Assembly: GCA_902776195.1 (NCBI GenBank)
Contig: CACYPF010000002.1
Coordinates: forward strand, 1 to 64,000
DNA from: an uncultured Prevotellaceae bacterium
GTDB lineage: Bacteria > Bacteroidota > Bacteroidia > Bacteroidales > Bacteroidaceae
Direction of reading: 5' to 3'
DNA: 64,000 nt
A program made the translations under genes and the position numbers. Below, in pieces: positions 1-64,000 of this stretch. Positions within the stretch are counted from its first letter, which is position 1. Each line of letters begins with the position of its first letter. The notes under the pieces are model-generated. The model was given only the letters and a program-made list of their open reading frames with translations. It made no database searches and was not told the origin of the DNA.

Positions 1-122
1 AGAGAGATAAGTCAACAGAATCAGTATAATAAACAGTAATTAACAAAACAGCAACAAATCAAGGCTCAAAAGGAGTCAACACTATACAGGGAAAGACATT
101 GACAACAGATTTGGAATCGTGC

Positions 123-281
123 GAACAGAGAACAGAGAACAGTAAAGTTTTTTCATTTTATACTACAAATGTGCTTTATATTATATATATATTATATATA
201 ATATATATATAATATAAAATTTATTCTTCACTTATTAATTTCACTTATTTCACTTTTCTTACTGTTCTCTGTTCTCTGTTC
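123..281. repeat. Inverted repeat built of 7-bp GAACAGA units around an A/T palindrome
   Basis: The left arm at 123-145 is three tandem copies of a GAACAGA-type 7-mer ending in GTAA. The right arm at 259-281 is its perfect 23-base reverse complement, and the 7-mer continues for one more copy to about 287. The space between is almost pure A/T and itself palindromic (about 176-230). The DNA could form a cruciform. Its function is unknown. Confidence 0.75.
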
Positions 282-350
282 TCTGTTTTAGTTTGTCTAT
301 CCATACGGAAAAGGTTGTCTTGTTCTACTGGGATTGATTGACGACTATCG

Positions 351-410
351 CTGAGTTGGTTGACTTTTTTCTGAGATCGTTGACTTTGTACGGATATTGT
401 TTACTTTTCA
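351..410 (+). repeat. Three degenerate 20-bp direct repeats (iteron-like)
   Basis: Three consecutive 20-base units start at 351, 371 and 391. The core GTTGACTTT is at 359-367 and 379-387, and GTTTACTTT at 399-407, exactly 20 bases apart. The first two units also share CTGAG at their left end. A spacing of about two helical turns is typical of a site bound by a repeated DNA-binding protein. A further looser match (ATTGAC) lies at 337. Confidence 0.5.
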
Positions 411-488
411 TCTGTTTTTATTTACTTATTTAGGCATTACAGAATCTCAGTTGTTAGACACCTATGACCTCCTAGAATTTTGATTAAT

Positions 489-516
489 TGATTGCGCTAG
501 TTTGCGCAATCATTTT
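489..516 (+). terminator. Intrinsic terminator upstream of hsdM
   Basis: TGATTGCGC (489-497), a six-base loop and GCGCAATCA (504-512) form a perfect 9-bp stem followed by TTTT. The possible TTG start at 502 lies inside this loop, which argues against translating hsdM from there. Confidence 0.6.
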
Positions 517-575
517 CATTTCATCTTAATTAAATCTAAAAACATTCATTTTCATAACATTTTTGAATATCAAGT

Positions 576-606
576 TTTGGAATTAGCTATAAATTGGCTA
601 ACTTTG
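576..606 (+). promoter_or_regulatory. Bacteroidetes-type promoter of hsdM
   Basis: TTTG at 576-579, 19 intervening bases, then TAACTTTG at 599-606, matching the Bacteroidetes primary sigma consensus (TTTG / TAnnTTTG). Transcription should begin near 612, so the ATG at 634 is the first usable start. Confidence 0.65.
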
Positions 607-633
607 TGGTTAAATTCAAACCTATTTCTACAG

Positions 634-2127
634 ATGATTACTGGAGATATTAAAAACCGCATAGATTCAATCTGGGACACTTACTGGGTAGGTGGCATTA
701 CTAATCCAATGTCTGTATTGGAGCAAATGACCTATCTCTTCTTTATGAAGATGCTTGACGATGCTCAGACAAAGAAGGAAGCAGAAGCAAACATATTGGG
801 GGTAAGTGTTCCTAATCCAACGTTCAAAGAAGGAATGTGGCATAATCCCGATACGGATGCTGATGTGCCATACAATAACCTACGTTGGCATGTGTTCAAG
901 AACATGGAAGCAACAGCCATGTTTAACACCATCCGCAATGATGCTTTCTCGTTCATCAAGAACCTCAATGAGGGCAAATCTTCTGCATACAGTAGGTTTA
1001 TGCGTGATGCTGTATTCCTCATTCAGAATCCACGTACACTTACCAAAATCGTTGATGGCGTTGATGCGTTGGATATGAATAACCGTGATGCAATGGGTGA
1101 TGTGTATGAGTACATTCTTGGGAAGATGGCAGCTAGTGGAAATAACGGTCAGTTCCGTACACCAAGGCACATAATCCGCATGATGGTTGAGCTGATGCAA
1201 CCGACATTGAAGGATGATATATGTGACCCAGCGATGGGTAGTGCTGGCTTTATCGTTGAGAGTGCCAAGTATATTGTCGACAACTACAAACAAGAACTTC
1301 TAAAGAAGGATAATGCAAAGAGGTTTAATGGTAGTATGTTTCATGGATTCGACACGGACAGTACCATGTTGCGAATTGGTGCAATGAATCTCATGCTGCA
1401 TGGTGTTGAAGAGCCTGATGTGGCATACCGTGACAGTCTATCATCAAGCAATAATGACACTGAGAAATATACTCTTTGTCTAGCCAATCCACCATTTGCA
1501 GGCAGTGTGGATAGTGAGGATATTAATAAATCATTACTGGCAATCACCAACACCAAGAAAACAGAATTGCTGTTTGTCTCTCTGTTTATACGTATGCTGC
1601 AGACTGGTGGACGTTGTGCAAGTATTGTCCCAGATGGCGTGCTGTTTGGTAACTCCAATGCTCATGTGGCATTGCGTAAAGAGTTAGTTGAGAATCATAC
1701 TCTGAGGGCTGTTATTTCAATGCCTAGCGGTGTATTCCAACCCTATAGCGGTGTATCTACAGCCATTCTTATCTTCACCAAGACTGGTGCAGGAGGCACA
1801 GATAAGGTATGGTTCTACGATATGCAAGCGGATGGGTATTCACTTGACCAGAAGCGTACAGAAGTCGAAGAAAACGATATTCCAGACGTTGTGGCACGTT
1901 TCAACAACCTAAAGGCGGAAGAAGAGCGTACACGTAAAGACAAGTCTTTCTTAGTTCCAGTTGATGAGATACGGAGCAATGACTACGTTCTTTCCATCAA
2001 CAAGTATAAGGAGGTTGAACGTGAGAAGGTTGAGTACGAGCCTACGGAGGTTATCATGGCTCGCATCGGTCAGTTGGAGAACGAAATAGCAGCAGCATTC
2101 AATGACCTAAAGGCAAGACTACAATGA
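634..2127 (+). CDS. hsdM: Type I restriction-modification N6-adenine methyltransferase subunit (HsdM)
   Basis: About 497 residues from the ATG at 634. That start was chosen because a promoter sits at 576-606 and a terminator hairpin covers the further-upstream TTG. The protein modifies adenine within a type I restriction-modification complex, using S-adenosylmethionine. An N-terminal HsdM_N-like helical region comes first, then the SAM-binding motif DPAMGSAGF (about residues 198-206) and the catalytic NPPF motif (about 285-288), followed by a target-recognition/assembly tail. The length is normal for the family. It overlaps the Fic gene by four bases (ATGA), so the two are probably translationally coupled. 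The specificity subunit downstream is broken and no hsdR lies in the window, so it may be an orphan or partly decayed system. Confidence 0.93.
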   Translation: MITGDIKNRIDSIWDTYWVGGITNPMSVLEQMTYLFFMKMLDDAQTKKEAEANILGVSVPNPTFKEGMWHNPDTDADVPYNNLRWHVFKNMEATAMFNTIRNDAFSFIKNLNEGKSSAYSRFMRDAVFLIQNPRTLTKIVDGVDALDMNNRDAMGDVYEYILGKMAASGNNGQFRTPRHIIRMMVELMQPTLKDDICDPAMGSAGFIVESAKYIVDNYKQELLKKDNAKRFNGSMFHGFDTDSTMLRIGAMNLMLHGVEEPDVAYRDSLSSSNNDTEKYTLCLANPPFAGSVDSEDINKSLLAITNTKKTELLFVSLFIRMLQTGGRCASIVPDGVLFGNSNAHVALRKELVENHTLRAVISMPSGVFQPYSGVSTAILIFTKTGAGGTDKVWFYDMQADGYSLDQKRTEVEENDIPDVVARFNNLKAEEERTRKDKSFLVPVDEIRSNDYVLSINKYKEVEREKVEYEPTEVIMARIGQLENEIAAAFNDLKARLQ

Positions 2128-3155
2128 GCTACGTACCACCATTCACAGTAAGTTCTGAGGCTATCAACCTGATAGCGGATATTTCTGCCCAGATAGAGCG
2201 TTATGCCATCCGTCTGGAACAGGAGGATGGTTTGCGACTCCGTAAGGCGAACCGCATTAAGACCATTCATTCCTCACTGGCCATTGAGGGTAATACACTC
2301 TCTGAGGATGAGGTGCGTGACATTATCGATGGCAAGAATGTGGTGGCACCTATCCGTCAGATTCAGGAGGTGAAGAATGCCATCAAGACCTATGAATTGT
2401 ATCCTATGCTCGATGCCTTCAAGGAGAAGGATTTGCTGAAGGCGCATGGTGTGATGATGCAGGCATTGGTTGACAAAGCAGGTCACTATCGGCAAGGTGG
2501 TGTGGGCGTGTTTGGTGAGAAAGGCTTAGTACATCTTGCCCCTCCTGCTGCTCGTGTTCCTATGCTGATGGGCGACCTTTTTGATTGGCTGAAGCGCTCT
2601 AAGGACCATCTTCTCATCCGTTCCTGCGTGTTCCATTTCGAGTTTGAGTATATCCATCCCTTTATCGATGGTAATGGACGAATGGGACGCTTGTGGCAGT
2701 CGCTGATATTGGGCAAGCTGCATCCGCTGTTTGAGCATCTGCCTGTAGAGAACATGGTGTATAGTAATCAGCAGCAGTATTATGATGCCATCTCTGCCAG
2801 CACGAGTGCAGGGCAATCTGGTCCGTTCATAGACTTTATGCTGGGCGAGATTTACAAGACGCTGAAAGCGCATCAGGGGAATCCTTTGCCAAATACAGAA
2901 GACGAGTTCGATGAAAAGTTCGGCAAAGAGTTCGGTGTAAAGTTCGGTGTAAAGTTCGGTGTAAACGAAAAGAAGGTTTTGTTACTTTTGGCATCCAATC
3001 CGTCTTTGTCTGCTGGAGACATCGCAGAACAGATAGGATTAACTAAGCGTGGTATAGAGAAACAACTAAAGAAGTTCCGCGACCTTGGAATTATCGCCAG
3101 AAAAGGAAGTGACAAGACTGGTTACTGGGAGATTGTAAAGGAGGAAGAAGTATGA
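2124..3155 (+). CDS. Fic-domain protein with C-terminal winged helix (predicted AMPylase)
   Basis: 343 residues, starting inside the hsdM stop (ATGA). Fic enzymes usually transfer AMP to hydroxyl groups of target proteins. The complete catalytic motif HPFIDGNGRMGR is at about 178-189. An inhibitory-helix motif of the (S/T)xxxE(G/N) type, SLAIEG, is at 51-56, so this looks like a self-inhibited Fic protein with its own N-terminal lock. A short repeat-rich linker (about 266-280) joins the Fic core to a C-terminal winged-helix segment (about 282-337). Fic genes are known passengers of type I restriction operons, between hsdM and hsdS, which is the position seen here. The target is unknown. It overlaps the hsdS remnant by four bases. 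Confidence 0.9.
   Translation: MSYVPPFTVSSEAINLIADISAQIERYAIRLEQEDGLRLRKANRIKTIHSSLAIEGNTLSEDEVRDIIDGKNVVAPIRQIQEVKNAIKTYELYPMLDAFKEKDLLKAHGVMMQALVDKAGHYRQGGVGVFGEKGLVHLAPPAARVPMLMGDLFDWLKRSKDHLLIRSCVFHFEFEYIHPFIDGNGRMGRLWQSLILGKLHPLFEHLPVENMVYSNQQQYYDAISASTSAGQSGPFIDFMLGEIYKTLKAHQGNPLPNTEDEFDEKFGKEFGVKFGVKFGVNEKKVLLLLASNPSLSAGDIAEQIGLTKRGIEKQLKKFRDLGIIARKGSDKTGYWEIVKEEEV
2919..2966 (+). repeat. In-frame 12-bp tandem repeat in the Fic gene
   Basis: Four 12-base units in a row: TTCGGCAAAGAG, TTCGGTGTAAAG twice, then TTCGGTGTAAAC. They encode the FGKE/FGVK/FGVK/FGVN series in the linker between the Fic core and the winged helix. Copy-number change would lengthen or shorten the linker by four residues without a frameshift. 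Confidence 0.8.
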
Positions 3156-3413
3156 AAGAAGGATGGGAAGCTGAGAAACTGGTTGATATATGCAAGATTC
3201 AATATGGTTATCCATTTGATTCTAAGCAGTTTTGTGATGACAGTAAATATCCACAACTTATTAGGATTAGAGACGTTTCTCGTGGGTACTCTGAAACATA
3301 TTACAGTGGTGAAATACCAGAGGGATACTATATTGACAAAGGTGACTATCTGATTGGGGATGGATGGTGAGTTTAATTATTATCTTTGCAATCGAAAAGT
3401 TGATAATAAGTAA
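3152..3413 (+). pseudogene. Truncated, frameshifted type I specificity subunit (hsdS fragment)
   Basis: The first 72 codons encode the N-terminus of an HsdS target-recognition domain (GWEAEKLVDICKIQYGYPF, then IRIRDVSRG, then KGDYLIG). The reading frame then ends at a TGA at 3368-3370. If one G is removed from the run GGGG at 3356-3359, translation continues as GMDGEFNYYLCNRKVDNK to a TAA at 3411-3413. GMDGEFN is the expected continuation in this family. Two lesions are therefore visible: a one-base frameshift in a G tract and loss of all sequence after about 87 codons, of a usual 380-450. It overlaps fic by four bases, consistent with an hsdM-fic-hsdS operon. A silent or recombining hsdS partner elsewhere in the genome is possible. 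Confidence 0.82.
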
Positions 3414-3419
3414 TTATTA

Positions 3420-3457
3420 GGTTCCTTGCGTCGTGAGATGTGAGGAATCATTTTTTA
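3420..3457 (+). terminator. Terminator after the hsdS remnant
   Basis: GGTTCCT pairs with AGGAATC (one G-T pair) around a loop of about 16 bases, followed by a run of T with one A. It ends the hsdM-fic-hsdS transcript. Confidence 0.5.
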
Positions 3458-3529
3458 TTTGCTTTCCTTTTATCATTAAAAGATGCTAGGATCACGGGGT
3501 CGGTTCTACTGATCATTTTTTGTAATTAA

Positions 3530-3561
3530 TTTGGTTTTATCAGAATATGTTTGTAACTTTG
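3530..3561 (+). promoter_or_regulatory. Promoter, upstream of two, for the small-ORF/GNAT pair
   Basis: TTTG at 3530-3533, 20 bases, TAACTTTG at 3554-3561. A second promoter-like element follows about 60 bases downstream. Confidence 0.5.
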
Positions 3562-3592
3562 CCATCGTTAAGCAATATTCTTGGCAAAAGCA

Positions 3593-3622
3593 TTGTCGAT
3601 TCGGAAAAATATCGTAAATTTG
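3593..3622 (+). promoter_or_regulatory. Promoter, downstream of two, plus strong ribosome binding site
   Basis: TTG at 3593-3595, 19 bases, TAAATTTG at 3615-3622. An AGGAGG ribosome binding site lies about eight bases before the ATG at 3662, which is unusual for Bacteroidetes, where such sites are often weak. Confidence 0.5.
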
Positions 3623-3661
3623 CAGCGAAAAGATGTATAATAACGATTAGGAGGTAGAGTT

Positions 3662-3838
3662 ATGTTAGGAGTTAATTCCCCAAGAGAACGGATCACACCT
3701 GAGTTTTCGAAAGAGATTCGGGCATCACTACGTCGTGCTATGACGGGGCAGCTCAATGAGAAAGAAAAGGCTGCACGGCAAAGGCTAAAGGATAGCGAGA
3801 AATACTGGACGATGGAATGGAAGGGGCTGCATTTTTAG
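3662..3838 (+). CDS. Small basic protein upstream of GNAT (possible antitoxin, or N-terminal part of a frameshifted GNAT)
   Basis: 58 residues, ATG at 3662 with a strong AGGAGG site, ending at TAG 3836-3838. It starts MLGVNSPRERITPEF and is rich in Arg, Lys and Glu, largely helical by composition. It overlaps the next gene by 22 bases. Two readings fit. It could be an antitoxin-like partner preceding a GNAT toxin, as in TacAT/AtaRT-type modules. Alternatively it is the N-terminus of the same GNAT gene: one extra G in the GGGG run just after 3820 would fuse the frames as EWKGAAFLGKL. I recognise no family in it. Confidence 0.55.
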   Translation: MLGVNSPRERITPEFSKEIRASLRRAMTGQLNEKEKAARQRLKDSEKYWTMEWKGLHF

Positions 3839-4191
3839 GAAAACTCGTTTCTTACCCACTGACTGATTTCCAGTGTCATGATTATCAGGAGACTTTTTAT
3901 GCTAAGCCACGATACCCTGCAATGGATATTGCCTACCTTGCTATACAGGAGAAATGGAGGGGCAAACATATCGGCGATTTCCTGATAAAACAGATAGCAG
4001 ATCTGGCGAGAAGGCAGACATTAGCAGGTTGTCAGTTCCTTACGGTTGAAGCACTTGCGACAAAAGAGTATAGTGCTGTGGGATTCTACGAATGCTGTGG
4101 TTTTGCGCCCAATGAGGTTAAGAAACCCTATAAAGACACGCTTCGGATGTATATGACTTTGTACTCCAAAGATGAAGTTTTTGATGATTGA
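3817..4191 (+). CDS. GNAT-family N-acetyltransferase, short
   Basis: 124 residues. The acetyl-CoA-binding core is clear: MDIAYLAIQEKWRGKHIGDF includes the Q/RxxGxG/A-type loop, and AVGFYECCGF is the C-terminal GNAT signature. Known GNAT proteins of this type are about 150-175 residues, and here the first strand and helices are missing from the reading frame. An in-frame TAG at 3793-3795 blocks any upstream extension, so either the protein is N-terminally short or it is joined by frameshift to the 58-residue ORF that overlaps it. Substrate unknown. With the preceding small gene it could form a toxin-antitoxin pair acting on aminoacyl-tRNA, but that is inference from layout. Confidence 0.7.
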   Translation: MEGAAFLGKLVSYPLTDFQCHDYQETFYAKPRYPAMDIAYLAIQEKWRGKHIGDFLIKQIADLARRQTLAGCQFLTVEALATKEYSAVGFYECCGFAPNEVKKPYKDTLRMYMTLYSKDEVFDD

Positions 4192-4217
4192 GCCTCTATA
4201 AAACCCCGTCCCAATAC

Positions 4218-4259
4218 AAATAGGACCTATGCTTATGGAGAAAGCATAAGTCCTATTTT
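4218..4259. terminator. Long hairpin, probably a bidirectional terminator
   Basis: AATAGGACCTATGCTT pairs with AAGCATAAGTCCTATT with a single mismatch around a short loop. The stem is flanked by A-rich sequence on the left and TTTT on the right, so it can work in both directions. It also resembles the palindromes that REP-type transposases act on, and a relic of such a gene lies right beside it. Confidence 0.6.
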
Positions 4260-4282
4260 GCTATTGAATCAAATCACTTTTA

Positions 4283-4474
4283 TTAGGGGATATGACCAGA
4301 CAGATACGCATAGAGCAGGGGACTCTGATTTGTTCGGAGACTTCAAAAAAACTGTACATAGTCTTCATCGTCCTCAAAGATGTCTTGGCGGTTAATGCCA
4401 CGAACAGATCAGAGAACCCCTGATCTGCTATATGGCGGCGGCAAGACGAGATAAGGACAGTGGTAGATGCCGCT
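4283..4474 (-). pseudogene. Relic of a REP-associated tyrosine (IS200-like) transposase N-terminus
   Basis: Read on the minus strand in one frame: SGIYH, an inserted stretch, a stop, then VRGINRQDIFEDDEDYVQFF, a stop, and a short tail. GIYHVxxRGINRQDIFxDDEDYxxF is the characteristic start of Y1 transposases of the RAYT group. The catalytic HUH and tyrosine regions are absent, there are two internal stops, and about 50 bases appear inserted after GIYH. It is a dead fragment. Confidence 0.6.
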
Positions 4475-4730
4475 TTGGGGTGTGGCATCTGGGACATCCG
4501 CTATAACAGTAAGCGAGAGGCCATCGAACTTGAACTTGCTACCCACCTCGATGAAGATGCTGTGAGTGATATTAGCTGCCAGTTCCCTTTGCCTTGTGAC
4601 TATGATGGAGAGGGAGAGAGAGGAACAAAGTTTGTCTTTTATCTGTAAATTCACACTCCCAGCACCACAGCAGAAGATGGCAGGTGCCAGTCCCTTGCCA
4701 TATCCGATGGTGCAAGAGGTCGGAAAATGA

Positions 4731-4764
4731 AATAGGAGGAAAAATGTTTCATTTTCCTCCTACT
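4731..4764 (-). terminator. Terminator of the C10 protease gene
   Basis: AGGAGGAAAA (4734-4743) and TTTTCCTCCT (4752-4761) form a perfect 10-bp stem with a short loop, just after the minus-strand stop codon. In the transcript direction it is followed by a T-rich stretch. Confidence 0.6.
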
Positions 4765-4768
4765 CGAT

Positions 4769-7700
4769 TTATTTTATCACTACCTTCTTCTTTCCTACAA
4801 TATAGACTCCCTTGCGAACGCTGTTGTTATCAATGCGACGACCCTGCAGGTCGTAGTAGATTTCGTGGCCGTTCGGCTTCAGGCTCCTGACCTCATCGAT
4901 ACCCGAAGGATTGCTGACATCGGTGATGGTGAGGTAGGCAGGAGGATTCTCTACACCCTCGGCCAACTGCAGGTATTGCGTGAATGGCTTGAGCTCGCAA
5001 CTCTGTTTCAGCACGAGGCGATTGCCTTCGACAACATAGACATTCTCCTTGGTCTGTCGGCAGTAGTTGTTGAATAGGCCTATATTGGGCGTGAAGACTC
5101 CTTGAGCCAATCCGGAGTTGATGGTGCCTTCGGTGAACTGTACCGTCTTGCCTGCCAACGAGGGATCGACGCGCAACAGGCAGAAGCCCTGGTGCCCATC
5201 GTCTGCCTTGACTTGTATCTGACCTTGAGACCATCCATAATCAGAGAGTTCGTCAGATGCTTTATAGAACTTGATTTTGCTCGCCACATTCTCGCCAGTA
5301 GCCACATCCTTTATATCATCGCCAATCAGGTTGTCATACGGCAATGCCATAGAGAGCCAGCAGTTGGTCTCTTCAGCGGTAAAGGTGTGCTGCAAACCAG
5401 CATCTGCCGTCATCCTGGGAATAACGTCTGTAGTGAACAGCGCATCGAAGGCGGTATTGAATATCAAAGTCTTACTGGACCTTCCTTCCCCATCAACTAC
5501 CAGGGAGTTGTCGAGGCCCTCTGGCAGCGGTTTGCTGGTAAAATAGATGGTGTTGGGGTTCTGATTGGGCTTTACCTGCTTCACATTCGTATTCTGGAGC
5601 ATGACGAGTGTGACATTCTCTGGAGTCTCGAAGACCTCACAGTCTTCATGTCGCTGTTCCTTACCATCCTTCGTAAAAGAATAGATGACAGGCTGGACGG
5701 TATAGACATCAGAATAGATTTCGCCCATGAAATTTCCGCCTGTTCGGTAGCGGAAGCTAAACACCACTTTTTTCCAATTTGAGCTGAGGGTCTTCTTACC
5801 CTCACCGGCATAGGTCTTTCCTGCGCCAATCTCCGGCGTATTAGACAGGAGCATCATTTCGTCATAGAGGCTGTCGGCATTCAGAATCAGGAATTCGCAA
5901 AACTTATTGTAATCAGCTGCTGACTGGTTGGTGACGCTGACGGATGCTTCCAGCTGGTTGCCCTTGATGATTTTCTTCTCGTGGTCAATATATGGACTAG
6001 TAATCGTGAGATTGCCGAAGGCGTACTGCTGGAGATTGACTTTCTTGCCATAGAGCCAGTTGGCAAACGAGCGGTCGGCATAGACGCTGAAATCAGCATT
6101 GGGCAACAACGTGGTGTACAACTTGGATGTCTTTCCCTTCGAAGTCAAGGTGAAGTCGCGCGTCTCACCAGGATAGAGGCGTATGCGTTCATAGCTCCAG
6201 AGTATCTGCGACTCAGGGATATACAGATTGATATAGCCTCTATATTCCTCCTGCCCCGTGTTCTTGACAGTAAAGGTGACAGTACGCACCGACCCGTCGT
6301 CCTCATGGAATGTCTTGCGCGGATTGCTCACCTCCAAGTGTGCCTCAGGATGGCTCTTCAGTGTCAGTTTGGTACCCTCTATCTTGACACCGATGTAATT
6401 ATACTGAGAACCTGCGACGACATCCTTGATGGTAGGTTCCTTACCCGTTTCGTGCATCGGCACCATGCGATATTCTCCGTCAGACAGCGTATCGGGCAGT
6501 ACCACGCTGAAATTGGCTATCGAGATCAAGTCGTAGCTATTGAGATCTATCTTATTCCTGCCACCCCAGAGCATGCAGTGGATGCGGTTGCCCTTCAACA
6601 GCGCATAACGGTAAGCCCACTGGTTGATATAAGCATTGGTAGCGCTGCAGACATAGAAGTGGGTCCAGATACGAGGGAAGGTCTCTTTGGTCGAGTTTCG
6701 TGTCAGTTCTGTGGGGCCAAAGACATAGAACCCCTCGTTGGTCTCCGTAGAGGGAGGATAGTCGATAGCAGCATCGTCAGTAGGTTTCTGAATGCCTATG
6801 GTAGCATCGTTCAGGTCTGACCAGCTGAGATTGACCGTGCTGCCGCCCACACCCGAGAAGGAGGGATTGAGCACACGGATCTCGAAAAAGCCATCAGCCT
6901 TGCCACCCCATCCCCAATTGAAGTGGAACTTGCCATCCTTGTAGCCATCGCAGACGAAACAGTGTCCCTCGTGGTTGGAGTTGTAGCCGCTGTAGATGAC
7001 GGGACGGCGGTTGGCCAGTTCGTTGTAAATGAGTTCTTCCCACTCGTCTAATGAGTAGTTGTTGTAATTCACCCAATGTGTATTCTTGTCATAGCCGAAA
7101 CACAGGCGTAAAGCCTTCTCGACACGACCTGACACCGCACCAGACATCTCTGCACTATATTCCATATCGACACTCCAGCCAGCCCATCGCATCAGGTGAG
7201 CAACGGCATTGCCCTGAGCATCCGTGTATTTCCCTTCTTCATAGACGGGCAGCATATTATTCCAGTCGAAGGTCGTTGAAGGCACATTCTTCTTACCAAT
7301 AGTCGTATAGGCTGTCGTAGCCTCTTGTGGCCACTTGTGGAAGTACATCACCTGCGACATCGCGGTCGCCACACAGCCTGAGGCTGACAGCACATCAGCT
7401 CTAATATCCTTCGGGCACTCCCAGTTGAAGGGGGCTCGCTGGTTCCATAGGCTCTCGATGAGAGGATTGATATTTTCGCGCTGTACGGGAACTCTGCGTG
7501 CAGCCACTTTTGCCTCGCCCCGCTGCAGTCTGCGTATCTGGTCGGCATAGCCCTCCAGCCACGTACGGAGGTTGGCAGGCATCTCGTCAACATTGAGTGC
7601 ACCATCGGGCGAATAGCCCAGGATAGGTGTTGTAGCGTCGTCACCGCTGACGATGACATAGCCCCCACCCTCGCAGTTGAATGCGTAGAGCGCCTGCAGA

Positions 7701-7879
7701 CCCACCTCTACGGACTGCAACTTCTGACTGTTGACACCTCCAAGATCCTGAGCCCTTCGTCCTTGCAGCTGCTGCATAAAGGCACAAGCCTTTTCCTTTG
7801 CCTGTTGCTGACTGATCTCCTCACCCATCGCCATCAATGGCAGGCAGAACAGCAAAAACAAATTCAAAATTCTTCGCAT
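4769..7879 (-). CDS. Secreted C10-family cysteine protease (streptopain/SpeB-like)
   Basis: 1036 residues, with a Sec signal peptide (MRRILNLFLLFCLPLMAMG) and a Spi/propeptide-type segment up to about residue 130. The peptidase C10 domain follows, with catalytic Cys169 in SGCVATAMSQVM and His306 in EGHCFVCDGY, then FHFNWGWGG. About 600 residues of beta-rich repeats of unknown role come next. The C-terminus (YYDLQGRRI, KGVYIVGKKKVVIK) is the sorting-like tail common on exported Prevotella proteins, so secretion to the surface or medium by a type IX-like route is plausible. C10 proteases include streptococcal SpeB and Porphyromonas PrtT. A promoter at 7969-8000 and its own terminator suggest a single-gene transcript. 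Confidence 0.9.
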   Translation of the reverse strand: MRRILNLFLLFCLPLMAMGEEISQQQAKEKACAFMQQLQGRRAQDLGGVNSQKLQSVEVGLQALYAFNCEGGGYVIVSGDDATTPILGYSPDGALNVDEMPANLRTWLEGYADQIRRLQRGEAKVAARRVPVQRENINPLIESLWNQRAPFNWECPKDIRADVLSASGCVATAMSQVMYFHKWPQEATTAYTTIGKKNVPSTTFDWNNMLPVYEEGKYTDAQGNAVAHLMRWAGWSVDMEYSAEMSGAVSGRVEKALRLCFGYDKNTHWVNYNNYSLDEWEELIYNELANRRPVIYSGYNSNHEGHCFVCDGYKDGKFHFNWGWGGKADGFFEIRVLNPSFSGVGGSTVNLSWSDLNDATIGIQKPTDDAAIDYPPSTETNEGFYVFGPTELTRNSTKETFPRIWTHFYVCSATNAYINQWAYRYALLKGNRIHCMLWGGRNKIDLNSYDLISIANFSVVLPDTLSDGEYRMVPMHETGKEPTIKDVVAGSQYNYIGVKIEGTKLTLKSHPEAHLEVSNPRKTFHEDDGSVRTVTFTVKNTGQEEYRGYINLYIPESQILWSYERIRLYPGETRDFTLTSKGKTSKLYTTLLPNADFSVYADRSFANWLYGKKVNLQQYAFGNLTITSPYIDHEKKIIKGNQLEASVSVTNQSAADYNKFCEFLILNADSLYDEMMLLSNTPEIGAGKTYAGEGKKTLSSNWKKVVFSFRYRTGGNFMGEIYSDVYTVQPVIYSFTKDGKEQRHEDCEVFETPENVTLVMLQNTNVKQVKPNQNPNTIYFTSKPLPEGLDNSLVVDGEGRSSKTLIFNTAFDALFTTDVIPRMTADAGLQHTFTAEETNCWLSMALPYDNLIGDDIKDVATGENVASKIKFYKASDELSDYGWSQGQIQVKADDGHQGFCLLRVDPSLAGKTVQFTEGTINSGLAQGVFTPNIGLFNNYCRQTKENVYVVEGNRLVLKQSCELKPFTQYLQLAEGVENPPAYLTITDVSNPSGIDEVRSLKPNGHEIYYDLQGRRIDNNSVRKGVYIVGKKKVVIK

Positions 7880-7968
7880 AAGTTTTAGTAATTAATAATA
7901 TTGCTGTATATCCATATTTCTATATGTTAAATTACAGGGATGCTCCTGCTGTTCATTTGTTATTGGTG

Positions 7969-8000
7969 CAAAGATAGTCAAATATCTTTTAACCACCAAA
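7969..8000 (-). promoter_or_regulatory. Promoter of the C10 protease gene
   Basis: On the minus strand, TTTG (7997-8000), 20 bases, TATCTTTG (7969-7976), about 90 bases before the start codon. Confidence 0.6.
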
Positions 8001-8101
8001 CTTTTATCCAGAAAAGTCATTTAGGACGCGAGCTCTTGCATGATGAAGCTTCCAAATGTTATGCGAAATTTTTCGCAACGTGCTTGCATTGGGGCCATAG
8101 A

Positions 8102-8452
8102 TTACTCGTAATCGTAAATGACTGAATTGATGAAGTCCATCATGGGCTTGGCGGTTTTGAACATGGATTCAATCTCGTCAAGCCATTTTTCGCCTTGATA
8201 GAAGTCGTCAGGTACCTGGTGCCAACAGCAGTAGTCCTTCATCCGCAGATACTCGATGTGCGCCCAGTCGCGAGGGAATCCCGAGAGACCCGTCCCTATG
8301 TCTCACAGGATGCGAACCATCGTGGACAGCGTATTGAAGTGGGGGCGAGGTTCTGCGTAGTGCTCCAACAGCTCGCGCACAAACATCGGACCGTGTTGCC
8401 AATACAAGTCCATGATTTCCTTTTCTTTATTTGTCAGTCTTTTCATTGTCAT
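8102..8452 (-). pseudogene. Broken BlaI/MecI-type repressor gene, chimeric
   Basis: Translation begins MTMKRLTNKEKEIMDLYW and continues with GPMFVRELLEHY and PHFNTLSTMVRIL, the DNA-binding winged helix of a BlaI/MecI/CopY repressor (about 50 residues). A TGA at 8303-8305 then stops it. The same frame stays open after the stop for about 65 codons (from GLSGFPRDWAHIEYLRMKDY to FINSVIYDYE), but that sequence does not look like the BlaI dimerisation domain and I do not recognise it. The gene therefore looks like a BlaI N-terminus joined to a foreign C-terminal fragment. The usual M56 sensor-protease partner (BlaR-like) is absent. Two palindromic operators remain just upstream. Confidence 0.7.
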
Positions 8453-8510
8453 TCATGCATTTGGTTTTGTAGTTCAAAAAAGCGTCATTATCAATTACCA
8501 ACTGCAAAAT

Positions 8511-8550
8511 AACTAAAGATTTTAGTTCGATGAAACTAAAACCTTTAGTT
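8511..8550. promoter_or_regulatory. Twin palindromic operators of a BlaI-type repressor
   Basis: Two perfect palindromes, AACTAAA-N3-TTTAGTT, occupy 8511-8527 and 8534-8550, with centres 23 bases apart. They lie upstream of the broken BlaI gene. A weak minus-strand promoter (TTTC, 19 bases, TTATTTTG) would overlap them, as expected for autorepression. Confidence 0.65.
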
Positions 8551-8636
8551 AATAAAGAAAATTAAGTAGTTTGATCTTAATTTAACGTATGTTCACAGGG
8601 AAAAGTCCCCAAAAGCGGCTTAAGCGTATAGCCCAC

Positions 8637-10571
8637 TTACTTAATCTTAGCTTCGTAGGTGAAATCATTGTCTGTGCCGCCTGTGCCGTTAGTCTGGTGC
8701 CAGCGGATGGTGAAGTTGCCGGTAATGCCGCCTTCCTGAGCAGCTCCCTTCAGGATGCTGTTGTTCTTGTCGAAGATGGCTTTCGACTTCTGTACCCAGG
8801 CACTGATCTCGTCCTTCGTGTCGGCCTTGAGGTGATTCTCCTTGCGGGTGAAGAATACGTTGTTGTCCCAGAAATACTGCGGCAGTTTCTGCTTCAGATA
8901 TGCATCAGCCTTCGAATTGGTGGGCTCAATGGTCATTGCCCACTCCTGCTTGTTGCGTGGCGGACAGTTGATAGCCGACTTGAACTTATGCTCGCAGGGC
9001 AGGGAGATATAATGCTCATAACACTTTGCAGCAAACTCTTCGTAAGTCAGCCATTCGTCAACAGACTTAAAGACGGTATTGAGTGTGACATTATTCGCAG
9101 TCGTCTCTACGCTCCATACCCAGGCATGCTGCACAGTACAGGTCGTGATGGAGATATCCTTTATACCGGTATGCTTGGCGGGTAGAAAAACATTGTATTC
9201 TGCGATGGGGCGCGCTGCTATGTAGTCGAATTCTAACTGGCCCGTGCCTGTATTGGCTGTAACCGTAGCCTTTAGGTCGGGGTTGATTCTCGATACCGAT
9301 GATCCCCAAGTAAGTGAGCCATTTATACCACCCATGGGTCCTGATGAATTGACACCAACGTTAGCACCCAGCGAAGCCGAGAACGACTCTGTGACGGTGG
9401 TACCGCCCGGTGTGTTTTTGGGTGTGTAATCTACCAGCTGAGCCTTCAAGCCCTCCAAGCTGCAATTCATTTTAAGTTCCCTCATATAAGGTCCATAGAT
9501 ATTAGGATATGCACTAATTGATTTAGCAGACTCCTGCCAAGGTTTAAAATACGTTGCGTCATACCATTTGCGCGCTTCGCTAGGTCCACATCCCATTTGG
9601 TTGTTCTCAGCGGTGACGCTGAGTTTCACGCAGTAGAAGTCGCACTTCTTGTCAGCAGAATAGGCTGTCCAGATGTCGTAACGCAATTGGATGGGATGAT
9701 AAATGGCACGGACAGAGGCTGGTCCCCATTGGTAATCGAGATTGTTGTTGTCACCTTTCAGAATGAAAGTTTGTGCCTTGCACAGCGACTGCAATGTGGC
9801 GTCGCCAGCCGCGCGATTCATCAGGGCACGGACCTGATTCGCCTCATTCTCCGTCGTCTCGGGCTCGTTGCTGTTCAGCCACTCGGCCAGGTCGTCAGCC
9901 TTCTCTCCGAAATAGTAGTCGTCCATGCAGTTGGGAATCTCCACTTCAACGGGAATCGTCTCAAACTCGTCTTCCTTGTCTTTCTTTTCCACATCAACGT
10001 CGATGGTCATCTTGGTGGAAATGCCCTCACGGTCGTTCATGCTGAGATAGACAGTCTGCGCCCGGAGACCAATAATCTCATAGCGGTCTTTCACATCTTC
10101 TTCTATCATGTCCGCAAAGGGGCTCGTCTCGCTCCACAGGATGATGCGCTGAATGGCTTCTGCCGAGAGATATTCCTGAGCTATCTCGGAAGCAGGAGAA
10201 TAGATATCGATGGCTGCCGCGATTTGTTTGCAGAAACCGTCAAGCACGTCCAGCCCTGGCTCTGTGAATACCACGGTACCGCCCTTGGCCAGTACGCGGA
10301 TGATGTTCAGATAATCTTCGCCTTGGAGCGACTTCTTCGTGGCACGTGCCACTACCGCCTTGCCTTCGCCCGTATACGTGGCGTCAAATACATAGGCAGG
10401 CCGCTGGATAGTCGTTGTCAGCTGGTCCGTAGTAGATGCCTTGGGAAAATCCTCAACATACTCTCTGGTATCAGCCTGTCCAGAAGGATTGTCCTCTTTC
10501 GCACACGATGTAAGCATTGTCGCACCGCATATCAGCGCAGCCGCAAAAAATAAGGCTAGTCTTTTTTTCAT
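8637..10571 (-). CDS. Lipoprotein with leukocidin/hemolysin-like pore-forming region
   Basis: 644 residues from the ATG at 10571. The upstream ATG (10697) would put 42 extra residues before a perfect lipoprotein signal and would start before the promoter at 10618-10648. The signal MKKRLALFFAAALICG ends in the lipobox LTSC (Cys22). The middle contains LVDYTPKN, then a glycine/serine-rich stretch (SFSASLGANVGVNSSGP, GGINGSLTWGSSVS, NPDLKATV). This follows the order seen in the core and stem of leukocidin/alpha-hemolysin family proteins (YLPKN, YxxGG.., GxGGNGS..S.SY). The flanks (about 150-300 and 480-644) are not recognised. Such proteins make oligomeric beta-barrel pores; a lipid anchor is unusual for a toxin, so a role in bacterial competition or at the cell surface is possible. 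This is family inference from pattern only. Confidence 0.6.
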   Translation of the reverse strand: MKKRLALFFAAALICGATMLTSCAKEDNPSGQADTREYVEDFPKASTTDQLTTTIQRPAYVFDATYTGEGKAVVARATKKSLQGEDYLNIIRVLAKGGTVVFTEPGLDVLDGFCKQIAAAIDIYSPASEIAQEYLSAEAIQRIILWSETSPFADMIEEDVKDRYEIIGLRAQTVYLSMNDREGISTKMTIDVDVEKKDKEDEFETIPVEVEIPNCMDDYYFGEKADDLAEWLNSNEPETTENEANQVRALMNRAAGDATLQSLCKAQTFILKGDNNNLDYQWGPASVRAIYHPIQLRYDIWTAYSADKKCDFYCVKLSVTAENNQMGCGPSEARKWYDATYFKPWQESAKSISAYPNIYGPYMRELKMNCSLEGLKAQLVDYTPKNTPGGTTVTESFSASLGANVGVNSSGPMGGINGSLTWGSSVSRINPDLKATVTANTGTGQLEFDYIAARPIAEYNVFLPAKHTGIKDISITTCTVQHAWVWSVETTANNVTLNTVFKSVDEWLTYEEFAAKCYEHYISLPCEHKFKSAINCPPRNKQEWAMTIEPTNSKADAYLKQKLPQYFWDNNVFFTRKENHLKADTKDEISAWVQKSKAIFDKNNSILKGAAQEGGITGNFTIRWHQTNGTGGTDNDFTYEAKIK

Positions 10572-10617
10572 AGTCTTCTTGTTTTTTGTTTCTTCATTAA
10601 AATTGAGTAATATGTTG

Positions 10618-10648
10618 CAAATATAGCGAATATAATCGACATCACCAA
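10618..10648 (-). promoter_or_regulatory. Promoter of the leukocidin-like lipoprotein gene
   Basis: On the minus strand, TTGG (10645-10648), 19 bases, TATATTTG (10618-10625), about 46 bases before the ATG at 10571. Confidence 0.6.
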
Positions 10649-10806
10649 TTTTTTCCGTAAAAAATAACGAGAGCGTTGCAGAATTCTTGTCAAACATTTA
10701 ACGTATGTTTACGGAAAATACCCTGTTGCGTTGCGCAATTAACCCTCTGTTTACCGCCTGCTGTCTGAACGGAAAGGGGGGTGACAACTGTCTCCACTGT
10801 ACTTTT

Positions 10807-11802
10807 TTAGTTGTTAATAATGATGTTTACGCATTTTCCTGCTCCCCTATGCGGGTAAAGGTAAGGGGAGCAGGCATCGATCTGAATGCCATTCTTGGTG
10901 ATGAACTCCATTTCGGCAGCCGCCCTGTGCAGTGCCTCGTCCCATGGTAAGCGCGCCTTGGTGGCCTCATAAACAGCCTGCGCGTCGCCCTGTTCCTTAT
11001 ACAGTTGCAGGGCGACGGCATGGTTGACACCCGACAGCCGCGTCAGTGCCATCGAGTAGTATATCTCCTCGTTGTCGGTTATCTGCATCTCGGCTGTGAT
11101 GGGCAGGGCAGGGAATATCAGGGCGAAGCGCAACTTCTGGTATGGCCATGGAATCTTGGTCACCACAGGAGCCACTGTCACGTTCTCGACACTGCGCAGG
11201 CGCAGTTTGTCGCCGCCCTTGCTTCTGATGTAGGTGTCCGACTTGATGTATAGCTCGTCGTTAGGCATATCGGCCTCGCATTCCAGTTCGATACGTGTCT
11301 CGGTGTCCGAGCAGCTCACGCGCACAATCTTCGTCTGCGTATTGTCCTTCTTGCCTTTGCTGATGGGATTCAGTGCCGTGAAGCGATAGCGTGTATAGTC
11401 GGGCAGGATGGTGGTCTTGTTGTTCAGCACACTGGGACCCTCCTCCGTGCGTCCGGCCTTCTCGTAGAGGCTGTTGATTTTCAGTGTGACACTCTTCTGG
11501 TCGGTATATCCGTAGTCGCAGTTCAGTGTGGCTGCCTCCTCGTATTTGTCGAGTGCGTCTGCCCATTTCTCTTCCGACTCCAGGCTCTTGGCTTCGTTAT
11601 AGACTTTCTCGAAAGTAGGCTGATACTGTGCTTTCTCGCGTTCGAAAATCTCCATGGCCTTCTTACGCTCCGACGAAGCGATAATAGAACCTATAATACC
11701 CACACCGCCGCTAATGGCCTGTGTTGTGTGCCAGTTGTTCCACTGTGCGTTAGTTGACAGGGCTATTCCAGCCATGAGAACCATCATCAAAATTTTCTTC
11801 AT
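10807..11802 (-). CDS. Secreted protein of unknown function with TPR-like helical segment
   Basis: 331 residues. It has a Sec signal peptide (MKKILMMVLMAGIALSTNAQ) and then a glycine-rich hydrophobic patch (AISGGVGIIGSIIASS). A charged helical region of one or two TPR-like hairpins follows (about 60-115, with KWADALDKYEEAATLN), and then a beta-rich C-terminal half. No catalytic motif is visible and I do not recognise the family. It starts 24 bases after the end of the subtilisin-like gene on the same strand and very likely shares its transcript, so it may be exported or act together with that protease. Confidence 0.75.
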   Translation of the reverse strand: MKKILMMVLMAGIALSTNAQWNNWHTTQAISGGVGIIGSIIASSERKKAMEIFEREKAQYQPTFEKVYNEAKSLESEEKWADALDKYEEAATLNCDYGYTDQKSVTLKINSLYEKAGRTEEGPSVLNNKTTILPDYTRYRFTALNPISKGKKDNTQTKIVRVSCSDTETRIELECEADMPNDELYIKSDTYIRSKGGDKLRLRSVENVTVAPVVTKIPWPYQKLRFALIFPALPITAEMQITDNEEIYYSMALTRLSGVNHAVALQLYKEQGDAQAVYEATKARLPWDEALHRAAAEMEFITKNGIQIDACSPYLYPHRGAGKCVNIIINN

Positions 11803-11826
11803 AATTGTTGTTATTAAATTATTATG

Positions 11827-14091
11827 TTATAATCGGATAAGTGTTGAGCCCAATCGCCCTATCTGTACGGCATAGACACCGCGCTGCAGACCGTCGAGAC
11901 TGATGCTGCCGCCTGCCACCTGCGTCTGGCGCACGATGGCTCCCGACAGGTTGTAGAGCGTGACCGCCGTTCCGTCCTCGGCACCCTCGGCATAGAGTCG
12001 GCTGTCGGCCATGCGGAAAGTCACTCCCTGCGGTTGGTGCTGACTGAGTTCGCTGATGGCTGTTGGCAGTCCCAGCACATAGAGTATTCCCTTGTAGGCA
12101 TTCAGTTTTCCATGACCGGCACGGATGCCCGCTTTCTGGGTAAACTCGTCGGTATCGGTGCTATGCTCGATGATTTCCTTCACCTTGTCGATGGTCAGAG
12201 TGATGCCCTTGTCGTGGGCAGCCTGCAGCCACAGGGCAATGATGCCTGCTGCGATGGGCGTTGCCATCGACGTACCGTTGGATTTCACCCATCTGTAGCT
12301 TCGTGGGGTGGTCTGACCTTTAAACTGATTCGAGAAATTCTGGTCGGCAATGACGTCGTTGAATTCATCGTCCATGAACGAGTTGCTGGCACTATAGATA
12401 CAGTGACCGGGTGTTACCACGAAGGGATGCTGGTGGCCGGCATAGTCAATGCCATAGCTGGTGTATCTGGATATATTGCCTACTGTTTCCCCTGCATCAG
12501 TTGTTGGTTCTTCACCTGGTTCGCTAACAATCAGATTGTTGGCGTTCCATGAACCCACGCTGATGGGGACACCAGTGGTGCAGAGGTCGCCTACGCTGAC
12601 ATCGGATGACCCCTTGTCAAATCCCTCGGCGTCCTCAAACTCGCAGCCGCTATCGGAGTTGACCCATGCGCGTTGCTCTACGCTCTCGTCAGCCGTAATC
12701 TCGACGCCTAATCTGATGTCGCTGCTGATTATTGTTCCAATCGTCTGAATGGTTGTGGTGGTCAGATGGCGAGTGCCTCCCTTCGGATTCTGCGTTTCGC
12801 CGATACCGTTTTTAACAGCCATCCCACCGCCCGAATTGTTATAACGGCTTTTGCCCTCGCTGTCTTTCATCAGTTTTAGCAAGTCCTTGCTCAGCTCGTC
12901 CTCGCACGCCTGCTCTCCTTCCTTGGATATGACAGCCTGTGAATCGATGCCGTTCGCAAGCAGATGCGTTTTCGTGGTGGCCACCTCCGTCTTCTTCACT
13001 ATGTCGTAGAGGAAGATTCTAATCTTGGTAGGCTTGTCAGTCAGCAGGTAGTTGATGAAACTGTATGAGTTGCCCCTGGATAACAACACCTTGAGCGGGT
13101 GGTCGGCATCTATCGTTTTGTGGACGTGACATTTTTCGCTTCCTTCGTTGCCTGAGGCAATGGTCATGATGTTGCCTTTGTCGCAGAAATATTTATATGC
13201 CAGCGATTCGGCACTGGTACCGTCGTGGGGTCCTGCTGCCGTGTTCATGCTCATCGTCACTATCATGGGCTTGCCCGCCTTCTTGGCATATTCCTCCATG
13301 TAGTTCATTGCATTGATAACGTTGAGCACCTCTACGTCAGTAGTGCTTCCTTCGTATTTCTTATTTTGTTGTTCGGTGCCCTTCACGTTGGCTACCGGAC
13401 TGGCTGCTGCACATCCGGCTACGTGTACGCCGTGGAATGTATTGGTCTGTTTCAGCTGCAGGGTGTCGAGTATCATGTCGGGCGTGTCGAAGAGCGAACC
13501 GTCCACTTCCTTGCCGTCAATCACCGCCTTCTTGCCCTTTCCATCGGTATAGGTCATGCCGGACATATAGACAGCCTTGATGCGCAGGTTACCATTCTCG
13601 TCTTTGAAGACGGGGTGGGTGCAATCGAAACCGGAGTCAATGACTCCAATGATGACGCCATCGCCGTTGTAGGCCTGTGGCAGTTGCTCGCCCGTGCCGC
13701 TCTGCACCTCGTCGGTGTGTGTGACCTGTCGCGACTTATCGAGTTTCAGCAGGGGTTTCGTACCTATCGCAATATTCGCCACCCCCTCCAATTGGGCAAT
13801 GTCAGTCAACTGTTCGGCTGTGGCAGCCACCATCAGCATGCGACCCATAGCCGCCTTCACTTCTGCGCCCCTTTCGGTTATCTGTGTGCTCACTTCGTCG
13901 GGGTTGGCATCCGCTTGAACGTTCACCATGAAAAGCCCGGGCTTCTGTTCTTCTGCCGAAGCTGCACGCTTTGTCTTTGCCTGCTGCACGTAGGCACTCA
14001 CCATCGGAGCCAGTTTGCTTTGTGCCACCATACTGCCGCAGCCCATCAGCAGCAAAGCCAGCAAACCGAAAAATTTCTTTTCCTTATACAT
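11827..14091 (-). CDS. Secreted S8 subtilisin-like serine protease
   Basis: 754 residues with an N-terminal signal (a GCGS motif near residue 20 could also be a lipobox). An inhibitor-I9-like propeptide spans about 50-110 and the S8 catalytic domain follows. The triad is visible: Asp152 in IGVIDSGFDCTHP, His220 in HGVHVAG, Ser608 in NGTSMATPIAAG. About 250 residues separate His220 from the NGTSMA box, which suggests an inserted PA/jelly-roll-type domain between them. The C-terminus (TLYNLSGAIVRQTQV to GVYAVQIG) is a sorting-type tail like that of Bacteroidetes type IX cargo. First gene of a two-gene transcript with the unknown secreted protein. Confidence 0.9.
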   Translation of the reverse strand: MYKEKKFFGLLALLLMGCGSMVAQSKLAPMVSAYVQQAKTKRAASAEEQKPGLFMVNVQADANPDEVSTQITERGAEVKAAMGRMLMVAATAEQLTDIAQLEGVANIAIGTKPLLKLDKSRQVTHTDEVQSGTGEQLPQAYNGDGVIIGVIDSGFDCTHPVFKDENGNLRIKAVYMSGMTYTDGKGKKAVIDGKEVDGSLFDTPDMILDTLQLKQTNTFHGVHVAGCAAASPVANVKGTEQQNKKYEGSTTDVEVLNVINAMNYMEEYAKKAGKPMIVTMSMNTAAGPHDGTSAESLAYKYFCDKGNIMTIASGNEGSEKCHVHKTIDADHPLKVLLSRGNSYSFINYLLTDKPTKIRIFLYDIVKKTEVATTKTHLLANGIDSQAVISKEGEQACEDELSKDLLKLMKDSEGKSRYNNSGGGMAVKNGIGETQNPKGGTRHLTTTTIQTIGTIISSDIRLGVEITADESVEQRAWVNSDSGCEFEDAEGFDKGSSDVSVGDLCTTGVPISVGSWNANNLIVSEPGEEPTTDAGETVGNISRYTSYGIDYAGHQHPFVVTPGHCIYSASNSFMDDEFNDVIADQNFSNQFKGQTTPRSYRWVKSNGTSMATPIAAGIIALWLQAAHDKGITLTIDKVKEIIEHSTDTDEFTQKAGIRAGHGKLNAYKGILYVLGLPTAISELSQHQPQGVTFRMADSRLYAEGAEDGTAVTLYNLSGAIVRQTQVAGGSISLDGLQRGVYAVQIGRLGSTLIRL

Positions 14092-14430
14092 TATAATATT
14101 GTTTTAGTGTGTGCAAATTTAAAATAAAAAACTGAAATACACTCGCTATCACGACATTTTTTATGCCCGAACCGTTAAAAAATAGCGTTAAATGATATTT
14201 TTTTCCTTTTTCATGCACGATTTTTATTCTTTAATGTTGGGGAGGGACAGTATTATATGGTCCAATTTTGTATATAATGATTCAAATTTTTAGGGAATAC
14301 CTCTTCTTTTTTGACGGATTAATTGTATCTTTGCACACGAAAGGAAAAGCAGAACGACAAAGGACTGAATTTTTAGCCTTATAAAAGACTGAAATCTGAT
14401 TATCTGATTAATGAGAGCAAGTAAATAGCA
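14092..14430. other. Divergent intergenic region
   Basis: 339 bases between the S8 protease and the epimerase-like gene. On the minus strand TAAATTTG (14114-14121) is the likely minus-seven element for the protease; its upstream box is weak. On the plus strand TATCTTTG (14326-14333) is the likely element for the epimerase-like gene, giving a leader of about 90 bases. The middle is T-rich and shows nothing else I can support. Confidence 0.45.
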
Positions 14431-15492
14431 ATGCAGAAGATTTGTATATTCACAGGGGCACGTCCCAATTTCGTGAAAGTGGCTCCCATCATCCGTTCCA
14501 TCGAGAAAACGGAAGGTATTACGTATCAACTGGTGTATGCCGGTAGGGAGGATGACCCTACCTTGGAGGACTCGTTGTATGAGAATCTGCAAATGCCACG
14601 ACCGGATGTCTTCCTGGGTGTGGACTGCGAGAACCTGAACGAGTTGACGGGTAGGGTGATGTCCGAGTTCGAGCAGTATCTGGAGCAGCATGAGACAGAT
14701 ACCGTCATCGTGGTGGACGACCTTGCTTCGACAATGGCTGCCGCTATCGTGACGAAAAAGCGGGGACTCCGTCTTGCACATCTGGTCGCTGGTACCCGTT
14801 CCTTTGACATTCGTATGCCAAAGGAAATCAATCGGTTAGTGATAGACGGTTTAAGTGATTTACTGTTTACGGCAGGAGTCAGTTCAAACAGTATTGCGAC
14901 CCGTGAGGGAGCCGAGATGCATAAGATTTATATGGTGGGTAATATCCTCATGGACACGTTGCGTTACAACCACGACCGTTGGCAGCGTCCCGCCTGTCTG
15001 GACGGTATTGAGGATGGCAAATACCTGGTGTTCACCATCAACCGCAAGGCATTACTTGCCGACAAAGATAATCTGCAGAAAATGCTCGATTCCATCAGCG
15101 ATGTAGTAGGGGATATCCCCGTTATTGCTCCCTTGCGACCATCAGTCACCTCTCACCTCTCACCTCTCACCTCTCACCTCTCAATAGTCCCCTCCCTTCC
15201 ATATCTTGAGTTCGGTTATCTGACCTCCCATGCGATGGGTATCATCACCGACTCTGGAAATGTGGCAGAGGAAGCCACCTTCCATCATGTACCCTGTATC
15301 ACACTGAACAGCTATACGGAACATATAGAAACCGTGAAACAAGGTACCAACGAACTGGTCGGTGAGGATGCAGAGAAGTTGCGTGAGGCACTTCAGCGTA
15401 TGATGGCAGGAACGTGGAAGACCGGTAGTCTGCCTGACCGCTGGGACGGTCGTTCGGCAGATCGTATCGTACAAATATTGATTAGCAAATGA
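14431..15492 (+). CDS. Divergent UDP-GlcNAc 2-epimerase homologue (WecB/MnaA fold)
   Basis: 353 residues. The fold is clear: TGARPNFVKVAPI at the start, MPKEINR near 129-135, GNILMDTL near 170, and TDSGNVAEEATFHHVPCITL near 272. However, several positions known to matter in WecB-type epimerases are changed. The GQH(Y/R) motif reads AGREDDP, GDTxS reads DDLAST, HVEAG reads HLVAG, and the HRxEN histidine region reads TINRKALLAD. It may have lost epimerase chemistry and act as a hydrolase, a binding protein or a different NDP-sugar enzyme. A 7-bp tandem repeat lies inside the gene (15147-15181). It overlaps feoB by four bases (ATGA), an odd pairing with iron transport. Confidence 0.75.
   Translation: MQKICIFTGARPNFVKVAPIIRSIEKTEGITYQLVYAGREDDPTLEDSLYENLQMPRPDVFLGVDCENLNELTGRVMSEFEQYLEQHETDTVIVVDDLASTMAAAIVTKKRGLRLAHLVAGTRSFDIRMPKEINRLVIDGLSDLLFTAGVSSNSIATREGAEMHKIYMVGNILMDTLRYNHDRWQRPACLDGIEDGKYLVFTINRKALLADKDNLQKMLDSISDVVGDIPVIAPLRPSVTSHLSPLTSHLSIVPSLPYLEFGYLTSHAMGIITDSGNVAEEATFHHVPCITLNSYTEHIETVKQGTNELVGEDAEKLREALQRMMAGTWKTGSLPDRWDGRSADRIVQILISK
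15147..15181 (+). repeat. 7-bp tandem repeat (CACCTCT, five copies) inside the epimerase-like gene
   Basis: Five exact copies of CACCTCT run from 15147 to 15181, encoding the SHLSPLTSHLS stretch. Seven is not a multiple of three, so gain or loss of a single unit would shift the reading frame, as in phase-variable contingency genes. Confidence 0.85.
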
Positions 15493-17810
15493 AATTATCT
15501 GATCTGAAGACTGGTGATCACGGTGTCATTGTGAAGGTACAAGGACACGGTGGATTCCGCAAGCGCATCATTGAGATGGGCTTTATCAGGGGTAAGGAGG
15601 TGGAGGTGTTGCTGAACGCTCCGCTACAAGACCCAGTGAAGTATAAGGTGATGGGCTATGAGGTCAGTCTGCGTCGCCAGGAAGCAGAGATGATAGAGGT
15701 TATCTCCAAGGAAGAAGAGTATGTGGAGCCCCCTTCGGCATACCGTGTCTCCCGTGAGGAGATAACCCCCGAGAAGCATCCCGACGACTACCTGCACCAC
15801 ATGGCGTTGCGAGAGCACCGTACACTGAATGTGGCATTGGTAGGAAATCCCAACTGTGGAAAGACCTCCCTGTTCAACTTTGCGTCAGGGGCTCATGGTC
15901 ATGTGGGCAACTACTCCGGTGTGACAGTAGACGCTTCCGTGGCTCATGCGCATTACTTCGGTTATGAGTTCAACCTCACAGACCTGCCAGGCACCTATTC
16001 CCTGTCGTGCTATTCACCAGAGGAATTGTATGTCAGGAAACACCTGACGGAGGAAATCCCTGACGTGATTATCAACGTGATTGACGCATCCAATATCGAG
16101 CGTAACCTGTATCTGACGACCCAGTTGCTGGACATGGACCTTCCCATGGTGTGTGCCCTGAATATGTATGATGAGTTTGAGCGTCGTGGTGACACCGTTG
16201 ACCTGCAGGTACTGTCGACGCTCTTCGGTACGCCGATGGTACCTACCTCGTTCAAGAGCGGTAAGGGTGTAGAACAGCTGTTCCGTACGGTGATTGAGGT
16301 CTATGAGGGTGTTAATGCCACGGCACGCCATATCCATATCAACTATGGACACGAGATAGAAGACGGTATACGGCATATCCAGAAATTCCTGAAACCAGAC
16401 TCTACCATTCATCCTCGCTATTCCACCCGTTATGTGGCTCTGAAACTCTTGGAGCATGACACAGATATCGCCCATTTCATCCGAGAGCGGGCAGGGGAGC
16501 ATAGCAAACTGATTCTCGTAGAGCGTGACAAGGCGGCAGCCCGTGTGTATGAGGAGACACTGACAGACTCAGAGACTGCCATTATGGATGCGAAATATGG
16601 TTTCATACATGGTGCACTGACAGAGGCGAAGTTTACTACAGGTGATAAGCGAGACACCTACCGGACAACCCATTTAATCGATAATATCCTGTCGAACCGA
16701 TACTTAGGATTCCCAATCTTCTTTGCCGTCCTCTTCCTGATGTTCGAGACCACCTTCGTCCTCGGACAATATCCGATGGACTGGATAGAGATGGGTGTGG
16801 AAAGACTGGGTGATTTCATCAGCAACAGGATGCCGGACGGGCCGTTACGCTCTATGTTGGTAGACGGTATCATCGGCGGTGTGGGTGCCGTCATCGTCTT
16901 TCTGCCGCAGATTCTGATACTCTATTTCTTCATCTCGTTGATGGAGGACTCCGGCTATATGGCACGTGCAGCCTTCATCATGGATAAGATGATGCACGGC
17001 ATGGGACTGCACGGCAAGTCATTTATCCCATTGGTAATGGGCTTCGGCTGTAATGTGCCAGCGGTGATGGCGACACGGACCATAGAGAGTCGCCGCTCAC
17101 GACTCATTACCATGCTGATCCTGCCCTTTATGTCATGCTCGGCACGTCTGCCCATCTATATTATGATTACGGGAACCTTCTTCGCCGTGGAGTACCGCTC
17201 ATGGGTGATGCTGTCACTCTATGCCGTCGGTATCGTGACAGCGGTCATCGTCAGTAAGATATTCTACACCATCGTCATCAAGGGCGAGGACACCCCCTTT
17301 GTGATGGAACTGCCTCCCTATCGCTGGCCGACGGCGAAGGCAATAGGTCGCCATACGTGGGAGAAAGGTAAGGAGTACCTCAAGAAGATGGGTGGTGTCA
17401 TCCTTGTGGCAAGTATTATCGTATGGGCATTGGGCTATTTCGGACCGATGGGTGTGGCACCCTCCATGGAGGAGTCGTATATCGGACGGATGGGACAACT
17501 TATCGCCCCGCTATTCACTCCGCAAGGCTTCAACTGGCAGTTGGACGTGTCGCTGATAGCAGGAGTGGGTGCCAAGGAGATCGTTGCCTCGACGATAGGA
17601 GTGTTGGGCGGACTGGATGGCTTGACACCTTTGGTCGCCTATTGCTATCTGCTTTTTGTACTGCTCTATTTCCCCTGTATTGCCACCATCACTGCCATCA
17701 AGCACGAGACGGGTTCATGGAAATGGGCATTCTTTGCAGCAAGCTATACCACCGTCGTGGCATGGCTCGTCAGTGCCATCGTCTATCAGGTAGGCAGTCT
17801 GTTCGTGTGA
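15489..17810 (+). CDS. feoB: Ferrous iron transporter, FeoA-FeoB fusion
   Basis: 773 residues. An N-terminal FeoA-like SH3 domain (MKLSDLKTGDHGVIVKV to about residue 75) is fused to FeoB. The GTPase domain shows G1 GNPNCGKTS, G3 DLPGTYSL and G4 NMYD. About ten membrane segments then carry the Gate motifs (the FLPQILILYFF region, GFGCNVPAVMATRTIE, MSCSARLPIY, and GVGAKEIVAS). It imports Fe2+ through the inner membrane. FeoA-FeoB fusions are common in Bacteroidetes. The start overlaps the epimerase-like gene by four bases. The stop directly abuts that of the convergent rlmH gene with no room for a terminator. Confidence 0.95.
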   Translation: MKLSDLKTGDHGVIVKVQGHGGFRKRIIEMGFIRGKEVEVLLNAPLQDPVKYKVMGYEVSLRRQEAEMIEVISKEEEYVEPPSAYRVSREEITPEKHPDDYLHHMALREHRTLNVALVGNPNCGKTSLFNFASGAHGHVGNYSGVTVDASVAHAHYFGYEFNLTDLPGTYSLSCYSPEELYVRKHLTEEIPDVIINVIDASNIERNLYLTTQLLDMDLPMVCALNMYDEFERRGDTVDLQVLSTLFGTPMVPTSFKSGKGVEQLFRTVIEVYEGVNATARHIHINYGHEIEDGIRHIQKFLKPDSTIHPRYSTRYVALKLLEHDTDIAHFIRERAGEHSKLILVERDKAAARVYEETLTDSETAIMDAKYGFIHGALTEAKFTTGDKRDTYRTTHLIDNILSNRYLGFPIFFAVLFLMFETTFVLGQYPMDWIEMGVERLGDFISNRMPDGPLRSMLVDGIIGGVGAVIVFLPQILILYFFISLMEDSGYMARAAFIMDKMMHGMGLHGKSFIPLVMGFGCNVPAVMATRTIESRRSRLITMLILPFMSCSARLPIYIMITGTFFAVEYRSWVMLSLYAVGIVTAVIVSKIFYTIVIKGEDTPFVMELPPYRWPTAKAIGRHTWEKGKEYLKKMGGVILVASIIVWALGYFGPMGVAPSMEESYIGRMGQLIAPLFTPQGFNWQLDVSLIAGVGAKEIVASTIGVLGGLDGLTPLVAYCYLLFVLLYFPCIATITAIKHETGSWKWAFFAASYTTVVAWLVSAIVYQVGSLFV

Positions 17811-18281
17811 TTATTCGTGATGATACGGTTCTCCTTTGATGATGGTGCAGGCACGGTATACCTGTTCCGTAAAGGTGAGGCGTATCATCTGATGACTGAA
17901 AGTCATCTTCGATAAGCTGAGTTGTTCGTTGGCACGTGCATATACGGCAGGAGAAAAGCCGTACGGACCTCCGATGACGAAGATAAGCCGACGTGCCGTG
18001 TTGCGTTTCTGTTCCAACCAACGGGCGAACTCCACGCTACGGAACTCCTTGCCATGCTCATCCAACAAGACTACCGTGTCAGATGGCTGCAGTTGTTTGA
18101 GGATCAGTTCCCCTTCCGCCTGTTTCTGCTGTTCCTCCGTCAGACTCTTCGTGTTCTTGAGTTCGGGGATGGTCACCACCTCAAAAGGCATGTAATGATT
18201 GATGCGTTCCACATAATCATTAATGCCCGCTATAAAATGCTTGTTGACAGTCTTACCGACTTGCAGCAGTAGCGTCTTCAT
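17811..18281 (-). CDS. rlmH: 23S rRNA pseudouridine-1915 N3-methyltransferase
   Basis: 156 residues, the normal family length. It methylates pseudouridine 1915 in helix 69 of 23S rRNA on assembled 70S ribosomes. The SPOUT-class knot motif VIGGPYGFS and the C-terminal LSKMTFSHQMIRLTFTEQVY stretch with YHHE at the end are diagnostic. Its start overlaps the 3' end of the DUF4491 gene by 29 bases, so the two are likely co-transcribed. Its stop abuts the feoB stop tail to tail. Confidence 0.95.
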   Translation of the reverse strand: MKTLLLQVGKTVNKHFIAGINDYVERINHYMPFEVVTIPELKNTKSLTEEQQKQAEGELILKQLQPSDTVVLLDEHGKEFRSVEFARWLEQKRNTARRLIFVIGGPYGFSPAVYARANEQLSLSKMTFSHQMIRLTFTEQVYRACTIIKGEPYHHE

Positions 18282-18645
18282 CGTCGTTTTCTATTGCATA
18301 GATACTCTTGCCATGGTGTACAGGACAGAGCGTCTCGTTTTTGTCGATGGGAGGATACTCGTCACGACGCTTCGGATTCATCGGGAACCATCCCTTCTGT
18401 ACCCGTTTCTTCTGAGAGAACAGTTCACCGATGCCCCAGAGTGCGGAGGCACCAAAGACTCCGATGACTGCGGAGAGGATGGTGTTCTCGATGAAGAGGG
18501 CAGCGATGATACATATCAGTCCGATGATCAGATATATAATCCAAGGACGGGTGCCCCAACGATACTCTGTCTTAATCACGATAGGGTGCCATATTCCGAT
18601 GGTCAGGAAAGTACAAACAGCAATAATGATACCTGTGAAATACAT
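18253..18645 (-). CDS. DUF4491 family membrane protein
   Basis: 130 residues. Three hydrophobic segments are visible (about 1-22, 35-55, 57-75), followed by a polar C-terminal tail with PVHHG near residue 109. This matches the DUF4491 family of small Bacteroidetes inner-membrane proteins, which has no known function. It overlaps the rlmH start, and DUF5687 lies 29 bases upstream, so a four-gene cell-envelope/ribosome operon is likely. Confidence 0.8.
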   Translation of the reverse strand: MYFTGIIIAVCTFLTIGIWHPIVIKTEYRWGTRPWIIYLIIGLICIIAALFIENTILSAVIGVFGASALWGIGELFSQKKRVQKGWFPMNPKRRDEYPPIDKNETLCPVHHGKSIYAIENDDEDATAASR

Positions 18646-18674
18646 ATTTTTTCTTTAACCTTTAATTTTAACTT

Positions 18675-20174
18675 TTACCTTGTTGAGTGGAATCCTTCCA
18701 AGTTCTCGTAACGGTGTTGCATCATTCGCTTGTAGATGTTACGCATCCAGTAGGGGTTGGCAAGCGTGAAGGCAAGACCGATGAAGATCATGATGATGAA
18801 GGCGACATTCTCACCGAAAAGTGCCTGAAGTATCAGAACCAATGCGACGGGAACGAAGAAGACGATGAGCTCGATAACCAGCTGGAGCTTGTTCTCGAAC
18901 TGGTTCTTACCCGTTATCTTGTCGTTCAAAGGCAGTGTCGTCTTGTTCCATACCGCCAACTGGAAGAGCAGACAGTATTCCGGTCCTGTGGTGATCAGCA
19001 GGTAGGCGAGGACCATCAGCAGCGAGAACTTGCCAGAGATGATAGGAGGTAAGAGTAACAGGAAGGGCAACAGCACGATGGCGCAGTAGAAATAGTACTT
19101 CGCACGCAGCAGGGTAAGGATATTCTCCTCATGCACCATCAGCAGGTCGATATAGTTACCTTCCGGTCCCATCACCTTGACCAGGTTGACGGCACCGAAG
19201 AACACGAAGCAGTAGAGACACCAGATGTTGCGGGCGAAGTTGCCGGTATAGGCATCCGTATAGGCTATCATCAGGGACAGCATGGTGATGATGGCAACAC
19301 CCTGGATGAAGCGGGTGCGTATCGCCTTGTTGCGCATCGTACTCTTGATCTCCAGTTTGAGGTACTCACCGATCTGTCCGAAGCGGTTGAGAGCCGAGAA
19401 CTCCGAGACGTGTTTCAGTTTTGTCTTCTCCTGTTTGGATATCTCATCATAGATCAGACGCATCTGTAATGTGCGGTTGATGATGAATAGGATAGTGAAC
19501 AAGATGATGAAGAATGCGAAAGCATACCATGTGAAGCCATGTTCCCCGATGAAATCGAATATCAAGTCGAACAGTTTGTCCGCCGACTTATCGGACAACA
19601 GGAAGAAAGGCACGATGAAGGCACCATAGACGACAGCAGGCAAAGCCCACCAGAATAGGCTCTTGTTCACCAGTGTACGCACCAGCAGGTACCACTGGCT
19701 GTTGGTCAGTATCATCAGATGGAGCAGGAGCAGCATAGCCAGTCCCTCTAAGAAGGTCATGCTGCCACAGACACAGATGAAGGTGTAGGGCAGGAACAGC
19801 GACATCCAGATGAGGTTGCTGCTATCGAAAAGCTGCGACACCAGGAAGCAGTCTACCGCCGTATACTTGCTGATAGGCATCAGCAGATAAGGTTTGACGA
19901 GCATGACCGGTGTCTGTTGCGCCATGAAACGTCCGAAGAAATCAAAGATCAGGATGAAGGGGAGGACGAAAAACATCATCTGGTACTCATCATCGGTAGC
20001 GGCTACCCATCCTAAGAAAGTGCCGATGGCAATAAAATATACCACGAAGAAAGCGAGTCCCAGATAGGCAAAGAACTTACCATACTGGTTCGCCTCAAAC
20101 ATCACATTACGTTCATCGCTTAACTTCTTGTTCTTGCGAAGCAAGCGAAACAGTTGTATTCCTGTCAGACTCAT
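18675..20174 (-). CDS. DUF5687 family polytopic membrane protein (ABC-permease-like)
   Basis: 499 residues with about 10-12 hydrophobic segments spread along the chain. It starts MSLTGIQLFRLLRKNKKLSDE. This family is found in Bacteroidetes and is generally thought to be the permease-like partner of an ABC ATPase. No ATPase gene is adjacent here; the neighbours are LolA-like and DUF4491. The start lies 21 bases after the LolA-like stop on the same strand. Function unknown. Confidence 0.8.
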   Translation of the reverse strand: MSLTGIQLFRLLRKNKKLSDERNVMFEANQYGKFFAYLGLAFFVVYFIAIGTFLGWVAATDDEYQMMFFVLPFILIFDFFGRFMAQQTPVMLVKPYLLMPISKYTAVDCFLVSQLFDSSNLIWMSLFLPYTFICVCGSMTFLEGLAMLLLLHLMILTNSQWYLLVRTLVNKSLFWWALPAVVYGAFIVPFFLLSDKSADKLFDLIFDFIGEHGFTWYAFAFFIILFTILFIINRTLQMRLIYDEISKQEKTKLKHVSEFSALNRFGQIGEYLKLEIKSTMRNKAIRTRFIQGVAIITMLSLMIAYTDAYTGNFARNIWCLYCFVFFGAVNLVKVMGPEGNYIDLLMVHEENILTLLRAKYYFYCAIVLLPFLLLLPPIISGKFSLLMVLAYLLITTGPEYCLLFQLAVWNKTTLPLNDKITGKNQFENKLQLVIELIVFFVPVALVLILQALFGENVAFIIMIFIGLAFTLANPYWMRNIYKRMMQHRYENLEGFHSTR

Positions 20175-20195
20175 CTTATTACTCTAAATCCTATA

Positions 20196-20825
20196 TTACC
20201 TTAAGTCTATGATTTCCGCGTTGGGGTACTGCTTGGGGTTGAAACGGAAGATGCCGTCAGCATGCTTGACAGTTCGGAAGTGTGTTACCTTGATGGTCGT
20301 CCACTGCTTGTTCTGCAGCATACGGATCTGAGAAGGCACATAAGTCTGCTTGTTGATGGTGATAACCATCTCAGAGATGCTCTTCCCTTTGCCCTTTAAG
20401 GTCACAATGTAACTGTTCCCACTCATTGTCATTGTAGCGGCATACCCCTGCTTGTACATATAAATAAAGTTATAGGGATTAATCGCCTGCAGGTCGGCAG
20501 CAGAGGGGGTGTTGACATTCACCTCGTCATTCTGCTTGACATACGTCCATTGTGTCTTGCCATCAAACCATACAACAGCCTCATGGGTGGTGGCATGGAA
20601 CTTCCGTCCTTTGATGTCTATCGTACCACTCGTACTGCCGTGTTGTTTACTGCTGATGGTGAAAGATGCCTGTACGCCACTCTTATGGGAGACCACCTTT
20701 GCCGCCTTGTCGAGAACTGACGTGGCGGTCTGACCGTAAGATGTGAGAAACGAGAAATGGGAAGTGAGAAATGCCATGAGCACCATCACTTTCGTTACCC
20801 TGTTGAAATATATTATCTTCTCCAT
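20196..20825 (-). CDS. LolA-like outer-membrane lipoprotein carrier family protein
   Basis: 209 residues with a long signal peptide ending near SYGQ. The mature part is a LolA/LolB-type half-barrel with alternating strands (ASFTISS, GTIDIKGRKFHATT, AVVWFDGKTQWTYVKQNDEVNVNTP), then the motif INPYNFIYMYKQGY typical of Bacteroidetes LolA-like proteins. It should carry lipids or lipoproteins across the periplasm. The signal region (FLTSHFSFLTS) comes from short T/C-rich DNA repeats similar to the CACCTCT repeat in the epimerase-like gene. It overlaps ftsK by 13 bases and is probably translated from the same message. Confidence 0.85.
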   Translation of the reverse strand: MEKIIYFNRVTKVMVLMAFLTSHFSFLTSYGQTATSVLDKAAKVVSHKSGVQASFTISSKQHGSTSGTIDIKGRKFHATTHEAVVWFDGKTQWTYVKQNDEVNVNTPSAADLQAINPYNFIYMYKQGYAATMTMSGNSYIVTLKGKGKSISEMVITINKQTYVPSQIRMLQNKQWTTIKVTHFRTVKHADGIFRFNPKQYPNAEIIDLR

Positions 20826-23248
20826 TGACTTAATAAATTATCGAGACTAGACTCATCTTGTATTAATACCTCACGGGGCTTGGAGCCATGGGCGGCACCA
20901 ACCACACCCGCTTTCTCCAACTGGTCCATCAGACGACCGGCACGGTTGTAGCCGATGGCAAACTTACGCTGTATCAGACTCGTCGAACCACTCTGGTTAA
21001 TGACGATCAGGCGGGCGGCATCCTCAAACATCGGGTCGAGGTGCTGCATGTCCACATCAGCAGCCTCACTCATCTCGTCGTCAGGCATATCCGGCTCTGG
21101 CAACTCAAAGGCAGAGAGATATCCCTGCTGCTGGGCGATAAACTGGTTGATGCGCTCCACCTCAGGAGTATCCACGAAGGCACACTGTACACGGACAGGT
21201 TCGCCACCGTTGAGGTAAAGCATGTCACCACGTCCTATCAGCTGCTGGGCACCCGGTCGGTCGAGGATGGTGCGGGAGTCAATCATAGCACCTACACGGA
21301 AGGCGATACGACTCGGGAAATTAGCCTTGATAGTACCCGTGATGATATTCGTGGTAGGACGCTGTGTGGCGATGATCATGTGTATACCCACGGCACGTGC
21401 CAACTGGGCGATACGGGCTATAGGAAGCTCCACCTCCTTGCCTGCCGTCATGATCAGGTCACCGAACTCATCGATGATAACGACGATATACGGCATGAAC
21501 TTATGCCCATGCTCAGGATTCAGGTGGCGTTCGATGAACTTTTTGTTATACTCCTTGATGTTACGGGCCTGTGCCATCTTTAGCAGGTCGTAACGGGTAT
21601 CCATCTCCTTACACAGAGAGTTAAGGGTATTCACCACTTTCTTGACATCGGTGATGATGGGTTCTGCGTCATCATCAGGAATCTTGGCGAGGAAATGCTT
21701 CTCAATACTGGAGTACACGCTGAACTCCACCTTCTTCGGGTCGACGAGGACAATCTTCAACTCTGCCGGGTGTTTCTTATATAATAAAGAGGTGATGATG
21801 GCATTCAGTCCCACAGACTTACCCTGACCCGTGGCACCGGCAACGAGCAGGTGAGGCGCTTTGGCGAGGTCGAACATGAATACCTCATTGGTGATGGTCT
21901 TACCTACCGCACAAGGCAGTTCCATTGTTGTCTCTTGGAATTTCTTGGAATTGAGAATCGATTCCATCGATACGATACTGGGTTTCGCATTAGGAACCTC
22001 AATACCTATTGTGCCCTTTCCGGGGATAGGAGCGATGATACGGATACCCAAGGCTGAGAGGCTCAGGGCGATGTCATCCTCCAGGTTACGGATGCGGGAG
22101 ATACGCACACCAGGGGCAGGTGTGATCTCATAAAGGGTAATGGTAGGACCGACGGTCGCCTTGATACTCGAGATCTCCACACCGAAGTTGCGCAGTACAT
22201 CCACGATACGGTTCTTGTTTGCCGTCTGTTCTGCCATGTCGATATACGGTTTGCCGTCATCATCATATTTCTTCAGCAGGTCAAGGGTCGGGTAGTGGTA
22301 GTTCTCCAAGTCACGCTTCGGGTCATAGGGTGTATTGATGTCACCGTATTCACCAACCAGTTCCTTACCGCTTGCCGTCTCTTCTTTCTCACCAGTCTCA
22401 ACGGTCATCTCCACACCAGTAGTGTCATTTACAGGAGGGGTGATGACGGTCTCTGGGTGTTCATAGGCAGGCTGCGGCTCTTTCACTTCCGGCCCCTCCG
22501 GTCCGAATTCAACGGTCTGCTCTTGTGGATCATCGAACACGGTGGGGTCTTCCAGCGTCTTTATTCCCTCCTTGTCGTCCGAGTCACCTTTGCCGATATT
22601 TATTTCCATCGGTATCTTCTTCAGATAGTGCAAGGGATTGAATATCTTCCGGATGATAATGATCGTCTCCGTACTCAGGTAGACGAGGAAGGCAATGGCA
22701 CAGATCGCCAGTAGGAATGTCAGACCGGGAGCTCCTACTAACCCCTCGATGATGTCACGGATGGCAAGTCCGTGGTCACCCCCGGGATTGAAATGAGCGT
22801 CCGTAAAGAACGGAGTCAGGAACTTAGCCAATGTCACTGATGTCCATATCATAATCAGTGTCAGGCTCATGAACCATTTTAGTAAGTTTACCCGATAGGC
22901 TCTCATCAAATTGATGGAGACTAACAGGATGAAAAGGGGAATCAGGAAAGCAGACAACCCGAAACAACGCTTGATGAAATACCATGCGCTATAGGCTCCC
23001 AGTGAGCCACAAGAGTTCTGGAACTCCCCGTTCTGGTTCAATACTTCCCCCTCCTTGGGCATCTCTATCATGCTCTGGTCAGCGGCTCCTGTTGTGAAAT
23101 AAGAGATAAAAGCCCATGTCAGGTAACCTGCGACGAATAGGAGCAGGAAACCCAGAAAGAAATTCAGTCTTTCGTTGTGGAATATTTTATCAATCCCTAT
23201 AGCCTCTTTAAAAGAGGGCGCAGTGGTTGTTTTTTTCTTCTTTGCCAT
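20813..23248 (-). CDS. ftsK: DNA translocase FtsK
   Basis: 811 residues from the ATG at 23248 (MAKKKK). The longer frame to 23302 adds 18 residues that include the promoter region. It pumps DNA at the division septum so that chromosome dimers are resolved. About four N-terminal membrane segments come first (to about residue 200), then an acidic/proline linker. The motor domain has Walker A GATGQGKSVGLN and Walker B VVIIDEFGDLIM, and the C-terminal gamma winged helix (TSLIQRKFAIGYNRAGRLMDQLE) reads polar DNA sequences. Minus-strand TACTTTTG at 23270-23277 is the likely promoter element. Confidence 0.96.
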   Translation of the reverse strand: MAKKKKTTTAPSFKEAIGIDKIFHNERLNFFLGFLLLFVAGYLTWAFISYFTTGAADQSMIEMPKEGEVLNQNGEFQNSCGSLGAYSAWYFIKRCFGLSAFLIPLFILLVSINLMRAYRVNLLKWFMSLTLIMIWTSVTLAKFLTPFFTDAHFNPGGDHGLAIRDIIEGLVGAPGLTFLLAICAIAFLVYLSTETIIIIRKIFNPLHYLKKIPMEINIGKGDSDDKEGIKTLEDPTVFDDPQEQTVEFGPEGPEVKEPQPAYEHPETVITPPVNDTTGVEMTVETGEKEETASGKELVGEYGDINTPYDPKRDLENYHYPTLDLLKKYDDDGKPYIDMAEQTANKNRIVDVLRNFGVEISSIKATVGPTITLYEITPAPGVRISRIRNLEDDIALSLSALGIRIIAPIPGKGTIGIEVPNAKPSIVSMESILNSKKFQETTMELPCAVGKTITNEVFMFDLAKAPHLLVAGATGQGKSVGLNAIITSLLYKKHPAELKIVLVDPKKVEFSVYSSIEKHFLAKIPDDDAEPIITDVKKVVNTLNSLCKEMDTRYDLLKMAQARNIKEYNKKFIERHLNPEHGHKFMPYIVVIIDEFGDLIMTAGKEVELPIARIAQLARAVGIHMIIATQRPTTNIITGTIKANFPSRIAFRVGAMIDSRTILDRPGAQQLIGRGDMLYLNGGEPVRVQCAFVDTPEVERINQFIAQQQGYLSAFELPEPDMPDDEMSEAADVDMQHLDPMFEDAARLIVINQSGSTSLIQRKFAIGYNRAGRLMDQLEKAGVVGAAHGSKPREVLIQDESSLDNLLSQWRR

Positions 23249-23320
23249 AGTATAATGATAAATAATGTGCAAAAGTAAATGAAAAAACTCAGAAATCGCC
23301 ATAAAATCGTCATTTTTTTG

Positions 23321-23328
23321 TATTTTTG
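23321..23328 (+). promoter_or_regulatory. Minus-seven element for the exonuclease-rlmI-tilS operon
   Basis: TATTTTTG at 23321-23328 matches TAnnTTTG. The ATG at 23350 is then the first start in the transcript, which is why the start at 23326 was rejected. The minus-strand element for ftsK (23270-23277) lies back to back with it. Confidence 0.5.
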
Positions 23329-23349
23329 CACCTTGAAAACAAAAGTTTG

Positions 23350-24009
23350 ATGAAAAAGATATTATTTAACAGATACGATAAGAAGAAAATAAGCACACTG
23401 CCAAGGATCATCTTCGAGGGACGTATCGTGGTTGTACTCACGGAAAGAGAGGCGCAGAAAGCCGTTGACTTCCTATTGACGCAACCCATACTCGGCATAG
23501 ATACAGAGACACGTCCATCCTTCAAGAAAGGGAGAGTCAATCAAGTGGCGCTGCTCCAGATAGCGACTCATGACATCTGTTTCCTGTTCCGTCTCAATCA
23601 GTTAGGGATGACGGCTGCAGTCAAACGGCTCCTGGAGGACACAGAGGTCCCCAAGATAGGTTTGTCCCTGCATGACGACTTAATGATGTTGTCGAGGCGT
23701 GGGGAGTTCCGAAGAGGTAATTTCATAGACCTGCAAGATAAAGTCAAGGAAATAGGAGTCGAGGATATGAGTCTTCAGAAACTCTTTGCCAATTTCTTCG
23801 GGATGCGCATCAGTAAGCGTGACCAGCTCTCTAACTGGGAGGCGGACATATTGAGTGACAAACAGAAGATTTATGCGGCGACAGATGCCTGGACCTGCAT
23901 CTTGCTTTATGAGGAATTGTTGCGACTTGAACAGACAGAAGATTACGAATTGATAAAAGTAGAGACGGAAGATGTACAAAAGAATACAGTTACGGAAGGG
24001 GAAGGATGA
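23350..24009 (+). CDS. 3'-5' exonuclease, DEDDy type (RNase D/Werner-like)
   Basis: 219 residues. Exo I motif GIDTETRP, Exo II LSLHDDLMML and Exo III IYAATDAW (YxxxD) place it in the DEDDy exonuclease family, like RNase D but lacking the HRDC domain. It probably trims RNA or DNA 3' ends. It is the first gene of a run in which each gene overlaps the next (38 bases into the methyltransferase gene, then 11 into tilS), so it likely works in RNA maturation with them. Confidence 0.88.
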   Translation: MKKILFNRYDKKKISTLPRIIFEGRIVVVLTEREAQKAVDFLLTQPILGIDTETRPSFKKGRVNQVALLQIATHDICFLFRLNQLGMTAAVKRLLEDTEVPKIGLSLHDDLMMLSRRGEFRRGNFIDLQDKVKEIGVEDMSLQKLFANFFGMRISKRDQLSNWEADILSDKQKIYAATDAWTCILLYEELLRLEQTEDYELIKVETEDVQKNTVTEGEG

Positions 24010-25150
24010 GAGCCTGCGCCGTTTCCACCCTTGGGTGTTCTCAGGTGCCATCCTGAGGATGGACGATGGCATAGAGGAAGGCGATTTAGTGCGTGTCATT
24101 ACTTTTGAAGGCGATTTCATCGCTGTAGGACATTACCAGCAAGGGTCTATCGCTGTCCGTGTCCTGACCTTCTCTGACGTTGAGATCGACCATGCGTTCT
24201 GGTTCTCACGCTTACAGTCGGCATTACGGATGCGCCTTGCCATCGGTATTGCGGATAATCCCCAGAACAACACCTATCGCCTGGTGCATGGTGAGGGCGA
24301 CCACCTCCCAGGTCTGATCATTGATATCTATGGACAGACGGCGGTGATGCAGGCCCATTCCATCGGTATGCACCTGATGCGTAAGGAGATAGCGGAGGTG
24401 CTCGCTGAAGTGATGGAATCCCGTGTTTCCCATATTTATTATAAGAGTGAGACAACCCTTCCCTTTATGACGGAGGACGATATGAACGGTTTCCTGTATG
24501 GAGGCAGCAACGACAACATAGCCTTGGAGAACGGACTGAAGTTCCGGGTTGACTGGCTCAGGGGACAGAAAACGGGCTTCTTTGTCGACCAGCGGGAGAA
24601 CCGCTCGTTGTTGGAGCGGTATTCCAAGGGTAAGCGGGTGCTGAACATGTTCTGCTATACAGGTGGCTTCTCGTTCTATGCCATGCGTGGCGGTGCCGAA
24701 CTGGTGCATTCCGTAGACAGCTCGGCGAAGGCTATTGCACTGACGAAGGAGAATGTGGAGTTGAATTTCCCGGGTGATGCCCGTCATGAGGCATATTGTG
24801 AGGATGCCTTTAAATATTTGGAGAAGGCAGGTGCCGACTATAACCTTATTATCCTCGACCCGCCAGCGTTTGCCAAGCACCGTGGTGCCTTGCATAATGC
24901 ATTGAAAGGATATACCAGATTGAATCAGAAAGCTTTCGAGAAGATTGAACCGGGTGGTATCCTCTTTACCTTCTCCTGTTCGCAGGTGGTGACGAAGGAC
25001 CATTTCCGCAATGCGGTATTCACGGCGGCAGCCTTAGCCAGGCGGAAGGTGCGTATCCTGCACCAGTTGCACCAGCCTGCCGATCATCCTATTAATATCT
25101 ATCATCCGGAAGGAGAATACCTGAAGGGACTGGTGCTTTATGTTGAGTAA
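23972..25150 (+). CDS. rlmI: RlmI-like class I rRNA (cytosine-C5) methyltransferase
   Basis: 392 residues. An N-terminal PUA domain (GDLVRVITFEGDFIAVGHYQQG region) precedes an RlmI central domain with TGFFVDQRENR. The SAM-dependent Rossmann domain has the motif VLNMFCYTGGFSFYAMRGGA, the catalytic-type DPPAFAKHR and FSCSQVV. RlmI methylates C1962 of 23S rRNA in E. coli; exact site specificity here is inferred. Overlaps its upstream neighbour by 38 bases and tilS by 11. Confidence 0.9.
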   Translation: MYKRIQLRKGKDESLRRFHPWVFSGAILRMDDGIEEGDLVRVITFEGDFIAVGHYQQGSIAVRVLTFSDVEIDHAFWFSRLQSALRMRLAIGIADNPQNNTYRLVHGEGDHLPGLIIDIYGQTAVMQAHSIGMHLMRKEIAEVLAEVMESRVSHIYYKSETTLPFMTEDDMNGFLYGGSNDNIALENGLKFRVDWLRGQKTGFFVDQRENRSLLERYSKGKRVLNMFCYTGGFSFYAMRGGAELVHSVDSSAKAIALTKENVELNFPGDARHEAYCEDAFKYLEKAGADYNLIILDPPAFAKHRGALHNALKGYTRLNQKAFEKIEPGGILFTFSCSQVVTKDHFRNAVFTAAALARRKVRILHQLHQPADHPINIYHPEGEYLKGLVLYVE

Positions 25151-26426
25151 AGTAAAGGATTATATCAAACATCATAAACTGCTTGATGATAATAAGTTAT
25201 ATCTTGTCGCATTGAGTGGTGGAGCAGACAGTGTCGCCTTGCTCTTACTTCTCGATGAAATGGGCTATAAGTTTCATGCTATCCATTGTAACTTCCATCT
25301 TCGGGGGGAGGAGTCGGATAGGGATGAGCACTTCTGTGAACAACTCTGCCAACAGAAGAACATCCCATTCCATCGTATTCATTTCGACACGCTGACCTAT
25401 GCGGAGGCACATAAGATTAGCGTTGAAATGGCTGCACGTGAGCTCAGGTACCGTTATTTCGAACAACTGCGGAAGGATATCGGGGCAGAAGGTGTCTGCG
25501 TGGCGCACCATCGGGATGATACGGTGGAGACGGTGCTCATGAATCTTATCCGAGGGACGGGTCTTCGCGGATTAACTGGGATCCAGCCTAAGAACGGGAA
25601 TATCCTGCGCCCCTTGCTTAGTGTCTCAAGGGCAGAGATAGAAGAGTACCTGCGGAAAAAGGGACAGGAATACGTCACCGACCATACCAATCTGGAGACG
25701 GATGTACTCCGTAATAAAGTCCGCTTGCAGGTCGTCCCACTCTTACGTCTGTTGAATCCTGCGGTGTCGGAGAATATACAGCGTACGGCGGAGAACCTTT
25801 CGGATGCGCAATCTGTCTTAGAAGCTGTGATGCTTCCGTATAATGATGTTAAGGTGCTGGATTTAAGACAATTAAATAATGATTGTTCAAGAGAATATAT
25901 TGTCTTTGAATGGTTGAAAAAATTTGGTTTCAACGGGGTGCAGGTGCGCCAACTGTTAACGGCTGAGACCGGTAGGGTGTTTTCCTCTCCCAAAGGCTAT
26001 GACGTGCTGATTGACAGAGGGCGGTTGCTGGTGGAACCGTCGTTGAAACCGCTGAAAAATCTGCGGATACCCGAAGAGGGCACCTATGTACTCGACGACC
26101 AGACGAGAATTTCTGTGAAAACAGAACCCGTATGGATATCGAGAGATGCCGCTGTGGCAACCGTCGATGTCTCCAGGGTGCGCTTCCCCCTGACCGTCAG
26201 ACGGGTAGAGGAGGGTGACTGGATGATCCCCTTCGGGATGGAGGGTCGTAAACTGCTGAGCGACCTGATGACCGACCGTAAGATGACCGTTTTCGAGAAA
26301 CGCCGTCAGTTGGTGGTCGTCGACGGAGAAGGTAACATGGTCTGGTTGGTAGGCATCCGTACCGACAACCGTTGTCGAGTGTCATCTGATACGACGGAAG
26401 TGTTACGGTTAACTACTAATTATTAA
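25140..26426 (+). CDS. tilS: tRNA(Ile)-lysidine synthase
   Basis: 428 residues. Converts C34 of the CAU-anticodon isoleucine tRNA to lysidine using ATP and lysine. PP-loop motif SGGADSVAL near residue 26, HCNFHLRGEESDRDE, and VAHHRDDTVETVLMNLIRGTG are typical. The C-terminal TilS substrate-binding domain is present (about 330-425). Essential in most bacteria. It is the last gene of the operon; a palindromic region follows. Confidence 0.95.
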   Translation: MLSKVKDYIKHHKLLDDNKLYLVALSGGADSVALLLLLDEMGYKFHAIHCNFHLRGEESDRDEHFCEQLCQQKNIPFHRIHFDTLTYAEAHKISVEMAARELRYRYFEQLRKDIGAEGVCVAHHRDDTVETVLMNLIRGTGLRGLTGIQPKNGNILRPLLSVSRAEIEEYLRKKGQEYVTDHTNLETDVLRNKVRLQVVPLLRLLNPAVSENIQRTAENLSDAQSVLEAVMLPYNDVKVLDLRQLNNDCSREYIVFEWLKKFGFNGVQVRQLLTAETGRVFSSPKGYDVLIDRGRLLVEPSLKPLKNLRIPEEGTYVLDDQTRISVKTEPVWISRDAAVATVDVSRVRFPLTVRRVEEGDWMIPFGMEGRKLLSDLMTDRKMTVFEKRRQLVVVDGEGNMVWLVGIRTDNRCRVSSDTTEVLRLTTNY

Positions 26427-26449
26427 TAATTAGTATGCAGCTGTATTCT

Positions 26450-26588
26450 TGACGGTAGTGACGGGTGACAGATGTTTTTTTACCTTTCACGTGTACGCGC
26501 GCAGGAACTTCCCAAATCGCAATTTTTCCGAGTTCCTGCGCGCCCACACGTAGACTTTAAATTTTCACTGTCATCCGTCAATCCGTCA
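26450..26588. repeat. Nested palindromic element (~139 bp)
   Basis: The inner arms GCGCGCAGGAACT (26497-26509) and AGTTCCTGCGCGC (26531-26543) are a perfect 13-bp inverted repeat with a 21-base loop. Outer arms rich in TGACGG/TGACAG (26450-26471) pair imperfectly with CTGTCATCCGTCAATCCGTCA-type sequence ending at 26588. The whole can fold into one long hairpin and resembles a small palindromic mobile repeat. Confidence 0.65.
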
Positions 26589-26615
26589 ATATATTTATTA
26601 CTGCCATCTCTTGAC

Positions 26616-26696
26616 GAAGCCTTAGGCTCCTGCCTGCGAAGCCCGTACCTTCGAAGGTCGGCGCTTTAGGCTTCAAAGGTCGGAGCCTAAGGCTTC
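26616..26696. repeat. Inverted repeat of the AGGCTTC/GGAGCC family (copy 1)
   Basis: GAAGCCTTAGGCTCC (26616-26630) and GGAGCCTAAGGCTTC (26682-26696) are perfect reverse complements. Between them lie further units (AGGTCGGCGCTTTAGGCTTC). A related set of units occurs at 44547-44605. Confidence 0.7.
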
Positions 26697-26725
26697 TTAA
26701 TTTTCACATTAATATAACAAAAAGA

Positions 26726-26757
26726 TTTGTGTATTTCATTTTTTCTTCGTAACTTTG
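26726..26757 (+). promoter_or_regulatory. Promoter of ileS
   Basis: TTTG at 26726-26729, 20 bases, TAACTTTG at 26750-26757, about 52 bases before the ileS ATG. Confidence 0.65.
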
Positions 26758-26809
26758 CGCATTAAAAATCATAAAGTAAGAAAAAAGTATAGAAAAAATA
26801 GATCATTTT

Positions 26810-29800
26810 ATGGGAAAGAGATTCGCCGAGCATGGCGGTTTGAACTTGACGCAGGTAAACAATGATATCCTGCAGATGTGGAAGGAGAAGAATGTGTTCC
26901 TCCGCTCCATCGAGGAGCGTGAGGGTTGTCCTCAGTTCGTGTTCTTCGAGGGACCTCCCTCGGCAAACGGACACCCCGGTATTCACCACGTGCTGGCACG
27001 TTCCATCAAGGATACCTTCAACCGTTATAAGACCATGCGTGGCTATCAGGTACACCGCAAGGCGGGATGGGACACCCACGGACTGCCCGTAGAGCTGGGT
27101 GTGGAGAAGGAACTCGGTATCACCAAGGCAGATATCGACAACAAGGAGTCGGAGCGTTATATCTCGACAGAGGATTATAACCTCAAGTGCCGTGAGAACG
27201 TGATGATGTACACGGCGGAATGGCGGGAACTGACCGAGAAGATGGGCTATTTCGTAGACCTTGACCATCCCTATATCACCTATGACAACAAGTATATCGA
27301 GACCCTCTGGTGGCTGCTGAAGCAGTTCTACCAGAAAGGACTGCTCTATAAGGGTTATACCATTCAGCCCTATTCCCCTGCCGCAGGTACCGGACTGTCG
27401 TCCCATGAGCTGAACCAGCCCGGTTGCTACCGTGACGTGAAGGATACCACCTGTACGGCGATGTTCAAGATGAAGAACCCTAAACCCGAGATGACAGGAT
27501 GGGGTACTCCTTATTTCCTCGCATGGACGACAACGCCATGGACTCTGGCGGCTAACTCCGCACTCTGTGTGGGACCGAAGATCGACTATGTTGCCGTGGA
27601 GACCTATAACCCCTATACCGCCGACAAGGTGACACTGGTACTCGCCGAGGCTCGCCTGAACGCCTATCTGCCGGCAGAGGGACATATCACCGACGGCGGT
27701 GAGATGCCTGAGTATAAGAAGGGTGAGAAACTGATTCCCTACCGTATCGTGGCACGCTATAAGGGTACGGACCTCGTCGGGATGGAGTATGAGCAGCTGA
27801 TGCCTGCCATCAAGCCGATGGGTGATGCCTTCCATGTCATCCCCGGTGACTATGTGACGACGGAGGACGGTGCCGGTATCGTGCATATCGCTCCTAACTT
27901 CGGTGCTGACGATGCTTTCGTGGCAAAGAAGGCGGGCATCTGTCCGATCGTGCTGATCGACAAGAAGGGTGCCGAGCGTCCCGTGGTGGACCTGCAGGGT
28001 AAATATTTCGTGACCGACGACCTCGACCCTGACTTCGTGAAGAACTATGTCAACGTCGATGAGTGGAACAAGTTCGCAGGGCGTTATGTGAAGAATGCTT
28101 ATGACGAGACACTGACCGACAAGGACGAGACACTCGATATCTCCATCTGTATGGACCTGAAAGCGCAGAAGAAGGTCTTTAAGATAGAGAAACACGTGCA
28201 TAACTATCCGCACTGCTGGCGTACCGACAAGCCGGTGCTCTACTATCCGCTGGACTCCTGGTTTATCAAGTCCACGGCAAAGAAGGAGCGCATGAGCGAG
28301 CTGAACAAGACCATCAACTGGCAGCCGGAGTCAACAGGTACGGGACGTTTCGGCAACTGGCTGGACAACCTGAATGACTGGAACCTCAGCCGTAGCCGTT
28401 TCTGGGGAACCCCACTGCCTATCTGGCGCTCTGAGGAGGGTGAGGAGATCTGCATCGGCAGCATCGAGGAGCTCTATGACGAGATAGAGAAGGCGGTGAA
28501 GGCTGGCGTGATGCCGTCCAACCCCTTGAAGGACAAAGGATTCGTTCCCGGTGACATGTCACAGGAGAACTATGATAAGATAGACCTCCACCGCCCGTAT
28601 GTGGACTATATCTTCCTCGTCTCTAAGACCGGAAAGAAAATGAAGCGTGAGAGTGACCTTATTGACGTATGGTTCGACTCCGGCTCAATGCCATACGCCC
28701 AGATTCACTATCCTTTCGAGAACCGTGAGGCGATAGACGAGAACAAGGCGTTCCCCGCCGACTTCATCAACGAGGGTGTCGACCAGACTCGTGGATGGTT
28801 CTTTACCTTGCATGCCATCGCCACGATGATCTTCGACTCCGTCGCCTTCAAGAACGTGATCTCCAGCGGACTGGTGCTGGATGCCAAGGGTAACAAGATG
28901 TCCAAGCATGTCGGTAATGTGGTGAATCCGTTTGAGATGATAGAGAAATTCGGTTCCGACGCGGTACGTCTCTATATGATGACGAACTCAGAGCCCTGGG
29001 ACAACCTGAAATTTGACCCGGAGGGCGTGGATGAGATACGCCGTAAGTTCTTCGGAACACTATACAATACTTATTCCTTCTTCGCACTCTATGCCAATGT
29101 GGATGGTTTTGAACCGTCTGCTGCAAAGACACAGCCCGTGTCACAGCAGAACAGACCGGAGATTGACCGCTGGATCCTGTCCTCGCTGAACACACTGGTG
29201 AAGAAGGTTACCGAAGAGTTGGAGAATTACGACCCGACCCGTGCTGGTCGCTTGATTGACGCTTTTGTCAACGATGACCTGAGCAACTGGTATGTCCGTC
29301 TGAACCGCAAGCGCTTCTGGGGTAAGGAGATGAGTGACGACAAACGGTCTGCTTACGACACCCTCTACACCTGCTTGCTGACCATCTCGAAACTGCTGGC
29401 ACCCTTCGCTCCTTTCTATGCTGACCAGCTCTACCGTGACTTAGGCGGTGAGAAGGACAGTGTCCATCTGGACAGCTTCCCCGTCGCTGACGAGTCGTTG
29501 ATAGACAAGGACCTGGAGGCACGCATGGAGATGGCACAGAAGATCACCTCCATGGTACTTGCCCTGCGCCGTAAGGTGAATATCAAGGTGCGCCAGCCGC
29601 TGCAGGCTATCATGATACCTGCCACCGACGAGCAGAAACGCCATATAGAGGCGGTGAAAGACCTGATCATGAATGAGGTGAACGTCAAGGAACTGAGATT
29701 CGTGGAGGGCGCTGGTGTCCTGGTGAAGAAAGTGAAATGTAACTTCCGCACGATGGGTAAGAAGTTCGGCAAGCTGATGAAGAGTGTTGCCGCCGCCGTC

Positions 29801-30244
29801 GACGCACTGAGCCAGGAGCAGATCGCTGAGCTGGAGGCTAACGGCAAGCTCACGATAGGAAATGTAGATGCTGCAGGTCCTGTAGAGATCCTCGCCGAGG
29901 ACGTGGAGATCATCAGCGAGGACATCCCCGGATGGCTCGTCTCTAACGAGGGCAGTCTCACCGTCGCCCTGGAGGTGGAGCTCACCGAGGAGCTGAGACA
30001 GGAGGGTATGGCACGTGAGATCATCAACCGTATCCAGAATATCCGTAAGGACAGTGGATTGGAGATCACCGACCGTATCCATATCACACTGGCACCGAAC
30101 GACGAGATACAGAAGGCGGTGGCTAGGTATGGTGATTATATCAAGACCCAGGTGCTTGCCGATGACATCGCCATCGCTCCCAATGAGGGTGTGGAGGTTG
30201 AGTTTGATGACTTTAAATTAAATATCCAAATAACTAAATCTTAA
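26810..30244 (+). CDS. ileS: Isoleucyl-tRNA synthetase (eukaryote-like type)
   Basis: 1144 residues, longer than the roughly 940 of the common bacterial form and matching the eukaryote-like (type 2) IleRS used by Bacteroidetes, the group associated with natural mupirocin tolerance. The HIGH-like signature is HPGIHH in PSANGHPGIHHVLA; the KMSKS-like loop is GNKMSKHVGN. The CP1 editing domain lies between, with TTPWTLAANSALCV, and the anticodon-binding domain and C-terminal extension complete the chain. It charges tRNA-Ile in the cytoplasm. It is the first gene of a long operon; the stop TAA overlaps the next start by one base. Confidence 0.97.
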   Translation: MGKRFAEHGGLNLTQVNNDILQMWKEKNVFLRSIEEREGCPQFVFFEGPPSANGHPGIHHVLARSIKDTFNRYKTMRGYQVHRKAGWDTHGLPVELGVEKELGITKADIDNKESERYISTEDYNLKCRENVMMYTAEWRELTEKMGYFVDLDHPYITYDNKYIETLWWLLKQFYQKGLLYKGYTIQPYSPAAGTGLSSHELNQPGCYRDVKDTTCTAMFKMKNPKPEMTGWGTPYFLAWTTTPWTLAANSALCVGPKIDYVAVETYNPYTADKVTLVLAEARLNAYLPAEGHITDGGEMPEYKKGEKLIPYRIVARYKGTDLVGMEYEQLMPAIKPMGDAFHVIPGDYVTTEDGAGIVHIAPNFGADDAFVAKKAGICPIVLIDKKGAERPVVDLQGKYFVTDDLDPDFVKNYVNVDEWNKFAGRYVKNAYDETLTDKDETLDISICMDLKAQKKVFKIEKHVHNYPHCWRTDKPVLYYPLDSWFIKSTAKKERMSELNKTINWQPESTGTGRFGNWLDNLNDWNLSRSRFWGTPLPIWRSEEGEEICIGSIEELYDEIEKAVKAGVMPSNPLKDKGFVPGDMSQENYDKIDLHRPYVDYIFLVSKTGKKMKRESDLIDVWFDSGSMPYAQIHYPFENREAIDENKAFPADFINEGVDQTRGWFFTLHAIATMIFDSVAFKNVISSGLVLDAKGNKMSKHVGNVVNPFEMIEKFGSDAVRLYMMTNSEPWDNLKFDPEGVDEIRRKFFGTLYNTYSFFALYANVDGFEPSAAKTQPVSQQNRPEIDRWILSSLNTLVKKVTEELENYDPTRAGRLIDAFVNDDLSNWYVRLNRKRFWGKEMSDDKRSAYDTLYTCLLTISKLLAPFAPFYADQLYRDLGGEKDSVHLDSFPVADESLIDKDLEARMEMAQKITSMVLALRRKVNIKVRQPLQAIMIPATDEQKRHIEAVKDLIMNEVNVKELRFVEGAGVLVKKVKCNFRTMGKKFGKLMKSVAAAVDALSQEQIAELEANGKLTIGNVDAAGPVEILAEDVEIISEDIPGWLVSNEGSLTVALEVELTEELRQEGMAREIINRIQNIRKDSGLEITDRIHITLAPNDEIQKAVARYGDYIKTQVLADDIAIAPNEGVEVEFDDFKLNIQITKS

Positions 30245-30630
30245 TGATTATGGCAGACAAAACACGTTATTCTGATGAGGAGCTGGAAGAGTTCCGTCAG
30301 ATAATCAATGACAAGTTAGCTCTCGCTAAGCGCGACTACGACCAGATGATGAATGTACTGATGAACAAGGACTCTAATGATGTGGATGACACCTCTCCTA
30401 CCTATAAGGCTTTGGAGGAGGGCAGTGCCACCCAGTCGAAAGAGGAGTTGATACAGATGGCTTCCCGCCAGCAGAAATTCATTCAGGGACTGAAAGCTGC
30501 CTTGGTACGTATAGAGAACAAGACCTATGGTATCGACCGCATCACAGGAAAACTGATTCCGAAAGAGCGTTTGCGTGCCGTTCCCCACGCTACACTGAGC
30601 GTGGAGTCGAAGATGGCAGGTAAAAAATAA
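30244..30630 (+). CDS. DksA/TraR-family protein without zinc-finger cysteines
   Basis: 128 residues (an in-frame ATG at 30250 is an alternative start). Relatives bind the RNA polymerase secondary channel through a coiled coil and assist ppGpp control. The coiled-coil arms (EELEEFRQIINDKLALAKRD; KEELIQMASRQQKFIQGLKA) are followed by YGIDRITGKLIPKERLRAVPHAT, the family C-terminus. The protein contains no cysteine at all, including the position usually written YGICR in Bacteroidetes homologues, so it cannot hold the structural zinc. It lies between ileS and lspA, a common Bacteroidetes arrangement. Confidence 0.9.
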   Translation: MIMADKTRYSDEELEEFRQIINDKLALAKRDYDQMMNVLMNKDSNDVDDTSPTYKALEEGSATQSKEELIQMASRQQKFIQGLKAALVRIENKTYGIDRITGKLIPKERLRAVPHATLSVESKMAGKK

Positions 30631-31284
30631 ATGAAAGATAAGAATATCGCTAAACGCGGGTGGATGGCGGTTGCAATAGTAACAGCCATCCTGCTTGTCG
30701 ACCAGGTGATCAAGATTTGGGTGAAGACGAATATGACTCTTCACGAACAGATCGAAGTGTTCTCGTGGTTTAAGATTCTGTTTATTGAGAACAACGGAAT
30801 GGCGTATGGCATGGAGCTGGGCTCCAAGCTGGTACTCTCCCTTTTCCGTATTGTCGCCGTTGCTGTTCTGGGATGGTATATCGCACAAACGGTGAAACGG
30901 ACAGAAAGATTTGGATATATCGTGTGCCTTGCCATGGTGATGGCTGGGGCTGCAGGGAATATCTTCGACTCGATGTTCTACGGACTGATCTTCAACGCCT
31001 CGTCAGAGTTCTACACCTCTTATTTTGTTCCTTTTGGTACCGGTTATGCTCCCTTCTTAATGGGCAAAGTGGTGGATATGTTCTATTTCCCGCTGATTGT
31101 CACCACATGGCCTGACTGGGTACCGATGGTGGGAGGTAATCAGTTTGTGTTCTTCAGTCCCATCTTCAATTTTGCCGACTCCGCCATCTCGGTAGGTGTT
31201 GTGCTCATTTTATTGTTCTACCGTAAGGAGGTCAGCGAGATAGAATTGTCACTCAAGAAAGAAAAGAAAACCGATGCGGAATAG
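30631..31284 (+). CDS. lspA: Lipoprotein signal peptidase (LspA)
   Basis: 217 residues, longer than the roughly 160 of E. coli LspA because of an insertion between membrane helices (about residues 125-180). Four membrane segments are visible. The catalytic aspartates sit in AGNIFDS and FNFADSAISVG, and VDQVIKIW near residue 25 is typical. It removes signal peptides from diacylglyceryl-modified prolipoproteins in the inner membrane. It begins directly after the DksA-like stop and overlaps the downstream lipoprotein gene by 11 bases. Confidence 0.95.
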   Translation: MKDKNIAKRGWMAVAIVTAILLVDQVIKIWVKTNMTLHEQIEVFSWFKILFIENNGMAYGMELGSKLVLSLFRIVAVAVLGWYIAQTVKRTERFGYIVCLAMVMAGAAGNIFDSMFYGLIFNASSEFYTSYFVPFGTGYAPFLMGKVVDMFYFPLIVTTWPDWVPMVGGNQFVFFSPIFNFADSAISVGVVLILLFYRKEVSEIELSLKKEKKTDAE

Positions 31285-32239
31285 TCTCGCCATAGTATTG
31301 ATTGTCGTTGCCATGATTGGTTGTAAACCCTCTGTGCCTTCTGAGTTTATTCAGCCGGGTGACCTGGAGGATATCCTTTACGACTATCATGTCGCTCAGG
31401 CGATGGCTAATGAGGCACCGTCTAACAGTGGTGAGGAAAGAAACTATCAGAAAAATGTCTATTTCCATGCCGTACTGAAGAAATACGATGTGACAGAGGC
31501 GGAGTTTGACTCCTCTTTGGTATATTACTATTCCCATGCTGAACGATTGAAAGATATCTATCATAAAGTCAAGGAGCGTCTGAATGATGATGCGAAGGCA
31601 TTGGGTGCGTCTGTGGGGGATATCAACAAATACTCGACCTATAGCTCAACGGGCGACACAGCGAATGTATGGCAGAATGAGACCGACCTGTTGTTGACAC
31701 CGCTGCCGACCTCCAACCGGTACGATATCTATGTGAAGGCGGACACCTCTTATTACAAGGGGGACACGTTCATGTTCCAGTTTATGACGGACTTCGTCTA
31801 TCAGAGTGGTTCAAGGGATGCCATTGTTTGTCTTGTCGCGAAGTATGAGAATGATAGCACTACTCAAACGGTCAGTCATGTGTCTATGACAGGACAGACG
31901 CAGTTGAGAATTCCCCAGAACAGGGAGGGAACCCTGAAAGAACTGAGGGGCTTCATTTACCTGAACAACAACGACCGTAATAATGAAGGGCATAAAATGT
32001 TGTTCATAAGTCAGATACAATTGATCCGTTTCCATTCTAAAGAAATAAACAATGAACCAGCGACAAACGGAACGGCAGCGGCGGATAGCTTGTCCGGAAC
32101 TTCAAACGCCACAAGGAATCATCCGGACACCATACGTCGTGGAACTCTCCAACGGGATAGTGGAAAGGTATTATCCCCTGATAAAAGAACAGCCATTCAC
32201 CGAGTGGACCAGCAACCGCTTAAAGTTAAAAGAAAATGA
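31274..32239 (+). CDS. DUF4296-domain lipoprotein
   Basis: 321 residues. The N-terminal lipoprotein signal MRNSLAIVLIVVAMIGC puts the lipid on Cys17, fitting its place right after lspA. The DUF4296 helical domain follows (about 25-110: DLEDILYDYHVAQAMA, FHAVLKKYDVTEAEFDSSL), then a beta-rich domain to about residue 258. The last roughly 60 residues are low-complexity, and that part of the DNA is also read in another frame by the next gene. Exact function unknown; likely periplasmic or outer-membrane facing. Confidence 0.85.
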   Translation: MRNSLAIVLIVVAMIGCKPSVPSEFIQPGDLEDILYDYHVAQAMANEAPSNSGEERNYQKNVYFHAVLKKYDVTEAEFDSSLVYYYSHAERLKDIYHKVKERLNDDAKALGASVGDINKYSTYSSTGDTANVWQNETDLLLTPLPTSNRYDIYVKADTSYYKGDTFMFQFMTDFVYQSGSRDAIVCLVAKYENDSTTQTVSHVSMTGQTQLRIPQNREGTLKELRGFIYLNNNDRNNEGHKMLFISQIQLIRFHSKEINNEPATNGTAAADSLSGTSNATRNHPDTIRRGTLQRDSGKVLSPDKRTAIHRVDQQPLKVKRK

Positions 32240-32285
32240 TGAGGGGCTGTTGACCCTTTGGGATGATAACAAACCAATTATTTAA
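32052..32285 (+). CDS. Small protein overlapping the DUF4296 gene in another frame
   Basis: 77 residues, overlapping the preceding gene by 188 bases in a different frame. The sequence looks like a folded protein rather than a shadow: RRIACPELQTPQGIIRTPYV, VVELSNGIVERYYPL, PFTEWTSNRLKLK, LLTLWDDNKPII. The beta-hairpin-like pattern (GIIRTPYVVELSNGIVERYYPL...PFTEW) is one I associate with small Bacteroidetes proteins, but I cannot name it. It ends five bases before the next gene in the same direction, as expected for an operon member. In the overlap it is the DUF4296 frame that looks disordered, which supports this frame being the constrained one. Confidence 0.6.
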   Translation: MNQRQTERQRRIACPELQTPQGIIRTPYVVELSNGIVERYYPLIKEQPFTEWTSNRLKLKENDEGLLTLWDDNKPII

Positions 32286-32290
32286 AGACA

Positions 32291-33541
32291 ATGAACCTGA
32301 AAGTACGTCTGGCAATCATGAGTTTCATGCAGTTTGCGATATGGGGAGCCTATCTGACCTGCATGGGAATCTATCTCAGCAAAATAGGGATGGGAAGTCA
32401 TATCGGCTCTTTCTTTGCCATGCAGGGTTTTGTGTCTCTGTTCATGCCGACGCTGATCGGTATTATTGCTGATAGATGGGTTCCTGCCCAGCGCTTATAT
32501 GGCTTCTGTCACCTGGTGGCGGGTGTGGCAATGCTTCTGGCAGGACTATATGGACAACAGGAGGGCGCACAGGTCTCTTTTTCTGTGCTGTTTGGGTTGT
32601 TTAGTCTGAGTATCGCCTTCTATATGCCTTCACTCGCCTTGTCTTATTCTGTTGCTTATAATGCCTTGACGACGGCAGGAATAGATACTGTGAAGAGTTT
32701 CCCGCCGATACGTGTGTTCGGTACTGTAGGTTTTATCGCTTCGATGTGGTTTGTGGATATCATGGACTATGAGCAGAACCACAACCAGTTTATAGCCAGT
32801 GGTATTCTGGGCATCCTCTTATTTCTCTATGCACTCACGTTACCTTCCTGTCCTGTGAACAAGAAAAAAGGGAAGCAGTCTTATGTGGAGCTGTTTGGAC
32901 TGCAGGCTTTTGCGCTGTTTAAGAGGAAGAATATGGCGGTGTTCCTGATTTTTGCTATGTTATTAGGTGTCTGTCTGCAGATCACCAATGGTTTTGCGAC
33001 ACCTTTTATTGACCATTTCCAGTCTGTTCCAGCCTATGCGGACTCTTTCGGTGTGAAGTATCCCGTGATACTGTATTCCATCTCACAGTTCAGTGAGACA
33101 TTCTGTATCTTACTCATCCCTTTCTTCATGAGACGCTATGGTATCAAGAAAGTAGTGGTGATAGCCACGATAGCCTGGTTTTTCCGCTTTGCGCTCTTGG
33201 GAATGGGTAACCCCGGCAGTGGCGTGTGGATGTTCATCCTCTCCATGATTGTCTATGGTGTAGCCTTTGACTTCTTCAATATCAGCGGCTCCTTGTTTAT
33301 CGATCAGTCTACGGACTCCAGCATCCGTTCGAGTGCGCAGGGACTATTCCTGCTGATGACCAACGGCATCGGATCTACGTTAGGTTCCTTAGCGGCGCAG
33401 GTAGTTGTCAATGCCCATACTGCGGCCGATGGTAGTGTGCAATGGAGTGATTGTTGGTATATTTTTGCCGTCTACGCATTGGTAGTGGGTATCGCTTTTC
33501 ATTTTATGTTTCACCCAGAGAGAAAGGAAGAGTTGTCATGA
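32291..33541 (+). CDS. MFS nucleoside:proton symporter, NupG/XapB type
   Basis: 416 residues, twelve hydrophobic segments. It starts MNLKVRLAIMSFMQFAIWGAY, typical of the nucleoside:H+ symporter branch of the major facilitator superfamily. FGTVGFIASMWFVDIM and the NISGSLFIDQ stretch fit this branch. It should import nucleosides across the inner membrane. Its stop overlaps the rsmE start (ATGA). Confidence 0.88.
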   Translation: MNLKVRLAIMSFMQFAIWGAYLTCMGIYLSKIGMGSHIGSFFAMQGFVSLFMPTLIGIIADRWVPAQRLYGFCHLVAGVAMLLAGLYGQQEGAQVSFSVLFGLFSLSIAFYMPSLALSYSVAYNALTTAGIDTVKSFPPIRVFGTVGFIASMWFVDIMDYEQNHNQFIASGILGILLFLYALTLPSCPVNKKKGKQSYVELFGLQAFALFKRKNMAVFLIFAMLLGVCLQITNGFATPFIDHFQSVPAYADSFGVKYPVILYSISQFSETFCILLIPFFMRRYGIKKVVVIATIAWFFRFALLGMGNPGSGVWMFILSMIVYGVAFDFFNISGSLFIDQSTDSSIRSSAQGLFLLMTNGIGSTLGSLAAQVVVNAHTAADGSVQWSDCWYIFAVYALVVGIAFHFMFHPERKEELS

Positions 33542-34254
33542 AGGAAGTGAGATATTTCTATGTGCCTGACGCAGCTCATGTCAATGAGTTACCTGCTGAT
33601 GAGGCATCTCACGCAGTGAGGGTCCTTCGCCTTACGGCAGGTGATGAGATGATGCTGATGGATGGACAGGGATGTTTCTATCGTGCCGTCGTCTCTATGG
33701 CGTCGAATCATCACTGTATGTATGATATCAAAGAGATCCTGCCTCAGCAACGCCCTTGGGAAGGACATATCCATCTTGCTATTGCGCCCACCAAACTGAT
33801 GGACCGCATGGAGTGGATGGTAGAGAAGGCGGTGGAGATAGGCGTAGATGAGATTTCTTTCCTCGACTGTAAGTTCTCAGAGAGAGATGTGATAAAGACT
33901 GCACGATTGGATAAGATCGTGGTCTCTGCGATGAAGCAAAGTCGTAAGGCATGGAAGACAGAGCTCCATGACATGGTGTCGTTCAAGGATTTTATCACCG
34001 CAAATCATGAAGGTGCAAGGTATGTTGCCCATTGCTATGAGGAGGTGGAGCGTAGCTCTCTGTTTGAGGAACTGAGTCATTTGCCTGCCAATGAGTCTGT
34101 GACGGTGATGATAGGTCCTGAGGGGGACTTCTCCATCGATGAGGTTCATGCTGCGGTGGCTGAAGGTTTCCGCTCTGTTCATTTGGGCAACAGCAGGTTG
34201 CGCACGGAGACGGCAGGTCTTTCTGCCATTATGATGGCACAGCTAAGTAAATAA
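33538..34254 (+). CDS. rsmE: 16S rRNA (uracil-1498-N3)-methyltransferase
   Basis: 238 residues from the ATG at 33538 that overlaps the transporter stop; an upstream in-frame start at 33451 would read 29 residues inside the transporter gene. It methylates U1498 of 16S rRNA. An N-terminal PUA-like domain (HAVRVLRLTAGDEMMLMDG) precedes the SPOUT domain with APTKLMDRMEWMVEKAVEIG, VMIGPEGDFS and LGNSRLRTETA. Typical length. Confidence 0.95.
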   Translation: MKEVRYFYVPDAAHVNELPADEASHAVRVLRLTAGDEMMLMDGQGCFYRAVVSMASNHHCMYDIKEILPQQRPWEGHIHLAIAPTKLMDRMEWMVEKAVEIGVDEISFLDCKFSERDVIKTARLDKIVVSAMKQSRKAWKTELHDMVSFKDFITANHEGARYVAHCYEEVERSSLFEELSHLPANESVTVMIGPEGDFSIDEVHAAVAEGFRSVHLGNSRLRTETAGLSAIMMAQLSK

Positions 34255-34267
34255 TATAATAAGGTTT

Positions 34268-34912
34268 ATGAGACAGATTCTTCTCCATCAGGTATTACCA
34301 CAGGTTTTTGCTCAGCGTGAGGACCTGGTCTCTGACGTATGGCGTGCTGAGGTTTGCTTTGAGCGCGGCAAGTCCTATCTCGTGGAAGCGGGAAGTGGGA
34401 TGGGGAAGAGTACGTTTTGCAGTTACCTGATGGGGTATCGACATGACTACAGTGGGCAGATATGTTTTGATGATCAAGATATCAGACATTTCCCTGTCTC
34501 CCAGTGGGTGGATATCCGTCAGCACCACCTCGGTATGCTTTTTCAGGAGATGCGCCTCTTCCCTGAGTTGACGGCATGGGAGAATGTAGAGATCAAGAAC
34601 CGTCTGACTGGTCAGATTGATCATACGACCATAGAACGATGGTTTGAGCGGTTGGGTATCGAAGACAAACTGCATGTGAAGGCTGGCATTTTGTCGCAAG
34701 GACAACAGCAGCGTGTCGCCTTTATGCGTGCCCTTGTGCAACCCAGTGATTTCCTTATAGTCGATGAGCCGATATCCCATCTTGATGATATCAATGCGCA
34801 GTTGATGGCAGACATGGTGGAAGAGGTCAGGAATCAGAGAATATGTGGCATCATCGTGACGAGTATCGGTAAGCAATTACCACTTGTCTATGATCGGATA
34901 TTGAAATTATAA
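34268..34912 (+). CDS. Stand-alone ABC transporter ATPase
   Basis: 214 residues. Walker A AGSGMGKST, Q-loop in MLFQEMRLFPELTAWENV, signature LSQGQQQR and Walker B FLIVDEP with D-loop SHLDD are all present. The usual H-loop histidine after Walker B is replaced: the C-terminus reads IIVTSIGKQ. No permease gene is beside it, so its membrane partner is unknown. The length and the LTAWENV segment are like those of LolD/MacB/FtsE-type ATPases. Confidence 0.85.
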   Translation: MRQILLHQVLPQVFAQREDLVSDVWRAEVCFERGKSYLVEAGSGMGKSTFCSYLMGYRHDYSGQICFDDQDIRHFPVSQWVDIRQHHLGMLFQEMRLFPELTAWENVEIKNRLTGQIDHTTIERWFERLGIEDKLHVKAGILSQGQQQRVAFMRALVQPSDFLIVDEPISHLDDINAQLMADMVEEVRNQRICGIIVTSIGKQLPLVYDRILKL

Positions 34913-34925
34913 AAAACTAAACGAT

Positions 34926-36233
34926 ATGAATAAACATTATTGGCAACCAGAATTGGAAACGATGCCCCGCAAAGAACTGGAGGCATTACAGGTAAAGAAA
35001 TTACGTCAGTCTATCGAGATTAGTCTGAAATCCCCATTCTATAAGAAAAGATTGGGAGATCTTGGTATTACTCCTGATAGCATACAGACTATTGCGGACA
35101 TCCGTAAGATACCGTTTACCACTAAACAGGATCTGCGTGACAACTATCCTTTTGGACTGGTCGGCGGTGATATGAAAGATGCTATCCGTATTCACTCGAC
35201 GAGTGGTACTACGGGGCATCCTACGGTCGTCACCTACTCCCGTCATGACATTGACTCATGGGCAAACATGATTGCCCGTGACATGTATATGGTGGGGTGC
35301 CGTGATACCGATGTCTTCCAGAATTCCTCTGGCTACGGCATGTTCACTGGTGGTCTGGGCTTCCAGTATGGTGCGGAGAAACTGGGTGCCACCACAGTAC
35401 CTGCCGCAGCTGGTAATTCCAAGCGTCAGATTATGTTTATCAAAGATTTTGGTACCACTTGCCTGCATGCCATCCCTTCTTATGCTATCCGCTTGGCGGA
35501 GGTGTTCCAAGAGGAAGGGGTAGACCCGCGCACTACCAGTCTCCGTACACTTTTCATTGGTGCAGAACCTCACACGGAAGAGCAGCGTCGTCGCATCGAG
35601 CGCTTGTTGGGTGTTAAGGCATATAACTCCTTCGGTATGACGGAGATGAATGGTCCCGGCGTCGCCTTCGAATGTTTAGAGCAAAATGGTATGCACCTGT
35701 GGGAAGACAACTATATCTTGGAGATTGTTGATCCCGATACTTTGGAGCCAGTGCCTGACGGGGAGATTGGTGAGATGATCCTCACAACCTTAGACCGTAC
35801 GATGATGCCTATTTTGCGTTATCGTACTCGTGACCTGACTCGCATCATCCCTGGTGAGTGTCCTTGTGGACGTACGCACCGGCGTATTGACCGCATCAAG
35901 GGACGAACTGATGATATGTTCATCATCAAGGGTGTCAATGTGTTCCCCATGCAGGTGGAGAAGATTCTTGTGCAATATCCTGGCTTGGGTAGTAATTACC
36001 TCATCACGCTCGATACGGAGGACGATAATGATATCATGACCGTAGAGGTTGAGCTGGACGGCTTGAATACCGACGTATATCCTGAGCTTCAGAAAATGAC
36101 GAAGGATATTCAGCGTGCGTTGAAGGATGAGATTTTGCTGACACCGCGTGTGAAACTTGTAAAGAAAGGGTCTCTGCCTGTCAGCGAGGGAAAAGCAGTC
36201 AGAGTGAAAGACCTCCGACCTGGTCGTGGGTAA
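34926..36233 (+). CDS. Phenylacetate-CoA ligase family enzyme (PaaK-like)
   Basis: 435 residues, the size of PaaK. AMP-forming motif HSTSGTTGHPTVVTYSR near residue 95; YNSFGMTEMNGPG and YRTRDLTRI; C-terminal domain with RIKGRTDDMFIIKGVNVFP. It adenylates an aryl or related acid and joins it to CoA. In gut Bacteroidales this protein is usually found without the rest of the phenylacetate pathway, and none of that pathway is nearby, so the substrate may differ. The stop overlaps the following frame slightly. Confidence 0.92.
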   Translation: MNKHYWQPELETMPRKELEALQVKKLRQSIEISLKSPFYKKRLGDLGITPDSIQTIADIRKIPFTTKQDLRDNYPFGLVGGDMKDAIRIHSTSGTTGHPTVVTYSRHDIDSWANMIARDMYMVGCRDTDVFQNSSGYGMFTGGLGFQYGAEKLGATTVPAAAGNSKRQIMFIKDFGTTCLHAIPSYAIRLAEVFQEEGVDPRTTSLRTLFIGAEPHTEEQRRRIERLLGVKAYNSFGMTEMNGPGVAFECLEQNGMHLWEDNYILEIVDPDTLEPVPDGEIGEMILTTLDRTMMPILRYRTRDLTRIIPGECPCGRTHRRIDRIKGRTDDMFIIKGVNVFPMQVEKILVQYPGLGSNYLITLDTEDDNDIMTVEVELDGLNTDVYPELQKMTKDIQRALKDEILLTPRVKLVKKGSLPVSEGKAVRVKDLRPGRG

Positions 36234-36249
36234 TAAGATAATTAGGTAT

Positions 36250-36807
36250 ATGAGAAAATTATGGATGATATGCATCCTCGCATCTTCGCTGTGCAGCCTT
36301 TGTGAGGCCCAACCGAAGATGAGGGAGGTCTTCCTGCAGATGCCGGACAGTCTGATACCTTACCTGACAGAGAACAACCGTCTTGACTTCATTGATTTTG
36401 TCGATTCAGGTATGAAGTCGGTTGTCACTAACGAGTTGGGTGGGAAGAGCGAGATGGTGAGTCTGACGGACTCAACACTTGTTCTGCAAGTAAGTCCGGT
36501 CATGAGAATTGACATGCATCTGATGCCGGTCCGTGAGCCCATTGACAGTTGTAATCAGGTGGTATGTGTGTTGACGACATGCGGTGACATGGCTCCAGAG
36601 AGTAAGGTGGAGGTCTATTCTGTCCATTGGACCTCTCTCGAAGTGTCGAGATACATGGATCTTCCTGATGAACCTTATGTGGCTGATATGGTCAGTTCAC
36701 CTTCTTTGGGGATTCATTTTCGGCAGATGACAGCATTGGACCCTATCGCTTATGAAGAACAGAAAAAAGAACAATCTTGGTTAAAAATCGTTGAGTGGAA
36801 GCAGTAG
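36250..36807 (+). CDS. DUF3256 family exported protein
   Basis: 185 residues from the ATG at 36250, which begins the signal peptide MRKLWMICILASSLCSLCEAQ; an upstream ATG at 36226 adds eight residues. The mature part starts KMREVFLQMPDSLIPYLTENNRLDFIDF, the signature of DUF3256, a Bacteroidetes periplasmic family of unknown function. It is the last gene of the operon. Confidence 0.85.
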   Translation: MRKLWMICILASSLCSLCEAQPKMREVFLQMPDSLIPYLTENNRLDFIDFVDSGMKSVVTNELGGKSEMVSLTDSTLVLQVSPVMRIDMHLMPVREPIDSCNQVVCVLTTCGDMAPESKVEVYSVHWTSLEVSRYMDLPDEPYVADMVSSPSLGIHFRQMTALDPIAYEEQKKEQSWLKIVEWKQ

Positions 36808-36851
36808 GTACTTAAAATAGGTTAAATAAGTATTAATTATTAAAACATAAC

Positions 36852-36958
36852 TTGCATAAAGGAATTTATTTTCCTATTTTTGTGGTGTGTTTTTCATGGT
36901 ATTAGATTATTAAGGTTAATGAAAGATTGATTGTCGTGAGACAATCATTCTTTTTTTG
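36852..36958 (+). ncRNA. Candidate small RNA: promoter followed by terminator, no ORF
   Basis: TTGC at 36852-36855, 19 bases, TATTTTTG at 36875-36882 is a good Bacteroidetes promoter. It is followed about 45 bases later by a perfect hairpin (TGATTGTC 36928-36935, GTGA loop, GACAATCA 36940-36947) with TTCTTTTTTT. A transcript of about 70 bases from near 36889 is predicted, with no coding capacity. The hairpin may also serve as the terminator for the upstream operon. Expression is not shown. Confidence 0.5.
36928..36958 (+). terminator. Strong intrinsic terminator
   Basis: Perfect 8-bp stem TGATTGTC/GACAATCA with GTGA tetraloop followed by a seven-T run. Ends plus-strand transcription ahead of the convergent ispE gene. 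Confidence 0.8.
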
Positions 36959-36968
36959 TGCTTGTTAA

Positions 36969-37799
36969 TCAGAGCTTTATGCAGGTCGTGAACATTCCGT
37001 CAAATTCGGTACTTAGGTCAACTGGTTGTCTGAAAAGTCCAAAAAGTGCACTTCCGCTGCCACTCATGGCAGCATAGACAGCTCCCATTTGATAGATACT
37101 TTCTTTGATAGCGGCGAGTTCGGGATGTGTCATAAAGACACTTTCTTCAAAGTCATTGGTTAGTTCTTCCTTCCATGTCTCAATGGGTTGCATGACAATG
37201 TCGCGACAGCATTTTCTTGGCATTCGTGGTGTAATGTGGGCAAACGCTTCTTTGGTCGGAACGGGAATGTCCGGGCGTACCACCCCCATATACCATCCGC
37301 TGAGGTTGAGCTCGATAGGTGACAGTATCTCACCAATTCCCTCCGCGTATGCTGGACGGTTAAGGATAAAGATAGCACAGTCAGCTCCCAATTGCGCCGC
37401 ATATTGGATGAGTTGTTCTTCGGACAGTCCAAGATGGAACTCTTTGTTTAGTAATAGGAGCATGGCAGAGGCATCACTGGATCCGCCTCCCATACCTGCC
37501 TGTGTGGGAATCCCTTTATAGAGATGGGCATGTAATCGGGGAAGGGTAGGAAAGTCATTCTTCAATAGCTGATAGGCTCTTACTACCAGGTTATGTTGTT
37601 CGTTTCCTTCTATATCAATATTGGTCACTTTGATGTCGCAATCTACTTCGGAGGGAAAGTCGTCTGTCATTGGAAACACTTCCAGTGCATCCTTGATACC
37701 GACAGGATAAAAAACTGTTTGCAAGTTATGGTATCCATCGGGACGACGCTCTACGACGTTCAGTCCAAGATTTATTTTGGCTATAGGGAATGTAATCAT
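36969..37799 (-). CDS. ispE: 4-diphosphocytidyl-2-C-methyl-D-erythritol kinase
   Basis: 276 residues. GHMP kinase of the MEP isoprenoid pathway, phosphorylating CDP-methylerythritol. N-terminal KINLGLNVVERRPDGYHNL, ATP-binding loop PTQAGMGGGSSDASAML, and C-terminal MSGSGSALFG are diagnostic. Lies seven bases after the helicase gene on the same strand, so both are probably on one transcript. Confidence 0.95.
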   Translation of the reverse strand: MITFPIAKINLGLNVVERRPDGYHNLQTVFYPVGIKDALEVFPMTDDFPSEVDCDIKVTNIDIEGNEQHNLVVRAYQLLKNDFPTLPRLHAHLYKGIPTQAGMGGGSSDASAMLLLLNKEFHLGLSEEQLIQYAAQLGADCAIFILNRPAYAEGIGEILSPIELNLSGWYMGVVRPDIPVPTKEAFAHITPRMPRKCCRDIVMQPIETWKEELTNDFEESVFMTHPELAAIKESIYQMGAVYAAMSGSGSALFGLFRQPVDLSTEFDGMFTTCIKL

Positions 37800-37806
37800 A
37801 TCTCTT

Positions 37807-39567
37807 TTATTTCTTAGTGTCTTTTTTCAATTTTTTGATTCTGCGTTGTGCCTCCATGGCTTCAGGGTATAGCTCCAGTGCTTTCTCGTAATTGCGGATA
37901 GCAGCTTCAGGCATGTGTTCCCTTTCGCATTCTTTACCCATCAATACGTATTCAGCAGCAAGTCGTCTTAGTGTCTCCTCATTCTTGGCAATCATTCCTT
38001 TTAATCGCCTGCATTCTTGTTGCAACTGTGTGATGACACCTAATTTGCGACGTATCAGTCGTTGGGCAGCAGGTTTTTCGATATCGTAGCGACTGTGGAT
38101 GGCGAGGAAGAAATTGCGGAGGAATTCGTCAAAATCCTGGCGGTCAAAGGCTGTCACTGCATCGTGATATTCCTTGTCTGCCTTGCTTTCAAACATCACT
38201 TGCTTAATCAGTTGTCCATCATTATATCTTTTAGCGAAACTGACTACCTCCGCACGGACGAAGATGTCACTTTGTCGGATGGGCTCTTCTAATGTTATAC
38301 CTTCCAGGGAGGTACAACGACTAAGTGCTACGTATGTTTGTCCGCCAGCAAAGGCTCCGCCCCCGGAGAAATCTATCTTCACTTGTCTGAAAGTAAGCCC
38401 CTGACTTTTATGAACGGTGATAGCCCAAGCGAGACGAAGAGGAAATTGGATAAATGTTCCAAGTTGTTCTTCCTCAATCTTTTGCTCTTTTTCGTTAAAG
38501 GTATAACGCACGTTCTCCCATATCTCACGTTCTACGTCATATTCGTGTCCGTCCTCATCAACGACCGTGATGACACCGTCTTCCTCGTCGATATAGATGA
38601 CTACTCCCAAAGTACCATTCACCCATCTCCGTTCTTTGTCGTTTTTGATGAAGATGACCTGTGCTCCTGGTTTAACCTCTAGTTCCGTAGGTGCGGGTAG
38701 GGAAGTCTCAGGAAACTCACCGGTAACTCTTCCTTTGAAAACGGTGGTTTTACCCTCCAGTCCTTGGAGTTTCCGCTCATTGATATAGTCAACGGTGTCT
38801 CGACGGGTGGCAAGGGTAATGGCGAGGTTGTTATCGTGCAGATGCAGCTCTTTGCCAACTCTGGCATTGATATCTTGCAGGTCTTTTGTTGAAGCCGTAT
38901 TCTGTCGGATACGGTCAAGTATGCCGATGAACCGATCGTCACTCTGTCGGTACACTTTACGTAATTCAATACTGACCAGTCGCATCTCCTGCCATATCTT
39001 TGCTGAGAAGAAATAGGCGGAGCTGTAGAAAGGCTGCATCAGTCTCCATTCATCTTCTTTGATGACAGGTTCTAGCTGGAAGATGTCACCAACCAGCAAT
39101 AATTGTTTTCCTCCAAAGGGCTCTCGCATATTGCGGCAGTAGATACGCAGTACCTTATCGATGAAATCGATGATATCTGCTCTTACCATCGATATCTCAT
39201 CTATGATGATGAGCTCCAGTTCTCGTAGTAATTTCGTTGTTTCCCCGCTATATTTCAATGTTTTGCGGATGTTCCGTATGTTGTAGCGTGAGTCATTGAG
39301 AAGCAGCGGGTGAAAGGGCAGCTTAAAAAATGAGTGTAATGTTTGCCCCCCTGCGTTGATAGCGGCTATTCCGGTCGGTGCCAGTATCACGTGTTTCTTT
39401 TTGGTGTTTTGAGCCACATACCGCAAAAAGGTAGACTTGCCCGTGCCAGCTTTTCCCGTAAGGAAGAGTGAGTGGCGTGTGTGCTCGACAATCTGAAGAG
39501 CTTGTTGCCACTCACGATTGTCTTTGTCAGTCTGCCTGATGTCTTGCTTTTTCTGTTCTGTTGTCAT
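37807..39567 (-). CDS. Pif1/RecD-like superfamily 1 helicase with C-terminal helical repeats
   Basis: 586 residues. Walker A GKAGTGKST near residue 43, motif Ia ILAPTGIAA, Walker B LIIIDEISMV, motif III LLLVGDIFQLEPV, and late motifs AWAITVHKSQGLTF and YVALSRC define a Pif1-like SF1B helicase. The last roughly 100 residues (ECEREHMPEAAIRNYEKALELYPE) form a TPR-like helical tail. Such proteins unwind DNA or remove stalled structures; the tail is typical of Bacteroidetes members. A promoter-like TTTG, 19 bases, TAATTTAG (minus strand, about 39584-39606) lies upstream. Confidence 0.9.
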   Translation of the reverse strand: MTTEQKKQDIRQTDKDNREWQQALQIVEHTRHSLFLTGKAGTGKSTFLRYVAQNTKKKHVILAPTGIAAINAGGQTLHSFFKLPFHPLLLNDSRYNIRNIRKTLKYSGETTKLLRELELIIIDEISMVRADIIDFIDKVLRIYCRNMREPFGGKQLLLVGDIFQLEPVIKEDEWRLMQPFYSSAYFFSAKIWQEMRLVSIELRKVYRQSDDRFIGILDRIRQNTASTKDLQDINARVGKELHLHDNNLAITLATRRDTVDYINERKLQGLEGKTTVFKGRVTGEFPETSLPAPTELEVKPGAQVIFIKNDKERRWVNGTLGVVIYIDEEDGVITVVDEDGHEYDVEREIWENVRYTFNEKEQKIEEEQLGTFIQFPLRLAWAITVHKSQGLTFRQVKIDFSGGGAFAGGQTYVALSRCTSLEGITLEEPIRQSDIFVRAEVVSFAKRYNDGQLIKQVMFESKADKEYHDAVTAFDRQDFDEFLRNFFLAIHSRYDIEKPAAQRLIRRKLGVITQLQQECRRLKGMIAKNEETLRRLAAEYVLMGKECEREHMPEAAIRNYEKALELYPEAMEAQRRIKKLKKDTKK

Positions 39568-39647
39568 TTCGGTTGCTAAATTACAAAATCTTGTTGATAT
39601 GGCAAAATAAAGGAGTACTTTTCTTTTGAGAGAAAACTCAAATAAAA

Positions 39648-39679
39648 TTTGGTTTTCTGCTCACTTATTCGTAATTTTG
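39648..39679 (+). promoter_or_regulatory. Promoter of the MATE gene, nearly leaderless
   Basis: TTTG at 39648-39651, 20 bases, TAATTTTG at 39672-39679. The ATG at 39689 is only ten bases further, so the message should have an almost absent leader. This fixes the start and excludes the upstream frame from 39626. Confidence 0.6.
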
Positions 39680-39688
39680 CAAAAGAAT

Positions 39689-41041
39689 ATGGACAATAAG
39701 CAAGCTACAGTTGAACTGGGGACAAAACCGGTAGGTAGGCTGTTGATACAGTATGCCTTGCCTGCTATTGTCGCCATGACAGCATCGAGTCTGTATAATA
39801 TCATCGACCGTGCGTTCATCGGTCAGGTGGTGGGACCAGAGGCGATAGCCGGTCTAGGTATTACCTTTCCTTTCATGAACCTCAGTGCTGCCTTTGGAGC
39901 GGCAGTGGGAGTGGGAGCATCGACATGTATCTCTGTGAAATTAGGGCAGCGTGACTATAAGACAGCTCAGTACCTGTTAGGTAATACGGTTACGCTGAAT
40001 CTGATTATCGGTTTCCTGTTCATGGTGGTATGCCTGGTGTTCCTCAATCCTATCCTCCGGTTCTTCGGAGCTTCCGATGTGACATTGCCCTATGCCCGTG
40101 AGTTCATGATCATCATTCTGCTGGGTAATATCATCACTCACATGTATTTTGGAATGAATGCTGTGCTGCGGGCGGCGGGAAAGCCCCGTCACGCCATGTA
40201 TGCCACATTATTTACTGTGGGTATGAACATCTTGTTGGTCATTGCTTTCGTATGGTGGTTCCGATGGGGTATCAGAGGTGCCGCCCTTGCCACCGTCACC
40301 TCGCAGACAATGGCACTCTGTTGGCAGATGTGGGTGTTCTCAGACAAGCGTGAGTTGCTACATCTTCGCAAAGGTATCTATAAATTGAAAATTAATTTGG
40401 TGAAGAATATCATATCGATAGGTATCTCCCCTTTCCTGATGAATGCTACCTCCTGTGTGATAGTCATTGTCATGAATAACCAGTTCGTACGTTATGGCGG
40501 TGACATGGCAGTAGGTGCCTATTCCATTGCTAACTCCGTGGTGATGGTGCTTTTTATGTTTGTGATGGGTATGATTCAGGGTATGCAGCCTATCGTAGGA
40601 TATAACTATGGTGCAGAGCGTTTCGACCGTATGTTCCGCTGCCTATGGTTGACGATTGCCACAGCGACAGCCATCCTGCTAATAGGTTGGGCGGTGTCAA
40701 TGCTCTTCCCCCAACAAATTGCCCGGGTGTTCACCACAGATTCCACACTGATTAATATTGCGGCACGTGGCATCAAACTCAATATGATAGTCTTCTTCGT
40801 GGTGGGTTCACAAGCCGTCATCACAAACTTCTTCCAGTGTATTGGTAAGGTGAAAATCAGTATTTTCCTTTCTCTCTCGCGTCAGCTGATTCTTTTGTTG
40901 CCTATGGCATACATTTTCCCTCTGTTCTGGGGGGTGGACGGTGTGTGGTATTCTATGGCGGCAAGTGACTTCGGCTCTTTCTCGATGACTATTCCACTTT
41001 TATTTTGGTATATCAGAAAATTCAAAGCTTATGGAAAATAA
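39689..41041 (+). CDS. MATE-family multidrug/solute efflux pump
   Basis: 450 residues from the ATG at 39689 (MDNKQATVELGTKPVGRLL). Twelve hydrophobic segments in two halves, with the MATE N-terminal pattern SSLYNIIDRAFIGQVVGPEAIAG and a second-half MGMIQGMQPIVGYNYGAE. It uses a Na+ or H+ gradient to export cationic compounds. The stop overlaps the next gene by 11 bases. Confidence 0.92.
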   Translation: MDNKQATVELGTKPVGRLLIQYALPAIVAMTASSLYNIIDRAFIGQVVGPEAIAGLGITFPFMNLSAAFGAAVGVGASTCISVKLGQRDYKTAQYLLGNTVTLNLIIGFLFMVVCLVFLNPILRFFGASDVTLPYAREFMIIILLGNIITHMYFGMNAVLRAAGKPRHAMYATLFTVGMNILLVIAFVWWFRWGIRGAALATVTSQTMALCWQMWVFSDKRELLHLRKGIYKLKINLVKNIISIGISPFLMNATSCVIVIVMNNQFVRYGGDMAVGAYSIANSVVMVLFMFVMGMIQGMQPIVGYNYGAERFDRMFRCLWLTIATATAILLIGWAVSMLFPQQIARVFTTDSTLINIAARGIKLNMIVFFVVGSQAVITNFFQCIGKVKISIFLSLSRQLILLLPMAYIFPLFWGVDGVWYSMAASDFGSFSMTIPLLFWYIRKFKAYGK

Positions 41042-41648
41042 ACATCTTATTATTAATGTCGGGCGGCAGTTGGGAAGTGGAGGACATGACATTGCCCGTA
41101 TGCTGGCCCGCGATTTCAACGCCAAGTATTACGACAAAGAAATACTGAACCTTGCCGCAAAGGAAAGTGGCTTCAGTGAGAAAATCTTTGAGCAGAACGA
41201 TGAGAAAAAGGGGTTTATCCGTGGACTGTTCAGTATGACAACTCCTCATGTGAGTGGTGCCTATGAGTCGGGCTTCTCACAAGAGAACCTGTTTAAGTTT
41301 CAGAGTGATGCGATCCGTAAGGCAGCACAAGAGGGTTCTTGTGTCTTTGTAGGTCGTTGTGCAGACTATGTACTGCGTGATTTTGAGAATGTGGTGAATG
41401 TCTTCATCACCGCCTCCATGTATGACAGGGTACAGCAGATTCTCGATAAACAGAACGTGAGTCCGTCGGAGGCTAAGCGGATCATCCTTCAGGCAGAGGG
41501 TAAGCGTGCCTCATATTATAATTATTATACGGGTAAGAAATGGGGGCACGCCGAGTCGTATGATCTCTGTGTAAATACCAGTATATTAGGAAAAGAGGAG
41601 ACGGAGAAGATGATAGCTGAGTTTATCAGGAAGAAGTTTAATATATGA
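41031..41648 (+). CDS. Cytidylate kinase-like family protein
   Basis: 205 residues. P-loop-type start INVGRQLGSGGHDIARMLA, YYDKEIL, and a VFVGRCADYVL segment match the cytidylate-kinase-like family (CytK_2), common in gut anaerobes as a protein separate from true Cmk. The substrate is unproven. Overlaps MATE by 11 bases and the phosphoesterase by four, so a three-gene operon. Confidence 0.85.
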   Translation: MENKHLIINVGRQLGSGGHDIARMLARDFNAKYYDKEILNLAAKESGFSEKIFEQNDEKKGFIRGLFSMTTPHVSGAYESGFSQENLFKFQSDAIRKAAQEGSCVFVGRCADYVLRDFENVVNVFITASMYDRVQQILDKQNVSPSEAKRIILQAEGKRASYYNYYTGKKWGHAESYDLCVNTSILGKEETEKMIAEFIRKKFNI

Positions 41649-42136
41649 AACGAATAGGCATTATCAGCGATACGCACAGCTATTGGGACGATAAATACGT
41701 AAAGTATTTCGAGCCCTGTGACGAGATATGGCATGCCGGTGATATTGGCTCATTAGAAGTCGCGGAGCGGCTTAACGGGATACGTCCCCTTCGTGCCGTC
41801 TGTGGCAACTGTGACGGTGGGGACCTCCGGCTGATGTATCCTGAGGTGCTCAGGTGGAAATGTGAGGATGTGGAAGTACTGATGAAGCATATTGGAGGCT
41901 ATCCTGGCAATTATGATTACTCGATACGTAGTCAGCTCTATGCCTCACCTCCCCAGTTGTTTATCGCGGGGCATTCCCATATTCTGAAAGTGAAATATGA
42001 TAAGACACTCAATCTTCTGCACATCAACCCGGGTGCGGCAGGAATGCAGGGATGGCATAAGGATCGTACGCTGGTGCGTCTGACCATTGAAGGCGATAAA
42101 TTCACTGACTGTGAGGTGATTACATTAGGAAAATAA
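41645..42136 (+). CDS. YfcE/MJ0936-type metallophosphoesterase
   Basis: 163 residues. Metal-binding motifs GIISDTHSYWDDK, EIWHAGDIG, GNCDGGD and AGHSHILK are in the right order for a small calcineurin-like phosphoesterase. It hydrolyses phosphodiesters such as cyclic nucleotides in vitro; the physiological target is unknown. Its start overlaps the upstream stop (ATGA). Confidence 0.92.
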   Translation: MKRIGIISDTHSYWDDKYVKYFEPCDEIWHAGDIGSLEVAERLNGIRPLRAVCGNCDGGDLRLMYPEVLRWKCEDVEVLMKHIGGYPGNYDYSIRSQLYASPPQLFIAGHSHILKVKYDKTLNLLHINPGAAGMQGWHKDRTLVRLTIEGDKFTDCEVITLGK

Positions 42137-42157
42137 TATCGAAATAAAAGAAATAAT

Positions 42158-43294
42158 ATGAAAAGAACAATTGTAATAACAGGTGGTGCTGGTTTCATAG
42201 GGAGCCATGTGGTGCGTCTGTTTGTTAACAAGTATCCGGATTACCACATCATTAACCTGGATAAGTTGACTTATGCTGGTAATCTCGCTAATCTCAAGGA
42301 CATTGAGAACAAGCCTAACTATGAGTTTGTGAAGATGGATATCTGCGACTTCGATGCTTTCTACAAGTTGATGCAGGATAAGAAGGTGGATGGTATCATC
42401 CATCTCGCCGCAGAGAGCCATGTGGACCGTTCCATCAAGGATCCGTTTACCTTTGCCAAGACCAATGTGATGGGTACGCTCTCTTTGTTGCAGGCTGCCA
42501 AACTATATTGGGAGTCTCTGCCGGAGAAATATGAGGGTAAACGCTTCTACCATATCTCAACCGATGAGGTGTATGGCGCACTGGAACTGACACATCCGCA
42601 AGGTATCGAGCCACCGTTCACAACAACGGCATCTTCGGCAGAGCACCATCTTGCTTATGGTGACAAGTTCTTCTTGGAGACCACGAAGTATAACCCACAC
42701 TCACCCTACAGTGCATCGAAGGCATCCAGCGACCATTTCGTACGTGCTTTCCATGACACTTATGGCATGCCTGTTGTGGTGACTAACTGCTCAAACAACT
42801 ATGGTCCATATCAGTTCCCTGAGAAACTGATACCACTCTTCATCAACAATATCCGTCACCGCAAAGCGCTGCCTGTCTATGGTAAGGGTGAGAATGTGCG
42901 TGACTGGCTGTTTGTCGAGGACCATGCCCGTGCTATTGATTTGATTTTCCATGAGGGTAAGATAGCCGACACTTATAATATCGGTGGTTTCAATGAGTGG
43001 AAGAACATCGACATCATCAAAGTGGTCATCAAGACTGTGGACCGTTTGCTGGGTCGTAAGGAGGGCGAGGACATGGACTTGATTACCTTCGTCACCGACC
43101 GTGCAGGTCATGACCTCCGTTATGCAATCGATTCTACGAAACTCCAGAAGGAACTTGGTTGGGAACCGTCTCTGCAGTTTGAGGAGGGAATCGAGAAGAC
43201 CGTCCGTTGGTACCTTGATAATCAGGAGTGGCTGGACAATGTGACCTCTGGTGACTACCAGAAGTATTATGATAATATGTATGCAAACCGATAA
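42158..43294 (+). CDS. rfbB: dTDP-glucose 4,6-dehydratase
   Basis: 378 residues. NAD-binding TGGAGFIGSHVV at the N-terminus; catalytic STDEVYG and the YSASKAS Tyr/Lys pair; NIGGFNEWKN and YAIDSTKLQKELGW near the end, all typical of RmlB. It makes dTDP-4-keto-6-deoxyglucose, the starting point for rhamnose and for the amino-deoxysugar genes located 1.3 kb downstream. No RmlA, RmlC or RmlD genes lie in the window. Confidence 0.95.
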   Translation: MKRTIVITGGAGFIGSHVVRLFVNKYPDYHIINLDKLTYAGNLANLKDIENKPNYEFVKMDICDFDAFYKLMQDKKVDGIIHLAAESHVDRSIKDPFTFAKTNVMGTLSLLQAAKLYWESLPEKYEGKRFYHISTDEVYGALELTHPQGIEPPFTTTASSAEHHLAYGDKFFLETTKYNPHSPYSASKASSDHFVRAFHDTYGMPVVVTNCSNNYGPYQFPEKLIPLFINNIRHRKALPVYGKGENVRDWLFVEDHARAIDLIFHEGKIADTYNIGGFNEWKNIDIIKVVIKTVDRLLGRKEGEDMDLITFVTDRAGHDLRYAIDSTKLQKELGWEPSLQFEEGIEKTVRWYLDNQEWLDNVTSGDYQKYYDNMYANR

Positions 43295-43306
43295 ACAAAT
43301 ACGATT

Positions 43307-44488
43307 ATGAAGAAGATTCTGTTACTGGGAAGTGGAGAGTTAGGTAAGGAGTTTGTGATAGCCGCCAAGCGTGCCGGTGCTTATGTCGTGGCATGCGACC
43401 GTTATAACGATGCCCCTGCTATGCAGGTGGCTGACGAGCGTGAGGTGTTCTCTATGCTCGATGGTGATGCGCTGACTGCTGCTGTCAAGAAACATCAGCC
43501 AGACATCATTGTCCCGGAGATAGAGGCTATCCGTACCGAGCGTCTTTTTGACTTTGAGAAGGAGGGTATCCAGGTGGTTCCTTCTGCCCGTGCTGTCAAT
43601 TTCACGATGAACCGTCGTGCCATCCGTGACCTTGCCAGTCGTGAACTTGGCTTGCGTACGGCAAAGTATTTCTATGCCAAGACTTTCGATGAGTTCAAGA
43701 AAGCGGCTGATGAGATAGGCTTCCCTTGTGTGGTGAAACCGCTGATGTCGTCCTCTGGTCATGGACAGAGCTATGTGCATAACGACGATGAACTGGAACA
43801 GGCTTTCCGTGAGGCAATGGAGGGTAGCCGTGGTGATGTGAAGGAGGTGATTATCGAGGAGTTCATCGACTTCGAGTCGGAGTTTACATTGCTTACCGTG
43901 ACCCAGAAAAATGCTCCCACGATTTTCTGTCCCCCTATCGGACACGTACAAAAGGGTGGGGACTATCGTGAGTCATGGCAGCCCTATAAGATTTCGGATG
44001 AAGCTCTCAAACAGGCTCAGCACATGGCTGACCAGGTGACGAAAGCACTTACCGGTTATGGTATCTGGGGTGTCGAATTCTTCCTGACCCGTCAGGGAGA
44101 GGTGATTTTCTCAGAACTTTCACCACGCCCACATGATACTGGTATGGTGACACTGGGTCATACCACTAACCTCTCAGAGTTTGAACTCCATTTCCGTGCC
44201 GTGATGGGACTACCTATTGCCGGCATCCATCTGGAGCACGCAGGTGCTTCCGCTGTCATCCTCTCTCCAGAGGAGAAGGTGGGACCATTGGATTACAACC
44301 TGGTGGAGGCACTGAAAGAAGACCGTACCCGCATCCGTATCTTCGGCAAGCCCGAGGCTCATTTTGGTCGTCGAATGGGTGTTGTCCTCTGCTATGGTGA
44401 GGTGGGTGACAGTACCGATGAACTTCGTGACAAGGCAAAGCGACTTGCTAAGACCGTTCTGGGTACAGATCCTTATATGAAGAAATAG
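43307..44488 (+). CDS. purT: Formate-dependent phosphoribosylglycinamide formyltransferase
   Basis: 393 residues. ATP-grasp enzyme of purine synthesis that formylates GAR using formate and ATP. The start [61 protein letters not shown] and [10 protein letters not shown] are diagnostic. It lies 12 bases after rfbB although unrelated in pathway. Its end is followed by a repeat-bearing intergenic stretch. Confidence 0.95.
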
Positions 44489-44546
44489 TATTATATGTCT
44501 ATGGAGCCGTCTCCTATTAGACAAGGAGGCGGCACCTTCGTCTCGT

Positions 44547-44605
44547 GAAGCTTTCGGCTCCGAGGGTCGATGCTTTAGGCTCCTAAGGTCGAAGCTTTAG
44601 GCTTC
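44547..44605. repeat. AGGCTTC/GGAGCC family repeat (copy 2)
   Basis: GAAGCTTTCGGCTCC (44547-44561), an internal GATGCTTTAGGCTCC, and GAAGCTTTAGGCTTC (44591-44605), separated by AAGGTCG/GGGTCG spacers. These units match those at 26616-26696, so the same short repeat family occurs in two gene-free places 18 kb apart. It may act as a partial terminator after purT. Confidence 0.65.
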
Positions 44606-44654
44606 ATGTCATACATGTTTCATTAATCACATGCAAGAATGCACGTTATTTTAT

Positions 44655-45068
44655 ATGAATAGGAATCAGGCAAGACTTATCGAATTACCCAAGATAGTTG
44701 ACCCTCGTGGCAATCTGACAGTAGCAGAACAGATGAAGCATGTGCCGTTTGATATTGCACGTGTTTATTGGACATACGACATTCCAAGTGGTGGACGACG
44801 AGGCGGACATGCCCATCGTACCTGTCAGGAAGTGGTGATTGCTGTCAGTGGCTCTTTTGATGTAGCACTTGATGATGGGCATGGTGGAAAAGAGGTCTAT
44901 CATTTGAATCATCCCTATCAGGGATTATATATCGGCACAAATGTTTGGCGTACCTTGGAAGACTTCTCAAGTGGTGCAGTCTGTCTGGTGTTGGCATCAG
45001 AACTGTTCGATGAGAAAGAATATATTTATGACTACGACGAGTTCCTGCAAATAACGAGTAATGTTTGA
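44655..45068 (+). CDS. TDP-4-keto-6-deoxyglucose 3,4-ketoisomerase (FdtA/QdtA/WxcM cupin)
   Basis: 137 residues from the ATG at 44655; an upstream ATG at 44631 adds eight residues. Cupin strands with RGNLTVAEQMKHVPFDIARVYW, GGRRGGHAHRTCQEVVIAVSG and LYIGTNVWRTLEDF match sugar 3,4-ketoisomerases. These move the keto group of the RmlB product from C4 to C3, ready for amination. FdtA or QdtA activity (galacto or gluco product) cannot be told by eye. It overlaps the acyltransferase gene by eight bases. Confidence 0.88.
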   Translation: MNRNQARLIELPKIVDPRGNLTVAEQMKHVPFDIARVYWTYDIPSGGRRGGHAHRTCQEVVIAVSGSFDVALDDGHGGKEVYHLNHPYQGLYIGTNVWRTLEDFSSGAVCLVLASELFDEKEYIYDYDEFLQITSNV

Positions 45069-45999
45069 GATAGTCAGATATACAGCGGACAAGGCAGAAG
45101 AATGGAATAAGTTTGTGGCTGAGTCTAAGAATGGTACGTTCCTCTTTGATCGTCACTATATGGACTATCATTCTGACCGTTTTGAAGACTATTCTTTGAT
45201 GTTTTATCGCGACGGAGGATTATATGCCCTTTTACCTGCTAATAGAGAGGATAATATTCTGTGGTCACATAGAGGCTTGACGTATGGAGGCATTATTATG
45301 AATGCTGAGTCCACAGCGGCTCGTATTCAGCAGCTATTTCGTGAGTTGAATGATTATTTACGTGCTGATGGGTTTATTAAAGTGGTATATAAACCTGTCC
45401 CACATATTTTTCATCGTATTCCTTCCGAGGAGGATATCTATTCGTTGTTTAGTGTATGTGATGCTAAACTGATTGATCGCAGTATCTCTTCAACACTTAT
45501 CTTGCAGTATCCACTGAAATGGCATCGTGATCGCAGATACGGCATTAATAAAGCTAAAGCACATGATGTTACGGTTGATGAGAGTCAGGATCTGAGAGGT
45601 TTTTGGGAAGTACTGACGTTTAACTTGAAGAATAAGTATGATTCTTGTCCTGTTCATTCGTTGGAAGAAATAGAGCTTTTGCACGACCGTTTTCCTCAAC
45701 AGATTCGTTTGTTTACTGCCTCAAAAGACGGAAAGGTACTTGGTGGCACAGTGTTATACATCACTTCAACGGTTGTCCATACCCAATATATTTCAGCGAA
45801 TCTGGAAGGAAAGCAGTGGAGAGTTATTGACGCACTTTTCGATTATCTGTTGCATGAATGTGATTGGCAACAGAGATATTTTGATTTTGGAACCTCCAAT
45901 GAGGAGGATGGCAGAATATTGGTGGAACCGCTTATCTATCAGAAGGAAGGTTTTGGTGGACGTGGTATTTGTTACGATTGGTACGAATGGACGCTATGA
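45061..45999 (+). CDS. FemAB/GNAT-like acyl- or aminoacyltransferase
   Basis: 312 residues. Two GNAT-like halves: an N-terminal half with [21 protein letters not shown] and [13 protein letters not shown], and a C-terminal half with [21 protein letters not shown] and [15 protein letters not shown]. This is the pattern of FemAB-type double-GNAT transferases. It is placed exactly between the 3,4-ketoisomerase and the aminotransferase genes, where FdtC (a left-handed-helix acetyltransferase) would be expected, so it may N-acylate the 3-amino sugar. It is AT-richer than its neighbours, as sugar clusters often are. It overlaps the aminotransferase start (ATGA). Confidence 0.8.
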
Positions 46000-47102
46000 T
46001 CAAGTACTTGGACTTAAAACGGGTGAATGCTCCTTACGACGAGGAGATGCGACATGCCATTGATGGTGTGCTGCAGCGGGGATGGTATCTCAAAGGGGAG
46101 GCTACACGACGGTTCGAGGAGCATTATGCTGAGTATATCGGCACTCGCTACTGCATCGGGTGTGGTAATGGACTTGATGCGCTGACACTGATATTCCGTG
46201 CCTATAAAGAGATGGGGGTGATGCAGGAGGGTGACGAGGTCATCGTACCTGCCAACACGTATATTGCCTCTATCCTTGCTATTACTGAGAATAATCTCAA
46301 GCCGGTGTTGGTGGAACCGGATATCCATACGCTACAGATTGACGATACTCTCATCGAACAGGCTGTCACCCCTCGCACTCGCGCCATCATGATAGTCCAT
46401 CTCTATGGTCGCTGTGCCTATACCGAGAGGATAGGGGACATCTGCCGTCGCCACCATCTCAAACTGATTGAGGACAATGCCCAGGCACACGGCTGTATGT
46501 ATGTCTCGACTAAGTCGAAGCGAACAGGCTCTCTCGGTGATGCCGCAGGTCATAGTTTTTATCCTGGCAAGAACCTGGGTGCCTTAGGGGATGCGGGTGC
46601 CGTCACGACGAATGATGAACAGTTGGCGGAGATAATCCGTTCATTAGGGAATTATGGAAGTGCTCGGAAATATGTGTTCGATTATCAGGGGCGTAACTCC
46701 CGTATCGATGAGTTGCAAGCTGCTATGCTTGATGTCAAACTGGGATACTTGGATGCGGCAAATGCCAAGCGGAAGGAAATAGCTTCCTTATATATAAATA
46801 AGGTACGTAATCCGCAGATAGTCATTCCACAGTCTGACAGAGACAGTGTGTGGCATGTTTTCCCGATTCTTTGTGAGCGTCGTGATGCCTTGCAAGATTT
46901 TCTGAGGGCAAATGGTGTGGAGACGCAGATTCATTATCCTATTCCTCCCCATCAGCAGCGTTGTTATGCTGAGTGGAAGGGACTTTCATTACCTGTCACG
47001 GAACGTATCCACCAACAAGAAATAAGCCTCCCCTGTCATCAGGCTTTGACAACAGAGGAGGTCAATACCATTATCAATCTCTTGAATATTAGTACTCCAT
47101 GA
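45996..47102 (+). CDS. DegT/DnrJ/EryC1 sugar aminotransferase (FdtB-like)
   Basis: 368 residues from the ATG at 45996 ([14 protein letters not shown]), which overlaps the upstream stop; a start at 45969 would read into it. PLP-dependent. The cofactor lysine lies in [45 protein letters not shown] and VHLYGRCA are typical. With the RmlB and FdtA-like enzymes it should make a dTDP-3-amino-3,6-dideoxyhexose for surface glycans. Its 3' end overlaps the convergent DUF4332 gene by 14 bases. Confidence 0.92.
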
Positions 47103-47496
47103 CAGCAGGCAGTTCCTTTGCCTGGTCAATCATCTTCTGAATCTCAACAACGGCAGGAACACGGTTGGTGAGGTTCTTCTGTGCATTCACCTCTTCCAGT
47201 TTTGCCTGCAGATTCTCTGCGACACGGTGCTTTAGTTCCTTGACAGTGTCAACACCTGCTGCCTCCAGGAGTTCTGCAAACTGAGGTCCTACACCATTGA
47301 TGCGATACAGGTCGCAGTGGTTAGTCCATTTCAGAATCAACTTGCCGCTGATACCTGTCTCTGCCTCTAAAGCCTTGCGACCAGCGGGTTTTGCACATTT
47401 CTCCAACAGTTCTGCGTCAGTCTTAATACCTGCGGCGATCAGTTTCTCTGCGTAAACATCGCCAACTCCTTCGATGTCAATTACTTTGTAAGTCAT
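47089..47496 (-). CDS. DUF4332 helix-hairpin-helix protein
   Basis: 135 residues. Two helix-hairpin-helix-like repeats: [22 protein letters not shown] near the start and [20 protein letters not shown] near residue 62. This is the DUF4332 pattern, related to HhH domains that bind DNA without sequence preference. It follows lutC by 31 bases on the same strand and may share its transcript; its stop overlaps the convergent aminotransferase gene. Confidence 0.85.
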
Positions 47497-47527
47497 AATG
47501 TTTTAATTTATGGGTTAATAAAAAGAG

Positions 47528-48121
47528 TTACTCTTGCAAAAGCAGGACGGTGACACTACGGGCAGCCTGGGCTCCCATCACCAGCACCTGGGCAATGTCT
47601 GCCGTCTTGGAGGGACCGCTGATAAACGTTCCGTAACCGTCGTAGGTCTTGTCAAACTCTATGCGCTTGTATGCCTCATGCATGTTGTTGACGATCTGCG
47701 ACTTGGGCAACAGGATGATGAGGTTCTCGGAGATAAAGCAGACAGCTTTCTCCTTCATCTGCTGGGGTATCCAGATACATCCGTTCTCGGCAACACCGAA
47801 CTTGCCACGTATCACACCCACATCTGTACCGTTGAGGTCACGGGCTCTTCCCACCGTATCGGGATTGCGGGTGGCAATGGTGATCTCTGGGAGATTCGAG
47901 GCAATCTCTTTGGCATCGGGGTATAGCTCACGGATGAGTTCGTTGATGTCCCGTCCTGATTCCACCTCTATGGCATTACCACCAACACTCTTGGTCATAT
48001 TCATGAACTGCAACAGCGGGTCGGGGTAGGTGATAGCTTTGATGTCACTCAAATCGGGCATGTCGAACTGTTGACGGATGTTCGCCCTGTATTTCTTCAA
48101 TATATCTTCTTTGCTGCTCAT
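47528..48121 (-). CDS. lutC: Lactate utilisation protein LutC (LUD domain)
   Basis: 197 residues. The LUD fold is recognisable from EITIATRNPDTVGRARDLNGTDVGVI, GVAENGCIW and the C-terminal GPSKTADIAQVLVMGAQAA. With LutA and LutB it forms the iron-sulfur L-lactate dehydrogenase that oxidises lactate to pyruvate. It lies four bases after lutB. Confidence 0.92.
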   Translation of the reverse strand: MSSKEDILKKYRANIRQQFDMPDLSDIKAITYPDPLLQFMNMTKSVGGNAIEVESGRDINELIRELYPDAKEIASNLPEITIATRNPDTVGRARDLNGTDVGVIRGKFGVAENGCIWIPQQMKEKAVCFISENLIILLPKSQIVNNMHEAYKRIEFDKTYDGYGTFISGPSKTADIAQVLVMGAQAARSVTVLLLQE

Positions 48122-48125
48122 AACT

Positions 48126-49493
48126 TCAGTCTTTCAATTCTTTAATCCTTTCATGGAACGGTTTCTTGGGGAATTTGAACATGTCGTGACCTTCTGCCCA
48201 GGGGTTCAGTCCACAGTTCATGATAGGCGAGGGGATGAGGTTTGCCCAATGTGCCATCGAGGTTCCCATATTGTATAGTGCAGGGTTGCCGTAGAGGACA
48301 GACATCGCACGGCACATGAGCTTCTTCTGCGGGTTAGCAGTGCCGAAATCGTCCAACTGCTGACGCCAGAGGTATATCTGGTCTCCAAGGTTGACCTTGA
48401 CGGGACAGACGGTCTGGCAGGAATTGCAAAGGGTGCATGCGGAGACGTTGCCACTATGTTTCTGGGCATCACGTAGCATACCGAGGTTGATGCCGATAGG
48501 ACCGGGGATGAAATAGCTGTAGCTGTAACCACCAGAGCGACGGTATACGGGACAGGTGTTCATACAAGAACCACAGCGGATGCACTTCAGTGACTCCCAG
48601 TGCTCCGGGTTGGCAATCCATTCAGAGCGTCCGTTGTCCACCAGGATGATGTGCATGTGATGGGCGGTAGGACGTGCCTTGCGGAAATGGGAGGTGTAGG
48701 TCGTGGTGGGCTGACCTGTTCCTGCACGGCAGAGCATACGCTGGAACACGGCAAGGCAGTCGTAGTTGGGAATGACTTTCTCCAGTCCAATAGCTGCGAT
48801 ATGCAACTTGGGACAGGAGGTCGACATATCGGCGTTGCCCTCATTGGTGCATACCACGATGTCACCGGTCTCAGCAATACCGAAGTTGGCGCCCGTCATA
48901 CCGGCATCGGCTGTCAGGAACTCGTTGCGCAGGCTCAGTCGTGCACAATAGGTAAGGTACGTGGGGTCATGATTACCTTTCTCACTACCTAATTTCTCCT
49001 CAAACAGTTCTCCCACGTCATCATGGTTCAGATGGATGGCGGGCATCACGATATGGGACGGCTTCTGACCTTTTAACTGGATGATACGCTCGCCCAGGTC
49101 GGTCTCCACGACTTCAATGCCACGCTCCTCCAGGTAGGGGTTCATCTCACACTCCTCGGTGAGCATGGATTTCGACTTCACCATCTTCTTCACGTCATGG
49201 TTCTTGAGGATGCCATAGACAATCTCATTGAACTCCTTGGCATCCTTTGCCCAGTGTACCTCCACACCGTTCTTCTCGGCATTGGTGGCAAACTGGTCGA
49301 GGTATTCGTCCAGATGGGTGATGGTATGCCGCTTGATGGCTGAGGCTTTCTCACGGAGCTGTTCCCACTCGTCAAGACCGTAAGCCATGTTATCACGCTT
49401 GCTGCGTACTGCCCAGAAGGTGGCATCGTGCCAATGGGCATATTGTTGGTTCTTCAGGAACTCCTTAGCTGCTTTTGAATGTGCTGTACTCAT
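48126..49493 (-). CDS. lutB: Lactate utilisation iron-sulfur protein LutB
   Basis: 455 residues. An N-terminal LUD-like region (VKSKSMLTEECEMNPYLEERG, VMPAIHLNHDDVG, GITGANFGIAETG-type segment) precedes two 4Fe-4S clusters: CIRCGSCMNTCPVYR and CTLCNSCQTVCPVK. Middle subunit of the LutABC lactate oxidase. It overlaps lutA by four bases. Confidence 0.94.
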   Translation of the reverse strand: MSTAHSKAAKEFLKNQQYAHWHDATFWAVRSKRDNMAYGLDEWEQLREKASAIKRHTITHLDEYLDQFATNAEKNGVEVHWAKDAKEFNEIVYGILKNHDVKKMVKSKSMLTEECEMNPYLEERGIEVVETDLGERIIQLKGQKPSHIVMPAIHLNHDDVGELFEEKLGSEKGNHDPTYLTYCARLSLRNEFLTADAGMTGANFGIAETGDIVVCTNEGNADMSTSCPKLHIAAIGLEKVIPNYDCLAVFQRMLCRAGTGQPTTTYTSHFRKARPTAHHMHIILVDNGRSEWIANPEHWESLKCIRCGSCMNTCPVYRRSGGYSYSYFIPGPIGINLGMLRDAQKHSGNVSACTLCNSCQTVCPVKVNLGDQIYLWRQQLDDFGTANPQKKLMCRAMSVLYGNPALYNMGTSMAHWANLIPSPIMNCGLNPWAEGHDMFKFPKKPFHERIKELKD

Positions 49494-50221
49494 AGTCCTG
49501 CTGCTAAAATCTCTACTACGTGTTTGAACTCAATCTTCAGTCCTTGCTTCTTGGCAACACCTGCCATGTGCATCAGACAGGAGCAGTCGGGACCGGTGAT
49601 ATACTCGGCTCCTGTCTTGATGTGTCGCTCTACCTTGTCTTTTCCCATCTGTGCCGAAACAGCGGTCTCCTCAACGGAGAACATACCGCCGAAGCCGCAG
49701 CACTCATCGGGACGCTCGGGCTCAACGACATCAATGCCGTCTACCAGTTGCAACAGGTCTTTGATCTTATTGAAAGGTGTCACATGTTCCTCAGAGGGGG
49801 AGGAGAGCCCTAACTCACGCACGCCATGGCATGAGTTGTGTAGACTGACTTTATGGGGGAAGGTCCCTAAGCGTTGGTTGACCTTCACGACATCATGAAG
49901 GAACTCAACGACATCCATGCATCTCTTCGCAGTCTGACACTCATGGTTCAGCAGACGGGAGTAGTTCAGTTTGACAAAAGCGGTGCAGCTCACTGACGGG
50001 GCAACGACATAGTCAAATTCCTTGAAGAGATTCTCGAATTTCTCTGCCAGGGGGATGGCTTGTTTCTCAAAGCCGGCATTCGCCATCGGCTGTCCACAGC
50101 AGGTCTGGTTGAGAGGGTAGGTGACGTCAATCCCTAAATGGCGCAGTAACTTATAGGTTGCTACGCCAACTTCTGGGTAAACGGCATCCACATAGCAAGG
50201 AATAAAAAGTCCTATCTTCAT
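49490..50221 (-). CDS. lutA: Lactate utilisation protein LutA (CCG-domain Fe-S oxidoreductase)
   Basis: 243 residues. Two cysteine-rich CCG domains, NQTCCGQPMANAG near residue 40 and DECCGFGGMFSV near 172, that hold non-cubane Fe-S clusters. Start MKIGLFIPCYVDAVYPEVG is typical of LutA/GlpC-like subunits. First oxidoreductase gene after the permease. Confidence 0.94.
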   Translation of the reverse strand: MKIGLFIPCYVDAVYPEVGVATYKLLRHLGIDVTYPLNQTCCGQPMANAGFEKQAIPLAEKFENLFKEFDYVVAPSVSCTAFVKLNYSRLLNHECQTAKRCMDVVEFLHDVVKVNQRLGTFPHKVSLHNSCHGVRELGLSSPSEEHVTPFNKIKDLLQLVDGIDVVEPERPDECCGFGGMFSVEETAVSAQMGKDKVERHIKTGAEYITGPDCSCLMHMAGVAKKQGLKIEFKHVVEILAAGL

Positions 50222-50249
50222 ATATACTTATCAATTATTATTATTCAAT

Positions 50250-51863
50250 TTATATCACGTGTAATCCCAAGAATACCATCAAACCGTTCATTAGAATCCA
50301 GAAGATGGCAAAAGGTAATGTCTTGCGCATGATGTCACCGTCCTGTCCTTCCATGTCACAGGCTGCCGTTGCAATGGCAATACTCTGAGGAGAGACGAGT
50401 TTACCACCCTCGGAGCCGGCACAGTTAGCAGCTGCAACCCAGTTGGTCTCGTTACCTGATACACCAAAGAAGTTAGCTTCGTTGACCAGACCCAATTGAC
50501 CTGCGGCAGCAGCCTGTAGCTTTCCAAACAGGATGTTAGCCGATGTTGCGGAACCTGTGACGAATGTTCCGATACTACCGATGAGTGGGGCAAAGAAAGG
50601 ATAGGCGGTACCTGTCATTGTCACCAGTCCTGTAGCGATGCTTAATGTCATACCTGTATTGTTCATCAGTGATGCAAGTGCTACCAGGCAGCAGATCGTT
50701 AGTGCTGTCTTCTGTAGGTTATAGGTTGTCTTACCTAATAGTTTCATGAGCTTACTAAACGAAAGCCCTTGGATAAGTCCGCCAATCATAGCACCAAGGA
50801 ACACCATCAGACCAGCGTTTGCCAGCCATCCGAATGAGAAAGTGTTGCCAATGACAGGTATCTGGAATTTCGTCACTAAAGTAGACTTCAGAAGTGCATT
50901 GATGTCTGGACATATCTTACTGGAGATAAGGATAAAGAAAATAATGAAGCCGTAGACGCTCCAAGCACGGAAGGTCTTGACAGCACCAAGCTTCTTCTTC
51001 TCAATATGTACGATATCCTTTTCTGCCTCCTGCCGCAGGAAGAGCTTGTTGTAGATAAGCATGGCGATGATAGCACCGACACTGCCTAGGATAGCAGGTG
51101 TCTCTGGTCCTAAGAATAAAGCGCAGCTAAACTGGATGATGATGGAGAATGTACCTACGAACAATGCTAATGTCAGGTTCTTAATAATCTTTGTCTTGTC
51201 TGTCATCATCAAGATGAGGAACGGGGTGATGTAGAACATGAGTGAGAGCTGAATAATAATATAGGTGGAAATACTGCATAGCATATCATGCGATGCCATA
51301 CTTCCTGTCAACTCGCCAGCCACTTCATTGGCAAGTGTTGTGGCAGGAAGACCTACAGCTCCAAAACCTACAGCCACAGTGTTGGCTACAAGACAGATGA
51401 CAGCAGAGAACATCGGCTTGAAGCCCAGTCCGATAAGGATAGCCGCGGGGATGGCAACTGCAGTTCCAAAACCAGCCATGCCTTCTAGGACACCACCGAA
51501 TCCCCACGTCAAAAGCAATACTAATAGTCCTTTGTCTGATGTCAGCTGGATAAACTGTGTTTTTATCGTCTCAATCTCTTTTGTCTCGCAAAGGATGTTA
51601 TAACTGAAAATCGCACAGATGATAATGAGGATAATTGGAAAGCAAGCTTTAAGGAGACCTTCAACAAGCGACCATGCGGTTATGCCGACAATGGAGGTCT
51701 CGGCATATTTCTCGGGTACAATACCCAAGGCGGGTGTGGCGAAAATAGACAAAAGGACAGTTACAACTAATGTAATTAAAGCGCTTTTCCAACCTGACAT
51801 TTTGAGTCCCATCATCAAAATGAACAGGAGTGCGATAGGTATCGTAGAAATAAGCGCTGCCAT
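50250..51863 (-). CDS. lldP: L-lactate permease (LldP/LctP)
   Basis: 537 residues with about 12-14 membrane segments. MAGFGTAVAIPAAILIGLGF, GFGAVGLPATTLANE, FVTGSATSANILFGKLQ and NCAGSEGGKLVSPQSIAIA are LctP motifs. It imports lactate by proton symport and heads the lutABC transcript. On the minus strand TACATTTG (51902-51909) is the likely minus-seven element; its upstream box is weak. Confidence 0.94.
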   Translation of the reverse strand: MAALISTIPIALLFILMMGLKMSGWKSALITLVVTVLLSIFATPALGIVPEKYAETSIVGITAWSLVEGLLKACFPIILIIICAIFSYNILCETKEIETIKTQFIQLTSDKGLLVLLLTWGFGGVLEGMAGFGTAVAIPAAILIGLGFKPMFSAVICLVANTVAVGFGAVGLPATTLANEVAGELTGSMASHDMLCSISTYIIIQLSLMFYITPFLILMMTDKTKIIKNLTLALFVGTFSIIIQFSCALFLGPETPAILGSVGAIIAMLIYNKLFLRQEAEKDIVHIEKKKLGAVKTFRAWSVYGFIIFFILISSKICPDINALLKSTLVTKFQIPVIGNTFSFGWLANAGLMVFLGAMIGGLIQGLSFSKLMKLLGKTTYNLQKTALTICCLVALASLMNNTGMTLSIATGLVTMTGTAYPFFAPLIGSIGTFVTGSATSANILFGKLQAAAAGQLGLVNEANFFGVSGNETNWVAAANCAGSEGGKLVSPQSIAIATAACDMEGQDGDIMRKTLPFAIFWILMNGLMVFLGLHVI

Positions 51864-52021
51864 AGAATTTGGTTTTTAGTTATTATTACAAAAGTTTGTG
51901 GCAAATGTACAAAAAAATATTTAATGTAAAAAGAAATAGGAGGTTAATTTAATTAATTTATAAAGAATAATTTGTATATTTGCAAAAATATGATTTAAAG
52001 AAGTAAGAATCTTAAATATAT
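51864..52021. promoter_or_regulatory. Divergent promoter region of the lactate locus
   Basis: Minus-strand TACATTTG at 51902-51909 serves lldP-lutABC; plus-strand TATATTTG at 51975-51982 serves the FAD oxidoreductase. Both lack a clear TTTG box at the right spacing, which suggests that an activator is needed. The sequence between is A/T-rich (AATTAATTTA repeats) and I see no convincing operator. Confidence 0.5.
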
Positions 52022-55000
52022 ATGTTAAATAAATTACTTGAAGAACTCAGACAGTTTATTCCGTCTGAACGTATCTATACCGATGAGTTACGTACCCTCG
52101 GATGGGGCACCGATGCCAGTTTCTATCGCCAGATACCCAAGGCAGTGATCAGAAGTGACAATGAGGGAGAAATCTCAAAGATTGTCCAGACTTGCAAGAA
52201 GTATAACTTTCCTTATACCTTTCGTGCAGCGGGAACATCTTTGTCAGGACAGAGTTGTACGGACAGCATACTGATAGTGGCAGGAAAACATTGGGAGAAA
52301 TATGAGATAGGTGACAATCAGGATACTATTCGTCTCCAACCAGGTATCGTAGGTGCCAGGGTGAATGAGCTGTTAAAGCCCTATGGGCGTGTGTTCCCAC
52401 CTGACCCTGCCAGTATAGGTAGTGCGATGGTGGGTGGTATCGTCATTAATAATGCCTCGGGCATGAACTGTGGTGTGCATGCCAATAGTGACCGGATGAT
52501 GGTCTCAGCACGTATCATCCTTACTGATGGGACCATTCTTGATACAGGTGATGAGCAGAGTAAGGAATCATTTCGCAAGACTCATCCGGACTTCATACGA
52601 AAGATCGAGGAATTACGTGATAAGGTTCGTGCCGACGGGGAGTTAGCCTCGCGCATACAAAATAAATATAGTATTAAGAACGTAACGGGTTTAAACCTCC
52701 GTCCGTTGATAGCCTACGACGACCCGTTTGACATCATTGCTCACTCAATGGTCGGTTCTGAGGGGACGCTTGCTTTCTTGGCAGAGGTGACGATGAGGAC
52801 ACTTTATGATTACAAATACAAGGCATCGGCTATGGTCTATTTCCTCACCATGAAAGAAAGCTGTGAGGCTGTCGTGGCAATGAAGAAGTTGAAGGCTGGT
52901 GACGAGGATTTGAAGATGAGTGCTGAGAACCTGATGGTCAAGAGTGCTGAGATGCTCGACTATATGTCACTCAATAGTGTGGATGATCCTGTATTCTTGC
53001 AGTATAAGAAGGATGTTGATGCTGGTAAGATAGAAGGTGTGGAACCTGGTGACTATCACAACTTAACAGCCATTTTGACTGAGACGAAAGGTGTGACGCA
53101 TGAACAACTTCTTGAGAAGATTGCGAAGATCAAGGAGTGTCTGGGACAGTTCCGTCTGTATATCCCGGCAGAGTTCACTGAGGATCCAGCTGTCTATGGT
53201 AAGTATTGGGCAATTCGCTCTGGTATTTTCCCGTCTGTAGGTGGTACACGACCCGTTGGCACTTCTTGTCTGATAGAGGATGTGGCATTCCCTATCGATT
53301 GTTTACCGGAAGCTACAGTGAAGTTGCAGAAGCTTATTGCTGACCATGGTTATTCCGATGCGTGTATCTATGGTCATGCCTTTGAGGGTAACTATCATTT
53401 TATCCTGAATCAGAGTTTTGCCGATGAGCATGAGGTAGCACGTTATGCGGAGATGATGCGTGACGTTGCCAAACTGGTAGTGGAGGAGTATGACGGCTCG
53501 TTGAAGGCTGAACATGGTACGGGTCGTAATATGGCTCCATTCGTGAAATATGAGTGGGGTGAAAAGGCTTACGGAGCGATGAGGGAGTTAAAAGCAATCT
53601 TCGACCCTGACGGACTATTGAATCAGGGTGTTATTTTCAATGATGACCCAGAGTGTTTTATCAAATGTTTGAAGCCCTTACCAGTCCTTGATTATGATTT
53701 TGGTAAGGTTCCCGATGGTGGTAAGTATCTTATGGATCCTTCCCTCTCAACAGCTAAGGAAACGATAGAACAGGTGAAGCGTGCCAACAAGTGTATTGAG
53801 TGCGGATTCTGCGAGGTGAATTGCATGTCCTGCGGACTGACGCTTTCATCCCGGATGCGCATTGCCGTTCAGCGTGAGATACGTGAGTTGGAGGCTACAG
53901 GGGCTGACCCGGAGCGTGCGGAGTTATTGCGTAAACAGTATAAATACTATGGTGATCAGACGTGTGCCACGGATGGTCTTTGTGCGACATCTTGTCCGAT
54001 GAGGATTAACACGGGGGAATTGACACATCTGATTCGCCAGATGGATATGAATAATAACCCTGCAGGCTATAAGGTGGGTGAGTTTGCTGCTAACCATATG
54101 GCTGGTATCAAACAGGGATTGCGCCTGGTACTTGACGTGGCTCACCTGGGACATGTCACCCTGGGTTCTTCAGTGATGACCAGTGTCGCCCGTGGTATGA
54201 ACAAAATAGGGCTGCCGCTGTGGACGACGGCAATGCCAAAGAAAAAGAGACAGCCGAAACCTTCGGACCTTACGCAGTTTATCATTGAACGCTCGCTGCC
54301 GCATAAACCTGAGGAGCACTCTGAGCTGAAGGTCGTTTATTTCCCCAGTTGTATCAACCAGACCATGGGACAGTCAAGACAGGGTGGTAAGAAACATGAC
54401 CTTGTGGATGAGGTCATCCAGCTGATGGCTAAAGCGGGCTATGAGGTAATCTTCCCGGAGGGCATGGAGAAAATGTGCTGTGGACAGATATGGGAGTCAA
54501 AGGGCATGCTGGATATCGCCGACAGAAAGAGTGCCGAGTTGGAGACTGCCTTATGGAAGGCTTCTGAGGAGGGACGATATCCTGTGCTTTGTGCGCAGAG
54601 TCCTTGTCTGCATCGTATGAAGAAGGTCATGCGTAAGATGAGACTTTATGAGCCTGCCGAGTTTATTATGGAGTATCTCGTGCCCCGCCTGGACTTCCAT
54701 CCGACAGACCGTCATATTGCCTTGCACCTCACTTGCTCTACTCGTGAGATGGGGGTTGCTGACGACCTGATAGCTCTTGCTAAACTGTGTTCTAATAATG
54801 TGTATCTGCCAGAGGGCGTCGGGTGTTGTGGATTTGCCGGAGATCGTGGCTTTACCTTCCCAGAGATGAACAGGTATGCACTTCGTAAACTACGTCCGCA
54901 AATAGAGAAGAACCATATCGAGGTGGGCTATAGCAATAGCCGTACCTGTGAGATTGGTCTGGAAACGAACACAGGTATTCCTTATATGAGTATCGTATAC

Positions 55001-55033
55001 TTGGTGAATGAGTGTACGACGGCAAAGAAGTGA
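52022..55033 (+). CDS. FAD-linked D-lactate dehydrogenase-type oxidoreductase with Fe-S and CCG domains
   Basis: 1003 residues. An N-terminal FAD-binding type 4 domain (FRAAGTSLSGQSCTDSILIV, then a PPDPASIGSAMVGGIVINNASG stretch), an FAD-oxidase C domain (EHGTGRNMAPFVK), two 4Fe-4S motifs (CIECGFCEVNCMSC and CATDGLCATSCPM), and a C-terminal pair of CCG-type sites (MCCGQIWESKG, GCCGFAGDRGF). This is the large fused D-lactate (or glycolate/2-hydroxyacid) dehydrogenase. Its position divergent from lldP-lutABC argues for D-lactate. Electrons probably go to menaquinone. Its stop abuts the convergent SGNH gene. Confidence 0.9.
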   Translation: MLNKLLEELRQFIPSERIYTDELRTLGWGTDASFYRQIPKAVIRSDNEGEISKIVQTCKKYNFPYTFRAAGTSLSGQSCTDSILIVAGKHWEKYEIGDNQDTIRLQPGIVGARVNELLKPYGRVFPPDPASIGSAMVGGIVINNASGMNCGVHANSDRMMVSARIILTDGTILDTGDEQSKESFRKTHPDFIRKIEELRDKVRADGELASRIQNKYSIKNVTGLNLRPLIAYDDPFDIIAHSMVGSEGTLAFLAEVTMRTLYDYKYKASAMVYFLTMKESCEAVVAMKKLKAGDEDLKMSAENLMVKSAEMLDYMSLNSVDDPVFLQYKKDVDAGKIEGVEPGDYHNLTAILTETKGVTHEQLLEKIAKIKECLGQFRLYIPAEFTEDPAVYGKYWAIRSGIFPSVGGTRPVGTSCLIEDVAFPIDCLPEATVKLQKLIADHGYSDACIYGHAFEGNYHFILNQSFADEHEVARYAEMMRDVAKLVVEEYDGSLKAEHGTGRNMAPFVKYEWGEKAYGAMRELKAIFDPDGLLNQGVIFNDDPECFIKCLKPLPVLDYDFGKVPDGGKYLMDPSLSTAKETIEQVKRANKCIECGFCEVNCMSCGLTLSSRMRIAVQREIRELEATGADPERAELLRKQYKYYGDQTCATDGLCATSCPMRINTGELTHLIRQMDMNNNPAGYKVGEFAANHMAGIKQGLRLVLDVAHLGHVTLGSSVMTSVARGMNKIGLPLWTTAMPKKKRQPKPSDLTQFIIERSLPHKPEEHSELKVVYFPSCINQTMGQSRQGGKKHDLVDEVIQLMAKAGYEVIFPEGMEKMCCGQIWESKGMLDIADRKSAELETALWKASEEGRYPVLCAQSPCLHRMKKVMRKMRLYEPAEFIMEYLVPRLDFHPTDRHIALHLTCSTREMGVADDLIALAKLCSNNVYLPEGVGCCGFAGDRGFTFPEMNRYALRKLRPQIEKNHIEVGYSNSRTCEIGLETNTGIPYMSIVYLVNECTTAKK

Positions 55034-55843
55034 TCAGAACGTGCAGGGTAGGGTACTCAGCTGGTAGTAGAGGGTGCGTGCCATACGTTCATGTCCTTTG
55101 TCGTTGGGATGCAGACGGTCTACAGCTCCGTCCTTGAAATACTGCACATGCTCGTCCATCAAAGGGAAGAGTCCGCTCAGGGCATTGAGGTCGATGACGG
55201 GTACTGCCCATACGTTACCTGCTTCTTTGACAGCGTCGATATACCGTTGCAGGGGTTCACCGCAACGGTTGTAATAGTCTTCCGTGGGCTGCCAGTTCTT
55301 GTCGTTGGCATAGAAACCCGCACGGTGGATGGGAGTGATGAGTACGATCTGCTTCGTAGGGTAGGTGCGCTTCAACTTATCCAGTGCGATATTGATACGT
55401 CCCTTATAGGTGTCGTTCGTCATGATGGGGTGCATCCGTTTCCTGGTCACGATATGCTTTTGCTCATGGATACCTGCCATCACTTCCTCTTCCCGGATGT
55501 CATACCACTCTCCGATGGGTACACCGTCGTTGAAGTCGTTGGTGCCGATGAATATCAGGATAGCATCCACCTCGTCACCATGCTGTGCCTTTAATTTGTC
55601 GGTCTGATTGGAAATGTCGTTCCACTGCCTGCCACTGATGCCATAGACGTATGGGGTGATGCCCAGCCAGTCTTGTAGGAAGTTCCAGTACTTCAACTTT
55701 GATCCATTGTTCTTCGGGTCGGTGATGGAGTCTCCGAAATATGCCACCCGTTTGTTCATCCATGGGTGGACGAGGGGTGTCTGTGCCATCATGGGGAGCA
55801 GCGTCAGCCAGCAGATGGCAAGGGTGATAATCCGTTTTTTCAT
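55034..55843 (-). CDS. Exported SGNH/GDSL-family hydrolase
   Basis: 269 residues with a signal peptide (MKKRIITLAICWLTLLPMMAQ). Catalytic blocks: AYFGDSITDPKNNG (block I serine), GISGRQWND (block II), IGTNDFND (block III) and DRLHPNDKGH (block V Asp and His). Such enzymes remove acyl groups from polysaccharides or lipids in the periplasm or at the surface; substrate unknown. Minus-strand TATCTTTG at 55867-55874 is the likely promoter element. Confidence 0.9.
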   Translation of the reverse strand: MKKRIITLAICWLTLLPMMAQTPLVHPWMNKRVAYFGDSITDPKNNGSKLKYWNFLQDWLGITPYVYGISGRQWNDISNQTDKLKAQHGDEVDAILIFIGTNDFNDGVPIGEWYDIREEEVMAGIHEQKHIVTRKRMHPIMTNDTYKGRINIALDKLKRTYPTKQIVLITPIHRAGFYANDKNWQPTEDYYNRCGEPLQRYIDAVKEAGNVWAVPVIDLNALSGLFPLMDEHVQYFKDGAVDRLHPNDKGHERMARTLYYQLSTLPCTF

Positions 55844-55950
55844 TGTATTTGTTTTTGTTACTACCGCAAAGATAACTCTTTTTCTTCATAAGTAATATAT
55901 TTTTATTCTTTTTTAAGACAGATAATGTGTAACTAAGCGAAATAAATCAC

Positions 55951-55958
55951 TATCTTTG
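55951..55958 (+). promoter_or_regulatory. Minus-seven element of the Bax inhibitor-1 family gene
   Basis: TATCTTTG at 55951-55958, 26 bases before the ATG. The upstream TTTG box is not clear. Confidence 0.45.
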
Positions 55959-55983
55959 CCATCGAATTTTAATCAAATAGAAA

Positions 55984-56709
55984 ATGAACTACAACAACGA
56001 TTATGAATTAAGTGAGTACGCACAGGAAAGGCAATGGGATGTCTCTGCGGCTTTTCCTGTATTGATGCGTAAGGTGTATGTATGGATGACACTTGCCTTG
56101 GTGATAACGGGTATCACGGCGTATGGCGTGGCAAACAGTCCGGGTGTCCTGCAGGCTATTTATACCAACCAGATATTGTTCTGGGGTCTCATCATCGCAG
56201 AGTTTGCTCTGGTCATTGGTGTGAGTGCCGCCATCAACAAGCTGTCATTGTCCGTGGCAACCTTGATGTTCGTGGCATATTCGGTCATCAATGGCGCATT
56301 GCTGTCGTATATTTTCCTTGCCTATACCAGCAGCTCTATTGCCACCGTGTTCTTCATCACGGCAGGAACCTTTGCGGCAATGGCTATCGTCGGTTATACC
56401 ACCAAGACCGACCTGTCGTCCATGGGTAAATATCTGCTGATGGCACTCATCGGTATCATCATTGCCACACTGGTCAATGTGTTCTTCGTCAAGAGTACCG
56501 GTTTCGACTTGGTGATTAGCTATGTCGGCGTACTGATCTTCGTAGGTCTCACCGCTTATGACTCCCAGAAGATCAAGCAGATGCTGATGCAGGCTCCCGA
56601 TGCAGGGGAAGGAGCTCAGAAAATAGCCCTCTTAGGTGCTCTCTCCCTCTACCTCGACTTCATCAACCTGTTTATCTATCTCCTCCGCATCTTCGGAAAG
56701 AGAGAGTAA
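55984..56709 (+). CDS. Bax inhibitor-1/YccA family membrane protein
   Basis: 241 residues with seven hydrophobic segments after a short polar N-terminus. VYVWMTLALVITGITAYGVA and the FVGLTAYDSQKIKQM segment, with conserved aspartate, match the UPF0005/BI-1 family. Members are proposed to be pH-sensitive Ca2+ channels or interactors of FtsH; the role here is unknown. Confidence 0.92.
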   Translation: MNYNNDYELSEYAQERQWDVSAAFPVLMRKVYVWMTLALVITGITAYGVANSPGVLQAIYTNQILFWGLIIAEFALVIGVSAAINKLSLSVATLMFVAYSVINGALLSYIFLAYTSSSIATVFFITAGTFAAMAIVGYTTKTDLSSMGKYLLMALIGIIIATLVNVFFVKSTGFDLVISYVGVLIFVGLTAYDSQKIKQMLMQAPDAGEGAQKIALLGALSLYLDFINLFIYLLRIFGKRE

Positions 56710-56728
56710 TTATATGGTAGAACGTATA

Positions 56729-56766
56729 AAAGCGAGGAAGTTTTATTGCTTTCTCGCTTTTTTTAT
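56729..56766 (+). terminator. Terminator of the Bax inhibitor-1 family gene
   Basis: AAAGCGAGGAAG and CTTTCTCGCTTT pair with one G-T around an eight-base loop, followed by a run of T. Confidence 0.75.
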
Positions 56767-56800
56767 TGTGCGGACTTGGGGAACAATTAAGGCACTATAG

Positions 56801-56844
56801 GGAAACGAATGATGCGAACCATGGAAACGAATGATGCGAACCAT
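56801..56844 (+). repeat. 22-bp tandem duplication
   Basis: GGAAACGAATGATGCGAACC plus AT occurs at 56801-56822 and again, identical, at 56823-56844. A third partial start (GGAAACTGAT) follows at 56845 and leads into a small GGAAACTGATAGTTTCC palindrome. Confidence 0.85.
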
Positions 56845-57173
56845 GGAAACTGATAGTTTCCCACAAGGAAACCTTTGGTTTTAACTTAATTTGTTGATTG
56901 ACATTCAGATATGTGTCAATCAGATGTTGAGTGGTAACGATTTAGTAACCAACTTTTACTCAGATTTACTCTGAAATGCGTAGTGTCCTATCGGACTAAG
57001 AACAGACCGCTTCTGCCCCGTTATCGGTTGTAAAATTAAATAAAATCCTCCACTTAACCAAACGTTTTAGATTTTATTTGCTGTTAGCCTAAAAATTCGG
57101 TTGCGAAAGCGAGTGTTGCCGCCCGAAGAAGTAACCAGACAGGCAGGTCACATTTTCGGGCTATCGGGGAAAT

Positions 57174-57255
57174 AACCGCAATGAAGAGTGCCACCGCCTG
57201 ATCGAACTTGGTTCGCTTCAGCCGACGATGTACACTTCATTGTGGTTGTTCCTTT
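57174..57255 (+). ncRNA. Candidate structured RNA element with terminator-like end
   Basis: AACCGCAATGAAG (57174 on) pairs with CTTCATTGTGGTT (ending 57246). Inside is a small perfect hairpin, CGAAC-TTG-GTTCG (about 57203-57215). A T-rich run (CCTTTTTTC) follows the outer stem, as in a transcript end. Transcription is unproven. Confidence 0.35.
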
Positions 57256-57360
57256 TTTCTGTAGGTAGGCTTTCGCAATACTTGGGAATGAAGGCGCAAG
57301 GGAACGACTGACATTGAATTGGAATGCTCGTTGGCTTGGTTAGGAAAGTGAATTGTCTCG

Positions 57361-57421
57361 CAGGATGAAGCCGCATTTTGGATGGCGAGGTCGTCGCTAT
57401 GCAAAATACGGCTACATCCTG
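57361..57421. repeat. 20-bp near-perfect inverted repeat
   Basis: The arm at 57361-57380 (CAGGATGAAGCCGCATTTTG) and the arm at 57402-57421 (CAAAATACGGCTACATCCTG) pair at 18 of 20 positions around a 21-base loop. Confidence 0.75.
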
Positions 57422-57590
57422 CTGTCACAGATGGCAGACACGTTCCTGTTCTCTATCTGAAGAGGTGGACTTTCCTGAGAGTGATTTGGAAAGCACGAAA
57501 GTTTGTTGTTGGCTTGGAGATGCCCATTGGTACGAAGTGGCTTGGAATGCCAATGGTTTGGTTGCGAAAGCGGTTGTTGCCGCCCGAAGC

Positions 57591-57630
57591 AAGCGCACAG
57601 CGGGACTGACCCGCTGTGTGCTTAGGTTTA
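57591..57630. terminator. Very stable 14-bp hairpin near the 3' end of the regulator gene
   Basis: AAGCGCACAGCGGG (57591-57604), five-base loop, CCCGCTGTGTGCTT (57610-57623): 14 pairs with one G-T. It ends 34 bases beyond the stop of the minus-strand LytTR regulator and could terminate that message or a plus-strand RNA, although no long T run is present on either side. Confidence 0.5.
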
Positions 57631-57657
57631 TAAAAATGCAATTACTTCCTTAAAGTA

Positions 57658-59946
57658 TTACAAAAGCCCCTCAATACGCTTGAATGCTGGAGTTAGGAGA
57701 TTCGTTTCCACTTCTATACCCTCAGCCGATTGGAATGTGCACGTATGCTGTTTCTTGTTCAGTTGACTGATGTTTTGGATATTGACAATTGTACTGCGGT
57801 CAGCTCTTATAAACACATGCGGATTAAGTGATTTTTCCAAAGAACCTATACTTACGAGTATCAACGTAGAACGGTGGAAAGTCACCAATTGGGTATAGTT
57901 ACCTTCAGCCTTGAAATAAGCGATATCAGAAGATTCGCAGACAAAGGTACCATTAACAATACGATATGACAAACGTTCATTTTCCGGTTTCTGCGTCATT
58001 TCTACGATATCGTGTGCCAATGATTGACGGTGCTTAACATCATTCTCCGCCTCTATCGCCTTTTTTCTGATAGCTTCAATCTTGCGTTGTTTGTTCAGTT
58101 TATCCTGTTCCAACCGAATGAGTTTCTTTCGATTTCGTCTCTTTTCATACCAACGACTGACAGCCCATATCATCAGCGACAACAAGCATAAACCAATGAA
58201 CCACACCCACCAGTGCTGCCACCTGCGCAGTGGTGGAGCAATATAGGTGTCTTCTTCGCGATAGGATAGCAACGTGGCAGGTTTGAAAGAGACCATCTCC
58301 TCCACTCCAGCTAACCAAATAGTACCATCAGCGGTTTCACCCATTGTAGCTTTCAAAGGTTCCAAGGCTGTAAATCCGTTTAAATGATTAAAGAAACGGA
58401 AGTCCGTCAATTGATAATCCGCATCTATTCGCCCTACCAACAGCCCATCAAGCACCGCTATTATCAAAAATCCCTTAGGTGAAATATGTATGGAGCGAAT
58501 CTCATGCCCATTCAAAAGTGGTGTCTCCATGTTTCTTACCTCATTATTTCGAATCAAGAACAGGCTGTCAGCCGAAGCAAAAAGGATATTGCCAGCATCA
58601 TCAGAGTCCATGGTAGTGATAACCAGTTTTTGCGGGTATTCCACTTTCTTGCCATCACGATAAAGTCCGAAACTACTACCAACCCATAGATGTCCCTCTT
58701 TGTCTTGAGCAGCACACCAAGGGTGAGTTATGTCTGTGAAGAGTGTATCAATACGCGTTGTCACAGGGTCATAGGCAGCAATACATTTCCTGGATCCCAA
58801 AATCAGCTGGTTACCCTTCTTGGCTATAAACTGATACCTATCGTTGGGAAGATGGAGCCACGACTGTGTCCCGTTGGTAACAACTGTCACATCACCATTG
58901 CCAGCCATATAGGTGGTATTGCCTATGACAACAGCTGAAGGAGCATAGAATTGTTCAGGATCATCGCTGATTACCTTCCCATCGACTATAACCTTGCCAT
59001 TCAGAGTTCCCATTACCAGCTGATTAGATATAGCTCTTACTATGTCATTTGCATCTGTTAACCGATGATTGGTGAAACTCCGATTGAAAAAGCAATAAAC
59101 TCCTTGGTAGGTTGCAACCCAAAGCCGTCCCCATCGGTCTATAAGCACATCCTTAATCAAATTGAAACCCGTTGCTATTTTGTTCAAATCCGTTCCATTG
59201 AATGCATAAAGACTATGTTCATCGGCAATAACTGCATTCTCATCACCTCTAACTATCAATCCGAAATATCCATTCTGCCAGTCTGTTGGAGCATTACATA
59301 CGTGCTTTACGCACCCACCATCCTCAACAATAAAGATACCATCAGCACCAAAGGCATAGAGATGAGGTCCCAACCGATGATAAGAATAGGTCTTACCTGT
59401 TGGCACATAAAGGCGTTTTCCGTCAAAATACAATTTTTTATCTTGGGTCATTTTGTCTAATGCCGGATGCGTCATCAAACTATCGATACCTATAGAAGTC
59501 ACTCTGCATAATCTTCTGTTCCGTTCCTGTTCATCTTCCAACATGACCCACCCATTGGGAAGATCTAATGTATTAAAATTGTTCAGCAACCATTTCCCTT
59601 TCGGATCAATTGGCTGCATTTCAACTTCTTCCCAGTCAATCAACCATTGTCGCCGGAATCCCAGAGCTCTCACCTGCCCATCAACTTCAGCAAAACCCAC
59701 GATATTCTCACGTCTTCCTTTCAAGAATGGAGTAAACTGCTTGCCGTCGTAACGTACGAATCCTGACAGTGTACCTATATAAATATATCCTCTGGAATCT
59801 TGCCAAAGACGCTCGGCTTGCAACTGAGGCAATCCATCCTGAGTGGTATATCTACGAAAAGCCAGTTCGCTTTTTATTTGCCCATGCATCATGAGGCAAA
59901 CGAACAGGGAAAACAGTGAAATGAAGGTTTTTCTATTTGTCATCAT
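57658..59946 (-). CDS. Membrane-tethered sensor: beta-propeller ectodomain fused to LytTR DNA-binding domain
   Basis: 762 residues. A signal peptide (MTNRKTFISLFSLFVCLMMHG) is followed by RRYTTQDGLPQLQAERLWQDSRGYIYIGTLSG-type two-component-regulator propeller repeats over about 500 residues. A Y_Y_Y-like short region and one membrane helix come next (WWVWFIGLCLLSLMIWAVSRWY, about 603-625). A basic coiled coil leads to a C-terminal LytTR domain (about 665-760: YFKAEGNYTQLVTF, LNPHVFIRADRSTIVNIQNI). There is no histidine kinase or receiver domain, so the outside signal would act directly on a membrane-held transcription factor. It is divergent from the surface-protein gene at 60117. Confidence 0.88.
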   Translation of the reverse strand: MMTNRKTFISLFSLFVCLMMHGQIKSELAFRRYTTQDGLPQLQAERLWQDSRGYIYIGTLSGFVRYDGKQFTPFLKGRRENIVGFAEVDGQVRALGFRRQWLIDWEEVEMQPIDPKGKWLLNNFNTLDLPNGWVMLEDEQERNRRLCRVTSIGIDSLMTHPALDKMTQDKKLYFDGKRLYVPTGKTYSYHRLGPHLYAFGADGIFIVEDGGCVKHVCNAPTDWQNGYFGLIVRGDENAVIADEHSLYAFNGTDLNKIATGFNLIKDVLIDRWGRLWVATYQGVYCFFNRSFTNHRLTDANDIVRAISNQLVMGTLNGKVIVDGKVISDDPEQFYAPSAVVIGNTTYMAGNGDVTVVTNGTQSWLHLPNDRYQFIAKKGNQLILGSRKCIAAYDPVTTRIDTLFTDITHPWCAAQDKEGHLWVGSSFGLYRDGKKVEYPQKLVITTMDSDDAGNILFASADSLFLIRNNEVRNMETPLLNGHEIRSIHISPKGFLIIAVLDGLLVGRIDADYQLTDFRFFNHLNGFTALEPLKATMGETADGTIWLAGVEEMVSFKPATLLSYREEDTYIAPPLRRWQHWWVWFIGLCLLSLMIWAVSRWYEKRRNRKKLIRLEQDKLNKQRKIEAIRKKAIEAENDVKHRQSLAHDIVEMTQKPENERLSYRIVNGTFVCESSDIAYFKAEGNYTQLVTFHRSTLILVSIGSLEKSLNPHVFIRADRSTIVNIQNISQLNKKQHTCTFQSAEGIEVETNLLTPAFKRIEGLL

Positions 59947-59951
59947 AACTG

Positions 59952-59982
59952 CAAAATTATAGATAATGTTTCAAATCTGCAA
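59952..59982 (-). promoter_or_regulatory. Promoter of the propeller-LytTR gene
   Basis: On the minus strand, TTG (59980-59982), 20 bases, TAATTTTG (59952-59959). The start codon is only about six bases away, so the leader is nearly absent. Confidence 0.5.
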
Positions 59983-60011
59983 GCTTTCCGCAAAAAATAT
60001 TTCCCTGTTGC

Positions 60012-60042
60012 CGAGTTCATCACGGAAAATGGGCAGTTCGTC
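60012..60042 (+). promoter_or_regulatory. Candidate LytTR operator (direct-repeat pair)
   Basis: CGAGTTCAT (60012-60020) and GCAGTTCGT (60033-60041) are imperfect direct repeats with GTT cores exactly 21 bases apart, a 12-base gap. Known LytTR sites are pairs of nine-base repeats close to [TA][AC][CA]GTTN[AG][TG] with a 12-13 base gap. These match at seven and eight of nine positions. The pair ends about 20 bases upstream of the minus-33 box of the surface-protein promoter, a position suited to activation. Confidence 0.5.
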
Positions 60043-60062
60043 AAAATTCACCTTTTCAAGAC

Positions 60063-60092
60063 TTGTTGATAGCAGTAAAATGGCTACATTTG
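60063..60092 (+). promoter_or_regulatory. Promoter of the large surface protein
   Basis: TTG at 60063-60065, 19 bases, TACATTTG at 60085-60092; the ATG is at 60117. Confidence 0.6.
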
Positions 60093-60116
60093 TAGAAGAA
60101 CTAAAACTAATTAAGT

Positions 60117-63100
60117 ATGAAAAGAACATTACCTTTATTTTTCTTACTGGTTACCTGTTCTGTCGTGATAGCACAGAATGTGACAATTCAGAAAATCCTG
60201 CCAGGAACCCTTGGCAAGGAAATCTTGAGACAAGTGGACAATCTGAGCGATGTGGAGAGTCTCATCGTCCTGAGTGGTACATTGGGGGACAATGACTTTG
60301 AACTGTTGCAGAATACGATGCCCAACTTAAAGCATCTTGATTTAGGAGGTATCAGTAACACCACACTGGCTACCACATTGGGTCCAAAGCCTCTGTTGGA
60401 GTCACTCATCCTTCCACAGCATCTCACTTACCTGCCACCACTGGGCAATATCCCTTCAATAAAAGAACTTGATATACCCGCATCTGTTGTCCGTATTGGA
60501 AAAGAAGTGTTAGGTAATCAAGAATCATTCACGGGCTTTAATGGCTACTTCCACAAACAACTGCGCCAACTGATTCTCCACGAAGGACTGAAAGTGATAG
60601 ATGATGGTGCCTTTAATAATTGTGACAGTCTGCGCCAGATTGTTCTACCCTCAACACTCATAAAAGCTACCAATGCCTTTCCAGGTTGCGACAGTCTGAA
60701 AGATGTCACCTGTCTGGCACCTGTGCCACCACTGTTGGCAAATATTGAACGCTATTCACAATGGAATTACGACAAGCAAGCTTACGAAATCACCAAGCGG
60801 TATGAAGATGGCGAAGGACTTTTCCGATGCTATCGAGGCGATGAAACGACTGACAGAAAGATGTATGGGCGTGTACTGACCATTCCGTCAACGGGGAATT
60901 ATGTATTAGAACGCGGATGGGATCATTTCCAATCTTTCCGCAACTATGACGGTGAACCAGCCAAGAACTATAGGGTTGCCTTCAACTATTCACTGATTGG
61001 CGATGATATACCTACTAACAAACCAAACCTGACACTTGCGCATGGCTTCTTAAAGAATCCCGATATCCCTACCCAGAATGACTTGGTCTATGCCGGTAAG
61101 ATGCTACTGAGAAGTAGTCAGACACTCTCCCTCGGCACTTATATCCATGAGACCGATCAGGACGAGACTGCCCTTCTCTCAACATCGACCTCTGGGAATT
61201 TCTTAGCAACTCGTGATGATGTTTGGCCATCACTTTATACAGATGGACCGATGCGTGCTGACAGCGTCAAGGTCTCAATGCGGTTCACTCAGTGGAGCAC
61301 CTCACATGGTTATTGGGCTTTCACTTCCCTGCCTTTTGATGCAAAAATCAGTGACATGCACATTACGGGGGGAAAGAGTGTTCAATGGGCTATCCGTAAA
61401 TATGCAGGTCAAAAAAGAGCCAATGCCCAGTTTGACGAGGTTTGGGTAAAACAGACTAATGACAGCACGCTCCATGCCGGAGAGGGCTTCATTATCTCCG
61501 TCACCTTCGACTGGGAAAAGTGTGACGGTGCTACACTGGTTTTTACAGCGCAGAACAACGCCACTAAAAATCGTATCTTCACGAATCAAGATGTACAGAT
61601 TCCCCTGCAACAATATGCCGCTCAGGCTGACTGTGACCGTTCTTGGAATCTGGTGGGTAATCCCTATCCTTGTTTCTATAGCACCAAATATTTCTTACCA
61701 GGTGTTCCCTTTACCGTTTATGATAAGAAGACTCAGCGCTATCGCACCTATAGTCCCATAGACGATGACTATGTGCTCAATCCCTTCGAGAGTTTCTTCA
61801 TCCAGCGCCCTTTGGGATACGAAAAATTAGACATGCCGCAATACGGCCGTTTCCAGTCGATAGAGGAATACGAAGCGTTTATGAAAGAACTGGATGCGTC
61901 AAGTTCCAATAGCCGCCGTCGAGCGCCATCCCATAACCTCCATCCAGACAGAAAAGTGTTCAATCTTCAATTGCTTCGTAAGAACGAGCTGATAGATCGC
62001 ACCCGACTTGTGATTAACCCCGATGCCACAGCAAACTATGAGATTGGAGTGGATGCCACTAAATTTCAAGAGATAGACAACAACCATACCATATTATATA
62101 TAATAGGATCAGATGCAACACATTACGCTATCAGCGAACAGTGTTTGAACGAAGGGGAACAGGTAAAGCTGGGCGCTTATTTTGCTGAAGAAGGCGAATA
62201 CAGTATCATTGCTGATTCCTCCTTGGTATTGACAGACTTTAAGACAGGTATCACTACCCTGCTTAACCAACCCTATCACTTCACAGCGCCGACCGGTGTT
62301 TGCGACAACCGATTTGTTATTGCTCGTGCTGCCTCTCGTGCTGCTGGTTATCAGAATGGCAATGTGACAGCAGACGATGTGCAGTATCGGTTAGACTACA
62401 ACGGACAAGCCTACATTACCAGTATTGATGCACAGAAAGAGACTGTAGAGATTCCAGCCTTCGTCACATATAACGGAATGCGATATCGCGTATCCTCCTT
62501 CTCTATGAGTGCTTTGCGGGATGGAAATAGTGGAGCACGCAATACGGCTGTTCGGCACCTGATTCTTCCCTCTACCATTACGCAAATCAATGACAGTTAC
62601 ATCTCAGACGACGATGCCTTGGAGAGCATCACCCTTTATGCTCTCTTTCCTCCGGAGAATTATTTTAAGATTTACGATAATTACGAAAAATATCACACCT
62701 TCAAGCTTTACGTACCTCGGGCGGTCGTTGACGATTTCAAGACAACCAAGGGTTGGTGGGAGTTGCAGAATATTCTGCCTGCTGAGACAGATGCCGACAT
62801 CATTGCTGTAGAACAGGGTTACATCACTTACGATGACAGTAATCGGCCAACTAACACGCCCCAGCTGTTGCTTTACGACGATGCTTATCACCATCATGGT
62901 GGACACATCGAAGTTAAAGGCAGCCAGACACTCGCTCTTAAAAACTTCGAATCCAACATCACCATCAGTTCCATAGTAAATGCAACCGATTTGCGTAATG
63001 CCAACGATGACTTCTGTAGTTCATTGATCAACACTACGGCTATTACAGCACAGAATCTTGCTGTCAACCTCACAGGTCAGCATGGAATGCGCAGTGACTG

Positions 63101-64000
63101 GTATTACCTCTGTCTTCCCTATGCCCTACGTCCCAACGACATGACGGCTACACTTCCTTTCGTGACCTCTCTGTTACGATACGACAGTCAAAGTCGCGCC
63201 GCTGGCAATGCGCAATCCACAAACTCGTATAATGCGTCAGGCAACTGGAAGGAGGTTGGAGCCAACGACATTATTCCTGCTGGTGAAGGCTTTATCTTGA
63301 GTTATATAACAGCGACTCCCCAATACAGCAACTACTATGATTTCCAATTGAAGTTGCCCGCCCAGACAGTGACAAACGATATGTTTGCCCAACAGCGCAC
63401 CATTACATTGAAGGATTATCCTGCTACGAATGTGGAAGACCGTGGATGGAATTTGGTAGGAAATACATTCCCTGCCTACTATCAAATGTCAGCCAGTGAC
63501 ATCAAAGTGCCGTATATGGTTTATGGAAAAGATACAGAATTCGAAACTTCTGATTATTATACCAAACATTATTATACCTACACGCGCGATGACGATGATA
63601 TGCTGCTGAAACCCTTCCAGGCATTCTTCGTGCAGTATAATGACGTGCAGCCAACCATCAATATGCCGGCATCAGGGCGCTATCATAGCTATCCACAGTT
63701 CTTAGCCAGCCAACCATCTGGCAGTCAAGCTTTGCGTCGTGCGGCAGAAGAAAACAGACAACTCTTTGATATTCATGTGATTGGTGACGGACAGCACGAT
63801 CGTACACGTATCGTACTTAATGAGAGGGCTCAAATAGCCTTTGAACCTACCTGTGATGCTCCAAAGCTGATGTCACAAGGAATGTCGATGCTTTACACAT
63901 TGGAAGATGATAAACTTTTGAGCATCAACGAGCGTCCTACACCAGCTGAAGGCATCACTCTTTGTTTGGATGTTGCCATTGAAGGTGATTATACCCTATC
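60117..64000 (+). CDS. Large BspA-type leucine-rich-repeat surface protein, incomplete at window end
   Basis: At least 1294 residues; the frame is open to the window edge. The signal peptide is MKRTLPLFFLLVTCSVVIAQ. LRR_5/BspA-type repeats occupy about residues 40-200 (LKHLDLGGI, LLESLILPQHLTYL, LRQLILHEGLKVIDDGAFNNC, LRQIVLPSTL) and return near 780-870. Between and after them is a duplicated beta-rich module (about 398-600 and 995-1195). Each copy carries WNLVGN(P/T)(Y/F)P, then PYxVYxK-like and LxPFxxFF(I/V)Q segments and a MPxxGRxxS strand. BspA-like proteins bind host or microbial surface partners. The gene faces the propeller-LytTR regulator and has a LytTR-like site before its promoter, so it is probably the regulated target. 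Confidence 0.85.
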   Translation, partial: MKRTLPLFFLLVTCSVVIAQNVTIQKILPGTLGKEILRQVDNLSDVESLIVLSGTLGDNDFELLQNTMPNLKHLDLGGISNTTLATTLGPKPLLESLILPQHLTYLPPLGNIPSIKELDIPASVVRIGKEVLGNQESFTGFNGYFHKQLRQLILHEGLKVIDDGAFNNCDSLRQIVLPSTLIKATNAFPGCDSLKDVTCLAPVPPLLANIERYSQWNYDKQAYEITKRYEDGEGLFRCYRGDETTDRKMYGRVLTIPSTGNYVLERGWDHFQSFRNYDGEPAKNYRVAFNYSLIGDDIPTNKPNLTLAHGFLKNPDIPTQNDLVYAGKMLLRSSQTLSLGTYIHETDQDETALLSTSTSGNFLATRDDVWPSLYTDGPMRADSVKVSMRFTQWSTSHGYWAFTSLPFDAKISDMHITGGKSVQWAIRKYAGQKRANAQFDEVWVKQTNDSTLHAGEGFIISVTFDWEKCDGATLVFTAQNNATKNRIFTNQDVQIPLQQYAAQADCDRSWNLVGNPYPCFYSTKYFLPGVPFTVYDKKTQRYRTYSPIDDDYVLNPFESFFIQRPLGYEKLDMPQYGRFQSIEEYEAFMKELDASSSNSRRRAPSHNLHPDRKVFNLQLLRKNELIDRTRLVINPDATANYEIGVDATKFQEIDNNHTILYIIGSDATHYAISEQCLNEGEQVKLGAYFAEEGEYSIIADSSLVLTDFKTGITTLLNQPYHFTAPTGVCDNRFVIARAASRAAGYQNGNVTADDVQYRLDYNGQAYITSIDAQKETVEIPAFVTYNGMRYRVSSFSMSALRDGNSGARNTAVRHLILPSTITQINDSYISDDDALESITLYALFPPENYFKIYDNYEKYHTFKLYVPRAVVDDFKTTKGWWELQNILPAETDADIIAVEQGYITYDDSNRPTNTPQLLLYDDAYHHHGGHIEVKGSQTLALKNFESNITISSIVNATDLRNANDDFCSSLINTTAITAQNLAVNLTGQHGMRSDWYYLCLPYALRPNDMTATLPFVTSLLRYDSQSRAAGNAQSTNSYNASGNWKEVGANDIIPAGEGFILSYITATPQYSNYYDFQLKLPAQTVTNDMFAQQRTITLKDYPATNVEDRGWNLVGNTFPAYYQMSASDIKVPYMVYGKDTEFETSDYYTKHYYTYTRDDDDMLLKPFQAFFVQYNDVQPTINMPASGRYHSYPQFLASQPSGSQALRRAAEENRQLFDIHVIGDGQHDRTRIVLNERAQIAFEPTCDAPKLMSQGMSMLYTLEDDKLLSINERPTPAEGITLCLDVAIEGDYTL

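Follow-up and report, generated by a model that had tools for sequence, protein, structure and literature searches.

A membrane-bound propeller-LytTR regulator facing a surface-protein operon in a Prevotellaceae genome, and its probable descent from a two-component system

The window, the whole 64,000-nucleotide stretch of DNA analysed here, comes from a Prevotella-type gut bacterium and contains a regulator gene that diverges from a surface-protein operon. We consider it highly probable that the regulator is an inner-membrane one-component activator of this operon and that it arose once from a kinase gene and a response-regulator gene. The best reading of the sequence data is a dedicated membrane activator of the surface operon. 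What the sequences show directly is how the genes are arranged, which domains they encode, a conserved operator at a fixed spacing, sites in trans, a single fused clade and the place of the fusion junction. The features of the locus are:

57658..59946, minus strand: regulator open reading frame, 762 aa, with a signal peptide, Reg_prop propeller sensor, one membrane helix, helical linker and C-terminal LytTR domain
59952..59959, minus strand: probable regulator -7 box TAATTTTG, 5 bp from the start codon
60014..60022, plus strand: operator repeat 1, AGTTCATCA
60035..60046, plus strand: operator repeat 2, AGTTCGTCA then AAA, 21 bp after repeat 1
60063..60066, plus strand: weak -33-like element CTTG of the surface promoter, placed by eye in a poorly conserved stretch
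60085..60092, plus strand: surface-gene -7 box TACATTTG; the TTC core of repeat 2 lies 48 nt away
60117..64000, continuing to contig position 64268, plus strand: surface-protein gene, with BspA-type LRR, signal peptide and C-terminal tail GIYIKDGKKIIMK

The first-pass annotation had described a 762-residue regulator with a propeller, one membrane helix and a LytTR domain but no kinase or receiver, and Pfam and alignment bear this out. LytTR (PF04397) matched residues 667-742 (52.6 bits, curated cut-off 22.6) and Reg_prop scored 37.9 bits against a cut-off of 20.4. Neither a kinase nor a receiver family was among the Pfam matches, and the Y_Y_Y domain was not found; weak matches to DUF4381 and Glycoprotein_B fell below cut-off and were ignored. 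The membrane helix was placed by eye, from the alignment, at about residues 579-597. With the helix so placed, sensor, helix and DNA-binding domain lie in a single chain without a kinase, which is the make-up of a transmembrane one-component regulator and not the histidine kinase plus receiver of two-component systems, hybrid or not. No neighbouring gene is arranged to be read together with the regulator, so the membrane inhibitor that shares an operon with the LytTR protein in LRS systems has no counterpart; the nearest membrane protein is encoded by a Bax1-I family gene about 950 bp off on the opposite strand. Since the sensor is held in the inner membrane it would read the periplasm and not the outside directly. 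The earlier notion of a membrane-held outside-to-DNA switch is supported, with this correction as to the outside.

The divergent neighbour was predicted to be a very large BspA-type protein, and we found a protein of 1383 aa in which LRR_5 (PF13306, BspA type) matched over one stretch only and scored 36.7 bits (cut-off 27.7). Its gene is the first of two; the second follows after 16 bp, beyond the window, and encodes a 2196-aa protein (64285-70875, with contig and window positions counted from the same point). LRR_5 was present in 13 of the 27 neighbour proteins scanned, so likeness to BspA is not general among the loci. Por_Secre_tail, the Type IX C-terminal sorting domain, had no match in the window surface protein and matched one of the 27 neighbour proteins; SprA is encoded in the window genome.

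The gap between the two genes is 170 bp (59947-60116), as first reported, and holds the operator pattern AGTTC[GA]TCA-N12-AGTTC[GA]TCAAAA at 60014-60046. The repeats had originally been set at 60012-60020 and 60033-60041; their presence and 21-bp period hold, and the conserved register is 60014-60022 and 60035-60043. GTT-N18-GTT occurs once on the plus strand of the 170 bp, where dinucleotide shuffles lead one to expect 0.05. LytTR proteins typically bind direct repeats that come in pairs, spaced by some two turns of the helix. Repeats of this kind are present and conserved here and form a predicted operator; the repeat agrees only in part with the LytTR consensus. CTTG and the -7 box fit the promoter earlier proposed at 60063-60092. 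On the other side, the regulator -7 box is so near the start codon that the transcript would have almost no leader. Scanning the surroundings for Rfam families and tRNAs gave no match.

Relatives of the regulator occur either fused, as in the window, or split; in the split form a histidine kinase bears this propeller and helix, a separate receiver-LytTR regulator adjoins it, and operator and promoter geometry are the same. Both kinase and receiver were found in the four split loci scanned (L061, L063, L066 and L024), with HATPase_c scores around the cut-off. We tabulated operators for 44 loci, 14 split and 30 fused; the latter are 30 of 32, since L068 and L070 have truncated regulators. L016 and L020, whose contigs equal those of L050 and L055 in length and were taken to be the same, were left aside, as were a weak match (L032) and the fragmentary L029-L031 and L033-L040; L027 and L028 served as tree outgroup only.

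The strict pattern TTC[AG]TCA-N14-TTC[AG]TCA was found upstream in 26/30 fused and 11/14 split loci, with 0.0 of 44 expected from shuffles. A slightly tolerant pattern raised this to 27/30 fused loci, where the site is near-invariant, and 12/14 split loci, where its form is looser. Among 20 non-duplicate fused sites (the 27 minus seven near-duplicates), eight of the nine letters of repeat 1 were kept in 19-20 and 11 of the 12 letters of repeat 2 in all 20; most split relatives have three repeats where the fused operator has two. Many loci are close relatives, so the locus counts are not independent. Conservation of the repeats in relatives had been set beforehand as a test, and they passed it in every locus among the 44 with a divergent ORF of signal-peptide-like start, a crude rule that also let through the CarB-like protein of L056. 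The local site was absent from fused loci L059, L012 and L013 and from split loci L024 and L025. A distal site was found in the genome of L013 (G223), and none with up to three mismatches of the fused pattern in that of L012 (G096).

The distance from operator to promoter is also kept. At 21 of the 27 fused and 11 of the 12 split sites, repeat 2 is separated by 47-49 nt from a -7 box, TAnnTTT[GA]; 30 of these 32 sites face a divergent ORF whose start resembles a signal peptide, and the other two (L044 and L021) are cut by a contig end. Split locus L061 faces a secreted protein and has its -7 box at 68. This fixed distance, with the repeats upstream of the promoter, is the usual placement for an activator, and LytTR systems with repeats just upstream of -35 activate in the excerpts consulted of PMC6193735. 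Both points argue against the regulator being a repressor of the surface operon from which the signal relieves repression. One-component regulators can do either and computation does not decide the sign of control, but we regard repression as unlikely.

Six fused sites (L042, L048, L071, L014, L015 and L056) lack a -7 box at this spacing, so surface-gene control may not be the site's sole role. Could the site chiefly autoregulate the regulator gene, with the surface gene a bystander? Four of the six (L042, L014, L015 and L056) still have the site 65 nt from the regulator -7 box, and L048 and L071 keep the site with no matching regulator box. However, eight distal sites keep the 47-48 nt spacing to another promoter, with secreted proteins downstream where readable. 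L057 has 12 extra nt on the regulator side and still 48 nt to the surface promoter, and the fused loci without a local site have no divergent gene found adjoining either. These data make a chiefly autoregulatory site quite improbable.

We then considered sites across 301 genomes of the family. The pattern was present in 16/22 genomes with a regulator match and 8/279 without (Fisher p = 3e-16, relatedness ignored); the exact site is missing from 6/22 regulator genomes. In the eight regulator-less genomes, seven sites have no -7 box, and five of these lie inside open frames of at least 348 residues. The window genome encodes four other LytTR matches, any of which might in principle bind the site in place of the adjoining regulator, but the way sites track the regulator leaves this only a very slight chance. 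Eight more exact sites lie away from the regulator, seven in regulator genomes and one in G195; a scan found TAnnTTTG at 47-48 in six, and TAATTTTA was seen by eye at 47 in two. All seven with a readable gene precede secreted-type proteins, often LRR. The motif could be a means to find surface-protein genes under such control in Prevotella-type genomes.

The window genome itself has one perfect operator site, none with one or two mismatches of the fused pattern, and a next-best site with three, and for this genome we rejected a large regulon. A looser pattern with one mismatch gave 16 one-mismatch sites in the 22 genomes against seven matches of a backward control; the regulons of relatives may be larger, or these sites are background. 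Extending the search to 393 genomes of the order (E up to 1e-20) added two genomes outside the family, in which the propeller matches stop before the LytTR part.

In a propeller-only tree, with 7 of 43 rows dropped, the fused rows form one clade on one side of a single branch (100/99). The branches that set this clade inside the split rows have low bootstrap (36-37), the deepest order varies between two trees, and the root depends on two distant kinases. In the alignment the fused junction falls immediately ahead of the phospho-histidine on the kinase side and close to the end of the receiver on the other. Outside the fused group, the nearest kin of the fused LytTR among those compared were the LytTR domains of split regulators, at 34-48% identity; from the window genome, L003 and L004, two of its four other LytTR matches, were in this comparison. 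On sequence grounds the fused form appears to be a two-component system that collapsed into a one-component switch free of phosphorylation. The first proposal of a one-protein unit is supported, with the addition that this unit looks like a fused remnant.

The direction of change, apparently from split to fused, depends on the root. Given a root on two distant rows and weakly supported deepest branches, the fused protein might be ancestral and the kinase-regulator pair a later product of insertion. Along the fused linker, however, the alignment follows the kinase as far as the phospho-histidine and from there the receiver end, an odd spot for two independent insertions, and since both root rows carry a kinase, a single split-to-fused change is the shorter account. 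An ancestral fused form is thus very unlikely. It is probable instead that an internal deletion welded the kinase signalling helix to the receiver end, that the LytTR pair is driven mechanically on an inherited operator, two repeats here and three in most split relatives, and that the fused and split forms make a natural fossil series from two-component system to one-component switch. Because fused and split forms are both extant and share sensor, operator and promoter spacing, the evolutionary step is directly testable.

We propose that the periplasmic propeller would sense a ligand, possibly a glycan or peptide, and that the change would reach two paired LytTR domains by way of the single membrane helix and the helical linker. 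With the kinase helix welded to the receiver end, sensor movement could drive this pair without phosphate. The regulator, presumably acting as a dimer, would bind the two direct repeats at 60014-60046 and aid RNA polymerase at the surface-operon promoter; the same operator may tune the regulator's own promoter too. A single origin from neighbouring kinase and response-regulator genes would have cost the kinase its phospho-histidine and ATPase domains and the receiver almost all of its length, and would have kept the DNA-binding domain, operator and promoter spacing. Regulator and operator together could serve as a compact sensor-to-promoter module in Bacteroidota.

Our literature searches found no paper on LytTR with a regulator propeller, none by title on such a protein for LytTR and propeller in a Bacteroid context, and none on domain loss in two- or one-component systems. 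Within the literature searched, the propeller-LytTR fused and split case is not in print. The evolution of membrane-bound transcription regulators from two-component systems is raised, as no more than a possibility, in the excerpts of PMC10269533. The same excerpts describe transmembrane transcription regulators, which likewise unite membrane sensing and DNA binding in a single chain, and a precedent in Neisseria Rsp, a PilS-PilR chimera in which the sensor comes from the kinase and the DNA-binding domain from the kinase's regulator. Two features set the present case apart from the regulators described there: sister lineages still have two-gene relatives whose operator and promoter spacing are the same, and a LytTR domain, facing a surface operon, serves as the output.

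Bacteroides HTCS share the Reg_prop propeller, membrane anchor, and sensing and DNA binding in one protein; by sequence profile the solved structures nearest to the regulator sensor are the HTCS sensors 4a2l, 3v9f and 3ott. Unlike HTCS, the window regulator has LytTR as output, and no kinase, receiver or Y_Y_Y was found in it. AgrA-type LytTR response regulators (3bs1) have a similar DNA-binding domain, by a weak profile match (E 0.0026), whereas the window regulator is membrane-bound and lacks a receiver. LRS (HdrRM, BrsRM) and Bacteroides LRS-like operons likewise have LytTR output and upstream direct repeats 11-13 bp apart, and in the latter the LytTR protein has membrane segments too (PMC6193735, excerpts). 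In contrast to LRS, the window locus has a large propeller sensor and no same-operon membrane inhibitor. The distance from repeat 2 to the -33-like element is 19 bp here, by eye, against 4-11 bp in LRS (PMC6193735, excerpts).

The first 64 kb of contig C2 (173,585 bp, from a genome of 2.97 Mb) form the window, and every part of the system named by the first-pass annotation was present there: the regulator, the divergent surface gene and the repeat pair in the 170-bp gap. The genes concerned are as follows.

57658-59946, minus strand: regulator, 762 aa, Reg_prop and LytTR domains
60117 to contig position 64268, divergent from the regulator: surface-protein gene, 1383 aa, LRR_5 match
Contig position 64285-70875 (8286-14876 of examined stretch L006), 16 bp after the surface gene: second operon gene, 2196 aa

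The regulator had been described as a propeller-LytTR protein lacking kinase and receiver; Pfam matched Reg_prop and LytTR and found neither a kinase nor a receiver domain. No Y_Y_Y domain was found in it (57658-59946) either, unlike L027 and L028, two distantly related propeller kinases that carry one. The regulator of Prevotella sp. UBA2711 is 96% identical. Among 32 related loci, 15 have titles that mention a ruminant or the rumen; another 9 bear RUG codes, which we take to denote rumen genomes. The surface protein has a single scoring LRR_5 stretch, a signal-peptide-like N-terminus and the tail GIYIKDGKKIIMK. The second gene encodes chitobiase-C-terminal, Fn3-associated and carboxypeptidase-regulatory-like domains and shares 96%, 41% and 27% identity with the second genes of L041, L057 and L046. 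Consensus sequences for LytTR and for Bacteroidota promoters, and the tail common in Prevotella, are general background.

The proposed GTT repeat pair holds up in the gap, where GTT-N18-GTT occurs once against 0.05 in shuffles. We compared the upstream regions of 30 fused loci (the window and 29 relatives), encoding propeller, helix and LytTR in one chain, with those of 14 split loci, in which a propeller kinase accompanies a separate receiver-LytTR gene. The strict pair TTC[AG]TCA-N14-TTC[AG]TCA was found in 26/30 fused and 11/14 split loci, while shuffles expect 0.0 of 44. With slight tolerance the figures are 27/30 and 12/14; the alignment of relatives proposed earlier shows the pair to be kept in most of them. 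Column conservation was scored over 20 non-duplicate fused sites anchored on repeat 2. In repeat 1, AGTTC[GA]TCA, 8 of 9 letters are present at 19-20 of the 20 sites; in repeat 2, AGTTC[GA]TCAAAA, 11 of 12 are present at all 20. The one variable position of each repeat is G in 17/20. Mean information was 1.90 bits for repeat 1 and 1.95 for repeat 2. By comparison, the spacer, whose final GGGGC is conserved, averaged 1.14 bits; the flanks gave 0.69 upstream and 0.26 immediately downstream, and the -7 box (TAnnTTT[GA]) gave 0.89. Judged from these alignments, the conserved pair is a phylogenetic footprint of a putative protein-binding site. Of the 12 split sites, 8 carry an in-phase third repeat matching at least 6 of 7 letters, and none of the 27 fused sites does; the third repeat of L026 lies at 22 bp. 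The two letters preceding TTC of repeat 2 are AG in 26/27 fused sites (TG in L071) and variable in split sites.

In 21/27 fused and 11/12 split sites the repeat-2 core and a -7 box are 47-49 nt apart. At 30 of these 32 loci a divergent ORF begins with a signal-peptide-like sequence, and the other two (L044, L021) are cut by a contig end. The sole split exception, L061, has its box at 68 and faces a 1329-aa secreted-type protein. PMC6193735 gives a TATCTTTG box for two Bacteroides promoters. The fused sites lacking a box at the usual spacing are L042, L048, L071, L014 (just 318 upstream bases), L015 and L056, the last facing a CarB-like gene by eye. Because L042, L014, L015 and L056 keep a 65-nt distance between the site and the regulator's own -7 box, the arrangement suggests a second, autoregulatory role for the operator. 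Neither a local site nor a divergent ORF was found in L059, L012, L013, L024 or L025. The neighbour proteins are 12-48% identical to the window surface protein, except that of L041 (94%), and 13 of the 27 scanned match LRR_5. Split systems L062, L064, L065, L066 and L067 face lipoprotein-like genes, fimbrillin-like by eye only, and a short peptide gene seems to intervene; a Pfam scan of two of them (L062, L064) gave no match.

In the window's own genome GTTCRTC-N14-GTTCRTC occurs once. Allowing up to 3 mismatches, the longer fused pattern matched in 10 of 11 genomes, always perfectly or with 3 mismatches and never with 1 or 2; G096 had no match. A looser pattern with 1 mismatch allowed matched in 20/22 genomes, including 16 one-mismatch sites, against 7 matches for the backward control. 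One-mismatch operator-like sites in split-type genomes (on G065:C77, G065:C156, G017:C144 and G083:C182) are possible additional targets of the two-component version. The exact looser pattern was found in 24 of 301 family genomes, 16/22 with a regulator match (E <=1e-10; G257, with a 74-residue match, is doubtful) and 8/279 without (Fisher p = 3e-16, overstated because the genomes are related); read backwards, it matched once across the 301. Seven of the eight regulator-less sites lack a -7 box, five of them inside open frames of at least 348 residues. The eighth, in G195 (78% complete), looks real.

Exact sites also occur away from the regulator, seven in regulator genomes (G223, G139, G181, two in G157, G065, G083) and one in G195. 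No regulator ORF was seen beside the sites in G065, where the regulator start is not assembled beside its fragment, or G083, where only 123 bases separate the site from the end of its contig. TAnnTTTG stands at 47-48 in 6 of the 8; in the other two, L105 and L106, TAATTTTA was read by eye at 47. Judging by N-termini, secreted-type proteins lie downstream of seven sites (L103, L104, L105, L107, which is cut, L108, L109 and L110), including a 1677-aa protein with LRR_5 at 768 bits (L103) and an 883-aa LRR_4 protein (L110); L106 stops short of its gene. These sites in trans, at the same promoter spacing before predicted surface genes, are the best computational evidence of control over them.

We class the regulator as a transmembrane one-component type whose ancestor was probably a two-component system. 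In split relatives, kinase sequence comes after the same propeller and helix, and in 14/14 split loci the receiver-LytTR gene overlaps the kinase gene or lies within ~35 bp; Pfam domains were checked in L061, L063, L066 and L024. In a propeller-only tree of 23 fused and 13 split rows, the fused rows form one side of one branch (support 100/99, 100% of 200 bootstrap trees), and a quick tree of 43 rows gave the same grouping. Rooted on two propeller kinases also carrying Y_Y_Y, both trees place fused inside split, with bootstraps of 36-37 on the responsible branches of the propeller-only tree; the deepest branching order differs between them. At the junction, QLSAIRLKAIP|HFHSN on the kinase side aligns with window KIEAIRKKAIE, and ELAHAIAKATDR, presumably the last helix of the receiver fold, aligns with window LAHDIVEMTQK, followed by LytTR. 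Outside the fused group, the nearest kin of the fused LytTR domain are those of the split regulators, with E values from 2e-32 to 3e-21. The genome encodes four other LytTR proteins, and the two compared, L003 and L004, gave no match to it. Since the kinase and regulator genes adjoin on one strand, we infer that an internal deletion would suffice as the mutational step.

With a signal peptide ahead of the propeller and basic residues after the single helix, the sensor would be periplasmic and LytTR cytoplasmic. In split relatives this helix runs on to the phospho-histidine, so the sensor movement that formerly controlled kinase activity probably now governs how far apart two LytTR domains lie or how they are oriented. 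Export of the surface protein by the type IX system is possible since SprA is encoded in the genome; a type IX sorting domain was not recognised in this protein.

Between a Bax1-I family gene and the regulator, ~950 bp (56710-57657) hold a sole ORF of 91 residues with a TTG start, and Rfam and tRNA scans gave no match there. Judging from its ORFs, 49490-55033 is a putative lactate-use cluster with LutA-like and lactate-permease-like genes and, divergent from these, one for a 1003-aa FAD/iron-sulphur dehydrogenase-like protein.
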